Shown here one piece after another: positions 1-64,000 of a stretch of 64,000 nucleotides of DNA (positions within the stretch are counted from its first letter, which is position 1; the number at the start of each line of letters is the position of its first letter). The notes beneath the pieces are model-generated. The model had not been told where the DNA came from, ran no database searches, and saw nothing but the letters and a program-made list of their open reading frames with translations. The position numbers and the translations under genes were made by a program. Where the stretch lies: contig NZ_FOLV01000014.1 in assembly GCF_900112415.1 (NCBI RefSeq), positions 1-64,000 on the forward strand, written 5' to 3'. This stretch comes from Bacillus sp. 491mf. Its GTDB lineage: Bacteria > Bacillota > Bacilli > Bacillales > Bacillaceae_G.

Positions 1-182
1 AATTGTGTGGTTACATCTAAAGCTTGTTGATTTGCTTCTTGTACTTTGGAGTTGATAGATAACGTTGTACGTGATGATCTTGTTATGGATCTATTTGTGG
101 CACTTTGAATGGCATCAGCAGCGGTACCCATTTGCGTTGCGATTTGCCTTGCCGTTTGAAAATTACTTTGAAATTTTCCCAT
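1..182 (-). CDS. Small type VII secretion effector-like protein, 5' part only
   Basis: The reading frame runs off the left edge, so only about 60 N-terminal residues are visible. They are polar and helical (begins MGKFQSNFQTARQIATQMG) and resemble the SACOL2603/TIGR04197 family of small proteins that accompany LXG-type type VII secretion toxins. I chose the ATG at 182 because GAAAGGA lies 8 bases upstream. An in-frame ATG at 191 directly abuts that site and is less likely. Downstream partners, probably a toxin operon, lie outside the window. Family assignment is from memory of the N-terminal pattern, so it is moderate. Confidence 0.6.
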   Translation of the reverse strand, partial: MGKFQSNFQTARQIATQMGTAADAIQSATNRSITRSSRTTLSINSKVQEANQQALDVTTQ

Positions 183-266
183 CGCTTGCATCCTTTCTCT
201 ATATAGTTAACTATGAAAATTATACCATATTAGTAAATCATATATACATACAAATTAAAAAACCGG

Positions 267-498
267 CATAAAAACCTCTTTCTTTTAGATGGTTGAGAGC
301 ATCTGGCCATGCATAGAAGCTGTCATGTTTCATTCGGCATAACAGCAAAGCGGAAGCGGCTCGCTCAGAACAAGAAGGGGATGGAGCATCTGACATAGAG
401 ACGCTTTTTGACTCGGCGGAAGACGCGAAGCCACCGACTGTTCTAGCCGCTGGAACTAGACAAAGATGACGGAAAATTAAAATGGATATATATAGATG
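267..498 (+). ncRNA. EAR-like (epsC RNA) element, copy 1, interrupted
   Basis: The left part (about 267-347) carries the same landmarks as four other copies here: ATAAAACC, a U-rich stretch ending in UUUUAG, GAGAGCAUCUGG, CAUGCAUAG and then GCAUAACAGCAA. The right end (about 473-498) matches their AAAAUCAAAAUGGAUUUAUAUA tail in abbreviated form. Between these ends lies a bcr-type repeat. The GG/CUACC helix visible in copies 2 and 3 is not preserved. No polysaccharide gene follows, so this copy is probably a non-functional remnant. Confidence 0.45.
348..472 (-). repeat. bcr-type dispersed repeat inserted in EAR-like copy 1
   Basis: The segment aligns, reversed, with the repeat at 39625-39900. 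Shared blocks include CGGAAGCGGCTCGCTCAGAA, a GGAGCA-CCGACA-type block, and GCGCTTTTTG followed by a CTCGTC-like stretch and TTCTAG-CGCT. Such repeats are scattered through B. cereus group genomes; I do not assign a bcr number. It sits exactly where the right arm of the EAR-like element should continue. Confidence 0.6.
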
Positions 499-742
499 GA
501 TTATATTAAGTAAGAAATTTATACTATTTTTATATTTTATTAGTATCTACTAACTGGAATTTTACATATAGATTTAAAAGAGTAATAAAAGTAAATACAA
601 TAAAAAAAGAAGAGAATAATCTCTTCTTTCACATGCTCTTTTTTTGAGAAGATTTTATAGATAAATTAACCATAATTTTACACATCCTTAATATTTAATT
701 GTTAAAATTTTACATGTAATAACAATTAAGGGGATGATTTTA

Positions 743-1117
743 GTGGAATTGACAGTAATTGATGAACAAAAGATAACAGCGTACTTAGTGCAAGTATCGC
801 AGCAAGATAAAAATTTCTTGTTTCATATTCGGGAAATCGATGCCAACATAGATATTAATTTTATTGATGAAAATAATAATTTTTTAACACCTGTTTCTGT
901 TGAACTATTTCTTAGTAAACTTCTGAGCGAGGAAGAGAAAGTGAACTTTAGAAGAGTATATAGAAATATGTCGGGATTAGTATTAATAGAACCATTGACA
1001 CGTGAGGAATCAATTTATGTAAGGGAAATGACAAAAGAAGAGGTTGTTGCATTTAGATACTTAGAAGATACTTTTTCACGAGACTTAATGAATAAAGAAA
1101 AAAGCCCTCTCATGTGA
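743..1117 (+). CDS. Hypothetical acidic protein, 124 residues
   Basis: This is a soluble, acidic protein with no signal peptide or membrane segment, and I do not recognise a family. The ORF opens at ATG 734, but AAGGGG at 728-733 abuts that codon and is 9 bases from the GTG at 743, so GTG is the better start. The last codons overlap the stem of a strong terminator. A damaged copy of its C-terminal third plus the same terminator lies at 57708-57837, showing that this gene type travels with the mobile debris. Function unknown. Confidence 0.7.
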   Translation: MELTVIDEQKITAYLVQVSQQDKNFLFHIREIDANIDINFIDENNNFLTPVSVELFLSKLLSEEEKVNFRRVYRNMSGLVLIEPLTREESIYVREMTKEEVVAFRYLEDTFSRDLMNKEKSPLM

Positions 1118-1130
1118 GAAGGGCTTTTTT
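1101..1130 (+). terminator. Intrinsic terminator overlapping the stop codon
   Basis: AAAGCCCTCTCA pairs with TGAGAAGGGCTTT and is followed by a T-run. The stop codon of the preceding gene lies in the loop. Confidence 0.85.
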
Positions 1131-1200
1131 CATCACACTGTTTTATATATAATAGAAGGAAGTAAAAAAATATATATTGTTATTACCAAGTAGGTGTAAA

Positions 1201-1233
1201 TTTGATGGGTCTTATGTAAATTGGCTTAGATAA
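1201..1233 (+). pseudogene. Tail remnant of an SH3-domain endolysin
   Basis: Eleven codons read FDGSYVNWLR then stop. This almost matches the C-terminus of the SH3 remnant at 56153-56525 (FDESYVNWLR) and resembles that of 2344-2897. Nothing upstream continues the frame. It is the shortest of three copies of this gene tail in the window. Confidence 0.55.
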
Positions 1234-1238
1234 TGAAG

Positions 1239-1275
1239 AAAGCCGCTCGTTTTTAGGTGGGCGGCTTGTTCTTTA
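1239..1275 (+). terminator. Hairpin after SH3 remnant
   Basis: AAGCCGC pairs with GCGGCTT across a 14-base loop and is followed by a T-rich stretch. The same kind of hairpin follows the larger copy at 2904-2933. Further left on the minus strand, 1290-1356 holds a short open tail (ending LPTPQA) of an unrecognised gene. Confidence 0.5.
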
Positions 1276-1362
1276 ACTCTATTCAAATGTTACGCTTGTG
1301 GTGTAGGAAGATCCACTTCACCTTCATTACTTACAATACCGCCAGTGTGTCTATATTTAATA

Positions 1363-1815
1363 CTAATTATTTATAACAGTAGGTACTGCACTTAGGGCTA
1401 CACCAACAGGTCCTAATTTTTCAATTAATTTTTTTGCCTTACCTATCAAAGTATTTATAAGCATCAACTAATACCTTTCTTGCAATTTTTTAATCAACCC
1501 CTGCCTCAATCATTTCCCTATAGCTTACATTAAATTCATAGCGTATATCAGTATCATACCCCTCAATTCTTCTTCGTTTTCGTTGCATAGCAGAAATTTT
1601 CGCATGTGGCAAACCAGAACTTGATGGTAAAAGTATTGCTTGAGCCTTCTTTTCGTTATAATCGAAGTCACCATTTTTAGCCCACTCATTTTGTATAGGG
1701 TGATGAGACTGTATTCGATTATCAGCAGCTATATTTTTACTTCCTGGAGCCCGATTAACCGCTGGACTTAAATAGCCATGTTCATCTATATCTCCTTTCT
1801 GATATCTCCAATAGT
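1363..1815 (-). pseudogene. Tox-SHH nuclease toxin C-terminus, frameshifted and 5'-truncated
   Basis: The minus strand encodes a module with RIQSHHPIQNEWAK, an AILLPSSSGLPHAKISAMQ stretch, and a YREMIEAGVD end. This is the signature of the Tox-SHH domain, an HNH/ENDO VII-like nuclease tip of polymorphic toxins. The frame stops after GVD. Shifting one base continues it as KIARKVLVDAYKYFDR, and a further shift continues as a KAKKLIEKLGPVGVAL-type tail ending at 1363. At least two indels therefore break it. No delivery domain lies upstream; the frame beyond about 1815 reads as non-homologous hydrophobic sequence. The catalytic histidines are intact, but expression is unlikely. The small effector-like gene at the window start suggests the intact toxin was a type VII secretion effector (inference). 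Confidence 0.65.
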
Positions 1816-1974
1816 CTTTTATCAGTATGAATATAATTTCATGTAGAATTGAAAGGAAAAACAGCCACAAAGTTCCCTTAAAAACAGCCACAAAACAGCC
1901 ACGGAATTAGAAATTAGTATAAAATAACGTGAAAATCAATTTTATGAAAACACTTATATATTAATGTTTTATAG

Positions 1975-2103
1975 TATGGTGTGAAAGCATATAAAAGGAT
2001 AGGATGTGTTCCGTACGCAAGTTCATCAATGGGAACGCGATCAATATATGACTCTTTACTAAGAGTGAGAGGCCTTGATACTATTGGTATCGGGGCTTTT
2101 TTA
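1975..2103 (+). repeat. Dispersed repeat R-A, copy 1
   Basis: About 130 bases with the landmarks GGTGTGAAAGCATATAAAA, TTCCGTACGCAAG, GGGAACGCGATCAATA, ATGACTCTTTACTAAGA and a terminal hairpin. The hairpin is GCCTTGATAC pairing with GTATCGGGGC, followed by T6, at 2070-2103. Copies 2 and 3 lie at 8120-8225 and 8690-8920. No ORF in it looks real. The terminal hairpin could act as a terminator. Confidence 0.65.
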
Positions 2104-2176
2104 TTTGTGGGCAAAATAACTATAATTTTAGTGTTTTAAACTCATGCCCACAAAATACCCACAAATATCTAGGAAA

Positions 2177-2350
2177 TCATTCTAAGATATTCCGCATATG
2201 TTCCTCAAATTTGGTCATTGCTTCTTGATCTAACTTCTTACTAATGTGGGAATATACATCGGCTGTAATTTGCATGCTGCCGTGTCCAAGACGTTCTTGT
2301 AAATACTTCATGCTGACACCAGCCTCAAGTTGTAATACTGCATGTGACTT
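2177..2350 (-). pseudogene. Tyrosine recombinase (phage integrase) C-terminal fragment
   Basis: About 55 residues match the end of phage-type tyrosine recombinases: [22 protein letters not shown], with the LGH box, then DVYSHISKK, which contains the position of the catalytic tyrosine (VYSH). The family motif that should precede it (RHTHA) is lost at about 2350, where the frame meets an endolysin fragment on the other strand. The catalytic Arg regions are absent, so the fragment is inactive. It marks the integrase side of a collapsed prophage. Confidence 0.75.
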
Positions 2351-2897
2351 ATGGCAATATGCTGACAACGCAACAGGTGGTTATGTAGAAGGTGTTGGAA
2401 AGTGTGATGTAAATAAACTGATTGGCGATAAGTCACTAGAATGGTTTATCGGTAATGAACAACATCAAGAAGAATCACAACAAAATGGAGAAGAGGTACT
2501 AGGATATCTTACAACGACTGCTGATGTAGCTAATATTCGTAAAGAACCTAATGTGAATGCGCCTATCATACGTCAAGCCACAAAGGGACAAGGGCATACG
2601 TATTATGAGTGGGCTTATGATGGTTCTCATTTTTGGCACAAGGTAGCAGAAGATAATTGGATGCGAGATGATCCAGCATCTATTAACAAAGATGGTAAAT
2701 CAAAAGGTGTTGTTTAGGTGAATGCTACTGATGTTAAACTTAAAAAAGGTGCATCCACAGGAGACCCAGTAATTAATAAAATTACAAAGTGTTCCGCCTA
2801 TGACGTACATTACCGTTATGTGAACTGGATTTATGTAACAGGTGAATGCGTTGAAGGTTGGATGTTCTTTGGTGAATATGTTCATTGGATTAGATGA
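2344..2897 (+). pseudogene. Phage endolysin C-terminus (lysozyme tail plus two SH3 domains), nonsense-mutated
   Basis: The fragment begins with a [18 protein letters not shown] stretch typical of the last strand of GH25-type phage lysozymes. A linker and two bacterial SH3 repeats follow (first with [14 protein letters not shown], second with VNATDVKLKKGASTG). A TAG at about 2715 replaces the Trp codon present at the same site in the copy at 56153-56525, where GVVWVNATDV is read. The 5' end is fused head to head with an integrase fragment. The SH3 domains would have bound cell wall; without the catalytic domain and with the stop, it is inactive. Confidence 0.75.
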
Positions 2898-2903
2898 TGA
2901 AGA

Positions 2904-2933
2904 AAGCCGGCTCTTAATTGAGTCGGCTTTTTT
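2904..2933 (+). terminator. Intrinsic terminator after endolysin remnant
   Basis: AAGCCGGCTC pairs with GAGTCGGCTT around TTAATT and is followed by T6. Confidence 0.8.
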
Positions 2934-2941
2934 ACTATGTA

Positions 2942-3053
2942 TTAAACTTTAGCATTCATAAGTAACTCTTTTAATTCTTCTGTAGATAATGTGCTTTCTA
3001 ACTCTTTACTTAAGTCAAGTATAGAAGTAATTCTAGTACTTTTTGTTTCATAT
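2942..3053 (-). pseudogene. Short C-terminal gene fragment
   Basis: An open frame of about 36 codons ending SKELESTLSTEELKELL-MNAKV reaches an upstream stop without a usable start. The ATG at about 3051 reads in another frame and terminates after 13 codons. It looks like the tail of a small helical protein with a one-base shift near its start. Family unknown. Confidence 0.3.
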
Positions 3054-3075
3054 GTATACCCCTTTTACTTAGACT

Positions 3076-3596
3076 CTACTTTTGTTTAGATGTGTTAAAT
3101 AATCCCATAGTTTCTGCTTTTTCTTCAATCTGTTTAAGTGTATTATCGAATTGCTTAATAGCACCCTTCGACACCGCATTCGCTAATTCAGTCTTACCTG
3201 CTTCTTCCATTTTAAATGAGTCTTCTAAAATGTCTATTGCTTGAACTAACTGTTTGTGTTCTTCTACAAAGCTAGAAGGAGGAGTTAATTCTTTTAACTT
3301 TTTACAGTTTTCTTTTAGTAACGCTGAACGTTCCTCTGAAGTATATACTTAGGTTTACCAGGCTCCTGCATGAAATGTAGGACAGTAGATACATACTCTT
3401 CTGCTTGTTTATCGTCTGCTTTTACTGATTTCGTTTCTTTTACGTCTTTATCCGCTTTTACTTTCGCTGATTTATCATCTGACTTTTGTTCTACTTTCAC
3501 GTCTGCTTTCTTTTCTTCGCTGTCTGCTTTGTCTGTTCCGCAACCACCTAATAACATGATTGGAAGTGCTAACGTTACAAGTTTCTTTGCTTTCAT
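3076..3596 (-). pseudogene. Lipoprotein related to the downstream-paired lipoprotein, frameshifted
   Basis: It starts with a lipoprotein signal (MKAKKLVTLALPIMLLGGCG; lipobox LGGC, Cys 19) and a lysine/aspartate-rich linker. The annotated frame ends at 3315. A one-base shift near 3345 continues a coherent helical domain (SEERSALLKENCKKLKELTP... to FNTSKQK) ending at 3076. The signal peptide and the size of the joined protein, about 170 residues, parallel the intact neighbour at 3653-4207, so the two are probably diverged tandem copies. AAGGGG upstream of ATG 3596 serves as ribosome binding site. A homopolymer sequencing error at the shift cannot be excluded. Confidence 0.65.
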
Positions 3597-3652
3597 ATTT
3601 CTATTACCCCTTATTAGTTGAATGATTGTATGTATAATTACAAGTTACTCTA

Positions 3653-4207
3653 TTACTTTGTATGTTCTTCCATTTTCTTATCAAGTGCTTTGGCGTAGGC
3701 ATCTTTGGTTTCTTGATTTAACTTATAAATTGCTTCTCTCCACTGTTCTCCATCTACACCTGACATATGTGGAGAACTTTTTAATACAGCTTCTTGAATC
3801 TTCAGTCCATCGTCTTTATCAGCGTCTTTTATTAACTTTGTTCCTTTTCTTGCATCTGTTATCCCTTCTTGTACGAGTTTATGAATGTCTTTGTATTTAT
3901 CAGGTACTATTATATTCTCCATACGGTCTAAGGCTTCATCCATAGCGTTTGCTGTTTTAAATACATCTTTATATTTCTTATTATCTTTTGAAGCTTCTCC
4001 TAGTTTTAACAATATTTCATCCTTCTTGAATTGAAACTCTACCAGTTGCTCACAAATATAATACGGATACTGTTTTTCAGATATTACTGTTTTCGACATT
4101 GCTTTACTAGTTTCCTCAGTCTTAGGGATAGAATCTTTATCTCCTACCCCACAACCTACTAATAATAGAATAGGTATTGCTAATGATACGAGTTTCGTTG
4201 CTTTCAT
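3653..4207 (-). CDS. Surface lipoprotein, 184 residues
   Basis: The protein has a short positively charged N-terminus, a hydrophobic stretch and a lipobox LVGC with Cys at residue 19, so it should be diacylated and anchored on the outer face of the membrane. The rest is charged and predicted helical, with no recognised catalytic motif. It resembles B. cereus group lipoproteins of unknown function (possibly the DUF7018 type; from memory, not checked). AAGGAG 8-9 bases before the ATG supports this start. A related, broken copy follows at 3076-3596. The pair has no plausible operon partner. Confidence 0.75.
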   Translation of the reverse strand: MKATKLVSLAIPILLLVGCGVGDKDSIPKTEETSKAMSKTVISEKQYPYYICEQLVEFQFKKDEILLKLGEASKDNKKYKDVFKTANAMDEALDRMENIIVPDKYKDIHKLVQEGITDARKGTKLIKDADKDDGLKIQEAVLKSSPHMSGVDGEQWREAIYKLNQETKDAYAKALDKKMEEHTK

Positions 4208-4818
4208 TATGTATACTCCTTCTTAACAGTGTTGTAATTGACTAACATATGGAACTGTAACATAAAATAAATAAACAAATATAATAACATTTTTTGTAAT
4301 TAAAGGAAATCTTAGGGATTTTAATAATATGATAACATGTACTACGGTTGTAGGGAATCCCCCCCTCTGCATGCTTTTCTTCCCAATTTACCCTTATTCG
4401 ACCTCTAACGTTTAGCGTTTGGGGGCTTTTTTTATGCACTTTTTTCATTTTATAGGGGTCACCATATTAAAAAAGAAAATTATACGTTTAGAAACAATTT
4501 AACCGATTCCCTGTACGTTAAGGAATCAGTTATATATTTTACTCCTTTTTAAAGAGTTTTTATCTTGTAATTAAGGTTTCTATAGAAGACATATGAAGTG
4601 TTCAGCCAATTGGAATTACAAAACAAATTCCTTTATCCATTTATAATTCCAATAAAATCATATTTCTCAACTTATTTTATTTAAACCCTTTAATTTTTTC
4701 CACAAAATGGCATTTTAGTTATGCTGTTGAATACTTTTTAAAGGGGGGAGGCGATCTTTATGAATCTATAGAGGAAACTATTTCCACATGATAACAACCA
4801 CTAAAGGGAGGAAGATTT
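4208..4818. other. Intergenic region before the metalloprotease
   Basis: Contains a plus-strand hairpin at about 4396-4436 (CCTCTAACG pairing with CGTTTGGGG, then C and a T-run) that may be a terminator. It also holds GGGGTCACCAT at 4455-4465, the left partner of an inverted repeat completed at 6891-6901. A tiny leader frame (Met-Asn-Leu-stop) follows GGGGGGAGG at about 4745. No convincing gene was found; the minus-strand ORF here is low-complexity chance coding. Confidence 0.5.
4455..4465 (+). repeat. Left 11-bp inverted repeat flanking the metalloprotease gene
   Basis: GGGGTCACCAT here and ATGGTGACCCC at 6891-6901 are perfect inverted copies bracketing a single gene. The core GGTGACCCC recurs at 56603-56611 beside another debris patch. 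Homology does not extend past 11 bases. Confidence 0.5.
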
Positions 4819-6777
4819 ATGCAAAGAAGTTTTAAATTTCTGTTCATGTCCGTTTTTTCTTTGATTTGTGTTTTGTACTTTCAAACGAACGCTTTTGCCG
4901 CACCAGCATACGATGGAGTTGTCAAAATGGAGCAACCGTCAGGCGAATCGTTTCAAGCCACGGTGCATGGAGATGAATGGATCCATTGGGCAAGCACAAA
5001 GGATGGCGACGTACTTTTACAAGATCAGAAGGGGTATTGGAATTACGCTGAACTTACATCAGACGAACTGAAATCGACGGGGAAAAAATATAAAGTTGAC
5101 AAGAAGCCTGCAAAAGCGGTGGATGAAAACAATTTGAATAAATGGATAAAGGAATACAATCCTCAAGCAAAGAAAAAACAGGAGCTCATGAAAGAATTTA
5201 CGGGATCACCAGAAAATGTTGACGGAACTGTCACTCCAGTTTCAGGACCCCAAAAATTACTTGTTTTGTTAATTGGGTTTACAGATGTTGATATCGCATA
5301 TAGCGAGAATGATTGGAGCAACAGATTCTTTTCTGCAAATCAAAAGTCAGTAAAGAATTACTATAATGAAGTGAGTAATGGAAAAGCACAGATCACTCCG
5401 GCATCCGAAACATATGGTACGCAAAATGATGGGGTGGTTAAAGTAAAATTAGATTACGCTCATCCGGATACATCGGGAAAAGACATTAGAACGGTTATAA
5501 CAGATGCACTGGCTAAAGCTGATCCTCAGGTGAATTTTGCTAGTTTGGATACCAATAATGATCAAGTCATCGACTCTAAAGATGGCTTCTACATTGTAAC
5601 TGTTCTTGCTGGCAATGAAGAGGCTAGTGGTGATCCAGGTCCTAATATTTGGGCACATAAGTGGTATGCTCCTAACACAAATCACGATGGTGTTACAGTA
5701 TCAGGTCTGTATACGACGCAGGGTGAAAAACAATTTGGTCATATGGCAACGATTGGTGTCACTGCTCATGAATTGGGCCATTCCCTTGGCCTTCCAGATC
5801 TATATGGCACTAATAATCATGTGGGTGGTCTAAGTATAATGGCTAATGGAGCCTGGAATAGTCTTCAAGGAGAAGATCAGGGAGCTACACCCGATCATAT
5901 GGATGCCTGGTCAAAAGTAAAATTAGGATTTGTAACACCAACTGTAGTAAATACTACCAACAATTTTACTCTAAATGCGATCCCAAATAACTATAATGTT
6001 TTAAAGATTCCTTTAAAGGATAATACGTATTTTTTAGTTGAAAATCGTGAAAAAGTTGGGTATGATGCAAGTTTGCCAACAAATTCTGGTGGCATCGCGG
6101 TTTGGCATATTGATGAATCCATGATTAATGATACTAATGACCCTCATCCTTTCATTGATATAGAGCAATCCATCAGTGAATACCAGGACCCATTCTATTA
6201 CACGAATAACAATCATGCTGCTTCCTTTGGTCCAGACACCAATCCGAACAGTAATACCTACACTGGAGAAAAATCGGGAGTAACGATTACGACGACAAGC
6301 ACAAGTAATTCTGCTATGAATGTAGCAGTCACAACAAAAGAAGCTAATTGGATTCCGCAAACAAACTGGACACTAAAATATGTAGACAGCTATAATTGGT
6401 ACAATTTAGGTAATTATGCCTTTGATGGAAACAAAGACACGTTTTGGCATACGAGCTGGGGCCCCGCAGCTCCAATGCCGCACGAGATTCAAATCGATTT
6501 AGGCGCAACCTATAATATCTCCAAATTCAGCTACTTGCCAAGACAAGACACCCAAGTGAACGGAACGATCAAGGACTATGAGTTCTACGTTAGTAGTGAT
6601 GGAGTGAATTGGGGAACAGCTGTAGCCACAGGTAACTTTACAAATGATACCACTTTAAAACAAGTCAGTTTTGCAACTAAGACAGGTCGCTATATTAAAC
6701 TGCGTGCCTTAAGCGAGATAAACAATAATCCATGGACAAGTGTGGCTGAACTCAATGTATTTGGAGTGGCGCAATAA
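4819..6777 (+). CDS. Secreted M6-family metalloprotease with C-terminal discoidin domain
   Basis: Predicted secreted zinc endopeptidase of the M6 (immune inhibitor A-like) family. Residues 1-27 form a signal peptide ending AFA-AP. A propeptide-like region reaches about 140. The catalytic domain carries HELGH at 317-321 with downstream GLPD (Asp 327), the HExxHxxGxxD zinc site, and an Asp/Asn-rich calcium-like loop at 244-252. Residues about 515-650 form an F5/8 type C (discoidin) fold, expected to bind carbohydrate or cell surface. At 652 residues it is shorter than InhA, with a different C-terminus. GGGAGG precedes ATG 4819. No PlcR box was found upstream. Short inverted repeats bracket the gene, hinting at acquisition as a cassette. 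A GGGTAGC/GCTACCC hairpin without T-run follows at 6789-6820. Confidence 0.85.
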   Translation: MQRSFKFLFMSVFSLICVLYFQTNAFAAPAYDGVVKMEQPSGESFQATVHGDEWIHWASTKDGDVLLQDQKGYWNYAELTSDELKSTGKKYKVDKKPAKAVDENNLNKWIKEYNPQAKKKQELMKEFTGSPENVDGTVTPVSGPQKLLVLLIGFTDVDIAYSENDWSNRFFSANQKSVKNYYNEVSNGKAQITPASETYGTQNDGVVKVKLDYAHPDTSGKDIRTVITDALAKADPQVNFASLDTNNDQVIDSKDGFYIVTVLAGNEEASGDPGPNIWAHKWYAPNTNHDGVTVSGLYTTQGEKQFGHMATIGVTAHELGHSLGLPDLYGTNNHVGGLSIMANGAWNSLQGEDQGATPDHMDAWSKVKLGFVTPTVVNTTNNFTLNAIPNNYNVLKIPLKDNTYFLVENREKVGYDASLPTNSGGIAVWHIDESMINDTNDPHPFIDIEQSISEYQDPFYYTNNNHAASFGPDTNPNSNTYTGEKSGVTITTTSTSNSAMNVAVTTKEANWIPQTNWTLKYVDSYNWYNLGNYAFDGNKDTFWHTSWGPAAPMPHEIQIDLGATYNISKFSYLPRQDTQVNGTIKDYEFYVSSDGVNWGTAVATGNFTNDTTLKQVSFATKTGRYIKLRALSEINNNPWTSVAELNVFGVAQ

Positions 6778-6890
6778 TGTCTTTGTGAGGGTAGCCGTTG
6801 AAATCATTGATACGCTACCCAAAAAAGTTAGCAGCTGCTGAGAGTTTCGTTCTGGGGGGCATTATAAAATTTTAAGTTGATGGAAATGTA

Positions 6891-6901
6891 TGGTGACCCC
6901 T
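6891..6901 (+). repeat. Right 11-bp inverted repeat flanking the metalloprotease gene
   Basis: ATGGTGACCCC, inverse of 4455-4465. Just upstream, TTAAGTTGATGG (6873-6884) resembles the terminal sequence of IS231/IS4-family elements, so this may be an IS end remnant (weak). Confidence 0.45.
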
Positions 6902-6966
6902 TCTAAAAATATAATTTTACTCATAGAGAAATGAGTTTTCGTCTATTTGCGTCGATCTATCCCACA

Positions 6967-7047
6967 CATATACTCAAATTGCATATTTTTCGACTTGGTG
7001 TAGGAGATGGCAATAAAAAGCCACTCCTCTTTTTTTACGCACACATG
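6967..7047 (+). repeat. 81-bp repeat with terminator hairpin, copy A
   Basis: Nearly identical to 58167-58247: starts CATATACTCAAATTGC, then ATTTTTCGACTTGGTG, then a hairpin (AGGAGATGGC pairing with GCCACTCCT, 7002-7028) followed by T7. The T-run is on the plus strand, although no plus-strand gene precedes it. It looks like the conserved 3' end of a lost gene. Confidence 0.75.
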
Positions 7048-7847
7048 AAATCATCATCAAAGAAATATTTGTCCATTAAGTTATTTACAATCCCGTTGAA
7101 ATATGCAAACTTATCATTCTTCATCTTCACCCCAGCTTTCACTTTCATAACAAACTCTTTGATTGCACGTACACCGATTTCAAGCTCCTGGTCTTTGCTA
7201 AACGCTTTATCACTTGTTGTATGATTAATAACTCTGTTACATTGTCTTACGACCTTCCGCAGTTCTGGAATTGTTTTTGATTTGGTATAAAAACAGCTTA
7301 CTAAAGAAACAAAACGTTCTGGTACCCAATGAACAACAAAGTCAGCTTGTTGAATATTCTCTTCAGGTGTATTGCTATTATCATTACTATTACGTTTGTT
7401 TATATCTTTTATATTTTGTTTTAAGGAAGGAGTAGTTGTTTTATTGGTCGGACACTTTGCAGGACTTTTTACAGGTTCCTTGTCGGACATTTCTTCCACA
7501 ATAGGTTGAATGATAATAGCATTAGCAGTTTGCAGCATATCAGATTTACGTTTCATGCCTAGGTCAACGAGTTTCTTCATTAAACGTTGTACAGTTTTAT
7601 AAGAAACTTCCATTATATGTGCAATTGAATTTTTACACAGGAAACTAACACCTACATATTTGCAGCTGTGGCGCTTTAAAATTTCAAGTAGTGCAATAAG
7701 TTTAGAGTGTACATCGGAACGCTTAATAGACGATTTATTAATGTCTCTGTATTCACGTGCAGTTTTGTTAAGTTCTGCAATTTCTTTAAATGTAAAAAGA
7801 TTGTGGCAGGAGTCTTCGGTTGCTAAAATATTGATGCGTTTCTTCAT
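7035..7847 (-). CDS. Winged-helix DNA-binding protein of phage or plasmid type
   Basis: A 270-residue soluble protein. Residues about 40-110 look like a winged-helix or replication-protein-like HTH (CKNSIAHIMEVSYKTVQRLMKKL, containing a helix-turn-helix with the recognition segment SYKTVQRLMKKL). A low-complexity Lys/Asn/Ser/Thr linker runs to about 165 and a helical C-terminal domain follows. Similar 'helix-turn-helix domain' or cytosolic proteins occur on B. cereus group plasmids and prophages; the precise role is unknown. GGGGAG upstream supports ATG 7847. A terminator-like hairpin sits in its leader, suggesting attenuation or an upstream transcript end. The 3' end overlaps the 81-bp repeat. 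Confidence 0.6.
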   Translation of the reverse strand: MKKRINILATEDSCHNLFTFKEIAELNKTAREYRDINKSSIKRSDVHSKLIALLEILKRHSCKYVGVSFLCKNSIAHIMEVSYKTVQRLMKKLVDLGMKRKSDMLQTANAIIIQPIVEEMSDKEPVKSPAKCPTNKTTTPSLKQNIKDINKRNSNDNSNTPEENIQQADFVVHWVPERFVSLVSCFYTKSKTIPELRKVVRQCNRVINHTTSDKAFSKDQELEIGVRAIKEFVMKVKAGVKMKNDKFAYFNGIVNNLMDKYFFDDDFMCA

Positions 7848-7870
7848 TTATATATGTCTCCCCTCAGAAA

Positions 7871-7900
7871 CAAAAAAACGTCACCAATTTGGTAAACGTT
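7871..7900 (-). terminator. Palindromic hairpin plus T-run in the leader of the HTH gene
   Basis: On the minus strand AACGTTTACCA pairs with TGGTGACGTT and is followed by T7, only about 25 bases before the start codon at 7847. It could be an attenuator, an operator-like palindrome, or the terminator of a lost upstream gene. Confidence 0.55.
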
Positions 7901-8119
7901 CCCTAAATAATCCCGCATAATGTAAAATGACTCATGAGGGTACAGCAAGTGTTTACCTGGCCTACGATATATACATACTGTGCTCTTTTATTTTTATTTG
8001 AAGAAACGCCCGGTAATTGCCCGATTTCTTTTAGTGTATTTTGATTTATTTTGAGGTATCTAATTTTCGAAATGGTGATAAATCAATACTTTAAATGTAT
8101 ATTGATTTACATTTATGGT

Positions 8120-8225
8120 TTAGAGTCTGTTCCGTACGCAAGATTATCAATAGGAACGCGATCAATAGATGACTCTTTACTAAGATTAGGGAGCCTGGAT
8201 ACTACTGGTATCGGAGTTTTTTGTG
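8120..8225 (+). repeat. Dispersed repeat R-A, copy 2
   Basis: Shares TTCCGTACGCAAG, GGAACGCGATCAATA, ATGACTCTTTACTAAGA and the GGATACTACTGGTATC hairpin with copy 1 at 1975-2103. It lacks the leading GGTGTGAAAGC portion. Confidence 0.6.
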
Positions 8226-8280
8226 GATAAAACATTTTTAATTTCGATAAATCATATGAAAGTTAGTTTTGATAACTAAC

Positions 8281-8328
8281 AAAAAGCCCTAGTATACTAT
8301 ATTTAAAAAAGTATACTAGGGCTTTTTG
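8281..8328. terminator. Strong bidirectional terminator
   Basis: AAAAAGCCCTAGTATAC pairs perfectly with GTATACTAGGGCTTTTT across a 14-base AT loop, with A/T runs on both sides so it can work on either strand. No flanking gene obviously uses it. Confidence 0.75.
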
Positions 8329-8689
8329 TTGCTGTTTGAAAAGATAACGGCTTTCTTATCAAACATTTGTTATGACATTACAAATACAAAAGTAGATAAA
8401 AGATATTACTATATAAAGATAACATATTATAATGGCTGTGTGTTATGCAATTTTGCATAGCAACAATTTTGTATTAATTTATCGTTATAATCGAATGTTT
8501 GTATTTATATTGAAATTTAGGAGAAAAGGTGAGGGGAAGGGAAGGGGAAAACCGGTTATTCTAGGAAATTGCATGGCGTTTATGGGTATTAAAGTTTTTG
8601 TGGAAGTGTATTTTCACTGGAATCATACTTCTTACCAAACTTCTAAATGAAATGTATGGCTGAGTAGTTACTTATTTATTTAAAGCGTG

Positions 8690-8920
8690 GTGTGAAAGTA
8701 TATAAAAAGTTAGGTTATGTTGCAGAATGCAAGTCCATCAATGGGACGTAATCAATATATGATTCTTTATCATATTTGGCGAGAAGACCTCACCTCAAGC
8801 GCGCATGAAGTGACTCCATAAAGTTAGACGGGTTATTTGGTTATGCAACGGTAGGTGGGGGTAGTTCAATAAGAATGGAAGGCCTTGATTCTGCTGGTAT
8901 CCGGGCATTTTGTAGATCGA
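8690..8920 (+). repeat. Dispersed repeat R-A, copy 3, with internal insertion
   Basis: The outer parts match copy 1 (GGTGTGAAAGTATATAAAA at the left; GGAAGGCCTTGATTCTGCTGGTATC at the right, given here as the landmark only). About 90 extra bases (about 8779-8866) interrupt the GACTCTTTACTAAGA region, including CACCTCAAGCGCGC and GGTAGGTGGGGG. This looks like a second small repeat nested in the first. Confidence 0.55.
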
Positions 8921-8957
8921 GTCAAAAAAAGAAGCCCCGGGGTATACGGGGCTTCTT
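8921..8957 (-). terminator. Minus-strand intrinsic terminator
   Basis: GAAGCCCCG pairs with CGGGGCTTC and, read on the minus strand, is followed by T7. No minus-strand gene precedes it. Confidence 0.6.
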
Positions 8958-9275
8958 AGGGCAATTTGTCAAGTAATGGCACACTTGACTAAATAAATTT
9001 AACATAAATTTTCGGAAAATAATATTGGTAAATGTGTCCAAATATAAGTAAATAAAGGGAGTTTATATTCAAATTGTTAGCTATGAAGTAATTGAGGGTG
9101 GTCTTAGCGAAGCGATAATAGATACTATATTTCAAATGTTAATTTCTGGATTTTGTATTTTCATAATTAGACATGAAACATAATCTTATTCACTATTATT
9201 AGGCATATGCATACATTAAATTAGTATCAAATAAACATATAAATTTCATGTTTAAAGAATAGAGGGGGGATGCAT

Positions 9276-9877
9276 ATGAAGAATCCTGAAAATCTGTTAT
9301 ATAATGAACCTTTTATAGCTTGTTATGAAAAAGTTGCAACACAAACAGAATGTCGGCAATTAATTGATGTAGCCCAAAATAATCTTCAACCATCGAAAAT
9401 TATAGGACAATCAGGATTAGGAATTTCAACTGTAAGGAAATCAGACACTACTTGGCTTCAACATCATTTAAACGAACTTATTCTTCAAATATGCGAGCGC
9501 ATTGCGTCTGTCGTTGGATATCCACTAAATTATGCTGAACAATTACAGATAGCAAGGTATCAAGTTGGTGGGAAATTCGATGCTCATTTTGATGCTTTCA
9601 ATCCTTTGACTTCACTAGGAAAAAGGCAACTTTCAAAAAATGGACAGAGGATTATTACTGCACTTCTTTATTTAAATAATGTGAATTCAGGTGGAGAAAC
9701 TTTTTTCCTATGCTTAATATTAAGATAGCTCCGTCAGAAGGAACGTTATTAATTTTTGAAAACTGTAAAAAAGATTCTGATGAACGACATTTGCTCTCGA
9801 AACATGAGGGTTGTTTAGTAAACGAGGGAGAAAAATGAATTGCAACATTATGGTTTCGCGAAAAAAATCAATATTAG
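9276..9877 (+). pseudogene. 2-oxoglutarate/Fe(II) oxygenase (prolyl 4-hydroxylase-like), broken
   Basis: The intact part (to about 9700) resembles P4H-like 2OG-Fe(II) dioxygenases: ARYQVGGKFDAHFDAF contains the HxD iron ligand pair, and YLNNVNSGGETFF is the conserved beta-strand after it. A missing base in the T-run at about 9701-9706 shifts the frame. The shifted frame resumes as PMLNIKIAPSEGTLLIFEN and a later KHEGCLVNEGEK block with the distal His/Lys region. There a TGA at about 9835 replaces the expected Trp (reads on as IATLWFREKNQY). Two independent lesions make it a pseudogene. GGGGGG suits ATG 9276 better than the abutting ATG 9270. Confidence 0.8.
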
Positions 9878-9988
9878 GTATTATATAACAGTGTAAAAGA
9901 TAGATCTCCTACTAATATGAGAGTATTGATTAGGTGGAACTTATATTTCATTTTATGGAGAGAAGACTGATCTATACTAAGAGTTTTA

Positions 9989-10020
9989 ATCCCTTGACGC
10001 GTTCGGTGTTAAGGGGTTTT
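9989..10020 (+). terminator. Intrinsic terminator
   Basis: CCCTTGACGC pairs with GTGTTAAGGG around GTTCG and is followed by GTTTT. It ends the oxygenase remnant transcript before the eps locus. Confidence 0.65.
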
Positions 10021-10083
10021 AATGTTTACTTGATATGTAAAATCATTTTAGTAAGGGGAATTATGTAAATATAAGTGAAGAAA

Positions 10084-10257
10084 TGACATAAAACTATTCA
10101 TTTTAGGTGGGCGAGAGCAGATAATCATGCATAGAAGCAGTCAGGGATTTTTTCTACCATATGCGCATTGGAAATTGGAGAGAGAAAGCGAGTACGGATT
10201 CTTTTTTTGCATAGCAGTAATCTATATGCCTAAAAATCAAAATGAATTTATATAGAT
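10084..10257 (+). ncRNA. EAR-like (epsC RNA) element, copy 2
   Basis: Landmarks in order: ATAAAACTATTC, TTTTAGGTGGGCGAGAGC, ATGCATAGAAG, TTTTTTCTACC, GGAGAGAGAAAG, TTTTTTTGCATAGCAG and AAAATCAAAATGAATTTATATAG. GGTGG can pair with CTACC, and TCATGCA with TGCATAG. These two helices cross, forming a pseudoknot as reported for the EAR antitermination RNA of Bacillales eps operons. Unusually, it lies upstream of the SinR-type promoter at 10391, so a more distal promoter would be needed to transcribe it into the operon. Confidence 0.7.
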
Positions 10258-10390
10258 AGTTATCTGTAGATTCTGTAGAAGGATTATTAGTATGGAAAGA
10301 AGTTTTATTAAATACAGAATACCAATATTGAATAGTGTTGGGATAGAAAAAAATCTGTAAAAGAGGGAATGTCTTGATAGAATATTTATG

Positions 10391-10419
10391 TTGACTTGTT
10401 CTGTATAAAGAACTAAAAT
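10391..10419 (+). promoter_or_regulatory. Promoter with SinR-type operator in the spacer
   Basis: TTGACT (10391-10396), a 17-base spacer and TAAAAT (10414-10419) form a good SigA-type promoter. Bases 10398-10413 of the spacer are the dyad GTTCTGTATAAAGAAC, matching the SinR operator form GTTCT-N6-AGAAC. A further AGAAC half-site is at 10431. Binding there would block RNA polymerase. Confidence 0.75.
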
Positions 10420-10549
10420 TTATTTTAAATAGAACAATTGTGTTTTATTAAGTAGTGCTTTTATGCATGATAAACTGTGCATAATAATGATTTATGAGTG
10501 AGTTTGGTTTTAAGGGTCAGACTCATTTTTAAAAATGTAGGGGGAAACT

Positions 10550-11290
10550 ATGGAAAAGGAAATAAATCTTAAAAATTTATTTGCTGTGATAGGAAGAAGA
10601 AAATGGGTAATTATTGCAGTTACACTAACGATTATGTTAGTGGGAGCGATTAATAGTCTCTTCTTAAAAACTCCATTATACACATCTTCTGCTAGAATAC
10701 TTATTCAAGCAAATAGTGAATCTATGAATACACTTAAAGTATTGGTAAATGAACCTGTTGTAATGGAGAAAGTTGCTGCGGAATTGAAAATTAATAGGCC
10801 AGCAAGTGCGTTAAGCGGACAAATAAGTACTGAAAATGTACAAGGTTCGCAAGTTTTGAAGATAAATGTGGTTGATATGGACCCAAAAATGGCTGCTAAA
10901 ATTGCAAATGTTACAGCTGCTGTTTATAAGAAAGAGGCTGCAAGAATATTAAATTTTAATAGTGTTAGCATTTTAACAGAAGCAACAGCAAATAAATACG
11001 CTGTACCAATAAACATAAATCATATCAATGCGATAATGACTGCGTTCATTGTTGGTTTAGTATTAAGTGTGGGTCTTGTTTTTCTACTTGATTCTTTGGA
11101 TGATAAGATTAAGTCAGAACGAACTATTGAAAAGTTATTAGATATCCCGACTTTAGGAAGTATTTCTAAAGTGAATGAGAGTAGTATGCTAGATATATAT
11201 AGTGAAAAGAAATTTACATCATTAAGGAGGATAGGCAAGTGGTTTTCAAAATCAGAAGAAAAAGAGACGAAAGTAAAAATGAAAGCCTAG
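10550..11290 (+). CDS. epsA: Polysaccharide chain-length modulator / kinase activator (EpsA/CapA-like)
   Basis: Membrane co-polymerase of the Wzz family that in Gram-positives activates the cytoplasmic BY-kinase and sets polymer length. Residues about 19-39 and 159-180 are the two membrane helices, with an extracytoplasmic loop between them. The C-terminal cytoplasmic tail (181-246) is the part that would contact the kinase encoded next. The 246-residue length fits B. subtilis EpsA. GGGGGA lies just before ATG 10550. It overlaps the kinase gene by 52 bases, indicating translational coupling. It is preceded by the SinR-type promoter at 10391. Confidence 0.85.
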   Translation: MEKEINLKNLFAVIGRRKWVIIAVTLTIMLVGAINSLFLKTPLYTSSARILIQANSESMNTLKVLVNEPVVMEKVAAELKINRPASALSGQISTENVQGSQVLKINVVDMDPKMAAKIANVTAAVYKKEAARILNFNSVSILTEATANKYAVPININHINAIMTAFIVGLVLSVGLVFLLDSLDDKIKSERTIEKLLDIPTLGSISKVNESSMLDIYSEKKFTSLRRIGKWFSKSEEKETKVKMKA

Positions 11291-11901
11291 TTACTCATAC
11301 TGTGCCAAATTCCAAAATTGCTGAAGAATATCGTACAATTCGTACAAATCTCCAATTTTCATCTATCAATGGTAAAGATAAAACCATCGTTATTACATCT
11401 CCAAGATTTGGGGATGGAAAATCGACTATTGCCGCAAATTTGGCTGTTTCCATAGCTCAACAAGGTGAAAAAGTATTAGTAATTGATGCTGATTTACGAA
11501 AGCCGGCACTTCATGAAATATTCCAGCTTGAAAATACAATTGGATTATCAAATATTTTGAGTGAGCAAAAAGTAATGGAATCGGCTGTAAAGAAAACAGA
11601 AATTGGAGGACTACATGTATTAACAAGTGGTCCAGTCCCACATAATCCCGCTGAGTTGCTTGGTTCGATCGCAATGGAGAATTTAATTCAAAAAGTAATG
11701 GATCAGTATGACATCATATTAATTGACTCTCCACCAATTTTAGGGGTAGCAGATACAAGTATTTTAGCTGATCAATGTGATGGTGTATTGCTAGTAGTAA
11801 ACTATAACCATACTAAGAATGAGGATGCAATTGAAGCTAAAAAAATACTAAATTTTACAAAAGGGAAACTACGGGGAGCTATATTAAACAACAAGGCATA
11901 G
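11239..11901 (+). CDS. epsB: BY-kinase-type tyrosine kinase (EpsB/CapB-like), lacking Tyr tail
   Basis: Cytoplasmic P-loop kinase that partners the preceding membrane modulator to control polysaccharide assembly. Walker A SPRFGDGKST is at 54-63, Walker A' VLVIDADLRKP at 79-89 and Walker B IILIDSPP at 159-166. The GTG start at 11239 is set by AAGGAGG 8 bases upstream. The protein ends LRGAILNNKA, right where relatives continue into a tyrosine-rich C-terminal cluster used for autophosphorylation. That cluster is absent here. It is followed by EAR-like copy 3, as epsB is followed by EAR in B. subtilis. Confidence 0.85.
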   Translation: MVFKIRRKRDESKNESLVTHTVPNSKIAEEYRTIRTNLQFSSINGKDKTIVITSPRFGDGKSTIAANLAVSIAQQGEKVLVIDADLRKPALHEIFQLENTIGLSNILSEQKVMESAVKKTEIGGLHVLTSGPVPHNPAELLGSIAMENLIQKVMDQYDIILIDSPPILGVADTSILADQCDGVLLVVNYNHTKNEDAIEAKKILNFTKGKLRGAILNNKA

Positions 11902-11912
11902 TGAATTAAAAA

Positions 11913-12085
11913 AGATATAAAACCATTTTTTAGGTAGGGAAGAGCATCTGGCTATGCATTGAATTGGTTGGGGAGCTTTTTTCTACCAAAACTTAGTGAA
12001 AACAAGAGAGAAGATAAGTGCAAGTCACTTTTTTGCATAGAAGAGATTTGTATATTGAAAAATCAAAATGGATTTATATAAGTTG
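11913..12085 (+). ncRNA. EAR-like (epsC RNA) element, copy 3, between epsB- and epsC-like genes
   Basis: Best-preserved copy: ATAAAACCATTTTTTAGGTAGGGAAGAGCATCTGG (landmarks only), GGCTATGCAT, TTTTTTCTACC, AAGAGAGAAGA, TTTTTTGCATAGAAG and AAAATCAAAATGGATTTATATA. CTATGCA pairs perfectly with TGCATAG, and GGTAG with CTACC, in crossing order. The location between epsB and epsC is the canonical EAR site. A terminator at 12438-12495 lies downstream, the kind of signal EAR is known to override, followed by about 23 kb of operon. The 622-base gap holds this element, SinR-like sites and that terminator, but no gene. Confidence 0.8.
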
Positions 12086-12273
12086 AATAAAATGTCTTTT
12101 ACAAGTCACTCATCGTCAAAATCAATAAAATTCAGTATCCAATAAAGGGAATTCGAATGATAATTGGCTACTTAATTGAGAAGTGTAAAAATGAATTTCA
12201 ACTAATATATAGGAGTATCCTATAAATATAAAGTATATTTATTTAATGAGATAAAAAGATTTTAAACCGACAT

Positions 12274-12303
12274 GTTCTTTATAAAGTACAAAGTGGTTCT
12301 TTT
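12274..12303 (+). promoter_or_regulatory. SinR-like operator pair before epsC
   Basis: GTTCTTTATAAAGTAC (12274-12289) differs by one base from the GTTCT-N6-AGAAC dyad, and a second half GTTCTTTTGAAAG starts at 12296. This suggests a separately repressed internal promoter, although I see no clear -35/-10 pair. Confidence 0.5.
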
Positions 12304-12437
12304 GAAAGATTAAATATGGTGATGTCTCCTTACCAATATCAATGGAGATACTCGGCTATACTGTGGGTTGAAATATACCTTAGATGCTAGTCGTCAAGAG
12401 TGTGGTGTGAGGGTGGGTTTGATGCCCAAATTTTATT

Positions 12438-12495
12438 AAAGATTTTAACTATGGGTTTTTGGAAAGATCTCATAGTTAAAAACTTTAATTTTTTT
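12438..12495 (+). terminator. Leader terminator upstream of epsC-like gene
   Basis: AAAGATTTTAACTATG (12438-12453) pairs with CATAGTTAAAAACTTT (12471-12486), followed within 3 bases by T7. It ends 28 bases before the epsC-like start, so transcripts must read through it. Confidence 0.75.
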
Positions 12496-12523
12496 AAGTA
12501 ATGATTAAAAAGGTGGGAATTAT

Positions 12524-14350
12524 ATGACGTACCGGCAAAGGTTGTCGTTATTGCTTTTAACGGATTCACTTATAGTATTAAGTGCGATTTATTTTAGTTA
12601 TTTTTTTGTAAATGGTAGTTTTCGAGTTATTACATTAACATCTGTAGTTAGTTCTATCACTTTATTATGTAGCCATCATTTTTTTGCTTTTATTTATAAG
12701 TTGTATAAAAAAGCATGGGAATATGCAAGTATTGGGGAATTATTAATTATTTTTAAAGCTATTACATTTTCTATTGCAACTACAGCTTTGGTACAACAAC
12801 TAGTAATACATGAAGTCTATTTTCGGTTACTTGCTATAACTTGGATGATACATGTTTTGTTAATTGGAGGATCCCGTTTTATTTGGCGGATGCTTCGGGA
12901 TGCATACTTTAAAAGGGATGATACGAAAAAGAGAACTTTAATTATTGGCGCCGGTTCAGCTGGAACAATGGTGACAAGACAATTGTTACAAAACAATGAA
13001 ACAGAATTATTACCTGTTGCATTTATTGATGATAATGTGAAGAAACATAATCTTGATATTCTTGGAATTCCAGTCATTGGGGGAGTAAACCAAATTGAGT
13101 CTGTTGTTCAAGAACTTAATATTGATAGTATCGTAATTGCTATTCCTTCGCTTAGTAAAAAAGGATTGAACGCTATTTTCAAAGAGTGTTCAAAGACAAA
13201 AGCTAAGACGCAAATTCTTCCTATGCTAGAAGATTTAGTAACAGGGAAAGTTTCAGTTAATGAATTCCGCGATGTTCAAGTAGAAGACTTGCTAGGACGT
13301 AGTCCGATTGAGTTGGATATGAATAGTATTTCTGAATACATAACCGATAAAGTCATTTTAGTGACTGGTGCTGGTGGTTCAATCGGTTCAGAGATTTGTA
13401 GACAAGTGGCAAAATTTAATCCAAAGCAGTTAATTTTATTAGGTCATGGTGAAAATAGTATTTACTCCATTGAAATGGAGCTAAGAGAGCTATATGGTAA
13501 TATGGAGATTACATTTATTCCGGAAATTGCCGATATACAAGATAGTAAGAAAATGATGTTAGTAATGAATAAATACCGTCCAAATGTTGTCTATCATGCT
13601 GCTGCACATAAACATGTCCCATTAATGGAATATAACCCTGAAGAAGCTGTAAAAAATAATTTGATGGGAACGATGAATGTTGCACAAGCAGCAAGTTGGC
13701 ACGATGTCGAGACGTTTGTTATGATTTCCTCTGATAAAGCAGTAAATCCAACGAATGTTATGGGAGCAACGAAAAGATTGGCTGAAATGATTGTTCAACA
13801 TACAAATAAAATGAGTCAAACAAAGTTTGTTGCCGTTCGTTTTGGAAATGTATTAGGAAGTAGAGGTAGTGTAATTCCGTTATTCAAGAAGCAAATTCAA
13901 AAAGGCGGACCAGTTACAGTTACGCATCCTGATATGGTTCGTTACTTTATGACTATTCCAGAAGCATCGAGACTAGTTATACAGGCGGGAGCTTTAGCTG
14001 AGGGCGGAGAAATTTTCGTATTAGATATGGGAGAACCAGTAAAAATTGTTGATTTGGCCAAAAATTTAATAAAGTTATCAGGAAATTCTGTTGAAGAGAT
14101 TGGAATAGAATTTACCGGAATGAGACCAGGAGAAAAGCTTTTTGAAGAGCTATTAAAAGATGATGAAATGATTGAACAACAAATTTATCCGAGAATTTAT
14201 GTAGGAAAAGAAACTAATATTTATATAGAAGAAATCGAAAAGATTATTTCTACACACTCTGATTTGGATAAAGAAGAATTACGAAACATATTATTAGATT
14301 TGGCTAATAGACATAACGCTTCGAAAGTGTTAACACCAGCATTGGGTTAA
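12524..14350 (+). CDS. epsC: UDP-GlcNAc 4,6-dehydratase (EpsC/PglF/CapD-like)
   Basis: Membrane-anchored dehydratase converting UDP-GlcNAc to the 4-keto-6-deoxy sugar, the first step toward bacillosamine-type sugars. Four hydrophobic helices occupy about 8-130. A first Rossmann motif LIIGAGSAGTMV (139-150) marks the coenzyme-binding-like domain. The catalytic SDR domain has VTGAGGSIGSE (280-290), SSDKAV (402-407) and MGATK (Met 413, Lys 417), the Met-xxx-Lys variant of long-chain members. The 608-residue length fits EpsC. The cognate aminotransferase, acetyltransferase and sugar-P transferase lie 23 kb away at 37129-39538. AAAGGTGGG precedes ATG 12524. Confidence 0.9.
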   Translation: MTYRQRLSLLLLTDSLIVLSAIYFSYFFVNGSFRVITLTSVVSSITLLCSHHFFAFIYKLYKKAWEYASIGELLIIFKAITFSIATTALVQQLVIHEVYFRLLAITWMIHVLLIGGSRFIWRMLRDAYFKRDDTKKRTLIIGAGSAGTMVTRQLLQNNETELLPVAFIDDNVKKHNLDILGIPVIGGVNQIESVVQELNIDSIVIAIPSLSKKGLNAIFKECSKTKAKTQILPMLEDLVTGKVSVNEFRDVQVEDLLGRSPIELDMNSISEYITDKVILVTGAGGSIGSEICRQVAKFNPKQLILLGHGENSIYSIEMELRELYGNMEITFIPEIADIQDSKKMMLVMNKYRPNVVYHAAAHKHVPLMEYNPEEAVKNNLMGTMNVAQAASWHDVETFVMISSDKAVNPTNVMGATKRLAEMIVQHTNKMSQTKFVAVRFGNVLGSRGSVIPLFKKQIQKGGPVTVTHPDMVRYFMTIPEASRLVIQAGALAEGGEIFVLDMGEPVKIVDLAKNLIKLSGNSVEEIGIEFTGMRPGEKLFEELLKDDEMIEQQIYPRIYVGKETNIYIEEIEKIISTHSDLDKEELRNILLDLANRHNASKVLTPALG

Positions 14351-14407
14351 CGATTTGTTGAGGCTTTACTTGAATCAAGAATATAGTTAAATGGGTGCGT
14401 GATTTAA

Positions 14408-15553
14408 TTGTCTAAGAAAGTGTTGTTTTGTGCAACAGTAGATTACCATTTTAAGGCCTTTCATTTACCATATATGAAATGGTTTACAGAACAAGGGTGG
14501 GAGGTACATGTTGCTGCAAGTGGTAATATGGACCTTCCATACGTACATAAAAAATATGATATTCCTATTCAGAGATCACCTTTTAGACTGCAAAATTTTG
14601 AGGCCTATAAGAAGCTTTCATCAATTATCAATAACAATAAGTACAGCATTATTCATTGTCATACACCTATGGGAGGAGTTCTTGCTCGCTTAGCTGCAAA
14701 AAAAGCAAGAAAACAAGGAACAAAGGTGATTTATACAGCTCATGGATTTCATTTTTGTAAGGGTGCTCCCCTTATAAATTGGCTTGCATATTATCCAATT
14801 GAAAGAGGATTAGCTTCTTATACTGATTGTCTCATAACAATCAATTCAGAAGATTATAATCTTGCGGTGAAACATCGCTTTAAAGCAAAGTGCATTGAAC
14901 ATGTTCATGGAATAGGCGTAGATATAGAACAATTTAAATTGGTAGAAGATGAATATAAACAAGATTTAAAAATAAAGTTTGGTTATAAACCAGATGATTT
15001 CCTAATGTTTTATGCTGCTGAGTTTAACAAAAATAAAAATCAGCAATTCTTGATTCAATCATTAGCTTTATTAAAGAATGAAGTTCCGAATGCAAAGCTT
15101 TTACTTGCAGGAAACGGTCCATTAATGGACGAGTGTAAGCAGCTGGCTGTTCATCTAGGAGTTGCAGAAATGGTTCATTTTATCGGCTATCGAACTGATA
15201 TTGCTTCCTTATTATCAATGTGTGATCTCGCTGTTGCATCTAGTCTTCGAGAAGGATTGCCTGTAAATATTATGGAGGCTATGGCTTGTGGTCTTCCAGT
15301 TGTAGCTACTGATAATAGAGGGCATAGGGAGCTAATCATAGATACAACAAACGGTTATCTTGTAACACCTGGAGAGGTAGAGCTTTTTGCATCACGAATA
15401 CTAGAGTGTATTCATTCAAGAACACTACGAGAAAAGATTAAGATTGAAAATGTAAATAGAGTAAAAAAATACTCGGTTGACGAAGTAGGTACTGAATTGA
15501 ATAATATTTATACACAATATATGTTGAGGGATGTAAATGAAACCAAAAATTAG
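14408..15553 (+). CDS. epsD: GT4-family glycosyltransferase (EpsD-like)
   Basis: Cytosolic GT-B fold retaining glycosyltransferase extending the lipid-linked repeat unit. The N-terminal GT4 domain has HCHTPMGGVLARLAA near 80 and YTAHGFHF near 110. The C-terminal GT1 domain has LLAGNGPL and the E-x7-E nucleotide-sugar site within SLREGLPVNIMEAMACG. B. subtilis EpsD has the same opening and size (381 residues here). The start is a TTG at 14408 with a weak GGGTG, so the first residues are uncertain. Its end overlaps the next gene by 17 bases. Confidence 0.8.
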   Translation: MSKKVLFCATVDYHFKAFHLPYMKWFTEQGWEVHVAASGNMDLPYVHKKYDIPIQRSPFRLQNFEAYKKLSSIINNNKYSIIHCHTPMGGVLARLAAKKARKQGTKVIYTAHGFHFCKGAPLINWLAYYPIERGLASYTDCLITINSEDYNLAVKHRFKAKCIEHVHGIGVDIEQFKLVEDEYKQDLKIKFGYKPDDFLMFYAAEFNKNKNQQFLIQSLALLKNEVPNAKLLLAGNGPLMDECKQLAVHLGVAEMVHFIGYRTDIASLLSMCDLAVASSLREGLPVNIMEAMACGLPVVATDNRGHRELIIDTTNGYLVTPGEVELFASRILECIHSRTLREKIKIENVNRVKKYSVDEVGTELNNIYTQYMLRDVNETKN

Positions 15554-16604
15554 TGTGATAGTTCCTATATATAATGTTGAACAATACTTAAGTAGATGTT
15601 TGGATAGTTTATTATCACAAAATTTTAATGATGTAGAAATTATAGCTGTAAATGATGGTTCAACAGATGGAAGTGCAAAATTACTTTCCGATTATGCAAA
15701 AAAAGATAGTCGTATTGTGGTGATAGAAAAGGAAAATGGTGGGGTTTCTTCAGCTAGGAATGAGGGGATACGTGCAGCTAAAGGAGAATATATTGGTTTT
15801 GTTGACCCAGATGATTGGGTAGATAAAGATATGTATGAATCAATGTATAAAAGCGCAGTTGAGGAAAAAGCTGATATTGTTATGTGTACGTATATTCGAG
15901 AGTTTGGTACTCATTCAAAGATAAAAGAATTCAACCTTCCTGAAAAGGTCTGTTATCGCAATGAAGAAGTCCAATTAAAAGTTATGAGACGTTTGATTGG
16001 TCCTTTAAATGAAGAAATAGCAAATCCAGAACTTCTCGATGCATGGGGGACAGTATGGTCAAAGTTATATCGCTTAGATATTCTTAAAGAAAATAATCTT
16101 GAATTTGTAGATTTAAGCAAAATAGGGACTAATGAGGATTCCCTGTTTAATATATACGCTTTTTATTATGCAAAAACTTTTGTTTTTATAAATAAACCTT
16201 ATTATCATTATTGGAGAGTAAACACTACATCAGTTACAACGTCTTATAAGCCCAATTTAATGAATCAATGGTTCAATCTTTACGGTATAATTGAAAACTT
16301 CTTAGATAATAAGAAAATGGAAAAAGACTTTTATATAGCCTTAAATAATCGGATATGTCTTGGTACATTAGGGCTCGGCTTAAACACAATAAGCAAAGAA
16401 AATAAGGGATCTACTTTGATGAAAATCAGTAGGTTGCATTCCATATTAAAGGATAAACGCATCAAAGAATCCTTTAGGCAATTTGAAATTAAATATTTTT
16501 CAATTGCTTGGAGGGTATTTTATTTTTGTGCAAAATTCCGATTCACACTAGGATATTATTTTATTTTGGTAGTAATTGATAAACTTAGAAAAATAGTTAG
16601 ATAG
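15537..16604 (+). CDS. GT2-family glycosyltransferase
   Basis: Inverting GT-A transferase. Residues 1-110 carry ISVIVPIYNVEQYL, NDGSTDGS and the metal-binding FVDPDDW in DxD position. A less conserved acceptor domain with several aromatic residues follows. At 355 residues it resembles B. subtilis EpsJ/EpsH-type enzymes, but donor and acceptor cannot be told from sequence. ATG 15537 lies inside the preceding gene, showing translational coupling. Confidence 0.8.
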   Translation: MKPKISVIVPIYNVEQYLSRCLDSLLSQNFNDVEIIAVNDGSTDGSAKLLSDYAKKDSRIVVIEKENGGVSSARNEGIRAAKGEYIGFVDPDDWVDKDMYESMYKSAVEEKADIVMCTYIREFGTHSKIKEFNLPEKVCYRNEEVQLKVMRRLIGPLNEEIANPELLDAWGTVWSKLYRLDILKENNLEFVDLSKIGTNEDSLFNIYAFYYAKTFVFINKPYYHYWRVNTTSVTTSYKPNLMNQWFNLYGIIENFLDNKKMEKDFYIALNNRICLGTLGLGLNTISKENKGSTLMKISRLHSILKDKRIKESFRQFEIKYFSIAWRVFYFCAKFRFTLGYYFILVVIDKLRKIVR

Positions 16605-16614
16605 GGGGAGAATC

Positions 16615-17724
16615 TTGGAACCTAATCGTATATTGCAAGTAGTGACAATCATGAATCGTGGCGGGCTTGAAACGATGTTAATGAATTATTATCGAAAGCT
16701 TGATCGCAATAAGATACAGTTTGACTTCATGGTACATAGAGAAGAAAAAGGGCATTATGATGATGAAATATTAAGTCTTGGCGGAAGAATTTATCGAATG
16801 CCGCAAATAAGACCTGGCAATTATCGTTCATATTTCAAATTACTCGATACATTCTTTCTTGATCATCCTGAATATAAAGTAGTACATTCTCATATTAACG
16901 AAAATAGCAGTTTTGTACTTGGAGCAGCCAAACGTGCGGGTGTTCCTTGCCGTATTGCGCATAGTCATTTAAGTGATTTGGGTATAGATATAAAGCTACC
17001 ATTTCGTTTGTATGCGAGATTTTCTATGAAGGATAATCCTAACAAGTATTTTGCATGTTCAAAAAATGCAGGCCAATGGTTATTTGGACGGAAAGTATGT
17101 GAATCTAAGGAAGTAACTGTTCTGAACAATGCAGTTAATGTAGAGGAATTTAAATATGATGAAGAAATTAGGAAGCAAATAAGGAAAGAAATAGGTGCAG
17201 AAGATAAATTAGTATTAGGACATATCGGAAGATTTAATAAGCAAAAAAATCACGATTTCCTAATTGATGTGTTTAAAGCTGTGCACGATAAGAATCCTAA
17301 TTCCCTGCTTGTTATGGTAGGAGATGGTCAATTACGACCATTGGTAGAAAAGAAGGTAGCTGCCTTAGGGTTATCGTCTCATGTAAGGTTTTTAGGAGTT
17401 AGAGGAGATATATCATTCCTTATGCAAGGGTTCGATTTATTTCTGTTTCCTTCGCTATTTGAAGGATTGCCTGTTGTACTGGTTGAAGCGCAGGCTGCTG
17501 GCTTAAAATGTGTTGTATCCGATACGATAACTGATGAAACGGATGTGTCAGGTCGAATAGAATTTGTGGGCTTAAAGGAAACGCCAGAGGTATGGGCAGA
17601 AAAAATTCTTACTTCATCATATGACCATGAAGATACGTCCGGTTTATTACGTAAAAACGGATATGACACTGCTACGATGGCGAAATGGCTAACGGATTAT
17701 TATTTAAATCATAGTTACATGTAA
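16615..17724 (+). CDS. epsF: GT4-family glycosyltransferase (EpsF-like)
   Basis: GT-B enzyme whose opening (ILQVVTIMNRGGLETMLMNYYRKLD) and DYDDEIL/GGRIYRMP-type segment closely follow EpsF of B. subtilis. The donor site is FPSLFEGLPVVLVEAQAAG near 280. A TTG at 16615 with GGGGGAG 6 bases upstream is the likely start; 369 residues. It sits 10 bases after the previous gene, in the same operon. Confidence 0.8.
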   Translation: MEPNRILQVVTIMNRGGLETMLMNYYRKLDRNKIQFDFMVHREEKGHYDDEILSLGGRIYRMPQIRPGNYRSYFKLLDTFFLDHPEYKVVHSHINENSSFVLGAAKRAGVPCRIAHSHLSDLGIDIKLPFRLYARFSMKDNPNKYFACSKNAGQWLFGRKVCESKEVTVLNNAVNVEEFKYDEEIRKQIRKEIGAEDKLVLGHIGRFNKQKNHDFLIDVFKAVHDKNPNSLLVMVGDGQLRPLVEKKVAALGLSSHVRFLGVRGDISFLMQGFDLFLFPSLFEGLPVVLVEAQAAGLKCVVSDTITDETDVSGRIEFVGLKETPEVWAEKILTSSYDHEDTSGLLRKNGYDTATMAKWLTDYYLNHSYM

Positions 17725-17753
17725 AACAAACTTAGATTTCTGGAGGTTTTGTG

Positions 17754-18656
17754 ATGGGTCATACTTTAACTGTCTTTACACCTACATTTAATCGTGCGTA
17801 TACACTACATCTATGCTACGACAGTTTGAAAAGACAAACTTCTAAAGACTTTATTTGGTTAATTATTGATGACGGATCTACGGATAACACAAAAGAACTT
17901 GTGGAAAAGTGGATTTCAGAGGAATTAGTTCCAATTCGTTATCACTATCAAGAAAATCAGGGAATGCACGGGGCTCACAATGCAGCTTATGAATTAATTG
18001 ACACAGAACTCAATGTTTGTATAGACTCCGATGATTATATGGCTGATGATGCTGTGGAGAGAATCCTTTCCTTTTGGGAACAAAATGGAAGTGATCGTTA
18101 TGCTGGTATAGTAGGATTGGATGCTAATCAAAATGGAGAAATTATCGGAACAAAAATGCCGCCAGGTTTAACGGCATCTAAACTTTCAGATTTATATGTG
18201 AAACATAAAGTAAAAGGCGATAAAAAACTTGTATACAGATCCGAACTGACACGAAACTCCCCGCCGTATCCAGTTTTTCCAGGGGAAAAGTATTGCCCAC
18301 TTAGTTATAAGTATATTGTTATTGATCAAGAATGTCCTTTACTTATAATGAATGAAGTGTTGTGCTTTGTAGAATATTTAGATGATGGGTCAAGTATGAA
18401 CATTATTAAGCAATATAAGAGAAATCCACGTGGGTTTTCTTTTTTTAGAAAAATCGCTATGCAATATGCACCTTCATTTAAAGATAAATTTCGAGAATGT
18501 ATGCATTATGTGTCTAGTAATTTGATAATAAAAAACTATGGGTTTTTAAAAGAGTCACCATGTAAATGGACTACTTTCCTAGCAACACCATTTGGTTTTT
18601 TACTTTATTGCTATATTTTGAACACACATAAAGCTACTGTTTTGAAAAGTAAATAA
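17754..18656 (+). CDS. GT2-family glycosyltransferase
   Basis: Has TVFTPTFNRAYTL at the N-terminus, DDGSTDNT near 40 and IDSDDYM (DxD-type metal site) near 85. The C-terminal part, with RNPRGFSFFRKIAMQYA, resembles a GT2 subgroup also represented by the gene at 30286. I prefer ATG 17754 over the GTG at 17751 because GGAGG is 7 bases away from it. 300 residues, soluble or peripheral. Specificity unknown. Confidence 0.75.
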   Translation: MGHTLTVFTPTFNRAYTLHLCYDSLKRQTSKDFIWLIIDDGSTDNTKELVEKWISEELVPIRYHYQENQGMHGAHNAAYELIDTELNVCIDSDDYMADDAVERILSFWEQNGSDRYAGIVGLDANQNGEIIGTKMPPGLTASKLSDLYVKHKVKGDKKLVYRSELTRNSPPYPVFPGEKYCPLSYKYIVIDQECPLLIMNEVLCFVEYLDDGSSMNIIKQYKRNPRGFSFFRKIAMQYAPSFKDKFRECMHYVSSNLIIKNYGFLKESPCKWTTFLATPFGFLLYCYILNTHKATVLKSK

Positions 18657-18727
18657 AACAAAGAGAGGTATAGGTAGAAAGAATAGGTATATAGTTATAT
18701 ACGCTTAAGATGTGGAAGTGATTGGTA

Positions 18728-19798
18728 ATGACTGAATTATGGTTGAATCTTGCTTTAGTTTATTTCTTTTCTTTTTTTGCAAGGTATTTTTCTAAACCGG
18801 TTATTATGAGAGGATCTTTTATCAAACCAAATAAATTTTTAACATTTTGTGCCATGACAACTTTAATATTAGTATCTGGCCTCCGTAATAATATTGGAGA
18901 TACTTTTGCCTATATGCATTCATATGCCACCCTCAATTTTAGCTGGGAAACTATTAAGTCGGAAAAGGATCTTGGATTTAATATTTATCAAATGTTTTTA
19001 CAAAATTTTTCCCATGATCCGCAACTTCTGATTTTTGTAACAGCATTAATTACAAACTTATTAATCGTGCTTGTTTTATATAAACATGCAAGAATGCTTG
19101 AGTTAAGTTTATATGTCTATATAACAGGTGGTATGTTTTTAACTTCAATGAATGGAATAAGGCAATTTTTAGCAGCTGCAATTGTATTTGCTGCAACAAA
19201 ATATATATTTGAAGGTAATTGGAAAAAGTATATTTTAATTATCCTACTTGCATCAACTGTACATCAGACTGCGCTTATCCTCATTCCTATTTATTTTATA
19301 GTTAGGAAAGAAGCCTGGTCAAAGCAAACGTATATTCTTCTCGTTTGTGCGGTACTTATCGTAATAGGATTTAATCAATTTATGGATGCTTTATTTGCGG
19401 TTATAGAAAATAGTCAATATAGTGAGTACAAAAACTTTTCTGAGGGCGGTGCAAATATACTTAGGGTTATTGTTTATGCCGTACCAATTATTCTCGCTTA
19501 CTTAGGAAAAGATAGATTAAGAGAGTTGTTTCCTCAAAGTGATGCTGTTGTAAATATGTCTATATTAGGGCTTGTCTTTATGATTATTTCAACACAAAAC
19601 TGGATATTTGCTAGATTTTCTATTTATTTTGGATTGTATCAACTTATATTAATTTCTTGGGTTGTAAAATTATTTAGGGAAAAAGATCAAAAGCTTATTT
19701 ATTATGGTATTTTATTATTCTATATTATGTATTACTACTATGAATGTGTAGTAAGCCTTGCAGGCGTTGGATATGGAAGTGACTTTATAAAACTTTAG
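18728..19798 (+). CDS. epsG: EpsG-family polysaccharide polymerase (Wzy-type)
   Basis: Polytopic membrane protein with roughly ten hydrophobic segments. The hallmark GLRNNIGDTFAYMHSY follows the second helix, and FLTSMNGIRQFLAAAIVF lies in the middle. These match the EpsG (Wzy-like) family, which joins repeat units on the outer membrane face. B. subtilis EpsG is of similar length. A TTG lies at 18722, but ATG 18728 with GGAAGTG upstream is the better start. It is the only polymerase candidate in the operon, which together with the Wzx flippase at 31171 indicates Wzy-dependent assembly. Confidence 0.85.
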   Translation: MTELWLNLALVYFFSFFARYFSKPVIMRGSFIKPNKFLTFCAMTTLILVSGLRNNIGDTFAYMHSYATLNFSWETIKSEKDLGFNIYQMFLQNFSHDPQLLIFVTALITNLLIVLVLYKHARMLELSLYVYITGGMFLTSMNGIRQFLAAAIVFAATKYIFEGNWKKYILIILLASTVHQTALILIPIYFIVRKEAWSKQTYILLVCAVLIVIGFNQFMDALFAVIENSQYSEYKNFSEGGANILRVIVYAVPIILAYLGKDRLRELFPQSDAVVNMSILGLVFMIISTQNWIFARFSIYFGLYQLILISWVVKLFREKDQKLIYYGILLFYIMYYYYECVVSLAGVGYGSDFIKL

Positions 19799-19870
19799 AA
19801 CTATATTCGAATAAGTATAACGAATATAGCATAAAAAGGGGACTTCCTACTTTAAAGAGGAGGCTTTAAA

Positions 19871-20638
19871 GTGAAAAAACTTGAAAAAATACCCAGGACT
19901 ATACATTATTGCTGGTTTGGAGGAAATGAAAAACCTGATATTGTCAAAAGATGTATAGAGAGTTGGAAAAAGAATCTCCCAGACTATGAAATAATAGAAT
20001 GGAATGAAGATAATTTTGATATAAGCTGTAATTCATATGTAACAGAGGCATACAAATCTAGTAAGTTTGCATTTGTAAGTGATTATGTTAGAGTACATGC
20101 TTTATATTATTATGGCGGTATTTATTTGGATACTGATGTGGAAGTATTTAAATCTTTTAATAATCTATTGCATCATGATTCATTTTGGGGATTTGAACAA
20201 GAAAATTACATAGCTACAAGCACAATAGGAGCGGCTAAAGGAAATAAGCTTATAAAAACATTCCTAGATTCATACGAAGAAAAGGGTTTCATTAAAGAGG
20301 ATGGTACTTACGATGATTTGACGAATGTGGCTATTGTGACAGAGATATTAAAAAATTTAGGTTTAAAAACAGATGGAGAGTATCAGGAAATAGAAGGGAT
20401 AGGAACCTTCTATCCACAAACATATTTTTCACCATATGACTATATTAATTGTAGAAAATTTATAACGGAAAATACATATGCCATGCATCATTTTCATAAG
20501 AGTTGGTTACCAGCTAAAGCGCGGGTGAAGGGTAAAATAAAATTAATTTTAGCAAAAATTATAGGTGGAGATAATATTGCTAAGTTAAGGCAACGTGCGG
20601 GGCGAAAAGAAGTTTTTAAGGAGAAAATGCATGATTAA
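19871..20638 (+). CDS. GT32-type capsular glycosyltransferase
   Basis: Short GT-A enzyme of the Gly_transf_sug (DXD sugar-binding) family. IPRTIHYCWFGG is at the N-terminus, AFVSDYVRVHALYYYGGIYLD in the middle, and the DxD motif LDTDVEV near 85. A GTG start at 19871 is preceded by AGAGGAGG. The C-terminus is basic. It overlaps the next gene by 8 bases. Confidence 0.8.
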   Translation: MKKLEKIPRTIHYCWFGGNEKPDIVKRCIESWKKNLPDYEIIEWNEDNFDISCNSYVTEAYKSSKFAFVSDYVRVHALYYYGGIYLDTDVEVFKSFNNLLHHDSFWGFEQENYIATSTIGAAKGNKLIKTFLDSYEEKGFIKEDGTYDDLTNVAIVTEILKNLGLKTDGEYQEIEGIGTFYPQTYFSPYDYINCRKFITENTYAMHHFHKSWLPAKARVKGKIKLILAKIIGGDNIAKLRQRAGRKEVFKEKMHD

Positions 20639-21239
20639 TATATTTAAAAAAATATTCCAGACGCTAGTTACAGAAAGTCGTAACAGAGGGTTATATTTTG
20701 CAGTGTTGATGAATATTTCACATTTAATCGGTGTATTAAGAGGCGCTTTCTATAAGTTAATATACTTCCGTAATATAAATTGCTCAATCTTTGCACTTCA
20801 AACAAAAAGTAGGATAGAGATTTTTAATAAGCATTCAAAAATCAATATTGGAAAATTTGTGTTTGTCAGAAGAAATACGAGTATTCGTATTGATTTTAAT
20901 GGGGTACTAAATATAGGCGAGAAAGTATTTATTAATGATAACTGTAACATTAATTGTATCAATAAAATATCAATTGGAAAAAACACAAAGATAGCTCCTA
21001 ATGTAAGTATTAATGACCATGATCATAATTATAAGAACATTGAAGATAGTCATTTAATAAAGGGTGAAGTAAAGATAGGAGAGAATGTTTGGATTGGTTC
21101 TAATGTAGTTATATTGAGAGATACGTTTATTGGCGATAATACTGTGATAGCCGCTGGCAGTGTTGTAAAAGGAGATATTCCTTCAAATACGCTGTTTGTA
21201 AATAAACGAGAAAACGTATGTATCAATCGCACTAGTTGA
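20631..21239 (+). CDS. Hexapeptide-repeat O-acetyltransferase
   Basis: Left-handed beta-helix acyltransferase, predicted to O-acetylate the polysaccharide precursor using acetyl-CoA. Hexapeptide repeats run from about residue 65 to the end (ISIGKNTKIAPNVSI, NVWIGSNVVI, DNTVIAAGSVV), and NDHDHNY is the usual catalytic-loop His region. The ATG at 20631, with AAGGAG 7 bases upstream, overlaps the previous stop. An upstream in-frame start at 20595 is unlikely. Confidence 0.8.
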   Translation: MINIFKKIFQTLVTESRNRGLYFAVLMNISHLIGVLRGAFYKLIYFRNINCSIFALQTKSRIEIFNKHSKINIGKFVFVRRNTSIRIDFNGVLNIGEKVFINDNCNINCINKISIGKNTKIAPNVSINDHDHNYKNIEDSHLIKGEVKIGENVWIGSNVVILRDTFIGDNTVIAAGSVVKGDIPSNTLFVNKRENVCINRTS

Positions 21240-21330
21240 AGCGGTTCATGTGAAAGTGTCGTCTATATACTTTCATAATGTATAATGATTTCACTTAAAT
21301 CAAGAACAAAATATGAACGCGGGGAATTAC

Positions 21331-22533
21331 ATGAAAAAGAATATTTTAATTTCTATTTATGATATGGAAATCGGCGGTGCGGAAAGAAGCCTAATTAATA
21401 TGTTAGAGACCTTTGACTATGACAAATATAACGTAGATTTACTTATATTAAATCACACAGGAGATTTCATACATTTAATTCCTAATAAGGTTAATGTGTT
21501 ACCGCAAATAGGTAAATACACTGTATTTAGAAAATCTATTAGACAATGCATACAAGAAGGCTATTTTTTAGCACCATTTATAAGAATAGTAAGCAAGTAT
21601 ATCGCAGGCAGGAAATCAAAACAAAAGCAATTTAAAGAAGGATCAGGATACATTCAGATGCAGCTTGTTTCAAAATATGTATCACATTTCTTGCCTAAAC
21701 AGAAAAAAAAGTATGACTTTGCAATTAGTTATGCATGGCCACACGATATTTTAGCTGATAATGTAAATGCTGATAAAAAAGTAGCTTGGATCCATACAGA
21801 TTACAGTACGCTAGAAATTGATAATGAAATAGATCTTGCTATGTGGAATAAGTATGACTATATTGCATCTATATCGGATGAATGTACAAAAACGTTCTTG
21901 ACTGTATACCCATCACTGAAAGAGAAAATCTTGCTTATAGAAAATATTACTTCACCAGAGTTTATTCGGAAAATGGCTGATAATGTTGTAGATTTTAATA
22001 AGGAAGATAATTGCACTTTTAATATCGTATCGGTTGGAAGATTGTCCTACGCAAAAGGGTTTGATCGTGCTATAAAAGCACTTAAAATTTTGCATGACAA
22101 AGGATTTAATAATATAAAGTGGTATGTGATAGGATATGGCTCAGATGAAACTACTCTTAAAGAACTTATAGAAAAGAATAATTTAGAAGATAGTTTTATA
22201 CTATTAGGCAAGCAAGCCAATCCATATCCATATATGAAAGCATGCGATTTATACGTGCAGCCGTCTAGATACGAGGGAAAAGCAGTTACGGTTACAGAGG
22301 CTAAAATACTTGAGAAACCTATATTGATTACGAATTATCCTACTGCAGGTAGTCAGTTGGAAGATGGAGTAGAAGGTATAACATGTGATTCAAGTATTGA
22401 GGGATTAGTTAAAGGAATTGAAACTCTATATAAAGATGATAAGCTCAGAAATACATTGATTCATCATCTAAAAGGTAGAGATTATAGTAATAGCTATGAG
22501 TTAAATAAATTATATAAAATTATAGAAACCTAA
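21331..22533 (+). CDS. GT4-family glycosyltransferase, paralog 1
   Basis: GT-B transferase starting MKKNILISIYDMEIGGAERSL, with KVAWIHTDYS in the acceptor domain and PYPYMKACDLYVQPSRYEG-K near 300 in the donor site. The same layout, including YEGK followed by ID/TEAKILEKP, recurs in the genes at 24823 and 26026, so three copies of one ancestral gene lie in the operon. ATG 21331 with GGGGAA is preferred to ATG 21313. Confidence 0.75.
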   Translation: MKKNILISIYDMEIGGAERSLINMLETFDYDKYNVDLLILNHTGDFIHLIPNKVNVLPQIGKYTVFRKSIRQCIQEGYFLAPFIRIVSKYIAGRKSKQKQFKEGSGYIQMQLVSKYVSHFLPKQKKKYDFAISYAWPHDILADNVNADKKVAWIHTDYSTLEIDNEIDLAMWNKYDYIASISDECTKTFLTVYPSLKEKILLIENITSPEFIRKMADNVVDFNKEDNCTFNIVSVGRLSYAKGFDRAIKALKILHDKGFNNIKWYVIGYGSDETTLKELIEKNNLEDSFILLGKQANPYPYMKACDLYVQPSRYEGKAVTVTEAKILEKPILITNYPTAGSQLEDGVEGITCDSSIEGLVKGIETLYKDDKLRNTLIHHLKGRDYSNSYELNKLYKIIET

Positions 22534-22603
22534 AACAAATTATTTAGGAGATAATAATTGGTTATTATAATGCAGGGTTTCCTGGTAGAGGCGGGATTTA
22601 GGC

Positions 22604-23635
22604 ATGAGCATAAAAGTAAGTGTAATAATACCGGTTTATAATGCAGGAAAATATATTACACAGTGTGTGGAATCACTTTTAAATCAAACACTAGAGCAAT
22701 GTGAATTTATATTTATTAATGATGGTTCGACGGACAATAGTAGCGAAGTTATTGAGAGTTATAAAGAACTAGATCGTAGAATAATACTTATAAATCAAGA
22801 AAATCAGGGTGTAAGTATTGCAAGGAATAAAGGATTGAGTGTAGCGACTGGGGAATATGTTGGATTTGTTGATGCTGATGATTACATAGAGAGAGATATG
22901 TATGAAATATTATATAACTCTGCAAAGCAAGTTGATTGTGACGTAGTTATATCAAATATTAACGGCGAAATGGACGGACATAAGGTAGCAATAAAATATC
23001 CATTTCCAGTAGATACTGTTCTTAAAAAAGAATATATAGATCAAGAGCTATTGCCTTATTTTCTTAAGACAGATCATTTAAATACTGCTGTGAATAAAAT
23101 TTATAAAACCAAAATAATAAATGAAAATGATGTGAAATTTCCAGAGAAAGTTGCGTTAGGAGAAGACGGTATGTTTAATATCGAATTCTTTAGTAATGCA
23201 ACTAGTATGAAATATATAAATTATGCTGGATACCATTATAGAGAGGTAACTGGTAGTGCTACTAGAAATATAGTAGAAAAAGATTATTTTAAGAGGGCTA
23301 TGGAAGTGTATAACATGGACTTGCCACAAACATATACTGATAAGGTCGACAAAGTAAGGGCCCATCAGCTAAAATCAATAAAATTTATAAACAGTGTAAT
23401 GTCTTATATATATATTTATTTTACTCCATCTAAAAAGGTAAGTTTTAGTACGAGGTATAGATATGTAAAAAATATGATTCGAAATAAACATGTACAAGAG
23501 GCATTACCTGTTTATTGTAGCGAAAATTACAGTGAATTAGGAAGATATGAAAAAGCTGTAATAAACATGATGAGAAAAAAGTTAACAATCGGACTATATT
23601 GTGCAGTTGCTTACAGTAGATTTCGAAGTAAATAA
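22604..23635 (+). CDS. GT2-family glycosyltransferase
   Basis: GT-A fold with VSVIIPVYNAGKYI, NDGSTDNS and FVDADDYI. The rest of the 343 residues resembles the enzyme at 15537 (GYHYREVTGSATR parallels its HYWRVNTTSVT). The C-terminal helices are basic and probably membrane-associated. The 70-base gap before it contains no hairpin. Substrate not predictable. Confidence 0.75.
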   Translation: MSIKVSVIIPVYNAGKYITQCVESLLNQTLEQCEFIFINDGSTDNSSEVIESYKELDRRIILINQENQGVSIARNKGLSVATGEYVGFVDADDYIERDMYEILYNSAKQVDCDVVISNINGEMDGHKVAIKYPFPVDTVLKKEYIDQELLPYFLKTDHLNTAVNKIYKTKIINENDVKFPEKVALGEDGMFNIEFFSNATSMKYINYAGYHYREVTGSATRNIVEKDYFKRAMEVYNMDLPQTYTDKVDKVRAHQLKSIKFINSVMSYIYIYFTPSKKVSFSTRYRYVKNMIRNKHVQEALPVYCSENYSELGRYEKAVINMMRKKLTIGLYCAVAYSRFRSK

Positions 23636-23652
23636 TATTGGGAGAGTTTAAA

Positions 23653-24810
23653 ATGAAAATTATGATGTTTGCCCATGGAGGCAGTTTAAATAGAGGATGC
23701 GAAGCAATCGTTCGTTCTTCTACGAATATTATAAAAGAAAAAATAGATGATACAAAAGTGTACTTAGTATCAAGTAAACCAGAAACGGACAAGATAATTC
23801 CCCAATTGGATGAAATATATGAAGGTTCTAGCAGTAGTATAAAGAAGTATTCTTATGATTGGTGGATGGCTTTACTTAAAGTAAAGTTTTTGAATGATGA
23901 ATCTTATGCATTAGCTAAAATGGAAAATAACATTATTAAACGTATAAAAGATGTAGATGTATGCTTATCTATAGGTGGGGACAACTATTGTTATGGAGAG
24001 CAGCCCGCATTGTATGAGATAGATAGAAGAGTAAAGGCACAAGGGAAAAAATTAGTTTTATGGGGATGTTCTATCGGTGAAGAGGACATGTCTAAGAAAA
24101 AATTAGAAGACTTAAAGTTGTTTGATGCAATATTAGCTCGTGAAAGCCTTACTTATAATATGTTAAAAAGTAAGGGGCTCAATAATGTTAAATTATGTGC
24201 TGATCCGGCATTTACTATGGCCAAAGAGGAACTAGACCTTCCTAAGGGATGGCAAGAAGGAAATACAGTTGGATTAAACTTTAGCCCACTTGTATGGGAG
24301 AGAAATAAAGATTCCCAAGCTGCAGTAAGAGAATTAATAAATCATATATTAAATACTACAGATTCAACAATTGCTCTTACACCTCATGTAATAATGGATG
24401 GAAATAACGATTATGAAGTTTTATATAAATATTATGAGGAATTCAAAAATACTGGGCGAGTAATCATACTTCCAAATGATTTAAATGCAATACAATATAA
24501 GGGATATATTGCTAGAATGAGATTCTTCATAGGAGCTAGAACACATGCGACTATAGCAGCTTATTCGAATTGTGTTCCGACTATGGTGTTAGGGTATAGC
24601 ATAAAGTCAAAAGGAATATCGAAAGATATATTTGGAGAAGAAAAATTAGTTTTAGGGTTAGAAGAGATATCAAGCAGTGAGAAATTAAAGGCTAAATTTG
24701 ATGAAATGGTAAGCGAAGAAATACAATTGAGACAAACATTACAGAAATCTATCCCTAATATAAAGAAGATGTCGTATAAAGCAGTAGAATATTTAACTGA
24801 ACTAGTTTAG
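23653..24810 (+). CDS. Polysaccharide pyruvyl transferase
   Basis: Member of the CsaB/PF04230 family that transfers pyruvate from phosphoenolpyruvate to a sugar as a ketal, giving the polymer negative charge. Visible family marks are GSLNRGCEAIVRS near the start, LSIGGDNYCYG near 100, LWGCSIG, CADPAFTM and GARTHATIAAYSNCVP near 295. ATG 23653 with GGGAGAG 7 bases upstream is preferred over the TTG at 23638. B. subtilis EpsI and EpsO belong to this family, but I do not claim orthology. Confidence 0.85.
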   Translation: MKIMMFAHGGSLNRGCEAIVRSSTNIIKEKIDDTKVYLVSSKPETDKIIPQLDEIYEGSSSSIKKYSYDWWMALLKVKFLNDESYALAKMENNIIKRIKDVDVCLSIGGDNYCYGEQPALYEIDRRVKAQGKKLVLWGCSIGEEDMSKKKLEDLKLFDAILARESLTYNMLKSKGLNNVKLCADPAFTMAKEELDLPKGWQEGNTVGLNFSPLVWERNKDSQAAVRELINHILNTTDSTIALTPHVIMDGNNDYEVLYKYYEEFKNTGRVIILPNDLNAIQYKGYIARMRFFIGARTHATIAAYSNCVPTMVLGYSIKSKGISKDIFGEEKLVLGLEEISSSEKLKAKFDEMVSEEIQLRQTLQKSIPNIKKMSYKAVEYLTELV

Positions 24811-24822
24811 TGAGGTGTATCA

Positions 24823-26013
24823 ATGAAAAAGAATTTGTTATTTGTTATACCTAGCTTAACAGCTGCTGGTGGAGAAAAGAGTTTAGTGAATTTATTATCT
24901 CAAATAGATTACAATTTATATAATGTTGATTTGTTTTTATTAAAACATGATGGAATGTTTATGGAATTTGTACCAAAAGAGGTACAAATTCTATCACTTC
25001 CAGAAACTTATCACTTATTTACTTTACCATTATTTAAATCTGTTAAGCAGCTTATTGTAAAAGGTAAAATGACACTAGCATATAACCGAGTTATGTTCTC
25101 TATAAGAAATAGAAATGCTAGAAATATATCAATAAGAGAACAATATAACTGGAAATATTTTTCTAAATCCTTGGATAATATCCCTAAAACATATGATGTT
25201 GCAATCGGATTTTTAGAAAAAACTTCTACATATTTTTGTGTAGATAAAGTAAATGCTTTTAAAAAAATAGGATGGGTTCATATTGATTATGACAAATTAG
25301 GTATGGATCCAAATTTTGATATTGATTATTTTAAAAAATTAGACCATATCGTTACTGTTTCGGAAGAATGCGCAAATACATTGAAGAATAGGTTCCCAAG
25401 CCAAAAGAATAAAGTAGGGGTTATATATAATATCGTTTCACCGACAATGATAAATAAAATGGCAAATCAAAGTAACACTGATGTGTATGATAGGAAGGAA
25501 AATGAAATTGTACTTCTTTCTATAGGAAGATTACATTATCAGAAAGGTTTTGAGTTGGCTATAGAATCTTGTAAAAAACTAATAGACAGAGGATATAACA
25601 TAAAATGGAATATTATCGGTGAAGGAGAAGAGAGGGAGAAACTAACTAATTTAATTAAAGAAAATAAATTAGAAGGAACTTTTCGTTTATTAGGCTTAAA
25701 GTCCAATCCATATCCATATATAAAGCAAGCCGATATATATATACAAACATCTAGATTTGAAGGAAAGTCTATCGCAATAGATGAAGCAAAAATATTAAAC
25801 AAACCTATAATTGTAACTAATTTTAGTACAGCAAAAGATCAGATAAATGATGGCATAGACGGCCTAATTGTAGATATGGATGCAGATGCTGTTGCAAATG
25901 GGGTTGAAAAACTTGTAAAAGATAGAGGTTTAAGAGAACAATTAGAATATAACTTATCCCAATTGAAATTAGGAACAGAAGGAGAAATAAATAAGCTGTA
26001 TGAGACTTTTTAG
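24823..26013 (+). CDS. GT4-family glycosyltransferase, paralog 2
   Basis: Opens MKKNLLFVIPSLTAAGGEKSL. A GWVHIDYDKLG acceptor-domain motif and the donor site PYPYIKQADIYIQTSRFEGK-SIAIDEAKIL follow. It is clearly closer to the next gene (26026) than to 21331. 396 residues, 12 bases after the pyruvyl transferase. Presumably adds a sugar to the repeat unit; specificity unknown. Confidence 0.75.
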   Translation: MKKNLLFVIPSLTAAGGEKSLVNLLSQIDYNLYNVDLFLLKHDGMFMEFVPKEVQILSLPETYHLFTLPLFKSVKQLIVKGKMTLAYNRVMFSIRNRNARNISIREQYNWKYFSKSLDNIPKTYDVAIGFLEKTSTYFCVDKVNAFKKIGWVHIDYDKLGMDPNFDIDYFKKLDHIVTVSEECANTLKNRFPSQKNKVGVIYNIVSPTMINKMANQSNTDVYDRKENEIVLLSIGRLHYQKGFELAIESCKKLIDRGYNIKWNIIGEGEEREKLTNLIKENKLEGTFRLLGLKSNPYPYIKQADIYIQTSRFEGKSIAIDEAKILNKPIIVTNFSTAKDQINDGIDGLIVDMDADAVANGVEKLVKDRGLREQLEYNLSQLKLGTEGEINKLYETF

Positions 26014-26025
26014 TGGGTGGCATTC

Positions 26026-27225
26026 ATGAAAAAAAATTTATTATTTGTAATGAATAATTTAACATGTGGTGGGGCTGAGAAATCGCTAATATCCTTGTTA
26101 GAAACGATAGATTATTCTTTATACAATGTCGATTTGTTTTTATTTAAACATGAAGGAATATTTATAAATAAGCTACCAAAAGAAGTTCGTTTACTACAGG
26201 GGCCTATGAACTATAAATATTTTGATATGCCTATAAAAAAATCATTAATGGAGTTAATTAAAAAAAGAGATTTTAAAACATCTTTTTATAGAATGGTATT
26301 AGGATATTTAGCTAAAACAGAAAATAATGGAGCTATCATCGAACAAAAAGTATGGAAATACATGTCGAGATCGATAGACGAAATTAATAAAGAGTACGAT
26401 GCAGTTATAGGGTTTCAAGAAAAAAACCCTATATATTTTTGTGTTGATAAGGTAAAAGCAAACAGAAAAATTGGATGGATACATACAGATTATAATAAGT
26501 TAGGCATTGATTTTAGAAAAGAGAAAGTTTATTTCGGTCAATTAGATTACATCGTTACTGTATCGGAAGAATTAGTGAATATTCTAAAAAGCAACTTTCC
26601 TGAATATGAAGAAAAATTTGTATGTATACACAATATAGTTTCTTCAAAAATGATAAGGAAAATGTCATTAGAGCAGGTAGAGTTTAAAACAGAAGGTGAC
26701 AAAAGTATATCATTAATTTCTGTAGGCAGATTGGCGAAAGAAAAGGGATTAGATATTTCCTTAGAGGCAGTCGATAGGCTTGTTAAAAAAGGGTACGATA
26801 TTAAGTGGTATTTAATTGGAGAAGGTAATGTAAGAAAAGAATTGGAAAGAAGTATAAAAGAAAGAAAGTTAGAAGAAAGAATAATACTATTAGGTTTAAA
26901 AGAAAATCCATATCCTTATATAAGACAATCAGATATATATATACAAACCTCGAGATATGAAGGCAAATCAATTTCTATAGATGAAGCGAAAATATTGGCA
27001 AAACCAATAGTAATTACTAATTTCGAAACAGCTGATAATCATATAAAAAATCATATTGATGGATTGATTGCAGAAATGGATTCTATCTCAGTAGCTGATC
27101 ATCTTGAAAAATTAATAAATGATGAAATGTTGAGAAGGAAGTTTATTAATAGTCTTACAGAAGAGGAATTAGGAACAGAAGATGAAATTGGTAATTTGTA
27201 CAAATTAATAAATAGTAAAATATAA
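26026..27225 (+). CDS. GT4-family glycosyltransferase, paralog 3
   Basis: Opens MKKNLLFVMNNLTCGGAEKSL, contains GWIHTDYNKLG and PYPYIRQSDIYIQTSRYEGK, and ends LGTEDEIGNLYKLI, very like the end of its upstream neighbour (LGTEGEINKLYETF). This indicates a local duplication. GTG 26017 is also possible, but ATG 26026 has GGTGG 5 bases away. 399 residues. Confidence 0.75.
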   Translation: MKKNLLFVMNNLTCGGAEKSLISLLETIDYSLYNVDLFLFKHEGIFINKLPKEVRLLQGPMNYKYFDMPIKKSLMELIKKRDFKTSFYRMVLGYLAKTENNGAIIEQKVWKYMSRSIDEINKEYDAVIGFQEKNPIYFCVDKVKANRKIGWIHTDYNKLGIDFRKEKVYFGQLDYIVTVSEELVNILKSNFPEYEEKFVCIHNIVSSKMIRKMSLEQVEFKTEGDKSISLISVGRLAKEKGLDISLEAVDRLVKKGYDIKWYLIGEGNVRKELERSIKERKLEERIILLGLKENPYPYIRQSDIYIQTSRYEGKSISIDEAKILAKPIVITNFETADNHIKNHIDGLIAEMDSISVADHLEKLINDEMLRRKFINSLTEEELGTEDEIGNLYKLINSKI

Positions 27226-27239
27226 TTATGGGGGTAACA

Positions 27240-27800
27240 ATGTTTAATCGAATAAAAAAGTCGTTAATGATAAGATTAGGAATGCTATCCCGTGAAGAGC
27301 TAACAGTAGAAGCATGTTTGCAACGAGGTATGAAGGTAGGGAAAAATTGTTCCGGGTTAGCTGGGAGCACAATCGATTATGCACATTGCTGGTTAATAGA
27401 AATTGGTGATAACGTTACGTTTGCACCACAAGTATATCTTCTTGCACATGACGCTAGTACGAAACGGTATTTAGATTATACAAAAATAGCAAAAATAAAA
27501 ATAGAAAACAATGCATTTATAGGAGCAAGGGCCTTAATTATGCCCGGAGTGACAATAGGGAAGAATGCTATTGTAGCTGCAGGTAGTATCGTAACTAAAT
27601 CGGTACCTGAAGGGTCTATAGTTGGCGGTAATCCAGCAAGAATAATCGGGAAAACTGAAGATTATATAAACAAGCACAGATTAAATATGGAAACTGCTCA
27701 TGTATATGATAATGATTGGACAATAGGTGGTAATATAACGCTAGACATGGGTAATAAGATGGCTGAAGAGTTGAAGAATACTATAGGATATGTTAAGTAA
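27240..27800 (+). CDS. Hexapeptide-repeat acetyltransferase (maltose O-acetyltransferase-like)
   Basis: Second left-handed beta-helix acetyltransferase of the operon. Repeats cover about 50-150 (IEIGDNVTFAPQVYLLAHD with the catalytic His, then NAFIGARALIMPGVTIG, KNAIVAAGSIV, and GSIVGGNPARIIG). ATG 27240, 5 bases after GGGGG, is better than ATG 27228, which contains that ribosome binding site. Expected to modify a sugar hydroxyl. Confidence 0.8.
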   Translation: MFNRIKKSLMIRLGMLSREELTVEACLQRGMKVGKNCSGLAGSTIDYAHCWLIEIGDNVTFAPQVYLLAHDASTKRYLDYTKIAKIKIENNAFIGARALIMPGVTIGKNAIVAAGSIVTKSVPEGSIVGGNPARIIGKTEDYINKHRLNMETAHVYDNDWTIGGNITLDMGNKMAEELKNTIGYVK

Positions 27801-27836
27801 ACTAAACTATTTCTATATTGAAAGGGCTTTATAGAG

Positions 27837-29018
27837 ATGATATTTCAAATTTTGTGTTACACGATAATTATTATTCTTTTAATAACGATGGCTATAGACT
27901 TAGTACCTTTATTAAAAGACTGGGTACTAAGAATTCATATGGGAAGATACGATGATAAGTCTTTATGGAATAAAGCTATCACGAATAAAGGGTCTAAATT
28001 TTTATTACATGTACCAAAAATAAAAGTAACAGATAATACAAGATTAGTCGTAATAGATATGCTAAAGAAAAACTATACAAAAAGTACGATACAACATTGG
28101 CAAGAAGCATCATTAGTTTTAGGACTATCTGAGTACTTAAAAAATCATGATGATCAGGAAGTAAAAAAAGCAGTTGTGAAATTTTTGAATGCAAAATTTG
28201 ATAGTAATGGTCAATGGATAGAAGAACCAAAGTATGTAGATGGGGCTATACTAGCATATTCTATTATGAAGGTAGATTTTATAGAGACCGATAAGTATAA
28301 GAAAGCATTGGACTCTGTTTGGGAAATGATAAAAGAGCATATAGGTGAAGATGGATCAGTAGAGTATAGAAAGTATATGAAAAGTTATAGGTATGTAGAT
28401 ACTATCGGCTTTATATGTCCATTTTTAGTGGCTTACGGCATTAAATATAATAAAAAAGAGTGCGTGGATTTAGCAGTAAAGCAAATTAAAGAGTATGAGC
28501 AGTATGGAATGTTAGACAAGCATTATATCCCGAGTCATGTATATAAAATAGAGAATAAAGTTCCTCTTGGATTATATGGATGGGGAAGAGGTCTTGGGTG
28601 GTTTGCTATAGGCCTTATAGATGCATGGAGTGAATTACCGCAAGATAATCAATATAAAATTGTTTTAGAGGAAAGTGTAAAGAAATTTGCAAAAGCTGCT
28701 TTGAACTTTCAACAAGAGAATGGAAGCTGGAATTGGACTGTAACAAGGAATGAATGTAGGCCGGATTCGTCTGCTACAGCTACATTAGGCTGGTTTCTGC
28801 TAAACGCTTCAAAAATAGATGAGATTTCGAAAGAATGTTTAAATGGTACAGATAAAGCTATAAATCATTTGATGAAAGTTACAAGGAGAAACGGAGCAGT
28901 TGACTTTTCACAAGGAGACACAAAAGACATAGGAGTATATTCGATGTTGTTTAATATACTGCCGTTTACGCAAGGGTTTTGTATGAGATTAATCAATTTA
29001 TATGTAGGTAAGAGATAA
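27837..29018 (+). CDS. Membrane-anchored GH88/GH105-type unsaturated glycuronyl hydrolase
   Basis: Residues 1-20 form one hydrophobic helix; the rest is an (alpha/alpha)6-barrel-like domain. Motifs resembling YteR/unsaturated rhamnogalacturonyl hydrolases include HWQEASLVLGLSEY, YVDGAILAYSIM (Asp near 135), YVDTIGFICPFLVAYG, GWGRGLGWFAIGLIDA, and DSSATATLGWFLL near 320. Such enzymes remove unsaturated uronic residues left by polysaccharide lyases. Its place in a biosynthesis operon suggests trimming or recycling of the matrix polymer, perhaps with the beta-helix protein at 32898. Side of the membrane is uncertain, because the N-helix could be an uncleaved export signal. Confidence 0.7.
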   Translation: MIFQILCYTIIIILLITMAIDLVPLLKDWVLRIHMGRYDDKSLWNKAITNKGSKFLLHVPKIKVTDNTRLVVIDMLKKNYTKSTIQHWQEASLVLGLSEYLKNHDDQEVKKAVVKFLNAKFDSNGQWIEEPKYVDGAILAYSIMKVDFIETDKYKKALDSVWEMIKEHIGEDGSVEYRKYMKSYRYVDTIGFICPFLVAYGIKYNKKECVDLAVKQIKEYEQYGMLDKHYIPSHVYKIENKVPLGLYGWGRGLGWFAIGLIDAWSELPQDNQYKIVLEESVKKFAKAALNFQQENGSWNWTVTRNECRPDSSATATLGWFLLNASKIDEISKECLNGTDKAINHLMKVTRRNGAVDFSQGDTKDIGVYSMLFNILPFTQGFCMRLINLYVGKR

Positions 29019-29123
29019 GCTTTTACTTATATTTGTATAAGAAATATCCAATTAACAAAGGTAATGGCTCGTTAGAGAATTCAAATAAATTGTTTTTGGA
29101 GAATGAAAAAAGGAGGAATTTAT

Positions 29124-30200
29124 TTGTTAAATTCTTTAACCTCATTTAGATTTATTGCTGCATTAATGGTGTTCTTATTCCATATGCAGGTGTTCAGCCA
29201 GTACCAATTAGGTTCAGCGGGTGTTCAGTTTTTCTTTGTTTTATCTGGCTTTATATTAGCCTATAACTACCATTCTAAGTTTATAGAAATCAATAAAAAC
29301 AATATCAAAAAGTTTTATAAAGCAAGATTTTCAAGAGTATATCCGGTTCATATATTGACGTTTTTGCTCTCTGTGCCGTTGGTTATTTTATACTTTCACC
29401 CCAATGGTTTATATTTTGTAAAACTTACTTTTATGTCAATTATCAATTTGCTATTGTTACAAAGTTTTTTTCCAAGTCAAGGTACTTATTTTAATTTTAA
29501 TGGTGTTTCATGGACGCTATCAGTTGAAGCGTTCTTTTATGTTATGTTTCCTTTTCTGCTATGGATATTTACAAAACTTAAAGTTAACAAAAATATAGTT
29601 AAATCTGTATTGATATTTTGGATAGTGTGGGGCGTGTTATTTCTATTAAATAATTATTTAGATGTAGATAATTCATTTTACATTTGGTTACTACATATCT
29701 TTCCGGTAGTTAGGTTTTTCGAATTTTCAACAGGGGTGCTTTTAGGATTAATTTATATTGAAAAAGCCAACAAAGTACATTTAAACAAGACTATATTCAC
29801 CGTTTTAGAACTACTATGTTTATTGTTATTCATAGTCTTATTATTGTATTCGGTAAACTTAGGTGTAGGAATCGTTCGCGGTGTGTATTTTGTTCCATTA
29901 TGGTGTTTGTTAATTTTCATCTTTGCATTTCAAGGTGGTATGATTTCAAAAATATTATCACAAAGGTTTTTTGTTTATTTGGGTGAAATTAGTTTCTCAT
30001 TCTATATGATCCATCAATTAGTGATTCGATATTTAAATTTTCTTCATTTAGCAAATACGTATAACTTTTTGATTTGTTTAATAATTTCTTTATTATTCAG
30101 TTCAATCATTTATCAATTTTACGAAGAGCCATTACGTAAGAAAATTCGTTTTGGTTTCCGAAAACAAACGCATAAAATACAAGTACCTTTATCAAAATAA
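29124..30200 (+). CDS. Acyltransferase-3 family membrane O-acyltransferase
   Basis: About ten transmembrane helices. The family start LNSLTSFRFIAALMVFLFHM contains the conserved catalytic His in helix 1. Later marks are GVQFFFVLSGFILAYNY, ARFSRVYPVHI, and WTLSVEAFFYVMFP. It transfers acyl groups, usually acetyl or succinyl, onto polysaccharide. The start is ambiguous: ATG 29103 or TTG 29124. AGGAGG lies 7 bases before the TTG and inside the longer frame, so I chose TTG. Confidence 0.8.
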   Translation: MLNSLTSFRFIAALMVFLFHMQVFSQYQLGSAGVQFFFVLSGFILAYNYHSKFIEINKNNIKKFYKARFSRVYPVHILTFLLSVPLVILYFHPNGLYFVKLTFMSIINLLLLQSFFPSQGTYFNFNGVSWTLSVEAFFYVMFPFLLWIFTKLKVNKNIVKSVLIFWIVWGVLFLLNNYLDVDNSFYIWLLHIFPVVRFFEFSTGVLLGLIYIEKANKVHLNKTIFTVLELLCLLLFIVLLLYSVNLGVGIVRGVYFVPLWCLLIFIFAFQGGMISKILSQRFFVYLGEISFSFYMIHQLVIRYLNFLHLANTYNFLICLIISLLFSSIIYQFYEEPLRKKIRFGFRKQTHKIQVPLSK

Positions 30201-30225
30201 GTCCTTAACTAAGGGCTTATTTTTC
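30194..30225 (+). terminator. Intra-operon terminator
   Basis: AAATAAGTCCTTA pairs with AAGGGCTTATTT and is followed by a T-run. It lies between two cotranscribed-looking genes, so it would need antitermination or only partly reduces downstream expression. Confidence 0.65.
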
Positions 30226-30285
30226 AATCATTATTGTAAATAGATGAAAAGAAAAAATTATGATCAGTAAAAATGGGAGGGTTAA

Positions 30286-31167
30286 ATGAGAATAACAGTA
30301 TTCACTCCAGCATACAACAGAGGCTATATTATAGAAAAATTGTACAGATCATTACAAGAACAAACATATACGGAGTTTGAATGGTTAGTTATTGATGATG
30401 GCTCAAGTGACAACACGGAAGAGTTATTTAGACTGTGGACAGTAGAGAAAAATCCATTCCCCATAAGGTATTATAAAATTGAAAATGGTGGAAAACATAG
30501 AGCGATTAATAAAGCTACTGACTTAGCAGAAGGAGAATTGTTTTTCATTGTAGATTCTGATGATTATCTTACAAAAGATGCATTAGAAAGTATAGACAAT
30601 TGGGAACGAAACTTGGAAAATAAAGAACTATTTTGTGGTGTATCTGGTAATCGAGGAAAGCAAGCGAATGAGTTTTTAGGAACAACATTTGAAGGTGATT
30701 ATTTGGATGCAACTTCACTTGAACGTACAAAATATAATATAACCGGTGATAAAGCAGAAGTCTTTTATACGAACATACTTAGAAAATATAAGTTTCATGA
30801 ATTTGAAGGAGAGAAATTTATATCAGAGGCTACAGTGTGGGAGAAAATGGCCCATGATGGATATAAAATAAGGTGGTTTAATAAAACTATTTATATATGC
30901 GATTATCTCGAGGATGGCTTAACGAATAATATGAAAGAGATATTTGCTAAAAGTCCTAAAGGTACAGCGTATTATATAAAACAACAAATTAAGTTTTATG
31001 AATGTAACTTAAAAGGCAGATTATCTTATTATAATTTATACTATGATTTTGTAAAATCTAATTTTAAATTGAGGCAGGCTGCAGAATACTTAGAGATTCA
31101 ACCTGTTACTTTAATCTTTTCTATATTCTTAGTTAAATGTAAGAAAATCATAATGAGTAGGTTTTAA
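30286..31167 (+). CDS. GT2-family glycosyltransferase
   Basis: Begins MRITVFTPAYNRGYII, with DDGSSDNTEELF, ENGGKHRAINKAT and VDSDDYL as the metal site. It is related in layout to the enzyme at 17754 (both have KSPKG/NPRG-type segments near 225). GGGAGG precedes the ATG. 293 residues. It follows the internal terminator and lies 3 bases before the flippase gene. Confidence 0.8.
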   Translation: MRITVFTPAYNRGYIIEKLYRSLQEQTYTEFEWLVIDDGSSDNTEELFRLWTVEKNPFPIRYYKIENGGKHRAINKATDLAEGELFFIVDSDDYLTKDALESIDNWERNLENKELFCGVSGNRGKQANEFLGTTFEGDYLDATSLERTKYNITGDKAEVFYTNILRKYKFHEFEGEKFISEATVWEKMAHDGYKIRWFNKTIYICDYLEDGLTNNMKEIFAKSPKGTAYYIKQQIKFYECNLKGRLSYYNLYYDFVKSNFKLRQAAEYLEIQPVTLIFSIFLVKCKKIIMSRF

Positions 31168-31170
31168 AAT

Positions 31171-32718
31171 ATGAGAGTAAAAAGTTCGATAATTAATATA
31201 TCTGCTGGTCTTGGTAATCAGATCATTATTACGGCATTAAGCTTTATTTCAAGAACTGTGTTCATTAATAGTTTAGGAGTCGAGTACCTAGGAATAAATG
31301 GATTACTTACTAATATACTTTCTATGCTGTCTTTAGCAGAGGCAGGAATAGGTTCTAGTATAATGTACAGTCTTTACAAACCAGTAGCCGAGAATGATCA
31401 GAAGAAAATAAATATGCTTATGCGCTTGTATCGAAATGCATACTTGGTAATTGCCTTAATAGTATTGTTGCTAGGGCTCGCATTAATGCCTTTTCTAGGT
31501 TATTTCGTTAAAAATTCGAATGTTGAAAATATTCATCTCATTTATGCAATATTTTTACTGAATACAGTTGCACCGTATTTGTACTCACATAGAAGTTCGT
31601 TTTTAAGTGTTTGTCAGAAAGGGTATGTTGTAACAGGGGTATATTCTGTATCCTCCATTATATCCACTAGTCTTAAGATAGGAGTATTGCATTTTACAAA
31701 AAATTACATTCTTTATCTAATTATAGATAGTATTATTACCATAACTACAAGTATCCTTCTAGCAGTTATAGTAAGTAAATTGTATCCATTTCTAAAAGAA
31801 AAAGTGACTAGTAAACTAGATAGCGAAACGAAAAATAGTATTGTAAAAAATGTAAAAGCGATTGTTCTACAAAATATAGGGAATTACCTAGTATTAGGAA
31901 CAGATAATATTATCATTTCATCGTTTGTGAGTGTAGCAGCGGTTGGACTATATTCCAACTACAATATGTTAATTGAGATTTGTAGAACCTTTACCTATCA
32001 GGTGTTTAATAATATTTATCATAGTGTAGGAAATTTAGTCGCAAAAGAGAGTGTAGAAAAAATTTATAGTATTTATAAAGTCTATACATTCCTCAATTTT
32101 TGGTTATATTCGTTTTTCAGCATACTGTTGTGTATTACTATAGAGCCCTTTATTACTTTATGGATAGGTCCAAAATTCTTAATGAGTGAAGGGATATTAT
32201 ATGTATTAATAGCGATCTTCTATGAAAGAGGAATGAGAAATGCGATAACCACAGTGAAGACTACAGCAGGAATTTTTCAAGAGGATAGATACGCTCCCTT
32301 GTTTCAAGCTGCTGTGAACCTTATTATATCTATTATTTTAGTTCAGTATATAGGTATAGTAGGGGTTTTTATAGGAACACTTATTAGTGTATTAACTGTT
32401 CCATTCTGGGTTACTCCTTATTTAGTGTATAAAAAAGTGTTTGACAAACCTATTATTAATTATTATAAAACGTACTCGTATTATGTAGTTTTATGTATAG
32501 TGACCTATCTAATAACGAAATTTATAAGTAACTTTATAGCGTTAGATGGTTGGTTAGGTTTAGTTTTAAAAGGCATTGTTTGTCTAATAGTGCCCAATAT
32601 AATGTATGTGCTTATTTTTCGTAAGACAGATGAGTTTAAGTATTTGTCAGGTGTTTTTAAAAGTATTGTGGGCAAGTTATTGAAGCGTTTTAAATTAGGA
32701 AAAGGAATCTCATATTAA
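31171..32718 (+). CDS. Wzx-type polysaccharide flippase (MOP superfamily)
   Basis: 515 residues with about 12-14 hydrophobic helices; opens SSIINISAGLGNQIIITAL-S and FINSLGVEYLGINGLLTNILSMLSLAE, typical of polysaccharide-specific transporters. It moves undecaprenyl-linked repeat units to the outer leaflet for the EpsG-like polymerase. The start at 31171 lacks a strong ribosome binding site and is probably coupled to the gene ending 3 bases upstream. B. subtilis EpsK has this role. Confidence 0.85.
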   Translation: MRVKSSIINISAGLGNQIIITALSFISRTVFINSLGVEYLGINGLLTNILSMLSLAEAGIGSSIMYSLYKPVAENDQKKINMLMRLYRNAYLVIALIVLLLGLALMPFLGYFVKNSNVENIHLIYAIFLLNTVAPYLYSHRSSFLSVCQKGYVVTGVYSVSSIISTSLKIGVLHFTKNYILYLIIDSIITITTSILLAVIVSKLYPFLKEKVTSKLDSETKNSIVKNVKAIVLQNIGNYLVLGTDNIIISSFVSVAAVGLYSNYNMLIEICRTFTYQVFNNIYHSVGNLVAKESVEKIYSIYKVYTFLNFWLYSFFSILLCITIEPFITLWIGPKFLMSEGILYVLIAIFYERGMRNAITTVKTTAGIFQEDRYAPLFQAAVNLIISIILVQYIGIVGVFIGTLISVLTVPFWVTPYLVYKKVFDKPIINYYKTYSYYVVLCIVTYLITKFISNFIALDGWLGLVLKGIVCLIVPNIMYVLIFRKTDEFKYLSGVFKSIVGKLLKRFKLGKGISY

Positions 32719-32790
32719 CTATAGTGACAATTACAGGTTAAAATGATGAACATATTCAGAGAGGATTTTTTAGTTTAATAAATTTGTTGA

Positions 32791-32828
32791 AAAGGGAAAA
32801 TTCATAAAATGGTTTTTTCCTTTTTTAT
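32791..32828 (+). terminator. Terminator after the flippase gene
   Basis: AAAGGGAAAA pairs with TTTTTTCCTTT across a 12-base loop, and T-rich sequence follows. It separates the main eps operon from the beta-helix gene. Confidence 0.65.
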
Positions 32829-32897
32829 TATAACTCATACACCCAATCTATTTAGTCTCTAGAAGCATAATATATAAAAGAGAAAGGGTGTAAATAT

Positions 32898-35321
32898 ATG
32901 ACAAGTTATTTAAACGCTAATCTTGGGGATATGAGTGATGTTGATTTAACAAATATGTCTCCTGCCCATGGTGATGTATTAACTTATGATGATGTTAAAT
33001 CAAAGTGGATTCCTAAAAAGCTTTCAATTTCAAGCGCAGATAATGCCACAAGTGTTGTATATGTAATAGAACTAGATAGATGGAGTATTAAAAATGATGG
33101 GACGAATTCTGTTTCTACTACACTAGGTATAAATCAAGCAGTAATTTGGGCAAAGTCTCAAGGGTATAATCATGTTATATTACCATCTGGCACATATAAG
33201 TTAAAGATTGATAGTACATCATTTTCGTGTATTGTTATGCAAAGTAATATGCATTTTGAAATGGCTGATGGATGCGTATTACAGCTAGAAGCGAACTCAT
33301 CCCCCTGGTATAGAATATTTGACGTTAAAGGCAATAAAAATGTTAGGATTTCTGGTGGGAAAATAGTCGGAGACAAAAAGGAGCATATATATCAAATAGG
33401 TGTAAAGTTTGTTAGGGGAGGTGTAAACTCTGACGGGTCATTAAATAATAATCCGAACTTTATCCGTAGTGAGATAGTAGATCGGTATGAAAATCCAGGA
33501 CTACTAAAATCTTTTAGATTATGGTCTATTCCTGAAGTAATTGCAACGGGATATAGTTTTTATCAATATAAAGATACCATTTCAACTAGTACGTTAGTCG
33601 GAGTCAGAACAAACGGACAATTTGCTCCAACTTCTCCAACAGGAAGAGGTTGGTTTGCTCCGATAGAAGATGCCAATAAGATGATATTTGTTATTGATAT
33701 CACATCATCACCTATGAGTGATGCTCAAATTGCAAAAATTAGTGCAAAAGTTGATAGTCAGAACTATACACATGAGTGGGGACAAGGGATAGAAATAAAA
33801 GGTTCAAGTCAAGTTGAAATCGATCATGTAGAAATAAGTGATTGTACTGGCGATGCCGTTTCCACAGGCTGGTTAGAATATAAATCGAATCCAGCTGACT
33901 ATACGCAAGAACAAATGGGATCGCATATTTACATTCATAACTGCGATATCCACAACTGCAGAAGACAAGGTATTACTCTTGGTAGTTCAAATGATACCTA
34001 CATTTTTGATAACAAAATCTACCTTATTGGTAAGGCTGATGATGGCGTTACAGTGGATGGAACTGCCCCAATGTTTGGCATAGATATTGAGTCTTTGTGG
34101 TCTGAAAGTAATATACCAACATGGCGACCTGAACTAAATCAATCAGGACTTGAATTGAACACTAGAATTTATATTTATAATAATTACATTTATAACAATG
34201 CGCGTGGGCATTTTGTAAACGTTGATGGTATTCATGTAGTTATAGAAAATAACATATTTGAAGGTTCTAATGTTGGTGGGGTGAGTTCATATCAGAATAA
34301 CTGGTATATTAAATATCTCAATAACACTTTTATTGGATGTGAACTCACTGTTAAAGGAGATAACTTTGTCGATGGAATAGTTTGTAATAACGGAAATATA
34401 AAGTTACAAGATATTAGGGGAGCGGTCGTTACAAATTGTCAAATAAAGAATGGCTCATTTTCCGCTTCGAGTATTTATGGCTACTTTGGAACTCCTGCTA
34501 TAAATGTCACTACTAGGACATTTACTTATAGTTCACCGCATGGAATGGGAAATGGTGCAAAGATATGTTTCGAACAATGGGTTGGAAAAGTTCCCACTGG
34601 GATTAGTGTAGATAAGCTGTATTATACGGTAAATGTAACACCGACGAGTTTTCAAGTGTCTGAAACATTAAATGGACCATCAGTAGCGATAACAGATGCA
34701 GGAAAAGTGGGATTCAATATAAGTAGATATGATTATGGCAGATGCTATATCTCAGATATTACTATTGAAAGAGAGTGGCGAAGCGATAATACTGTAGCAC
34801 AAAACTTCTCAGTACTTTTGACAGGAGGGGTTCTTAAGAACATTATCGTCAAGAACTATGACATTAACATCAAGCCACCTGCTAATTATGCCGGACGACC
34901 TATCACAGTAGAAGGATTAACTTTGATAGAAGGTGCTGCAGATATAGAATGTTGTAATTTAAGTAACGGCAAGTTCTTAAGAGCAAAAACTAGTCGAATG
35001 GGTGGAGATATATCACTTGGTTCTAATAATGTCCAATATACGAGGAAAATAAATGCCGACAACTGCTTATTTCAAAACGTGGGCATAAATTTTGAAGGAA
35101 ACGTTGTAAATAATCGCAGTACATTTTTAAACTCAATTATCAAGAAATCAGATAGTTCTACAGTTACCGTTATTGCACATAGTTATTTAGAAGACACAGT
35201 AGTTAGCTTGCGGTGGTTAACGAAGGACAAAGCGGTAACGATAGCACGGTGTGTATTTAACAATGTATCTACTGATATAAATACAAGTACTAGGTTGGTA
35301 GATAATACGGTTATTAATTAA
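32898..35321 (+). CDS. Right-handed beta-helix protein with phage-tailspike-like N-terminus
   Basis: 807 residues, no signal peptide and no membrane segment. Residues about 8-40 (LGDMSDVDLTNMSP, DVLTYDDVKSKWIPK) resemble the short structural motif repeated in phage tail fibres. From about 60 a pectate-lyase/beta-helix region follows, with WAKSQGYNHVILPSGTYKL and many NNxI-type rungs such as IYIYNNYIYNNARGHFVN and IENNIFEG. Phage tailspikes of this type depolymerise polysaccharide, so this may cleave or bind the polymer made by the operon (inference). Lack of a Sec signal implies cytosolic residence, lysis release or another export route. AAAGGG lies 9 bases before the ATG. It has terminators on both sides and so its own unit. 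Confidence 0.7.
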   Translation: MTSYLNANLGDMSDVDLTNMSPAHGDVLTYDDVKSKWIPKKLSISSADNATSVVYVIELDRWSIKNDGTNSVSTTLGINQAVIWAKSQGYNHVILPSGTYKLKIDSTSFSCIVMQSNMHFEMADGCVLQLEANSSPWYRIFDVKGNKNVRISGGKIVGDKKEHIYQIGVKFVRGGVNSDGSLNNNPNFIRSEIVDRYENPGLLKSFRLWSIPEVIATGYSFYQYKDTISTSTLVGVRTNGQFAPTSPTGRGWFAPIEDANKMIFVIDITSSPMSDAQIAKISAKVDSQNYTHEWGQGIEIKGSSQVEIDHVEISDCTGDAVSTGWLEYKSNPADYTQEQMGSHIYIHNCDIHNCRRQGITLGSSNDTYIFDNKIYLIGKADDGVTVDGTAPMFGIDIESLWSESNIPTWRPELNQSGLELNTRIYIYNNYIYNNARGHFVNVDGIHVVIENNIFEGSNVGGVSSYQNNWYIKYLNNTFIGCELTVKGDNFVDGIVCNNGNIKLQDIRGAVVTNCQIKNGSFSASSIYGYFGTPAINVTTRTFTYSSPHGMGNGAKICFEQWVGKVPTGISVDKLYYTVNVTPTSFQVSETLNGPSVAITDAGKVGFNISRYDYGRCYISDITIEREWRSDNTVAQNFSVLLTGGVLKNIIVKNYDINIKPPANYAGRPITVEGLTLIEGAADIECCNLSNGKFLRAKTSRMGGDISLGSNNVQYTRKINADNCLFQNVGINFEGNVVNNRSTFLNSIIKKSDSSTVTVIAHSYLEDTVVSLRWLTKDKAVTIARCVFNNVSTDINTSTRLVDNTVIN

Positions 35322-35382
35322 TTGTAGATTTTATGTATTGTTTTAGATCGCTTGTTTAGTCAGTAAGAAACAAAACTAAAAA

Positions 35383-35430
35383 ATCATCTCAATTCGTTAT
35401 TATACAACAACGAACTGGGATGTTTTTTTA
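35383..35430 (+). terminator. Intrinsic terminator after beta-helix gene
   Basis: CATCTCAATTCGTT pairs with AACGAACTGGGATG, then T7. Confidence 0.85.
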
Positions 35431-35506
35431 TACCTAATGTAAAAGTTAAACACTTTTCAATAAAAAATGTATGGAGAAGGATATTGATAACAAGGAGGAA
35501 AAATAT

Positions 35507-36520
35507 ATGAAAATTTTAGTAACAGGCGGAGCAGGGTATATCGGAACTCATACGTGTGTAGAATTATTAAATGCGGGGTATGAGATAATTGTAGTTGACA
35601 ATTTTTCAAATAGTAAACCAGAAGCTTTAAAACGTGTTCGTGAAATTACAGGAAAAGATTTCACATTTTATCAAGCAGATATATTAGATAAAGAGAGGTT
35701 AGATCGCATTTTTGGTGAAAATCAGATTGATGCGGTTATTCATTTTGCAGGATTAAAGGCGGTAGGAGAGTCAGTTACGTTACCACTTTGGTATTATCAT
35801 AATAATATTACAGGCACTCTTGTACTATGTGAAGTCATGAAAAAGCATGGTGTAAAGAATATGGTCTTTAGTTCTTCAGCAACAGTATATGGAATGGTAG
35901 AACAAGTACCGATTTCCGAGGATTTTTCACTTAAGGCAACGAATCCTTATGGGCGCACAAAACAAATAATTGAAGAAATATTACATGATCTGTATGTGTC
36001 TGATCATGAATGGAGCATTGCTCTTTTACGTTATTTCAATCCAATTGGAGCACATAAAAGCGGGCGAATTGGAGAGGATCCAAAAGGCATTCCAAATAAT
36101 CTTATTCCGTATATTACGCAAGTGGCCGTTGGAAAGCTAAGTCAATTAAGTGTTTTCGGGAATGACTATTCAACACAAGATGGTACAGCTGTGAGGGATT
36201 ATATACATGTTGCAGATCTTGCGATGGGACATTTAAAAGCACTTGAAAAGATATCGAAATCTCAAGGGGTAGAAGCATATAATTTGGGAACAGGATGTGG
36301 TTATAGTGTATTGGAGATGGCCACTGCGTTTGAAAAAGCATCCGGTAGGAAAATTCCTTATAAAATTGCAGATCGTCGTCCGGGTGATGTAGCTATTTGT
36401 TATGCGAATGCAGCAAAAGCTAAATTAGAGTTAGGATGGTGTGCTAATAGAGGGATTGAAGAAATGTGTGAAGATTCATGGAGATGGCAATTTAATAATC
36501 CAAATGGTTATGAGGAATAA
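35507..36520 (+). CDS. galE: UDP-glucose 4-epimerase
   Basis: Interconverts UDP-Glc and UDP-Gal (and possibly the N-acetyl forms) to supply galactose-type donors. Extended SDR fold: [11 protein letters not shown] near residue 8, [15 protein letters not shown] with Ser 123-region and NPYGRTK (Tyr-xxx-Lys pair) near 150, RYFNPIGAH near 180. 337 residues, normal length. AAGGAGG 8 bases before ATG 35507 defines the start; the 12 codons upstream in frame are not needed. It stands alone between terminator and EAR-like copy 4. A B. cereus group genome normally carries more than one galE, so this one is probably dedicated to the polysaccharide (inference). Confidence 0.9.
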
Positions 36521-36648
36521 AATTATATATTAAAAGGGATGTAAGTGAGTAAAAATTTTTTGGTAATAGAGTAGAAAATAATACAAATTTCAATTAAAAT
36601 AGCAAGAATTTGTATATGGAAACAGATTTATCGAAAGAGGGTTTAAAC

Positions 36649-36801
36649 ATGAACATTTCTGAAAGAATAACTGAGCAGCAATTTAAAGAGATACTCATGT
36701 ATATATACATGAAAGGTGAAGAGTCAAACAATGTGGAAGTAAAACGTTTAATAGAAGAAATTAAACAATACCTTATTTCGATTATGAATACATCAAAATA
36801 A
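36649..36801 (+). CDS. Small hypothetical protein, 50 residues
   Basis: Begins MNISERITEQQFKEILMYIY and ends in a helical KRLIEEIKQYLISIM segment; two amphipathic helices are likely. GAGGG lies 8 bases before ATG 36649. I do not recognise a family; it is not an obvious SinI, lacking the SinI-type SinR-binding sequence. Its place between galE and an EAR-like leader suggests a regulatory or accessory role, but this is speculative. Confidence 0.5.
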   Translation: MNISERITEQQFKEILMYIYMKGEESNNVEVKRLIEEIKQYLISIMNTSK

Positions 36802-36888
36802 TTTATAAATCTAAAAAATAAATAGAGATAAAAAATTGATTCTAAGATTTATTGTGAAATGAAATTTATATAAATACGAATTGAAAAT

Positions 36889-37058
36889 TGACATAAAACC
36901 GTTCTTTTAAATGAAATAGAATCTGGTCATGTGTAGATGTGATCAGCACTTTTTCTGATACATTCAAATTGAAACAAAAGAGAGAAAATGAGTATAGGTT
37001 CTATTTTTCTGCATAGCGGCAATTTATATGTTGAAAAATCAAAAAGGTTTATATATAA
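36889..37058 (+). ncRNA. EAR-like (epsC RNA) element, copy 4
   Basis: ACATAAAACCGTTCTTTTAA, GAATCTGGTCATG, CTTTTTCTGATAC, AAAGAGAGAAAATG, TTTTTCTGCATAGCGG and TTGAAAAATCAAAAAGG recapitulate copies 2 and 3. The long-range CUAUGCA/UGCAUAG helix is kept only with wobble pairs (UCAUGUG against UGCAUAG), and the GGUAG/CUACC partner is lost. It stands 70 bases before the EpsL-like gene. Confidence 0.6.
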
Positions 37059-37128
37059 CGAAAGCCTTTCATACTATTGATCTGTGAAAAGGTGCTCGCA
37101 AAAATCTTGGATAGGAGTATGATTATTA

Positions 37129-37719
37129 ATGAAGCGAACTTTTGATTTATTGATTTCTTTGTTTTTGTTATTATGCTTATCCTTTGTCGTTCTTGTAGTA
37201 GCCGTTTTGGTTAGATTGAAGTTAGGATCACCTATCATATTTAAACAACAACGTCCAGGACTATATGGCAAACCGTTTCATGTTTACAAATTTCGCACAA
37301 TGACTGATGAAAGAGATGATAAGGGGAAGCTCTTGTCTGATCAAGTGAGATTAACTACTTTTGGGAAGTTTCTTAGGAAATATAGTTTAGATGAATTGCC
37401 ACAATTAATAAATGTTGTGAAAGGTGATATAAGTTTAGTAGGACCGAGACCATTGTTAATGGAATACTTACCTTTATATACTAGTGAACAAGCTAAAAGA
37501 CATGATGTAAAACCTGGAATTACTGGCTGGGCACAAGTGAATGGGAGGAACGCAATTACCTGGGAAGAAAAATTTAAATTAGATGTATGGTATGTAAATA
37601 ATCAATCTTTTTTATTTGATATGAAAATATTATTTCTTACAATAATAAAAGTGTTTAAATCAGAAGGAATAAATCAGGATGGTCATGTAACAATAGAACG
37701 TTTTAGAGGGATGAATTAG
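37129..37719 (+). CDS. epsL: Initiating sugar-1-phosphate transferase (EpsL/PglC-like)
   Basis: Monotopic membrane phosphoglycosyl transferase that loads the first sugar phosphate onto undecaprenyl phosphate. N-terminal helix 10-32, then [29 protein letters not shown] (catalytic Asp-Glu dyad context), [27 protein letters not shown] and [13 protein letters not shown]. The 196 residues match the short PglC form. With EpsC, EpsN and EpsM it forms a bacillosamine-type initiation pathway. TAGGAG precedes ATG 37129. Confidence 0.9.
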
Positions 37720-37739
37720 ACTGTGAGAGAAGATAACAA

Positions 37740-38363
37740 ATGAAAATTATAATGATTGGACAAGGTGGTCACAGTAAAGTTATAAAGGATATTATTTTGT
37801 CAAACAAGGGATTTGAAATCGTTGGATATTTAGATGATCAATATAAAGATTTAACTATAGTAGATCATATTTTTTGCGGCCCGATTTCAAGTGCATATGA
37901 AATGATTAACAAAATTAATCAAGCAAAATTTGTTATTGCAATAGGAAATAATAAAGTTAGAAAAAAAATTTCCGAAAAATTGGACCTTCCTGACAATTAT
38001 TATGTCACGTTAATACATAAAACAGCCGTTATAAGTCCGAATGCTAAGATAGGAAACGGTACAGTTGTTATGCCTCAGGCAGTGATTAATGCTGATACCC
38101 AAATTGGTAATCATGCTATTATCAATACGGGTTCTGTTGTTGAACATGACAATGTACTAGGTGATTTTGTCCATATTTCTCCACATGCCACACTTACAGG
38201 CTCTGTCACTATCGGAGAAGGGACACATATAGGGGCAGCGGCTACTTTAATTCCAAGTGTTAAAATTGGGGAATGGTCGGTTATTGGAGCGGGAGCGGTT
38301 GTTATAGAGGACATTCCCTCTAATTGTACAGCCGTTGGAATTCCTGCCAAAGTAATAAAGTAA
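37740..38363 (+). CDS. epsM: UDP-amino-sugar acetyltransferase (EpsM/PglD-like)
   Basis: N-acetyltransferase of the PglD/NeuD family. The N-terminal Rossmann-like nucleotide-sugar domain is IIMIGQGGHSKVIKDI. The left-handed beta-helix from about 95 has AKIGNGTVVMPQAVINADTQIG and NTGSVVEHDNVLGDFVHISPHA with the catalytic His, followed by further hexapeptides. It would acetylate the 4-amino group made by EpsN. 207 residues; close spacing to both neighbours supports an epsLMN operon. Confidence 0.9.
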   Translation: MKIIMIGQGGHSKVIKDIILSNKGFEIVGYLDDQYKDLTIVDHIFCGPISSAYEMINKINQAKFVIAIGNNKVRKKISEKLDLPDNYYVTLIHKTAVISPNAKIGNGTVVMPQAVINADTQIGNHAIINTGSVVEHDNVLGDFVHISPHATLTGSVTIGEGTHIGAAATLIPSVKIGEWSVIGAGAVVIEDIPSNCTAVGIPAKVIK

Positions 38364-38386
38364 TTGAACTAATAGGAGTGAAAAAA

Positions 38387-39538
38387 ATGGTAATAACACA
38401 GCAGAAAAAACGAATCTATCTCTCTACTCCACACATGAGTGGTAACGAACAAAAATATATTCAAGATGCATTTGATACAAACTGGATTGCTCCTCTTGGT
38501 CCAAACGTAGACGCTTTTGAAAAAGAACTCGCATCATTTGTTGGAGTGAAAGATGCAGCGGCAGTTAGTTCTGGTACTGCAGCTATTCATTTAGCTCTTC
38601 GGTTATTAGGGGTTCAAAAAGGAGATAAAGTATTTTGCTCAAGTCTTACTTTCATAGCAAGTGCTAATCCAATTGTTTACGTAGGGGCAGAACCAATCTT
38701 TATCGATTCAGAGCCAGAAACATGGAATATGTCGCCACAGGCCTTAGAACGTGCGTTAATTGATGCTCAAAAAGAAGACAAAATGCCAAAAGCTATTATC
38801 ACAGTTAACTTATATGGACAGAGTGCAAAAATGGATGAAATCTGTTCTCTAGCAAATCGATATAATGTTCCTATTATTGAGGATGCAGCAGAATCTTTAG
38901 GTTCTACATATAAAGGAAAAGCTAGTGGTACATTTGGAAAATTTGGTATTTATTCATTTAATGGAAACAAAATTATTACAACCTCTGGTGGAGGAATGCT
39001 TATTTCTGATGACGCCCAGGCGCTAGAGAAAGCGCGATTTTTTGCAACTCAAGCAAGGGATGTAGCACCTCATTATCAGCATAGCGAGATGGGATATAAT
39101 TATCGAATGAGTAATATATTAGCTGGCATTGGAAGAGCTCAATTAGAGGTGTTAGAAGATAGAGTGAAGGCTAGAAGATTAATATTTGAACGATATTACC
39201 AAGAATTATTTAATATACAAGGATTTTCTTTTATGCCTGAATTAGAAAATACTCATTCAAATCGTTGGCTCACAACTTTAACGATTGATGAAAAAGAAAC
39301 AGGGATATCTATTCAAACGTTATTGGAGGCACTAGCCGAAGAGAATATCGAATCTCGTCCTGTGTGGAAGCCCCTTCATATGCAACCGGTTTTTGAAGGA
39401 GTGAAATATTATTCTCATAGTGAAAATCACAATGTGTCTGAACAATTATTTAAAACAGGTATATGCCTTCCTTCTAGTTCAAACATGACAGAGACGGATC
39501 AACAAAAGGTTATTCAATGCATTAAAAATATTTTATAA
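38387..39538 (+). CDS. epsN: PLP-dependent sugar aminotransferase (EpsN/PglE-like)
   Basis: DegT/DnrJ/EryC1 family enzyme adding the 4-amino group to the 4-keto sugar made by EpsC. Seen: PLGPNVDAFEKELA, SSGTAAIHLALRLLG (PLP phosphate site), EDAAESLGSTYKG (Asp contacting PLP) and SFNGNKIITTSGGGM with the Schiff-base Lys near 190. ATG 38387 with TAGGAG 9 bases upstream; the frame extending into the previous gene is not used. 383 residues, full length. A terminator follows at 39543. Confidence 0.9.
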   Translation: MVITQQKKRIYLSTPHMSGNEQKYIQDAFDTNWIAPLGPNVDAFEKELASFVGVKDAAAVSSGTAAIHLALRLLGVQKGDKVFCSSLTFIASANPIVYVGAEPIFIDSEPETWNMSPQALERALIDAQKEDKMPKAIITVNLYGQSAKMDEICSLANRYNVPIIEDAAESLGSTYKGKASGTFGKFGIYSFNGNKIITTSGGGMLISDDAQALEKARFFATQARDVAPHYQHSEMGYNYRMSNILAGIGRAQLEVLEDRVKARRLIFERYYQELFNIQGFSFMPELENTHSNRWLTTLTIDEKETGISIQTLLEALAEENIESRPVWKPLHMQPVFEGVKYYSHSENHNVSEQLFKTGICLPSSSNMTETDQQKVIQCIKNIL

Positions 39539-39542
39539 AATG

Positions 39543-39588
39543 AAAGAGTCTTCTGAATGAAATGTGTAAATTCAGAAGGCTTTTTTTA
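39543..39588 (+). terminator. Intrinsic terminator after epsN
   Basis: GTCTTCTGAAT pairs with ATTCAGAAGGC and is followed by T7. Confidence 0.85.
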
Positions 39589-39624
39589 CTTGATAGAAGC
39601 TTAAATATGATAAGAAGTAGATGG

Positions 39625-39900
39625 ATTTATCCCGCATTAACGGGCAGTAATACTCCCGCCTCAAAATTCAGTAAAAGCGTTGCCCAGCTCTAGCGACTAG
39701 AATCTCCGGTCGTTTCGCCCCCTCGGACGAGGCAAAAAGCGCCTCCCTGTCGGGTGCTCCAACGTCCTGCGATTCTGAGCGAGCCGCTTCCGTTTTTCTG
39801 AAGAAGTTAGGCGGGAGATAAACTGCTGGCATGCGCCCGATTGGTTCAACTAATAATCAGTGGGGGATGAAGAAAGCCCCCACTGATTAAAGTTTCACTT
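39625..39900 (+). repeat. bcr-type dispersed repeat
   Basis: Starts ATCCCGCATTAACGGGCAG and continues through CTCTAGCGACTAGAATC, CCTCGGACGAGGC, GATTCTGAGCGAGCC and GGCGGGAGATAAACTGC. It ends with a strong hairpin at 39855-39888 (AATCAGTGGGGG pairing with CCCCCACTGATT). It is more GC-rich than its surroundings. A reversed relative interrupts EAR-like copy 1 at 348-472, and a degenerate start of the same repeat may lie at 41622-41690. Typical of B. cereus group repeats; I do not assign a subtype. Confidence 0.7.
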
Positions 39901-39967
39901 TATTTTTTATGGTATGTACATTTTTTATAGAACTTTTCTTTTAATTGAATATCAAGGCAATCCCTAT

Positions 39968-40012
39968 AGAGAATATAGTTATAAGTATACATAACTATAT
40001 GGAAAATTCTCT
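39968..40012. promoter_or_regulatory. Nested inverted repeat upstream of the SinR-like gene
   Basis: ATATAGTTAT (39973-39982) and ATAACTATAT (39991-40000) are perfect inverted copies around AAGTATAC. Outside them AGAGA and TCTCT form a second pair with a small bulge. No T-run follows. It may be an operator or RNA hairpin; the rest of 39901-40194 shows no gene. Confidence 0.4.
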
Positions 40013-40194
40013 TTCACTTTTTATATGAACGTATTAAAAGTGAAAACATAGTGCTGAATCGCACCTCCTCATTAAATGGTATAGGTGCAAAGAAATGAAT
40101 AATATGTAAATTTTTTGTATTACTAACCTTTAAACATTTCGATTATTATGATTTAATGATATTGTAAGGAATATATAAATACTAATTGATAAAT

Positions 40195-40345
40195 GAACAT
40201 GAAAGTTTCTTTTAAGGGAGAGGTAGCATCTGACCATGTATAAAATCGGAGGGCCTGTTTCTGTCACATACTTAGTTAAAACTAGGAAGAACAACATGAT
40301 CTGCATGTTATAAAGTCACAATGAATTTCTATCGTTTCCTGTATA
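40195..40345 (+). ncRNA. EAR-like (epsC RNA) element, copy 5, degenerate
   Basis: TTTCTTTTAAGGGAGAGGTAGCATCTGACCATG (landmarks only) and a GATCTGCATG near the 3' end keep the order of the other copies, and CAUGUA can pair with UGCAUG. The CUACC partner and the exact AAAUCAAAAUGG tail are lost. It is placed 62 bases before the SinR-like gene rather than a polysaccharide gene. Identification is weaker than for copies 2 to 4. Confidence 0.45.
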
Positions 40346-40406
40346 GAGAATTATATGATGCAGAAAATAGGGCTAAGAAACATTTATAAAGGGGGACTGT
40401 AAACGG

Positions 40407-40748
40407 ATGATTGGGAGAAATATTTATCAAATTCGAAAGAAAAGGGGACTTACTTTATCCGAATTAGCAGAGAAGGCTGGAATTTCAAAATCTTATTTAA
40501 GCAATATTGAAAGAAGTATAAATCAGAATCCGTCTATCCAGGTGCTAGAAAAGATAGGATTAGTATTAGAAGCAGATCTTAATACATTACTCGAAATGAA
40601 TGCAAATACAGAAACAATACAGCAGATTGAAAAAGAGTGGGTTGATTTTGTTTATGAATTAAAAAAGGCAGGGATTAATAAAGAAAAGCTCGGGGATTAT
40701 AAAATATTAATCGATTTTATTAAATGGCAGAATTCAGGGGTAAATTAG
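40407..40748 (+). CDS. SinR-like transcriptional regulator
   Basis: Residues 1-65 form a Cro/CI HTH almost motif-for-motif with B. subtilis SinR: RKKRGLTLSELAEKAGISKS then YLSNIERSINQNPSIQVLEKIG. The C-terminal part (EWVDFVYELKKAGINKEKL ... LIDFIKWQN) parallels the SinR oligomerisation/SinI-binding domain. 113 residues versus 111 in SinR. GGGGGA precedes ATG 40407. It lies between the eps and lasso loci, both of which carry SinR-type sites, so it is the likely local regulator. No sinI-like gene was found beside it. It may be a paralog of the chromosomal sinR located elsewhere. Confidence 0.85.
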   Translation: MIGRNIYQIRKKRGLTLSELAEKAGISKSYLSNIERSINQNPSIQVLEKIGLVLEADLNTLLEMNANTETIQQIEKEWVDFVYELKKAGINKEKLGDYKILIDFIKWQNSGVN

Positions 40749-41226
40749 GCAGAGAAAGTATGCAATATGTTAAGTAATGTAGCTTCATTTAGAAATTGTA
40801 CATACAAAGATTAATGTCTCTTCATTTTCTAATGTGCTGACTTTATAGAGAAATGAAGAATACCCCCATGATTACACAAACTTGTTGTTGGTGTACATAT
40901 GTTTTGCACAACGTATGTAACGATGTTAACAGTGGCATTCTAATTATCTTTTCACCTCCATCATTCAGATAACTATATATAATATGTTTTATTTCATCTA
41001 AAAATGAAAGCGTTTTTATAAAACGTGACAGTAATACCTCACATCTTGAAGATCGACTAAAAATTATGTAAGAGATAAACAACTAAATATTCTGAATAAC
41101 CAAAAAAATCATAATCGTTTAAATTACAAAGAAAAAGGCGGAAAGAAGGTCGCTTTAACTAAATTTATTTCAAATTTTATAAAAAGATATTTACAAACTG
41201 AATATCATTATATAAAATAAAAACAA

Positions 41227-41242
41227 GTTCGTTATACAGAAC
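41227..41242 (+). promoter_or_regulatory. SinR-like dyad
   Basis: GTTCGTTATACAGAAC differs by one base from GTTCT-N6-AGAAC. Confidence 0.4.
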
Positions 41243-41412
41243 AGAAATTAACTTAAATGTTTTCTTTAAAGAAATATAATTATTTAAATAGTAAAATGTA
41301 TAATCTTAATTCAGCTTGTATATAAACGGTTGAAAAATGGATAAAATATACTTTTTAAATAAATATTCTCTATAAAATAACTTTAAGAAAAAAAACTTTT
41401 TAAACTGAAAAA

Positions 41413-41441
41413 TTCTTGTTATTATAATGATATTGTATAAT
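41413..41441 (+). promoter_or_regulatory. Predicted promoter of the lasso operon
   Basis: TTCTTG (41413-41418), a 17-base spacer and TATAAT (41436-41441). The palindrome with the SinR-like core begins 14 bases downstream, placing it in the early transcribed region. Confidence 0.55.
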
Positions 41442-41454
41442 GGGATAATAATTC

Positions 41455-41496
41455 ACATCACCATTTTGTTCTTTTTATAGAACAAAATGGTGATGT
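41455..41496. promoter_or_regulatory. Perfect 42-base palindrome with SinR-type core
   Basis: Arms 41455-41472 and 41479-41496 are exact 18-base inverted copies around TTTTAT. The centre GTTCTTTTTATAGAAC (41468-41483) is an exact GTTCT-N6-AGAAC dyad. There is no T-run on either strand, so it is not a simple terminator. It could be an operator and/or a 5' UTR stem-loop. Confidence 0.65.
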
Positions 41497-41564
41497 AAAA
41501 AAATTATATGTATAGAATCAATTCGCAGATCTTATCTGTCATTTTTGTAAAATAATATAGGATT

Positions 41565-41580
41565 GTTCTTTAAAGAGAAT
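41565..41580 (+). promoter_or_regulatory. SinR-like operator close to the lasso operon
   Basis: GTTCTTTAAAGAGAAT matches the GTTCT-N6-AGAAC pattern with one mismatch and is very like the eps operator sequence known from B. subtilis. Confidence 0.5.
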
Positions 41581-41765
41581 GAATGGAATTAATGATATAA
41601 AGATTCATTATAAACTGGCGGAAATTTATCCTGTATTAACGGTCGGAAACCTTTACCTTCAGATTCTGAGAAATTCAGAGAAAATAGGTGAAGAAAACCT
41701 CTTTGATAACCGTGTCACTTTATCCGATTGGATTTTACTTATTTGTTGCATAACGGGAGGAAAAA

Positions 41766-43706
41766 ATGAGTGCTATAACTGGAATTTTACATTTTAACAA
41801 TGAGTCTATACCAATTGAATATGGTATTAGATTAATGAAGGATTTGCAAAAATATCCTGCTAATGATATTCAAATATGGCACAAAGAAAACGTTTTCCTC
41901 GGCTGTCATGCACAATGGATCACACCAGAGTCCGTTGGTGAACAATTGCCCTTTTATGATAATGAAAGAAAATTGGCAATTACAGCAGATGCTATTATCG
42001 ACAATCGTGAGGAGTTATTTGAGAGGTTGCAAGTTGATTATGTTGATAGGAAAAGGATAACAGATAGTCAGTTGATTTTGCTCTCCTATCAAAAATGGGG
42101 GGAAGAAAGCCCTAAATATTTGGTAGGCGATTTTGCTTTTATGATTTGGGATGAAAAAAATCATAAATTATTTGGAGCAAGGGACTTTTCTGGGGGCCGA
42201 ACGCTATATTATTGTTGTAATCAACAGCAATTCGCTTTTTGTACGACGATACAACCATTGCTATCATTACCTTATGTACAAAAGCAATTAAATGAACAGT
42301 GGCTTGCTGAATACTTGGCGATATGTGGAATTGTCGATGTAGCCGATACTACTATAACGCCTTATAAAAATATAGAACAAGTACCACCATCACATAGCAT
42401 TACAGTAGTTGGGAATAAAGTAACGCTTTCTAGATATTGTACGTTAGTTTCAGAAAGAAAGCTACGCTTAAAGTCAAATGAAGAATATGTAGAAGCATTT
42501 CAAGATGTTTTTCAAAAGGCTGTTACATCCCGATTACGAACTTACCGACAAGTTGGAGCACAGTTAAGTGGAGGATTGGATTCGGGTTCTATTGTGAGCT
42601 TTGCTGCCAAAGCTTTACGTGAAGAAAACAAACCATTACATACATTTAGCTACATACCACCAAATGATTTCGAGGATTTTACACCTAAACATTTAATGCC
42701 GGATGAGCGACCGCTTATTAAAGAAACGGTACGACATGTAGGAGGTATAAAAGATAATTATTTAGATTTTAAGGGAAGAGATCCTTTTTCTGAAATAACG
42801 GATTTTCTCGAAATAATGGAGATGCCATATAAATTCTTTGAGAATTCTTTTTGGCTGAAAGGTATGTTTGAGGAAGGATACAAGGAAGAAGTTGGAGTCC
42901 TTTTAAATGGTGGAAGAGGAAATCTATCTATATCATGGGGATCAGCTCTGGATTATTATGCTCTTCTTTTAAAAAGGCTAAAGTGGATTCGCCTAGGTCA
43001 AGAACTGCATCAATATAGTAAAAATGTAGGTGGAGCTAGATTACGGAGGTTACCATACATTGCGAGATTGGCATTTCCGTCTATTGATAAAGCGCTTTCA
43101 TCAGGTGCGCCGTATACATTTCCGATGATAATAAATCCAGATTTTGCGAAAAAGATGGATGTGTTTAATAAACTTAGAGAAAATGGCATTGATGAAGCGG
43201 AATGGGCTTCTACAACGAACTTATTTGAACAAAGAAAAAGCCATTTTGAAGAGTTGTTTTATTGGAATGCAAGTAATACAGTGGCAACGAAATTATCATT
43301 GAATTACTCATTATGGAAACGCGATCCAAGTAATGACATACGTGTGATTCGTTATTGTTTATCTGTACCAGAAGAGCAATATGTACAAAACGGTGTGGAT
43401 CGTGCGTTGATTCGTAGATCTACCGAAAAGTATTTGCCTGATAAAGTACGATTAAATCAAAATATTCAGGGTGTACAAGGAGCGGATTGGGTTCATCGAA
43501 TGAGCCCGCACTGGAATATGTTTATAGAAGAGTTAGAGCGAATGAGTACAGACCAAAAAGCTTTAGAATTTTTAGATGGTGAAGTAATAAATCGAGCTCT
43601 TCTAAAAGCTAAAGAGGGGCCACTTTCAGAACGTGCAATCGATCCTGATTATAAGATTTTAATGCGTAGCTTAATTGTTTATCGATTTATTCAACAATTT
43701 ACTTGA
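41766..43706 (+). CDS. Lasso cyclase, asparagine synthetase-like (LasC/PadeC type)
   Basis: ATP-dependent enzyme that adenylates the ring Asp/Glu side chain of the core peptide and closes the macrolactam. It has a class II glutamine amidotransferase-like N-terminal domain (1-230) whose usual Cys 2 nucleophile is missing (starts MSAITGILHF), as in lasso cyclases, which do not hydrolyse glutamine. The C-terminal synthetase domain carries the pyrophosphate loop SGGLDS at about 265-270. 646 residues, normal for the family. GGAGG is 6 bases before the ATG. It is the first gene of the cluster and ends 14 bases before the precursor gene. Confidence 0.92.
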   Translation: MSAITGILHFNNESIPIEYGIRLMKDLQKYPANDIQIWHKENVFLGCHAQWITPESVGEQLPFYDNERKLAITADAIIDNREELFERLQVDYVDRKRITDSQLILLSYQKWGEESPKYLVGDFAFMIWDEKNHKLFGARDFSGGRTLYYCCNQQQFAFCTTIQPLLSLPYVQKQLNEQWLAEYLAICGIVDVADTTITPYKNIEQVPPSHSITVVGNKVTLSRYCTLVSERKLRLKSNEEYVEAFQDVFQKAVTSRLRTYRQVGAQLSGGLDSGSIVSFAAKALREENKPLHTFSYIPPNDFEDFTPKHLMPDERPLIKETVRHVGGIKDNYLDFKGRDPFSEITDFLEIMEMPYKFFENSFWLKGMFEEGYKEEVGVLLNGGRGNLSISWGSALDYYALLLKRLKWIRLGQELHQYSKNVGGARLRRLPYIARLAFPSIDKALSSGAPYTFPMIINPDFAKKMDVFNKLRENGIDEAEWASTTNLFEQRKSHFEELFYWNASNTVATKLSLNYSLWKRDPSNDIRVIRYCLSVPEEQYVQNGVDRALIRRSTEKYLPDKVRLNQNIQGVQGADWVHRMSPHWNMFIEELERMSTDQKALEFLDGEVINRALLKAKEGPLSERAIDPDYKILMRSLIVYRFIQQFT

Positions 43707-43720
43707 AAGGAGGTGAGAAT

Positions 43721-43876
43721 ATGAAAAAGGAATGGCAACAACCTGTATTAGAAGTACTTGATGTTAACATGACAATGGCTTCAACAGTTTATGGTCCATA
43801 TACTGATGAAGCATACAACCCTGGTCACCCTGTTGATCCAAAAAATCCTGATACTTGGAACCGTTTTACTAGCTGA
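43721..43876 (+). CDS. Lasso peptide precursor (paeninodin-type leader), 51 residues
   Basis: Short gene between cyclase and kinase. Leader MKKEWQQPVLEVLDVNMTM matches the paeninodin-family leader pattern (KKEW, then P-x-LEVLDVNMTMA). The leader/core border lies near MTMA-STVYGPYTDE. The remainder runs AYNPGHPVDPKNPDTW and ends NRFTS, with a C-terminal Ser, the residue phosphorylated by the kinase in paeninodin. AAAGGAGGTGA 6 bases before the ATG is a near-perfect ribosome binding site, consistent with high synthesis. If Ala is residue 1 the first acidic residue is Asp 10. If the following Ser is residue 1, it is Asp 9, the usual ring size. The 31-32 residue core is long for a lasso peptide. 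Confidence 0.9.
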   Translation: MKKEWQQPVLEVLDVNMTMASTVYGPYTDEAYNPGHPVDPKNPDTWNRFTS

Positions 43877-43963
43877 GTAAGGATTAGCATATACAATTTA
43901 TCTTGCTGAATGTATATCTATGAAAATATGTAAAATGTTCTTATTTTTAAGTTCGTATATGCT

Positions 43964-44008
43964 AAAAAGACCTTTATACTTTTATATTGTATAAAGGTCT
44001 TTAATTTA
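43964..44008 (+). terminator. Hairpin between precursor and kinase genes
   Basis: AAAGACCTTTATAC pairs with GTATAAAGGTCTTT, then AATTT. It probably terminates part of the transcripts, giving more precursor than modification enzymes, or protects the 3' end. Confidence 0.7.
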
Positions 44009-44034
44009 ACCATGGATATATTGGGGTGAAAATA

Positions 44035-44961
44035 ATGCTAGAAACTGAAAAAAAGGTAATGTATAAAGCCTTTGATTTCAAAATTTCAAGTGAGATTCCT
44101 TTGCCGGAATTACATCGAATAAATGAACAAGAGGTTTCAATAGACATTGAAATTCAAATTGATAATATGTTAAGTTTTTCCTCTGAATTAGTAGATACAC
44201 CATTTAAACATGTTGTTAAAGATAATCAAGTGATGTTTTATGTTCCTGATGTGGGCTTTTTTTCCGCTCAAGCGGGAAAAAGGATAGCAGTTTGCCCGCT
44301 CGATGGTGCAGATGATAGTTTGGTGAGGCTCTATATTCTTGGAACATGTATGGGTGTAATATTGATGCAAAAAAAAATACTTCCACTGCATGGCAGTGCT
44401 GTAGTAATTGATGGGAAAGCATATGCTTTTGTAGGTGAGTCAGGTGCTGGAAAGTCGACGTTAGCTTCGGCGTTCATGAAGAAAGGATATAAACTTCTAA
44501 GTGATGATGTAATACCTGTATCTCTTTCTAATGATAATGTTCCTATCGTAACACCATCATATCCGCAGCAAAAGTTATGGCAAGAAAGTCTTGATAATTT
44601 TGGTATGGATAAAAGTCAATATAAATCAATATATGGTAGAGAAAATAAATACAGTGTTCCAGTTTCTTCTCATTATTTTTCTAAGCCAGTACCACTTGCA
44701 GGTGTATTTGAATTAGTAAAGACAGAGAATGAAATGGTTGAATTACAACCAATAGAAAAACTTGAGCGTTTACATACCATTTTCCGTCAAACTTATCGTA
44801 ATTTTCTTATTCCACGCTTAGGATTAATGGACTGGCACTTTCATATTTCTACAAATATGATAAACAACCTTGCTGTTTATCGATTATGTCGACCGTTGTC
44901 TGGATTTAGTGCTCCGCAACTAGTAGACCTAGTAATAAACACTGTAAAAAAAGGAGAATAA
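44035..44961 (+). CDS. Lasso peptide kinase (HPr kinase-like, PadeK/ThcoK type)
   Basis: Expected to phosphorylate the C-terminal Ser of the precursor, as shown for paeninodin-family kinases. P-loop GESGAGKST lies at about 134-142, with LLSDDVIPV downstream in the position of the HPr kinase acidic motif and LPLHGSAVVIDGKAYAF ahead of the P-loop. ATG 44035 with GGGGTG is preferred to GTG 44026. 308 residues. It is the first gene after the internal hairpin, with the B1 gene 4 bases downstream. Confidence 0.88.
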   Translation: MLETEKKVMYKAFDFKISSEIPLPELHRINEQEVSIDIEIQIDNMLSFSSELVDTPFKHVVKDNQVMFYVPDVGFFSAQAGKRIAVCPLDGADDSLVRLYILGTCMGVILMQKKILPLHGSAVVIDGKAYAFVGESGAGKSTLASAFMKKGYKLLSDDVIPVSLSNDNVPIVTPSYPQQKLWQESLDNFGMDKSQYKSIYGRENKYSVPVSSHYFSKPVPLAGVFELVKTENEMVELQPIEKLERLHTIFRQTYRNFLIPRLGLMDWHFHISTNMINNLAVYRLCRPLSGFSAPQLVDLVINTVKKGE

Positions 44962-44964
44962 GTG

Positions 44965-45270
44965 ATGTCGAAAAAACAGGATATTTTATTAAATCAATTT
45001 ATTGCACAAGTCCCAGGGAATATAGTAAGTGATATGGATGGAGAAAAAGTAATGTTAAGTATTTCTAATGGGAAATACTACAATCTAGGTGCAGTAGGTG
45101 GAACTATTTGGGCGCTTATAGAGAAACCCATATCGGTTACGAAAGTGGTTACTGAATTAATGCAAGAATATGAGATTGATCAGTCTACATGTGAAAAGCA
45201 AGTTATTTCTTTTTTGGAACTCTTGTTAGATGAAGCTTTGGTTGAAATCGTAGACGGGACAGCCGAGTAA
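44965..45270 (+). CDS. Lasso RiPP recognition element protein B1 (PqqD-like)
   Basis: About 100-residue PqqD-fold protein that binds the leader peptide and delivers it to the B2 protease. The hallmark SNGKYYNLGAVGGTIWALIE is present near 35-55, followed by a helical half (VVTELMQEYEID). AAGGAG lies 9 bases before ATG 44965. Firmicutes lasso clusters typically split B into B1 and B2, as here. Confidence 0.92.
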   Translation: MSKKQDILLNQFIAQVPGNIVSDMDGEKVMLSISNGKYYNLGAVGGTIWALIEKPISVTKVVTELMQEYEIDQSTCEKQVISFLELLLDEALVEIVDGTAE

Positions 45271-45309
45271 TCTAGTATTTTATCCTAGATAAGAAGTAGG
45301 GAAGTGTGT

Positions 45310-45762
45310 ATGAATAGTATAAAAAAGATGCGAACGTTTCTTTCACTAGATATGAAAACAATGTCTTTATTTATAGAGGCTTATATTTATTTGGGGTGGG
45401 CTCGTATTCTTAAAGGTAGGCCATTCTCTAAGATTGCTCCTACATTAGGTGTTCCTATGAATGAAACATCTTTAAGTTATAATGAGTCTAATAAATTTGT
45501 ATTGAGAGATATTTCCGAAGCAATACATATTATGAGCCGTCATACCTTTTGGGAAAGTAAGTGTCTTGTAAGGGCAATTGCTGGAATGAAAATGCTAGAG
45601 AGACGACAAATGGAGAGTACATTATATTTAGGAACTGCGAAGGATGAGAACGGAAATATGATTGCTCATGCATGGTTGCGTAGTGGTCCTTTTTATATTA
45701 CTGGAGCAGAAGAAATGAAGAGATTCACTGTAGTAAATAAATTTGCTAGAAAAATTGGTTAA
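45310..45762 (+). CDS. Lasso leader peptidase B2 (transglutaminase-like)
   Basis: Cysteine protease that removes the leader. ESKCLVRAIAG (Cys near residue 86) and IAHAWLRSG (His near 119) are the Cys and His of the catalytic triad. The Asp usually found shortly after the His is not obvious (SGPFYITGAEE here), so the third residue may be different. 150 residues, normal length. ATG 45310 follows GGGAAG. It is followed after 19 bases by the nucleotidyltransferase gene. Confidence 0.9.
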   Translation: MNSIKKMRTFLSLDMKTMSLFIEAYIYLGWARILKGRPFSKIAPTLGVPMNETSLSYNESNKFVLRDISEAIHIMSRHTFWESKCLVRAIAGMKMLERRQMESTLYLGTAKDENGNMIAHAWLRSGPFYITGAEEMKRFTVVNKFARKIG

Positions 45763-45783
45763 AAAATCTTGAAGGAGAATATC

Positions 45784-46971
45784 ATGCATAATAGTTGTGG
45801 GCTTGATTTAAATTGTGTGACTAAGGAGCTCAAATTGCAGCTGGAAATTATGAAAAGAGAAACTGCTGCGGAGCTACAAGAAATCGATAAGGCTTGGTTT
45901 GCAAACATCGATTGGGATAAATTTCTCGAATTAACAATTCATCACCGTGTGTACTCGTTCATTTATCCAAAGATGAAAGAATTGGATGGGAATTTGGTTC
46001 CTGTATATGTCATACAAACTTTACATCAATATTTTAAGATGAATACATTTCAAATGCTTCATTTAAGTGCAGAAATGGAACATATGAGTAAATTGTTTGC
46101 ACAAAACGAAATTCGTCTCCTTGTATTAAAAGGTCCTGTACTTGCTGATGATCTTTATGGTGATATTTCTCTACGTACTTCGAGTGATTTGGATGTTCTC
46201 ATTCCTTTACATCATCTCGATAGAGCGGAAGAACTTTTATTGAACCTTGGCTATGTGAAAGATGATTATATTGAGAGCGTTTTAAACGACTGGAAATGGA
46301 GACATCATCATGTAACATATATTCATCCTCAGAAGAACATTAAGATTGAAATTCATTGGAGATTAAATCCTGGTCCAGGAAAGGAACCACATTTTGAGGA
46401 ACTATGGAATCGAAAGAGAATAAGTTCTCTTACTAGTGCCCCTGTTTACATTTTAGGTAGAGAGGATTTATTTTTATTTCTAGTTTCTCATGGTGCACGT
46501 CATGGTTGGTCAAGGCTACGTTGGTTAGTAGACATTAATCAAATTGTAAAGCAAAAACTTGATTGGGAAAAAACTATTAAGTTATTGAAGAAAAATTATT
46601 ACTTTCATATAGGTGGTCAAGCATTGTTTTTAACTTCGCAGTTACTAAAGACTCCATTAATTGAAGAAGTGGAACCATTGTTATCTGGTAACCGTCCGAA
46701 GATGTTAGCGCAGGAAGCGGTATTTTATTTGGAAAGAATGGTAAACTTACATACAGATCCTGTTCCGGAAGATATAGCAATGTACCATAGTCGGCATTTA
46801 TTTTCATTAATGTCTTATCAGCAAAAGTTTTTATATATTATGAGTTGCCTTTATCCTTATCCAATTGATGCTGAAACATTGCCGTTACCTAAGCAACTTC
46901 ATATGTTGTACTTTCCTTTACGTCCTATTTTATGCATCTGGAGAAAAATAAGAAAGCGCGAATTAACATGA
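45784..46971 (+). CDS. Lasso-associated nucleotidyltransferase-fold protein (PF14907 type)
   Basis: About 395 residues with the NTP_transf_5 core: LLVLKGPVLADDLYGDISLR followed by SSDLDVLIPL, where the DxD pair is the nucleotide/metal site, and IKIEIHWRLNP as the third acidic strand. The C-terminal half is helical and basic. Related genes occur in some Bacillus lasso clusters (pseudomycoidin type), where the product is reported to act on the phosphorylated C-terminal Ser. That role here is inference. The long frame opens at TTG 45769; ATG 45784 with AAGGAG upstream is the better start. Confidence 0.8.
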   Translation: MHNSCGLDLNCVTKELKLQLEIMKRETAAELQEIDKAWFANIDWDKFLELTIHHRVYSFIYPKMKELDGNLVPVYVIQTLHQYFKMNTFQMLHLSAEMEHMSKLFAQNEIRLLVLKGPVLADDLYGDISLRTSSDLDVLIPLHHLDRAEELLLNLGYVKDDYIESVLNDWKWRHHHVTYIHPQKNIKIEIHWRLNPGPGKEPHFEELWNRKRISSLTSAPVYILGREDLFLFLVSHGARHGWSRLRWLVDINQIVKQKLDWEKTIKLLKKNYYFHIGGQALFLTSQLLKTPLIEEVEPLLSGNRPKMLAQEAVFYLERMVNLHTDPVPEDIAMYHSRHLFSLMSYQQKFLYIMSCLYPYPIDAETLPLPKQLHMLYFPLRPILCIWRKIRKRELT

Positions 46972-46984
46972 GGAGGACAAAATA

Positions 46985-48787
46985 GTGGAGCATCTCTTAT
47001 ATTTTGCAAAGAAGTTACATTCTTTTTCTGGGAAAATATTGTATATAAATTTATTAGGAATGGCCTTGGTCAGTCTTTTAGAGGGGGTAGGAATTCTTTT
47101 ATTAATTCCTATGATAAGTATCAGTGGAGTTGTAAAGGTAAATAGTGGTTCAACCCCAGTCCCAGAGATGTTTAAATTTTTGCATAATATCCCTGAAACA
47201 ATAAGTTTGTTGCTTATTTTAGGCATTTATATCTTTTTGGTAATAGCTCAGTCCCTCTTGCAACAAAATCTTGCTCTTCGCAATACAAAAATTCTTATGA
47301 ATTTTACAAACTATATAAGATTGGAAATTTATCGTTCTTTATTACAGGCAAATTGGTCTTTTTTTATAAAAAAGAGGAAGTCTGATCTTATCAATGCGAT
47401 GACTGAAGAATTAGGACGCGTTATAAATGGAACAAACTTATTTTTTCAGATGTTAACTGCACTTGTTTTTACAATAATACAGTTCGGAATCGCCTTATGG
47501 CTATCTGTAAAAATAACAATTTTTGTACTATTCGCTGGTTTAGTACTTGCTTATTTTTCTAGACATTTTATAAAAAAGTCAAGGACGTTAGGGAATCAAA
47601 CATCGGAGATAGCCAAAAGTTATCTTGGTGGTATAACAGACTATTTTAATGGAGTTAAAGATATTAAAAGTAATATGTTGGAAGAATCCAGATATACATG
47701 GTTGCATACTTGGTGCAAAAGGATAGAGCAAGAGCAATTGGCATTTATAAAATTGAAAAATAGCTCACAACTTTTTTATAAAGTTACATCGTCTATTCTA
47801 ATCGCATTTCTTATTTTTACATCTGTAAAACTATTTCAAGCTCAGCCTGGACAATTAATATTAATTATCCTTATTTTTTCTAGATTATGGCCGCGATTTA
47901 CAACTATTCAGTCTAACCTGGAACAACTTGCTGCAAGTGTTCCTGCGTTTAAGTCTTTAATCGAATTACAAGAAGACTGTCACAGAGCCGCAGAACTGCA
48001 TGATTTAGAACGACAATATAAAGATGCAAAACCAATGTCTATAGATAAGGGGATTGAATGTCGGGATATTTATTTCTGTTACAATTCGAAGGAATCTTTA
48101 TATGCTCTTCAAAATATTAATTTCCAAATAAACTCCAATTGTATGACTGCTATTGTCGGACAATCGGGTGCTGGAAAAAGTACACTAATTGATATTTTAA
48201 TGGGACTTATGCAGCCAGAAAAAGGACAAGTGTTAATAGATGGAATCCCTCTCACAAATGATAATTTATTATCATTCAGAAAATGTATTAGCTATGTTTC
48301 ACAGGATCCATTTTTATTCAATGCAAGCATAAGAGAAAATTTGTTGATGGTTGAACCAAATGCAAGTGAAGAACAAATATGGGAGTCGCTGGAATTTTCA
48401 GCTGCTGCTGAATTTGTACGAAGACTACCACACGGGCTTGATACTCTTATTGGAGATCGCGGAGTGAGGCTTTCTGGAGGAGAAAGACAGCGACTTGTAC
48501 TTGCAAGAGCTATTTTAAGAAAACCTTCAATTCTAGTATTAGATGAAGCGACAAGTGCGTTAGATACGGAAAACGAAGCAAAAATTCAATCTGCTCTAGA
48601 AAGATTAAAAGGAAAAATGACCATTATCGTGATTGCTCATCGTTTATCAACGATACGTAATGCTGATCAAGTAATTGTATTAGATAAGGGAAAAATCGTT
48701 CAAAAAGGAGCCTTTATCCAATTGGCGAAAGAAGAAAGTGGTATGTTTAGTAAGTTGTTAGGAAATCAAGTTGAAGTTAGTGTTTAG
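46985..48787 (+). CDS. Lasso peptide ABC exporter (LasD type)
   Basis: Homodimeric exporter, membrane domain at about 20-300 with five to six helices and a nucleotide-binding domain from about 350. Walker A GQSGAGKST lies at about 391-399, signature LSGGERQR near 497 and Walker B ILVLDEAT. It exports the mature peptide and usually gives self-immunity. GTG 46985 is preceded by AGGAGG 8 bases away. It lacks an N-terminal C39 peptidase domain, consistent with leader removal by B2. Last gene of the cluster. Confidence 0.92.
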   Translation: MEHLLYFAKKLHSFSGKILYINLLGMALVSLLEGVGILLLIPMISISGVVKVNSGSTPVPEMFKFLHNIPETISLLLILGIYIFLVIAQSLLQQNLALRNTKILMNFTNYIRLEIYRSLLQANWSFFIKKRKSDLINAMTEELGRVINGTNLFFQMLTALVFTIIQFGIALWLSVKITIFVLFAGLVLAYFSRHFIKKSRTLGNQTSEIAKSYLGGITDYFNGVKDIKSNMLEESRYTWLHTWCKRIEQEQLAFIKLKNSSQLFYKVTSSILIAFLIFTSVKLFQAQPGQLILIILIFSRLWPRFTTIQSNLEQLAASVPAFKSLIELQEDCHRAAELHDLERQYKDAKPMSIDKGIECRDIYFCYNSKESLYALQNINFQINSNCMTAIVGQSGAGKSTLIDILMGLMQPEKGQVLIDGIPLTNDNLLSFRKCISYVSQDPFLFNASIRENLLMVEPNASEEQIWESLEFSAAAEFVRRLPHGLDTLIGDRGVRLSGGERQRLVLARAILRKPSILVLDEATSALDTENEAKIQSALERLKGKMTIIVIAHRLSTIRNADQVIVLDKGKIVQKGAFIQLAKEESGMFSKLLGNQVEVSV

Positions 48788-48852
48788 GGATAGTAGCACC
48801 CAAATAAACACAAATCTTAAGAGGAATTAAATTATTTTTCATAAGAGACTAT

Positions 48853-48919
48853 AAAAAAGCGAAAATCCCGTATCGTAATTGTTGACTAGACAAAACACGA
48901 GAGGAGTTTTCGCTTTTTT
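48853..48919. terminator. Bidirectional terminator between lasso operon and deacetylase
   Basis: AAAAAAGCGAAAA pairs with GTTTTCGCTTTTTT, with inner pairing CGT/ACG and TCC/GGA. It serves the two converging genes. Confidence 0.75.
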
Positions 48920-48995
48920 CTCCAAGTTTATCAAATCTATCTTGCCTTTACCATCTTTTTAACTATTTTGCTCCCTATTGATGAAGGTTTCTATT

Positions 48996-49823
48996 TTATT
49001 TTCTTTGCTTTGAGGTATTAAACATTTGTGTGAGAGTCACGAATCGCGCTCCGTTCGATGTAAGGTTAGGAATAAATTGATCGAGGGCGTCTACAGACCC
49101 CTGTAAATTCCCCCCAGGTGCAGTATGTTGTAAGAGAATACTTCCAGGAAATGCATTTCCTAATACTTTGTTTGTAATTTCCCGGGCATTTAAGCCTTTC
49201 CAATCTAATGTATCTACACTCCATTGAATAGTCATAAAGTTCTGTTCAGTAGCCCACTGCATCTGATTTTCATTTATAATCCCATAAGGAGGACGGAAGA
49301 ATTTAGGGGAGTATCCAGTTAGCTTTTGTAATATTTTTTCCGTTTTTAACAGCTGTTCATGATATTGCTTATCATCTATTTTTATTAAATTAGGATGATT
49401 ATAAGTATGGTTTCCTACAATATGCCCCTCGTTAACAATGCGTTTTACAACTTCAGGATATCTCTCAGCATTTTCACCCAATAGAAAAAATGTCGCTTTT
49501 ACACCATATTTTTTCAATTTATTTAATACTTGAGGAGTGTAAACGAGATCTGGACCATCATCGAATGTGAGAGCAACTTCGGCCTTGTTATAAGGTCCTG
49601 CAAATGCATATGCGTATTTTTCTACCCATGAAAAAGGAGTCCATGACCCCCTAACTGGCGGATTCCTTTGAAGGATAGGAATGGTTTCCGCATAATGTGA
49701 ATGAGAAAGTGTATTTGGAACAAGTGGATAGGAATATGTTAAAGATGGAGTCTCACGTGCCATATAATAAGGAACATATTGATAAGGAACTATTGTTGGG
49801 GTTGGATAACAATTGTATATCAT
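48996..49823 (-). CDS. Polysaccharide deacetylase (NodB, CE4 family)
   Basis: Metal-dependent deacetylase for peptidoglycan or other N-acetylated glycans. TFDDGPD holds the catalytic Asp 88 and metal Asp 89, HTYNH the metal His 139 and His 143, and RPPYG (177-181), DTLDW and LLQH complete the CE4 motifs. No signal peptide; the first 60 residues are Pro/Tyr-rich, possibly a spore or surface-associated segment. Transcribed toward the lasso cluster, so not part of it. GGTGG precedes the ATG. Confidence 0.85.
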   Translation of the reverse strand: MIYNCYPTPTIVPYQYVPYYMARETPSLTYSYPLVPNTLSHSHYAETIPILQRNPPVRGSWTPFSWVEKYAYAFAGPYNKAEVALTFDDGPDLVYTPQVLNKLKKYGVKATFFLLGENAERYPEVVKRIVNEGHIVGNHTYNHPNLIKIDDKQYHEQLLKTEKILQKLTGYSPKFFRPPYGIINENQMQWATEQNFMTIQWSVDTLDWKGLNAREITNKVLGNAFPGSILLQHTAPGGNLQGSVDALDQFIPNLTSNGARFVTLTQMFNTSKQRK

Positions 49824-49947
49824 TAAAATACCACCTTATAAAAAACAGTCTCTTTAAAACTTTTATATGTCAATAATTGTGGTTTGGTTAGAGGTTGGAG
49901 AAGACATCAGTGAACCAAAACTTCGCTTTGATTTGTAAAAATTGGAA

Positions 49948-50018
49948 CAGTACCTTGTATTATTCAATACTGAGTGGTACATTATAATTAATAAGGTACC
50001 TTGCATTGAATAGTACTA
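49948..50018 (+). promoter_or_regulatory. PadR-type operator region
   Basis: Two related dyads: AGTACCTTGTATT...CAATAC...GGTAC at 49949-49980 and GGTACCTTGCATT...AGTACT at 49995-50016. Both lie just before the PadR gene, suggesting autoregulation. Confidence 0.55.
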
Positions 50019-50038
50019 GATGGAGAGGAGGATTACTT

Positions 50039-50350
50039 TTGAATGTTCAATTTAAAAAAGGGGTATTGGAGCTTTGTGTTCTTGCGCTTGTAAAGAAACG
50101 AGATTGCTATGGCTATGAATTAGTTCAGCAAATTTCAAATAAATTTTTCATATCAGAAGGATCAGTGTATCCTTTGTTACGTCGTCTAACGAAAGAGGGG
50201 TACTTTCAGACGTATTTAAAAGAATCTTCGGAAGGGCCACCGCGTAAGTATTATCAGTTAACTAATGAAGGTGCAACTCAGCTTCATGCACTTGTGACAG
50301 AGTGGCGCGATTTTGCAAGGGGAGTACAAGAAATTATTGAAGAGGTGTAG
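50039..50350 (+). CDS. PadR-family transcriptional regulator
   Basis: Short winged-helix repressor. FKKGVLELCVLALVKKRDCYGYELVQQI and SEGSVYPLLRRLTKEGYF are the PadR HTH, and GPPRKYYQLTNEG the wing. TTG 50039 lies 8 bases after GAGGAGG and is the likely start; the longer frame from 50006 reads through the operator. It forms an operon with the DUF1700 and DUF4097 genes, an arrangement common in Firmicutes envelope-stress units. Confidence 0.8.
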   Translation: MNVQFKKGVLELCVLALVKKRDCYGYELVQQISNKFFISEGSVYPLLRRLTKEGYFQTYLKESSEGPPRKYYQLTNEGATQLHALVTEWRDFARGVQEIIEEV

Positions 50351-50353
50351 GGG

Positions 50354-50899
50354 ATGACTAAAGAGAAATTTCTTCAAGAATTATCGGAACATCTTAGAAA
50401 ACTACCAGAAGAAGAACGAAACGATATTTTATATGATTATAGAGAACATTTCCAATTTGGAATAGAAGAAGGGAAAACAGAGGAAGAACTTATAAAAGCG
50501 CTTGGTTCTCCTAAGGTAATTGCTAAGGAAACGTTAGCGTCTCATCGTATAGAGCAAGTGAAGCATAATCCAACCATTTTTAACGTATCAAGAGCAATTG
50601 TAGCAATTATTGGACTTAGTTTTTTAAATTTGGTTATTATGTTAGGTCCGTTAGTAGCAATTGGTAGTCTTATTTTATCACTTTGGACAGTGAGTGTTGC
50701 ATGTATATTATCACCATTACTTTTGTTAATCAAAATAGTTTTCGCCCAAATTTTTATTGTATCTGATGTATTTGTCGCTATTATACTCTTCGGCATTGGT
50801 TTACTTTTAGGGGTTGGTGCGTATTATTGTACGATTTGGTTTAAAGTACTATTTGTTAAATACGCTAATTGGAATTTAAAAGTAATTAAAGGAGAGTAG
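50354..50899 (+). CDS. DUF1700 (HAAS) membrane protein
   Basis: N-terminal helical domain (LSEHLRKLPEEERNDILYDYREHF, then GSPKVIAKE) typical of DUF1700/HAAS, followed by three to four membrane helices (about 78-170). 181 residues. It lies 4 bases after the PadR gene and 6 before the DUF4097 gene. These proteins are thought to work with PadR regulators; the molecular role is unknown. Confidence 0.8.
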   Translation: MTKEKFLQELSEHLRKLPEEERNDILYDYREHFQFGIEEGKTEEELIKALGSPKVIAKETLASHRIEQVKHNPTIFNVSRAIVAIIGLSFLNLVIMLGPLVAIGSLILSLWTVSVACILSPLLLLIKIVFAQIFIVSDVFVAIILFGIGLLLGVGAYYCTIWFKVLFVKYANWNLKVIKGE

Positions 50900-50904
50900 A
50901 TAAG

Positions 50905-51723
50905 ATGAGGAAAGTTGTATTGATTGCGTTTGTTTGTATTGCGATTGGGGGAATCGGTTTATTTATTACAAGCTCAGCCTTTTTTATTAAAGCTGCGAAT
51001 GGAGCGGTAGAAACAAAGAAATTGGAACAGAAACAATTTAAAAATGAGCAAATTAAAAATATTCATGTTGACACAGATGTTGGAGATGTTGTCATTGAAA
51101 AAGGTCAGACTGATTTGTTTGAGGTTCGATATAGCAGTGATCAGGAAAAGCGAAAATTAAATGTAAATGAGAACGGTGAAATGCTGCAAGTGGAAGTGAA
51201 AATGAAAAAGAAACATATATTTGATTTTTCCTTTTTTTCATTTGATTTGAAAGACGATACCCTTACAATTATTGTGCCTGAACGTGTATATAATAAAATT
51301 GAAGCAGAGACAGCAGCGGGAACGATTCGTGTAGAAAATATTCAAAGTGGAAATATATCTGCGCATTCAGCAGCTGGTGATGTGAAAATGAAGGAAATAA
51401 AAGCGCAAAATGTAAAAGTGTCATCTAGTGCGGGAGATATTGTTCTTCATAAAGTAGAAGGAAAAGTGCGTGCAGATTCGGCAGCAGGAAGTGTAGAGAT
51501 AGCGCAGCATAATCCAGAGTATAGTGTTGAGGCGGATTCGGCAGCGGGAGATGTCAATATTAAGCTGAAGGAAATGCCGAAAGATGCTGTTGTGAAAGGC
51601 TCCGCTAATGTAGGAGAGGTACAGATTTTTGGAAAAGAAAATAAAGAAATAACTTTAGGTAACGGAAAGGTGCAGATTAAAGGGAAAACATCAGCGGGCT
51701 CTATAAAAATCGAGGTGGATTAA
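50905..51723 (+). CDS. DUF4097 beta-helix-like membrane-anchored protein
   Basis: One N-terminal membrane helix (5-30), then an extracytoplasmic repeat domain with recurring SAAGD/SAAGS motifs about every 20 residues (about 130-215), characteristic of DUF4097/DUF4098 adhesin-like proteins. No catalytic motif. Third gene of the PadR operon; probably envelope-related. Confidence 0.8.
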   Translation: MRKVVLIAFVCIAIGGIGLFITSSAFFIKAANGAVETKKLEQKQFKNEQIKNIHVDTDVGDVVIEKGQTDLFEVRYSSDQEKRKLNVNENGEMLQVEVKMKKKHIFDFSFFSFDLKDDTLTIIVPERVYNKIEAETAAGTIRVENIQSGNISAHSAAGDVKMKEIKAQNVKVSSSAGDIVLHKVEGKVRADSAAGSVEIAQHNPEYSVEADSAAGDVNIKLKEMPKDAVVKGSANVGEVQIFGKENKEITLGNGKVQIKGKTSAGSIKIEVD

Positions 51724-51752
51724 AAAACAGACCAAATTTGGTCTGTTTTTTA
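51723..51752. terminator. Bidirectional terminator
   Basis: AAAAAACAGACCAAA pairs with TTTGGTCTGTTTTTT; it is shared by the DUF4097 gene and the converging lexA. Confidence 0.85.
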
Positions 51753-52370
51753 ATGTAAATGACGATATACACCAATTACTTTTCCGATAACAGAAACGTT
51801 ATCTAAAATAATAGGTTCTAAAGAAGAGTTTTCTGGCTGTAAGCGGAAATAATCTTTTTCTTTGTAAAAACGTTTTACCGTAGCTTCATTATCGTCTGTT
51901 AAAGCTACAACGATTTCACCATTGTATGCAGATTGCTGCTGGCGAACAACAACTAAGTCTCCATCGAAAATTCCTGCTTCAATCATACTGTCTCCAGAAA
52001 TGCGTAACATAAATACTTGATCTGAACCCGAAACGAGATTCGCTGGAAGTGGAAAATGTTCTTCTACACTTTCAACTGCTGTAATTGGTAAACCAGCTGT
52101 AACTTTTCCGACAATCGGTACGTGAACGACTGGTTGCGTATCTGTTTGAGTAGTGTCGTCTCCTAAAATTTCAATTGCTCTCGGTTTTGTTGGATCGCGT
52201 CGAATGTATCCTTTTTCCTCTAAGCGAGATAAATGTCCGTGCACAGTAGAGCTAGAAGCAAGGCCGACTGCTTGACCGATTTCGCGTACGGAAGGTGGAT
52301 AACCTTTTTCTTGTACTTTTTGTTTAATAAAGTCAAGAATATCTTGTTGCCGTTTCGTTAACTTCTCCAT
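51750..52370 (-). CDS. lexA: LexA SOS repressor
   Basis: Repressor of DNA-damage genes; RecA filaments stimulate its self-cleavage. N-terminal winged helix (1-65, [20 protein letters not shown]), Ala92-Gly93 cleavage site in VTAGLP, catalytic Ser128 in SGDSM and Lys166 in ATVKRF. 206 residues. The ORF can begin at GTG 52379, but AGGTG spacing and similarity to other Bacillus LexA favour ATG 52370. A LexA box lies at 52436-52449, shared with the divergent resolvase gene. Confidence 0.95.
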
Positions 52371-52435
52371 ATTTTTCACACCTCGTTTTCTATAAATTTT
52401 CTTATTTTTATTATAACATGCAAGAAACCATTCTA

Positions 52436-52449
52436 CAAACGTAAGTTCG
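52436..52449 (-). promoter_or_regulatory. LexA (SOS) box
   Basis: Read on the minus strand this is CGAACTTACGTTTG, matching the Gram-positive SOS box CGAAC-N4-GTTYG. Its position between divergent lexA and resolvase genes fits dual control. Confidence 0.8.
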
Positions 52450-52477
52450 AACGAAAGCTGGATTTGTGATACACTAA

Positions 52478-53167
<690 letters not shown>

Positions 53168-53212
53168 CTATTGTATGATAATAATCAGTTTGTAGTAGAA
53201 AGGGGATTCGAG

Positions 53213-53452
53213 ATGCTAAGTCACGAACTCATTGAACGCATTAATTTCTTAGCGAAAAAAGCTAAAGCAGAAGGTTTAACAGAAGAAGAGCAACGTGAGC
53301 GTCAATCGCTCCGTGAACAATATTTAAAAGGTTTTCGTCAAAATATGTTAAACGAATTGAAATCAATTAAAGTTGTTAACGAAGAAGGTAAAGACATTAC
53401 GCCGAAGAAGTTAAAAGAATTAAAAATACAAAATAATGCAAAATTAAATTAA
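53213..53452 (+). CDS. ynzC: DUF896 family protein YnzC
   Basis: 79-residue helical hairpin protein, with a family N-terminus [19 protein letters not shown] and [22 protein letters not shown] 53213 has AAAGGGG 7 bases upstream; the earlier in-frame TTG is unlikely. It is cotranscribed with yneB and probably SOS-inducible. Function unknown. Confidence 0.88.
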
Positions 53453-53478
53453 AAGATGGGCGCAGCCCATCTTTTTTT
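53452..53478 (+). terminator. Intrinsic terminator after ynzC
   Basis: AAGATGGGC pairs with GCCCATCTT around GCA/A and a T-run follows. Confidence 0.8.
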
Positions 53479-53497
53479 AGTTTGATAGGAAAATTTG

Positions 53498-55081
53498 TTA
53501 GGTGACAACTTTCCAATTATGATTCGTTGTCGCTTCGATTGTTTTTCGTTCTAATATGTAATTTGCAATGAGCTCAGACATATCAATTGGTATATCTTTT
53601 ATAATGGGCTTATTTTGATACATAGCATAATTTCCGCCACCGCTTGCCCGATAATTGTTCATGACAACTTCATACTCTTGATGCAAGTGAATAGAAGACC
53701 CCTCATATTGGAGGGAAACGACTCTTTCCCCTACTGGTTTTGAAATGTTTAATATGTATGAAATGCCTTCCCACATATCGTAATTATAATGCTGCGGTTT
53801 TGGTTCGATATATGCAGGGTTTACAATGATATTTCCATCTGTATCTAACGAGAAATATTCAGCAGTTAACTCAAGTGCCTCTTTTATATCTTTTCCTGTA
53901 ACACGAACAACTTTTAATGTATTTGGATAAATATAATTCGAAACAATATCTCTCATTGTAATCTGGTTTGGAAAGCCGGAAGATTCGTTATGAAACAGAC
54001 TTGTACATGAAATATCTACTCCGGATACATCTATCTGTACTTTATTTATAAATTCGATAAAGGCGCAATCTTGTAAGCGAGTTTGCATCGCATCGTGAAT
54101 CAACATATCACCAACAATGGAGCCAATAGGTTGGTCTAACCATTCTTGCGTTCGCTCTTCATATGTCGACACAAGTGAAAGCACCTTCTCATCTGCTGGA
54201 ATACCTTCAATAGGTAATAATTCAGAATGACATTCTTCAATCATCCACTGATTTTGATTCTTTGTTAAAGTGACATGGACTTTCCCTAATGAACGGCCAT
54301 TAGATCCAGTTTGTAGGACAGTTACACCATTTACTTTTGTATGAGCAATATAGCGATGTTGATGCCCCGTTAATAAAATATCAATTCCTTCAATTTCTTG
54401 ACACATTGCATATCCTTGATTTTCACCTGTTAAAATCTCTGTTGGTTCTCCGGTTTGTAAGTCACGTTCAAAACCGCCGTGGTAGGCTACAATGAGTAAA
54501 TGTGGTTGTTCATGCTCTTTAATATAGGAAACCCACTGCTTTGTTGTTTCGAGTGCATTTTCGAATATTACATCTTCAATATGATGAGGCTGTTCCCAAT
54601 TTGGAATGTAATGCGTTGTTACTCCTAAAACAGCAATTTTTATATCTGGATGTATATGTTTAATTATATATGGCTTTCCAAAGTAAGGTTCCCTTGTTTG
54701 TTTATTTATAATATTAGCGGCTAAATAAGGCATATTTGCATGAGCAACAGCTTTATTTAATACGTCCATTCCGTAGTTAAATTCATGATTTCCAATAATC
54801 GCTGCATCATAACCAATATGATTGGCGAGAATCGACATTGGATTTTCTTCATTCTGCATATATTTGGCGTAGTAATAAGTAAACGGAGTTCCTTGTATGA
54901 AATCACCGTTATCAATTACGAGAACATGATCATTCTGGATGCGTTCCTGTGCAATGCGCGTTGCGACCTTTGCTAGTCCTAGTTCTGCATTTTCGTTATT
55001 TTGATAGTGTATCGGGTAAACCGTACCATGAATATCACTCGTTAATAAAATATTTACATTTACAATGTTGTTTTGATTCAA
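53498..55081 (-). CDS. Bifunctional metallophosphoesterase/5'-nucleotidase
   Basis: Two-domain nucleotidase of the UshA/YfkN type. The N-terminal calcineurin-like domain has DIHG, NGDFIQG, GNHEFNYG and GHQHRY metal motifs; the C-terminal 5'-nucleotidase domain has NNYRASGGGNY near 490. 527 residues. No signal peptide, suggesting a cytosolic enzyme. TTG 55081 with AGAAGG 9 bases upstream is the likely start. The frame opens further up at 55126 without a good ribosome binding site. Substrate (2',3'-cyclic nucleotides or nucleoside monophosphates) is not resolved. Confidence 0.8.
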   Translation of the reverse strand: MNQNNIVNVNILLTSDIHGTVYPIHYQNNENAELGLAKVATRIAQERIQNDHVLVIDNGDFIQGTPFTYYYAKYMQNEENPMSILANHIGYDAAIIGNHEFNYGMDVLNKAVAHANMPYLAANIINKQTREPYFGKPYIIKHIHPDIKIAVLGVTTHYIPNWEQPHHIEDVIFENALETTKQWVSYIKEHEQPHLLIVAYHGGFERDLQTGEPTEILTGENQGYAMCQEIEGIDILLTGHQHRYIAHTKVNGVTVLQTGSNGRSLGKVHVTLTKNQNQWMIEECHSELLPIEGIPADEKVLSLVSTYEERTQEWLDQPIGSIVGDMLIHDAMQTRLQDCAFIEFINKVQIDVSGVDISCTSLFHNESSGFPNQITMRDIVSNYIYPNTLKVVRVTGKDIKEALELTAEYFSLDTDGNIIVNPAYIEPKPQHYNYDMWEGISYILNISKPVGERVVSLQYEGSSIHLHQEYEVVMNNYRASGGGNYAMYQNKPIIKDIPIDMSELIANYILERKTIEATTNHNWKVVT

Positions 55082-55206
55082 TGTTATCAACCTTCTTTTA
55101 TATAATCCTTCTGCAGGGAATATCACAGTTTGTTTTCATGTGTATTATCTACATTTGAAGTAAACATATATGCAACTGCGACTTTAGAAATTTTTATCTT
55201 TTCATG

Positions 55207-55237
55207 TTGACTCTCACGTTACGTTATACTTTATTGT
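55207..55237 (+). promoter_or_regulatory. MerR-type promoter with 19-base spacer
   Basis: TTGACT (55207-55212) and TATTGT (55232-55237) are separated by 19 bases containing the partial dyad ACGTTACGT. This is the long spacer typical of promoters twisted open by MerR proteins. Confidence 0.5.
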
Positions 55238-55260
55238 ATGAATTAAGGGAGGGAAAAACA

Positions 55261-55995
55261 ATGACAATGAAAGTAAAAGAAGTTGCAGATTTAGTTGGTA
55301 TTAGTGTGCGCACACTACATCATTATGATGAAATTGGGTTATTAGCCCCAGAGGAGACGACCGAATCTGGTTATCGCCTTTATTCCGATGATAATCTGGA
55401 GACGTTGCAACAAATTCTATTTTTTAAAGAACTTGGCTTCCCTTTAAAGAAAATTAAAGAAATTATCGATAATCCTTCATTTGATCGACAAGAGGCACTT
55501 GTTTTGCATCGTAAAATGTTGCTTGAGAAGCGCTCTAGATTAGACAAAGTGATTGCGACAATTGATAAGACGATTCAACACTCGAAAGGGGAAATTCAAA
55601 TGACAAACAAAGAAAAATTTGAGGGGTTTGATTTTAGTCAAAATCCGTATGAGCAAGAAGCGCGTGAAAGGTGGGGAAATGAAGCGGTTGATAAGGCTAA
55701 TAAAGCAGCGAGCAGTATGACGAAAGAGAAACAAGAAGAATATAATGCGATTTATAGAAAGCTTGCAACGCTTCGTAATGATTCACCTGAATCAGAACAG
55801 GCTCAAGAAGCAATTCAAGAATGGTATAACTATTTACAGAACTTTGGTCATTACTCATTGGATGCGTTTAAAGGTTTAGGACAAATGTATGTCGATGATG
55901 AACGATTTACAAAGAATATTGATCAATTCGGTGAAGGATTAGCGAAGTTTATGTGTGATGCGATGGCAGTGTATGCAGATCGTAATAAGAAGTAA
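55261..55995 (+). CDS. MerR-family regulator with TipAS-like ligand domain
   Basis: Residues 3-70 are a MerR HTH ([23 protein letters not shown], then [17 protein letters not shown]), followed by a dimerisation coiled coil (to about 120). The C-terminal helical domain, with an [12 protein letters not shown] end, resembles TipAS/Mta-type antibiotic-binding domains. 244 residues. ATG 55261 follows GGGAGGG. Probably autoregulated from the long-spacer promoter. Target genes unknown. Confidence 0.85.
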
Positions 55996-56013
55996 CATGT
56001 ACGCTTGTAATTG

Positions 56014-56053
56014 AAAAGGCTCTACTCTCCAAATGGAGAATAGAGCTTTTTCT
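56014..56053 (+). terminator. Intrinsic terminator after merR gene
   Basis: AAAAGGCTCTACTCTCC pairs with GGAGAATAGAGCTTTTT around AAAT. Confidence 0.85.
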
Positions 56054-56152
56054 GTGAAATACGTAAAAGTCGGACTGTGTAGTTGTGAGTTGTTTAAGCA
56101 TTTTATCTACTAAAAAGCGTTTTAGATTAGAGGGAATTGGTAACTGTGATGT

Positions 56153-56525
56153 AGCTAATATTCGTAAAGAACCTAATGTAAATGCACCTATTATGCGTCA
56201 AGCTACAAAAGGAGAAGGGCATACGTATTATGAATGGCATTATGACGGCTCTCATTTTTGGTACAAAGTATTAGAAGAAAATTGGTTACGTGATGATGTC
56301 GCTTCAATTAATAAAGATCGCAAGTCAACAGGTGTTGTATGGGTCAATGCAACTGATGTTAACTTGCGAAAAGGTGCAAGTACAGGTGACGCTGTTATCA
56401 ATAAAATTACCAAGCGTTCCGCTTATGATGTTCATTATCGTTATGAAAATTGGATTTATGTAACGGGTGAAGGTGTGGAAGGTTGGATGTATTTTGATGA
56501 GTCTTATGTAAATTGGTTGAGATAA
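56153..56525 (+). pseudogene. Endolysin SH3-domain remnant, second large copy
   Basis: Two bacterial SH3 domains ([17 protein letters not shown] and VNATDVNLRKGASTG, ending SYVNWLR) closely related to 2344-2897, here without the internal stop. The homologous part begins at about 56153. The upstream ORF sequence back to 56085 is unrelated, so the catalytic domain is missing. An open frame exists, but a start with ribosome binding site is not evident, so it is probably not expressed as a working lysin. Confidence 0.65.
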
Positions 56526-56547
56526 TAAAATAGTCAGCTCTAATTAA

Positions 56548-56594
56548 AGTGCACCTCCAATTGTTAGACTGTGTCTAGCAATTGGGATGCACTT
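56548..56594. repeat. Long imperfect inverted repeat, possible IS end
   Basis: About 22-base arms (AGTGCACCTCCAATTGTTAG and CTAGCAATTGGGATGCACT) surround a short loop, with no T-run. The sequence CAATTG-TAGAC with flanking GCAC blocks looks like the end region of some IS3-type elements. It is followed by GGTGACCCC at 56603-56611, the same motif that flanks the metalloprotease gene. Confidence 0.4.
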
Positions 56595-56617
56595 CAGTGT
56601 ACGGTGACCCCATTCAG

Positions 56618-57013
56618 CTACTTTTGCTTTACTTGTATGTCTAACGTTCCATCTTGACGAACAGATTTAATAACAATATCTATTGTACCTTTACCTTTAC
56701 CTTCAAAATAACCAAATATAACCACTTTTTGCATTTTTTTATTATTATCTTGATAATTTAAAGTTAAACTATTTTCTCCTACATCTTTTAAATAAATTTT
56801 AGTTTTATATTGTTTATTAGAATTAATAGTAGGTATTGTAATTTGTTTAGTTTTCCCACCATCAATAATTATAAGATTCTTAATATCTTGATCTGATTTG
56901 TTAGTAATTGTAATATCAAAACCATGATTAAAAAATACAAAATACAATATTCCTATAGTCGAGATAGTTAATACTACTAAAATCGTATAAAACCATTTGT
57001 TTTTTTTCATCAT
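56618..57013 (-). CDS. Hypothetical membrane-anchored protein, 131 residues
   Basis: One N-terminal membrane helix (about 8-28) and a beta-rich extracytoplasmic part (ITITNKSDQDIKNLIIIDGG). No recognised family. It lies just downstream of the DUF6973-like pseudogene on the same strand, so it may once have been its partner, for example an immunity-type protein (speculative). Start MMKK at 57013 has only a weak GAAAAGAG upstream. Confidence 0.55.
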   Translation of the reverse strand: MMKKNKWFYTILVVLTISTIGILYFVFFNHGFDITITNKSDQDIKNLIIIDGGKTKQITIPTINSNKQYKTKIYLKDVGENSLTLNYQDNNKKMQKVVIFGYFEGKGKGTIDIVIKSVRQDGTLDIQVKQK

Positions 57014-57057
57014 TTAAACTCTTTTCTTGTTTGTAATTTTAAAAGATAAAAAGGAAT

Positions 57058-57645
57058 TTAATACCAAATAGGTACTAAATCTCCATTTCCACCAAATACT
57101 CTAAAATAACCCCATCTTGCTAATTGTCTTAATTTATCATGGCCCTCACCAGCGTGTGCTCTTCCGACAGCATTATTGTGTAAATCCATCTTCTTATCAT
57201 TTCCGCTACTAGTTGATTCATGGGCAGTAGCGAATTCAGCAGCTATACCTTGTCCAAGTCGATGCGCCATGTGTTCGTTCCAGTGAGCATGTCTAAAAGC
57301 ATCTTGATGATCCCACAGACCGTCATCATGTGGATACATTTGTCTTGACATAGTTAATGCCCAATTCTTTGTTTCATTAACTGTAGGTACTGCCCATGGA
57401 TACTTCTTAACCAAGTATAGTTCTGCAAGTGTTAACTTTGGATAATAATAGCTGTACCTAACTTTAGAGCCATTACCATTTTCTTCAGATATTTCAAGTG
57501 CTTTATCAAAAATTTGTACAGTTTTATCCTCATCTGATTTTGTGGAATTATTGACATCTTCTATATAGTCTAATAATTGATTAACATCCCCTTTGATATT
57601 TCATACTTTCAAAAAAAATTTATATTCAGAATATACTTTTTTCAA
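57058..57645 (-). pseudogene. DUF6973-like protein with early in-frame stop
   Basis: The conserved part (GLWDHQDAFRHAHWNEHMAHRL, FATAHE, MDLHNNAVGR) matches a His/Asp/Glu-rich domain I recall as DUF6973, found in Firmicutes proteins and toxin-like contexts. The frame extends upstream past 57414 (KGDVNQLLDYIEDVNN... YYYPKLTLAELYL), but meets TGA at codon 14 counted from a TTG at 57645 that has GGGGG 7 bases upstream. The natural gene is therefore about 195 codons with a nonsense codon near its start. Reinitiation at TTG 57414 could still yield the conserved domain. Function unknown. Confidence 0.6.
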
Positions 57646-57707
57646 GTGAAATCCCCCTTTTTTGATAAAAAAGTATTTTTTTAGCAAAATATGAACAAAA
57701 ACTATTG

Positions 57708-57837
57708 ATTTGAATCAATTTATGTAAGGGAAATGACAAAAGAAGAGGTTGAAGCGTTTAGATACTTAGAAGATACCTTTTCACAAGATTTAATGAATAA
57801 AGTAGAAAGCTCTCTCATGTGAGAAGGGCTCTTTTTA
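57708..57837 (+). pseudogene. C-terminal fragment of a copy of the 743-1117 gene, with terminator
   Basis: The DNA from GAATCAATTTATGTAAGGG to the CTCTCATGTGAGAAGGGCT hairpin matches 1007-1130 almost base for base, including the terminator at 57806-57837. The first two thirds of the gene are absent. Confidence 0.8.
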
Positions 57838-58153
57838 TTATTTATTCATTTTATTCACCGCTTTATTCAATTGGCGTTCATTTGCTAAAGTAGCTTCATT
57901 TGTTGTTTTATCAACGCCACGGTAGTTGTATTTTGAGTTTTGCCAGAAGTCAAAAGCAAAATCCTTCATTGCTTTTTCTTTCGTATTTCTCTCAACTACT
58001 TGAGATTTAAAAATATTTGTAAGCATATACTCATGATTAGATAAGTCTTTAATATAGTTTTTATTCTTGTACTCTTTTATGATGTCATTTCCAAATGTTT
58101 TAACTTCATCGTCAGCTGGTTTATAATCATGTACATATCGATCGATTATGCCA
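57838..58153 (-). pseudogene. 5'-truncated fragment of an unrecognised gene
   Basis: About 104 codons are open (IDRYVHDYKPADDEVKTFGN to AVNKMNK). The frame hits a stop at about 58154 with no start codon before ATG 58026, and the break is immediately followed by the 81-bp repeat copy B. Polar and helical; no family recognised. The 62-residue ORF starting at 58026 is only part of the fragment. Confidence 0.45.
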
Positions 58154-58166
58154 ATTTATTTCACGT

Positions 58167-58247
58167 CATATACTCAAATTGCATATTTTTCGACTTGGTG
58201 TAGGAGATGACGATAAAAAGCTACTCCTATTTTTTTATACACATATG
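58167..58247 (+). repeat. 81-bp repeat with terminator hairpin, copy B
   Basis: Near-identical to 6967-7047, with compensating or tolerated changes in the hairpin (AGGAGATGACG.. against ..GCTACTCCT) and T7 following. It marks the edge of the fragment at 57838-58153. Confidence 0.75.
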
Positions 58248-58819
58248 TTATTAATAGAAGAAAACAAAATAGCATAGGATAAAGTCTAGTAGGGAATGAG
58301 ATTTTATCTACAATTTGTAAGTTACAGTTTGCGACGCGAAGGCACTTAATGCTTGTACATGATAGGGGTGGTATTAGAAAAGAAAATCGAATACTAAAAG
58401 AATTAGAACGATACGTAGATGTAACGGTTGTGTTGAAATCATCTGAATATTAGGTGTATTGAAAAACCTATAGAATTTCGTTGTGGTGGAGAAAATATTT
58501 GCATTATTTCAGGTGTAATGTTTAAAGATAATAATGGCTTACATGTAAGGATTATTTGCAGTAAAACATGATTTGTTTGTTAGAGTTTTTGTTATGCAGG
58601 ACATATTTTAATTTGACCACATTCTTTTAAAAAAACGTGAAAACCTAAAAAAGTATAGCAGATTGAAACCCTATACATTGTGGAAATTAGTACGTTTTTT
58701 GAACAAAATTCGAAAAAACATCAACATATTTGTCGATACATGTTGTATAATCTTGCAAGGAAAGATATCATATAGAGGTGTAAAACGTTAACTTTAATAT
58801 AAGCGAAGGGAAGAATAGC
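58248..58819. other. Intergenic region before transketolase
   Basis: Contains a likely pseudogene trace at 58352-58571: an open tail RKENRILKELERYVDVTVV, a stop, then after a frame change CIEKPIEFRCGGENICIISG and FKDNNGLHVRIIC, ending 58571. No family recognised. The tkt promoter is probably at 58745-58752 (TATAAT core in TGTTGTATAATC) without an obvious -35. Confidence 0.4.
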
Positions 58820-60820
58820 ATGACACATTCAATCGAACAACTTTCTATCAACACGATTCGCACATTATCCATTGATGCGATTGAAAAATCAAACTCTGGT
58901 CATCCAGGAATGCCAATGGGTGCAGCACCAATGGCGTATACATTATGGACGAAATTTATGAAACATAATCCAAAGAACCCAACGTGGTTTAACCGTGATC
59001 GTTTCGTATTATCTGCAGGTCATGGTTCAATGTTACTATATAGCTTACTGCATCTAGCTGGTTATGACGTAACAATCGATGATTTAAAGAGTTTCCGTCA
59101 ATGGGGAAGTAAAACACCAGGTCACCCTGAGTTCGGTCACACACCAGGTGTAGACGCAACAACAGGTCCACTTGGACAAGGTATTTCAACAGCTGTTGGT
59201 ATGGCGATGGCTGAAAGACATTTAGCGGCGAAATACAATCGTGATGAGTATAATGTTGTTGATCACTATACATACGCAATTTGCGGTGATGGAGACTTAA
59301 TGGAAGGCGTTTCTTCTGAAGCATCTTCATTAGCAGCTCATTTAGGATTAGGTCGTCTAGTTGTGCTATATGATTCTAATGATATTTCATTAGATGGCGA
59401 TTTAAATCGTTCTTTCTCTGAAAGTGTAGAAGATCGTTATAAAGCATACGGCTGGCAAGTAATCCGTGTTGAAGATGGAAACGATATCGAGGCAATTGCG
59501 AAAGCACTTGAAGAAGCAAAAGCTGACGAAAAACGTCCAACATTAATCGAAGTAAGAACAACAATCGGATTTGGTTCACCAAACAAATCTGGAAAATCAG
59601 CTTCACATGGTTCTCCGCTTGGCGTGGAAGAAACGAAGTTAACAAAAGAAGCATATACTTGGGGATATGAGCAAGACTTCCATGTACCAGAAGAAGTGTA
59701 TGAAAACTTCCGTAAAACAGTACAAGATGCTGGTGAATCAGCGCAAGCTGAATGGAATGAAATGCATGATGCGTATGTAAAAGCATACCCAGAATTAGCA
59801 TCTGAACTGCAAGCAGCAGTGAAAGGTCTTCTTCCAGAAGGTTGGGATAAGAACTTACCAAAATACGAAATCGGTTCAAAAACAGCAACTCGTTCATCTT
59901 CAGGACAAATTATTAATGCAATTGCTGAATCTGTACCATCATTCTTTGGTGGATCTGCAGACCTTGCTGGTTCTAACAAAACATATATGAACAAAGAAAA
60001 AGACTTCACAAGAGAAGACTATAGCGGTAAAAATATTTGGTACGGTGTACGTGAGTTCGCAATGGGTGCAGCAATGAACGGTATCGCACTTCACGGCGGT
60101 TTAAAAACTTATGGTGGTACGTTCTTCGTATTCTCTGACTACTTACGTCCAGCAATTCGTCTTGCTGCGTTAATGCAACTGCCGGTAACATATGTGTTCA
60201 CGCATGATAGTATCGCGGTTGGAGAAGATGGACCAACGCATGAGCCAGTTGAACAGCTTGCAGCGCTTCGTGCAATGCCAAATGTAGATGTTCTTCGTCC
60301 TGCTGATGGTAACGAGTCTGTTGCAGCTTGGAAACTAGCGTTAGAATCTACAAAAACACCGACTGCATTAATCTTAACTCGTCAAGACCTTCCAACATTA
60401 GAAGGTGCAATTGAAAATACGTATGAAAAAGTTGCTAAAGGTGCATATGTAATTTCTTCAAGTAAGAAAGAAACTGCTGATGTAATCTTACTTGCAGCTG
60501 GATCTGAAGTAAGCTTAGCAATTGAAGCACAAGCAGCATTAGCTAAAGATGGTGTTGATGCATCTGTTGTTAGCGTGCCGTCTATGGATCGCTTTGAAGC
60601 ACAATCAGCTGAATATAAAGAATCTGTATTACCAAAAGCAGTAACGAAACGTTTCGCAATTGAAATGGGTGCTTCTTTCGGATGGCATCGTTACGTTGGT
60701 CTTGAAGGAGATGTATTAGGTATCGATACATTCGGTGCTTCTGCTCCTGGTGAAAAGATTATGGAAGAATACGGATTCACTGTAGAAAACGTTGTTCGCA
60801 AAGTAAAAGAAATGCTATAA
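58820..60820 (+). CDS. tkt: Transketolase
   Basis: Thiamine diphosphate enzyme of the pentose phosphate pathway, moving two-carbon units between ketose and aldose phosphates. [16 protein letters not shown] near 30, [14 protein letters not shown] near 115, [13 protein letters not shown] (ThDP-binding GDG motif) near 155, and [14 protein letters not shown] near 470. 666 residues, full length. GAAGGGAAG precedes ATG 58820. Its position after the lexA-yneB-ynzC block matches Bacillus chromosomes, although a debris patch and two regulator genes now separate them. Confidence 0.95.
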
Positions 60821-60830
60821 TGATTTTAGG

Positions 60831-60859
60831 AAAATCTCTCCGGCATGGAGGGATTTTTC
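60831..60859 (+). terminator. Intrinsic terminator after tkt
   Basis: AAAATCTCTCC pairs with GGAGGGATTTTT around GGCAT. Confidence 0.8.
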
Positions 60860-61026
60860 TATGTAAAAGAAAATATCCGTTATTTTTTGAGGTAGTAAAA
60901 CTTTATTGATGGAAGTTTGCTATATTCGACAGAAAAAGTTTTTTCTTTCTCCGCAGTCAGACAATCATTGCGTGTTTATTTCTATATAATGAAGGAAATA
61001 AAGTTGTCCAATGCGGGAGGGAAAGT

Positions 61027-61467
61027 ATGAGAGCGTATGAACTATACTTAATTCGAGAAGATATTACGAAGGCGTATTTCGGTCGTGAGTTTTTATTATT
61101 TGATTTGTTTGCTCGTTTTGCACAGTCTCGTTCCCTTTCAGAAAAGAAAGTGTTGTATAAACAAATGAAGTATATAACGTTGCCTTTACAAGTAATGAAA
61201 TTACATTATAAAATGGAACAAGCTCTGCGAACATATGGGACATACGAAAGAAATGGATATATGCACACGGTGTCTAATGAAAATGTGTACGGGGAAGTGC
61301 GTATTAAATCACAGCATATCCGAATGTATACTTCTGAAAATGTTGAGTTAGAAACTGCTATTTTTGAAGTGCTTAGAAAATGTGAAATGACATTTCTTGC
61401 GATGGATTATGAGAATAAGCAGTATGGATGGCTAAATCCTCTCAAACAAGCGCGTACTTATATATAA
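61027..61467 (+). CDS. sirA: Sporulation inhibitor of replication SirA
   Basis: SirA (YneE) binds DnaA domain I during sporulation to stop new rounds of replication. Recognised from YLIREDITKAYFGRE at the start, the EVLRKCEMTFLAMDYENKQYGWLNPLK end (read as two adjacent segments), and the position tkt-sirA-yneF as in B. subtilis. 146 residues. GGGAGGG precedes the ATG. The family diverges strongly, so context weighs in the call. No clear 0A box was identified upstream. Confidence 0.85.
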   Translation: MRAYELYLIREDITKAYFGREFLLFDLFARFAQSRSLSEKKVLYKQMKYITLPLQVMKLHYKMEQALRTYGTYERNGYMHTVSNENVYGEVRIKSQHIRMYTSENVELETAIFEVLRKCEMTFLAMDYENKQYGWLNPLKQARTYI

Positions 61468-61544
61468 AAATGTCGAATACAATCTTGTCTTATTGAAAAG
61501 GTTTTAGTACACTGTAAGGTAGACAACATGAAGGAGGAAAATAT

Positions 61545-61769
61545 ATGTCAACTTGGGTAATTGTTCTATTGAGCGTATTAGCAGGACTAGCTGCAGGCGT
61601 AGCGTTAGGATTTTTTATCGCACGCAAATATATGATGAACTATTTACAAAAAAATCCACCAATTAATGAACAAATGTTAAAAATGATGATGATGCAAATG
61701 GGACAAAAACCATCCCAAAAGAAAATCAATCAAATGATGAGCGCAATGAACAAACAACAACTGAAATAA
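61545..61769 (+). CDS. yneF: UPF0154 membrane protein YneF
   Basis: 74 residues, one N-terminal membrane helix (4-27, with Gly/Ala-rich [18 protein letters not shown]) and a Met/Gln/Lys-rich cytosolic tail ([21 protein letters not shown]). Essentially diagnostic for UPF0154. AAGGAGG precedes the ATG. Function unknown. Confidence 0.93.
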
Positions 61770-61775
61770 GCGCTA

Positions 61776-61805
61776 GAAAGGGCACTCCAATTGGAGTGCC
61801 CTTTC
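61776..61805 (+). terminator. Intrinsic terminator after yneF
   Basis: AAAGGGCACTCCAA pairs perfectly with TTGGAGTGCCCTTT. Confidence 0.85.
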
Positions 61806-61896
61806 ATATTGTCTTTCTGAAGTGTTTTAAACTTTAAAAAATTCAGTATTTTTGATAAACTGAAAACACCGCTCATTTGGGATAGGAGGTATATCA

Positions 61897-63648
61897 ATGA
61901 AGGTTTTTTTAGACTTAGCATGGTTTTTTAAACAAGAGAAGCGAGCGTACATAATGGGTAGTTTTTTATTGCTTGGCGTTGCTCTTCTTGAACTCGTACC
62001 ACCAAAAATAATTGGGATCATTGTTGATGAAATTAGCAATCAATCTTTAACGACTCAAAAGTTATTACAATGGGTATCAATTTTAGTTGGTGCTGGGGTA
62101 TTGGTTTATATTTTGCGTTATGCATGGAGAATAATGATTTTTGGCTCTTCCTTAAAATTAGCTCGTCAATTACGGCGAAAACTGTATGAGCACTTTACGA
62201 ATATGAGTCCATCCTTTTATCAAAAACACCGAACTGGTGATTTAATGGCCCACGCAACGAACGATATTCAAGCGGTACAGCAAACAGCAGGTTCTGGGGT
62301 GTTAACGCTTGTAGATTCATTAACAGGTGGCGGATGTGTTCTTTTGGCGATGGGGTTTACAATTAGTTGGAAGTTGACGTTGCTCAGTTTAATTCCAATG
62401 CCAATTGTAGCTATCTCGACAAATTATTACGGAACTTTGTTACATCGTCGCTTTCATAAAGCGCAGCAGGCATTTTCAGAAATCAATGATAAAGTTCAGG
62501 AAAGTATGAGTGGAATGAAGGTAATTCGTTCACTTGGTCAAGAAAAAGAAGATTTGCAATCATTTCGAAAAAAATCAGAAGAAGTGGTACATAAAAATAT
62601 TCTCGTTGCTCGCATTGATTCATTATTTGATCCAACAATTGCTTTAATTGTAGGTTTTTCATTTTTAATTGCAGTATGTTACGGCTCTGTATTGGTTGTT
62701 CGCGGAGAGCTTACGATAGGAGAACTTATAACATTTACTACTTATTTAGGTACGCTTGTATGGCCGATGCTAGCGTTTGGTTGGCTGTTTAATATTATGG
62801 AGCGTGGCCGTGCGTCGTATGATCGTATTCAAAATTTATTTATGCAAGTTTCTGATGTGGTAAATAGAGAAGGGGCAAGCGAAGAAGTAGCAAGTGGTGA
62901 CATTGAGTTTGATATTGACACATTCTCGTATAAGAAAAATGAAGTAATAAATCTACAAGACATTCATTTTTCCTTACGAAAAGGAGAAACGTTAGGAATT
63001 GTAGGACGTACGGGATCAGGGAAAACGACATTATTAAAATGTTTAATTCGAGAATATGATCATTTTGACGGGAACATACGAGTTGGGGAAAATGATATTC
63101 GAGATTTGACACTACACGCTATTCGTTCTTCCATTTCATATGTACCACAGGATCACTTTTTATTTTCTGCAAGTATTGGTGAAAATATCGCATTTGGAAA
63201 ACCTAGTGCTACATATAAAAATATTGCACATGCAGCTGCTATTGCATGTATCCATGAAGATATTACGAAATTTCCAGAAGGATATGAAACTGTCGTTGGT
63301 GAACGCGGCGTTTCCTTGTCTGGCGGCCAAAAGCAGCGTATCTCGATTGCCCGTGCATTATTAACAAATGCTGAAATTTTAATTTTAGATGACTGCTTAT
63401 CAGCAGTAGATGCAAAGACAGAAGAAACGATTTTGACATCATTAAAACGTGAACGTCAAAATAAAACGACTATTATTACAGCCCATCGCTTAAGTGCGAT
63501 TCAACATGCAAATTTAATACTTGTTATTGATGATGGAAAGATAGTGCAGCGTGGTACGCACGAAAGTTTAATGCAACAAGATGGATGGTATAGGGACATG
63601 TATGAAAGTCAGCAATTAGAAGCGCTAGTTGAGAAAGGAGGAGTATGA
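61897..63648 (+). CDS. ABC exporter half-transporter, YheI-like
   Basis: Full half-transporter: six membrane helices (about 15-300) and a nucleotide-binding domain from about 335. Walker A GRTGSGKTT lies near 369, Q-loop YVPQDH, signature LSGGQKQRISIARAL near 474, and Walker B ILILDDCLSAVD, where an Asp replaces the catalytic Glu. This suggests the degenerate site of a heterodimer. Overall it closely follows B. subtilis YheI (multidrug heterodimer with YheH). The partner begins in a 4-base overlap. AGGAGG precedes the ATG. Confidence 0.88.
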   Translation: MKVFLDLAWFFKQEKRAYIMGSFLLLGVALLELVPPKIIGIIVDEISNQSLTTQKLLQWVSILVGAGVLVYILRYAWRIMIFGSSLKLARQLRRKLYEHFTNMSPSFYQKHRTGDLMAHATNDIQAVQQTAGSGVLTLVDSLTGGGCVLLAMGFTISWKLTLLSLIPMPIVAISTNYYGTLLHRRFHKAQQAFSEINDKVQESMSGMKVIRSLGQEKEDLQSFRKKSEEVVHKNILVARIDSLFDPTIALIVGFSFLIAVCYGSVLVVRGELTIGELITFTTYLGTLVWPMLAFGWLFNIMERGRASYDRIQNLFMQVSDVVNREGASEEVASGDIEFDIDTFSYKKNEVINLQDIHFSLRKGETLGIVGRTGSGKTTLLKCLIREYDHFDGNIRVGENDIRDLTLHAIRSSISYVPQDHFLFSASIGENIAFGKPSATYKNIAHAAAIACIHEDITKFPEGYETVVGERGVSLSGGQKQRISIARALLTNAEILILDDCLSAVDAKTEETILTSLKRERQNKTTIITAHRLSAIQHANLILVIDDGKIVQRGTHESLMQQDGWYRDMYESQQLEALVEKGGV

Positions 63649-64000
63649 TGCAGGAAAAAAAACAAAGTGATTTATGGCGCCTATTATCATATTTGAAGCC
63701 TTATAAAAAACTGCTCACTTTTGCGTTTTTATATTTAGTTGGTGCAACTATTGCGGAAATGATGGGGCCCTTTTTAATTAAGGTATTTATCGATGACCAC
63801 TTAGTCCCAAAAAAATTTGAACAAAATGTGTTAATAACGCTATTTATTGTTTATGTAGTGTTTCATTTATTAAAGGTGTTGTTTACGTATTTAAATTTAT
63901 TGTATTTCCAAAATATAGCCTTTAAAATTGTGCAAGATCTGCGCATAGAAGTATACGAACATGTACAAAGTTTATCGCTTAGCTTCTTCGATCGTACACC
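63645..64000 (+). CDS. ABC exporter half-transporter, YheH-like, 5' part
   Basis: Cut by the window end after about 118 residues. The N-terminal segment has SDLWRLLSYLKPYKKLLTF and GPFLIKVFIDDHLVPKKF, typical of the YheH side of the YheH/YheI heterodimer; two membrane helices are visible. ATG 63645 overlaps the upstream stop, so the pair is translationally coupled. The nucleotide-binding domain is outside the window. Confidence 0.8.
   Translation, partial: MMQEKKQSDLWRLLSYLKPYKKLLTFAFLYLVGATIAEMMGPFLIKVFIDDHLVPKKFEQNVLITLFIVYVVFHLLKVLFTYLNLLYFQNIAFKIVQDLRIEVYEHVQSLSLSFFDRT

Follow-up and report, generated by a model that had tools for sequence, protein, structure and literature searches.

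The closest described systems are the lasso peptides paeninodin and pseudomycoidin. In paeninodin, an HprK-like kinase acts on the C-terminal serine, and in pseudomycoidin this residue is phosphorylated and hexosylated (PMC9266682). Both cores are listed as starting with AGPG and carrying an aspartate at position 9 (PMC12427821). The eps neighbourhood of paeninodins has already been published (PMC13381572). Reviews describe lasso rings of 7, 8 or 9 residues (PMC13352647, PMC10368454), and rings above nine are called too loose to retain the tail (PMC12427821). With the fusilassin enzymes, a ring of ten residues has been obtained in vitro (PMC8498205).

The window, which is the whole stretch of 64,000 nucleotides of Bacillus sp. 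491mf DNA that was analysed, contains a complete paeninodin-type lasso cluster at 41766-48787, downstream of an exopolysaccharide locus (Table 1). Its co-directional genes follow the order C-A-K-B1-B2-N-D. A sequence-only reading of this DNA had proposed seven genes in one direction beside an eps locus. Gene by gene, all seven are found on the same strand, and the upstream region indeed encodes Wzz, a tyrosine-kinase-like ATPase, EpsG, glycosyltransferases, a pyruvyl transferase and a sugar transferase. Of the proteins scanned in this region, two do not belong to polysaccharide families: one is a beta-helix protein, the other gave no match. The flanking genes, lexA and transketolase, look chromosomal. 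Shared control of eps and lasso genes by the SinR/SlrR-like regulator between them is a possibility, and the neighbourhood prompts the guess that the product has a role connected with exopolysaccharide or biofilm.

Table 1. Features of the window with coordinates, strand and basis of assignment
Feature	Position	Strand	Basis
Exopolysaccharide (eps) locus, upstream	10550..39538	+	Family scans of its proteins
SinR/SlrR-like regulator between eps and lasso genes	40407..40748	+	HTH_3; NF046032 (SlrR) 79 bits, cut-off 250
C, asparagine-synthetase-like lasso cyclase, 646 aa	41766..43706	+	Family matches; in trees among cyclases with Asp10 precursors
A, precursor, 51 aa: leader MKKEWQQPVLEVLDVNMTM, core ASTVYGPYTDEAYNPGHPVDPKNPDTWNRFTS	43721..43876	+	NF033524 58.1 bits, cut-off 27
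Predicted ten-residue ring segment Ala1-Asp10 (ASTVYGPYTD)	43778..43807	+	Inferred from Thr(-2) register
RNA hairpin between A and K	43966..44002	+	Fold z-score, model R1, covariation, background
K, HprK-like kinase; predicted target C-terminal Ser	44035..44961	+	Matches below cut-off; H, K, D, D residues; function per PMC9266682
B1, discrete RRE, PqqD-like	44965..45270	+	NF033536 136.5 bits, cut-off 80; PF05402
B2, transglutaminase-like leader peptidase	45310..45762	+	NF033537 105 bits, cut-off 33; PF13471
N, NTP_transf_5 protein, PsmN-like; predicted help in hexose addition to phosphoserine	45784..46971	+	PF14907 192.3 bits; function per PMC9266682
D, ABC exporter, GTG start	46985..48787	+	PF00005 and PF00664

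The precursor matches the model of the paeninodin family (PadeA) and is without Pfam match, while N matches its Pfam family and is without NCBIfam match. The cyclase contains Asn_synthase and GATase_7 domains. Its best NCBIfam match is the lasso cyclase model NF033535 with 390.8 bits, below the curated cut-off of 525. It shares up to 70% identity with relatives, 55-70% with cyclases in a similar gene order, and its matches among solved structures are distant asparagine-synthetase relatives only. D carries ABC_membrane and ABC_tran domains and stays under all NCBIfam cut-offs shown. K reaches no cut-off, its sole matches being to models of the HprK type and to generic P-loop families; its His-Lys-Asp-Asp residues are present, and the core ends in serine. 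The motifs noticed from the letters alone can be read again in the proteins: the cyclase starts with MSAI and lacks the glutaminase Cys2, B1 has the PqqD-type motif GKYYNLG, B2 has its Cys and His in SKCLVRA and AHAWL, and the kinase has the P-loop GESGAGKST together with LHGS and SDD. That the cluster is silent or decayed is highly improbable, since all seven reading frames are open with intact motifs and the same gene order is found again in many of 79 related loci.

In a sample of 398 genomes of the class, the DNA matches listed have 66-73% identity. A mobile-element origin was rejected. A search of 72,556 plasmid records gave a single comparable cluster, so clusters of this kind are not common on plasmids. 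The one match lies on the Priestia aryabhattai plasmid NZ_CP064100.1 (65% of the query covered, 69.6% DNA identity), whose precursor, with 62.5% identity over residues 1-32, is the only plasmid precursor match.

The key to the predicted product is the register of the core. A leader of the paeninodin pattern had been recognised earlier, and the family match above cut-off, the WxxPx[L/V] motif and Thr(-2) in MKKEWQQPVLEVLDVNMTM agree with this. The start of the core at serine has to be revised, as the Thr(-2) rule places it one residue earlier, at alanine. The Asp10 register had been overlooked; it is hidden when the core is begun at Ser. Counted from the conserved threonine, the core of 32 residues begins with ASTVYGPYTDEAYNP; positions 7-9 contain no acid and the first acid is Asp10. 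The computed monoisotopic mass of the cyclised core from Ala1 is 3577.62 Da unmodified, 3657.58 Da with one phosphate and 3819.64 Da with an additional hexose, versus 3506.58, 3586.55 and 3748.60 Da from Ser1.

We compared 102 precursors from the 79 related loci and the window. The search pattern demanded Thr(-2) and gave 105 matches, three of which were dropped for having no acid at positions 7-10; none of these has an MKKxW leader, and they are located either inside a cyclase gene or at a distance from one. The leader Trp is present in 102/102, at a position where the pattern would also have admitted Tyr or Phe; the C-terminal Ser is present in 101/102. In the same register, 65 precursors carry Asp9 and 37 carry Asp10, and 32 of these 37 contain no acid at 7-9. 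In the Asp10 group, position 1 is occupied by Ala (32), Leu (3) or Gly (2), residues that are also frequent in the Asp9 group. One precursor with Asp9 (L015) shares the NMTM/AST junction. In the class survey, all 36 precursors read, taken from the best 30 of 69 matches, are Asp9, a point against the ten-residue reading. The earlier suggestion that the product may be new stands for the exact core, which occurs in 0/101 other precursors, but not for its type: counting the window, the TDEAY core type occurs in 23/37 Asp10 precursors, and the other 22 loci each come from the genome of a different species. The window product therefore belongs to a widespread peptide group. Fragments of the window core were not found in the searched literature.

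The comparison with relatives suggests a ten-residue ring in the window product. B1 would bind the WxxPxL leader of A and hand the precursor to B2, which would cut two residues past the conserved threonine and release Ala1. The AGPG starts of paeninodin and pseudomycoidin are consistent with such a cut. K is predicted to phosphorylate the C-terminal serine, and N probably assists hexose addition to its phosphate. C would then activate the side chain of Asp10 and link this side chain to the Ala1 amino group, closing a ten-residue ring round the tail, in which Trp and Phe close to the C-terminal end could serve as plugs. D would export the product. Together, the paeninodin-type cluster, the cut before alanine and the Asp10-Ala1 ring form the explanation that we favour with moderate confidence. 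The observations beneath it are the gene set with its motifs, the register with Asp10, the link of this register with one part of the cyclase tree, and the sharing of a single peptidase in mixed loci.

The core proposed by the sequence-only reading implies a leader cut one residue later (TMA/STV). This would place the threonine at -3 and give an ordinary nine-residue ring from Ser1 to Asp9; applied to the whole clade, it would turn the LG-type Asp9 members into Gly1-Asp8 peptides. With it, ring sizes would stay within those already known. The next residue is Ser in 23/37 and Asn in 6/37 Asp10 precursors; lariocidin and streptomonomicin are listed with Ser1 (PMC12427821), and Asn1 has one precedent, metanodin (PMC12670498). 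Position 2 is Gly in 50/65 Asp9 precursors, which would yield Gly1, an ordinary lasso start. However, the later cut would also make Asp the first residue in 4/37, His in 1/37 and Gln in 1/37, and it leaves the restriction of +1 to three residues in all 37 unexplained. Paeninodin and pseudomycoidin, moreover, are listed with Ala directly after this leader position as start, and in nine loci there is one B2 for both classes, whose leaders are very similar. We regard the later cut as unlikely, though it is the main alternative.

A different outcome would be that Asp10 is not the acceptor or that the ring is not threaded, leaving a simple lariat, a ring without threading or, as with the linear polyphosphorylated peptides (LPP), a linear phosphopeptide. 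The reported looseness of rings above nine and the existence of linear phosphorylated relatives (PMC13381572) would fit this. Against it stand the full-length cyclase, the SGGLDS and GxRGN motifs that are invariant or nearly so in 58 aligned cyclases, the strict conservation of Asp10 throughout its group and the aromatic residues that may plug the ring. We consider such an outcome improbable.

The Ala1-Asp10 ring is further supported by the gene trees. On a careful tree of 98 cyclases, the Asp9/Asp10 label changes twice, with a bootstrap range of 2-2, against a mean of 29.7-29.9 for shuffled labels. On the partner trees, with two-class loci unlabelled, it changes 7 times for K, 10 for N, 11 for D, 13 for B1 and 12 for B2; the changes forced by starred branches alone are 2 for B1, 1 for B2, 2 for K, 1 for N and 4 for D. 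The short B1 and B2 proteins give poorly resolved trees. AGPG-type cyclases fall in a different part of the tree from the window cyclase. Positions 383 and 387 in the NGxRGNx motif set the Asp10 group apart from the neighbouring Asp9 group. Both classes occur together in the nine mixed loci, where Asp10 and Asp9 precursors each have their own cyclase and share one B2; exactly one B2 per genome was found in 7/7 two-class genomes searched whole, out of nine. Read most simply, these patterns point to a clade of cyclases that would close a ten-residue Ala1-Asp10 ring. C adjoins A, and therefore the label would track the cyclase tree through linkage, whatever its cause. In addition, a single caulosegnin cyclase yields two ring sizes, 8 and 9 (PMC13352647), so C alone need not set ring size. 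With confidence a shade below that in the window product, we propose that a natural cyclase clade of Bacillus and Paenibacillus relatives closes ten-residue rings, above the described natural sizes. Ring size would go with the cyclase-precursor cassette, and kinase, RRE, peptidase, nucleotidyltransferase and exporter would be shared or exchanged between classes.

The intergenic stretch between A and K folds with a z-score of -4.43 and contains a hairpin with a perfect 14-bp stem and a 9-nt loop. Model R1, trained on 48 rows that include the window, scores it with 38.3 bits. In the window and in 54/79 loci, the gene for the precursor is followed by a covarying hairpin. In whole-genome searches of 12 genomes, all of them training loci, the lasso hairpin is the best match in 12/12, as placed by hand against the locus coordinates. 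Weaker R1 matches also occur elsewhere in these genomes, and the searches do not support a lasso-only element. A known Rfam RNA was rejected, as the five matches in the stretch are all far below gathering scores, and so was a standard terminator, the hairpin being absent from the list of a simple scan.

If the ring comprises ten residues, the stated natural upper limit of nine falls, and a direct test of the review claim that larger rings cannot hold the tail becomes possible. A natural experiment on the determinant of ring size is offered by the nine mixed loci, in which two cyclase-precursor pairs share one peptidase. The two distinguishing cyclase positions are the first candidates for its control and could aid peptide engineering.

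Paeninodin from Paenibacillus dendritiformis shares with the window the HprK-like kinase for the C-terminal serine and the precursor family NF033524. It differs in its listed core, AGPGTSTPDAF..., with Asp9 in place of Asp10 (PMC12427821). Pseudomycoidin from Bacillus pseudomycoides likewise has an N gene (PMC9266682), whereas its core is listed as AGPGKRLVDQ..., again with Asp9 (PMC12427821). The LPP systems are described with an RRE, an HprK kinase, an NTP transferase and an MsbA-like exporter near capsule loci, as in the window, but without a cyclase and with a SipW-like peptidase (PMC13381572). An LPP precursor was rejected for the window, where the leader motif YxxPxVLxHQxIxFET is absent and a cyclase is present. 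The literature cited suggests that the predicted ring is one residue above the natural lasso rings described so far. The ten-residue analogue of the fusilassin enzymes has the same ring size but was made in vitro (PMC8498205), whereas the window represents a predicted natural group of precursors and cyclases.

The window holds an ordinary, well-formed lasso cluster of the paeninodin type that adjoins eps genes. Its seven genes run in one direction in the order C-A-K-B1-B2-N-D (cyclase, precursor, HprK-like kinase, RRE, leader peptidase, nucleotidyltransferase-like gene and ABC exporter). Family searches bear out the roles proposed by the sequence-only reading; the motifs it named are present, and the eps locus it placed beside the cluster lies upstream. 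The top NCBIfam match of C is the lasso cyclase model NF033535 with 390.8 bits, below the model cut-off of 525, and K matches HprK models, all below cut-off. A related cluster is found on the Priestia aryabhattai plasmid NZ_CP064100.1 (58984-65369), where 65% of the query aligns at 69.6% DNA identity.

Features of the lasso cluster and its surroundings in the window
Feature	Position	Observation
Exopolysaccharide locus	10550-39538	upstream of lasso genes
SinR/SlrR-like regulator	40407-40748	between eps and lasso genes
Inverted repeat	41452-41499	at least 20 pairs, upstream of C; listed as terminator-like, minus strand
Lasso genes C to D	41766-48787	seven genes
A (precursor)		NF033524, 58.1 bits (cut-off 27)
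B1		NF033536, 136.5 bits (cut-off 80)
B2		NF033537, 105 bits (cut-off 33)
N		PF14907, 192.3 bits
D		ABC exporter by family search
Hairpin	43966-44002	perfect 14-bp stem between A and K

A genome scan with the window cyclase matched 184 stretches, 155 of which encode a relative; the best 80 of these 155 were kept and gave 79 loci with a top identity of 70%. Searching these loci and the window with a leader pattern, in which Thr is fixed so that its conservation is not a result, returned 105 matches. Three without an acid at core positions 7-10 were removed (L011 at 1562, L023 at 11680, L071 at 646); all three lack an MKKxW leader, one falls inside a cyclase gene and the other two are well away from the cluster. 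The statement that every precursor has an Asp at position 9 (Asp9) or 10 (Asp10) depends on this judgement. Asp9 is present in 65 of the 102 remaining precursors. The other 37 have Asp10 but no Asp9; an extra acid at 7 or 8 occurs in five of them, and 32 have none at 7-9. TDEAY is common to 23 Asp10 precursors and GPYTDEAY to 14. The exact window core is absent from the other 101 precursors and from the literature searched, where coverage was partial and an earlier mention is possible. In a class survey, 40 of 398 genomes matched the PadeA family (E up to 0.001). All 36 precursors in the best 30 of the 69 matches listed, a sample biased to AGPG-like cores, are Asp9, and two further matches coincide in coordinates with Asp10 precursors, one in L002 and one in L020; the survey gives nothing firm on how common Asp10 is.

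Two related loci are rearranged or reduced lasso clusters: L024 has B1 and B2 on the opposite strand, and L067 has no B1 or B2 found within the locus (E 1e-6). Both keep a normal precursor leader. LPP-type precursor motifs stand beside lasso clusters in three of the 79 loci (L008 4425, L055 8062, L067 3929).

Lasso leaders carry a conserved Thr two residues ahead of the core (PMC10368454). Applied to the window leader, this rule gives the core ASTVYGPYTDEAYNPGHPVDPKNPDTWNRFTS, with Asp10 as first acid and Glu11 next. The sequence-only reading had started the core at Ser, one residue past Ala, which tacitly shifts the cut and turns the Asp into residue 9. In this register the 37 Asp10 cores start with Ala (32), Leu (3) or Gly (2), followed at position 2 by Ser (23), Asn (6), Asp (4), or by His, Gln, Ala or Gly (1 each). 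The Asp9 cores of L015, with the junction NMTM/AST, and of L043 and L046 (ASASWGLYDEGY and ASAHIGKYDEGY, respectively) look in sequence like the window core minus one ring residue, the start unchanged. A leader cut one residue later throughout would give the Asp9 group ordinary Gly1-Asp8 rings, in keeping with Gly at position 2 in 50 of the 65 Asp9 precursors, but some Asp10-group products would then begin with Asp, His or Gln. For the AGPG type, the paeninodin (AGPGTSTPDAF...) and pseudomycoidin (AGPGKRLVDQ...) cores, both listed with Asp at 9 in PMC12427821, argue against a later cut. For the window's clade, where the partly covered literature gave no characterised LG-type or Asp10-type product, the start at Ala is a prediction.

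On the cyclase tree the Asp9/Asp10 label changes twice, with 93 rows and again with 98, after five unlabelled cyclases were assigned the label of their precursor; these trees omit an uncounted number of fragments, those scoring below 100 bits and those in frames shorter than 500 residues. The careful 98-row tree gave a bootstrap range of 2-2, not fully settled, against a shuffled mean of 29.7-29.9. Minimum changes are 7 for K, 10 for N, 11 for D, 13 for B1 and 12 for B2, with loci carrying both classes unlabelled; an earlier B2 tree had 11 for Asp10 and 16 for Asp9. The label clusters on these five trees as well, starred branches force only 2 (B1), 1 (B2) and 4 (D) changes, and the B1 and B2 trees are poorly resolved. 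As C and A are adjacent, linkage explains part of the contrast between the cyclase and the other trees.

The stronger argument comes from nine mixed loci (L002, L006, L007, L012, L014, L016, L020, L028, L062), in which C1-A1(Asp10)-C2-A2(Asp9) is accompanied by a single K-B1-B2 set. Whole-genome search of seven of the nine genomes (L002, L007, L014, L016, L020, L028, L062) found exactly one B2 in each. A single peptidase acting on two near-alike leaders would be expected to cleave them at the same position, leaving A1 with a ring of ten residues. Several second precursors of tandem loci have two Cys, e.g. NGPGNANADCFD...NASC. Strict cyclase control of ring size is opposed by the caulosegnins, whose single enzyme set yields rings of 8 and 9 (PMC13352647); the same review reports that production drops strongly when ring size is altered by one residue.

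Candidate class-separating cyclase sites emerge when 37 Asp10 cyclases are set against the 19 Asp9 cyclases that share their larger clade and were picked by hand from the 93-row tree. Cleanest are sites 383 (mostly Gly, Ala or Thr vs Asp in 19/19 Asp9) and 387 (Leu in 34/37 Asp10 vs Phe in 13/19 Asp9), within an NGxRGNx motif, followed by 499, 436, 503 and 493. At 499, His is present in 33/37 Asp10 cyclases and Tyr in the window cyclase. Solved structures near the window cyclase are distant asparagine synthetases only.

The whole A-K intergenic stretch folds with a z of -4.43. Searched with a fixed 5'-arm pattern, the 260 bases that follow the precursor contain a hairpin of 8 or more pairs in 54 of 102 cases, compared to 0.012 such hairpins per 260 bases in the rest of these loci; the window hairpin itself escaped this pattern. 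Its covarying counterpart in relatives is GCCCTTATAC ... GTATAAGGGC. The hairpin alignment, 48 rows drawn from the window and 41 loci, has 97.9% of its cells paired, a value inflated, like arm conservation, by selection of 47 rows for pairing and arm pattern. Eight of ten pairs changed on both sides, with covariation above all 500 shuffles and every slid version. The hairpin model matches the plus strand behind the precursor (E up to 0.01) in 54/79 loci. A hand count splits these into 38 training loci (of 41), where a match is built in, and 16 of the remaining 38 loci, several being near-copies of training rows. An Rfam search did not find the window hairpin as a family. Its likeliest role, we infer, is to hold A above the enzymes, acting as a partial terminator or as an mRNA-end stabiliser.

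Queried with 20 eps proteins of the window, 59 of 79 loci (Asp10-only 24/27, Asp9-only 30/43, mixed 5/9) show two or more eps-like genes beyond the lasso genes themselves; none of 15 control stretches, each 20 kb long, reaches that number, an indicative contrast since the controls are arbitrary places in PadeA-family-matching genomes other than those of the 79 loci. This association agrees with the report, in PMC13381572, that paeninodins often adjoin capsule loci. Matrix control common to eps and lasso genes through the SinR/SlrR-like regulator is possible.

We regard a ten-residue ring in the window product as moderately probable. A June 2026 review gives 7, 8 and 9 residues for structurally characterised lasso rings (PMC13352647), and PMC10368454 places acceptor acids at positions 7-9. 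Rings larger than nine are called too loose in PMC12427821. The literature searched, of partial coverage and with an earlier mention possible, gave no natural ten-residue lasso ring; a ten-residue ring analogue was produced in vitro (PMC8498205). The ring register of the window falls outside the range of the characterised lasso peptides, and within the cyclase tree it is linked to a single region.
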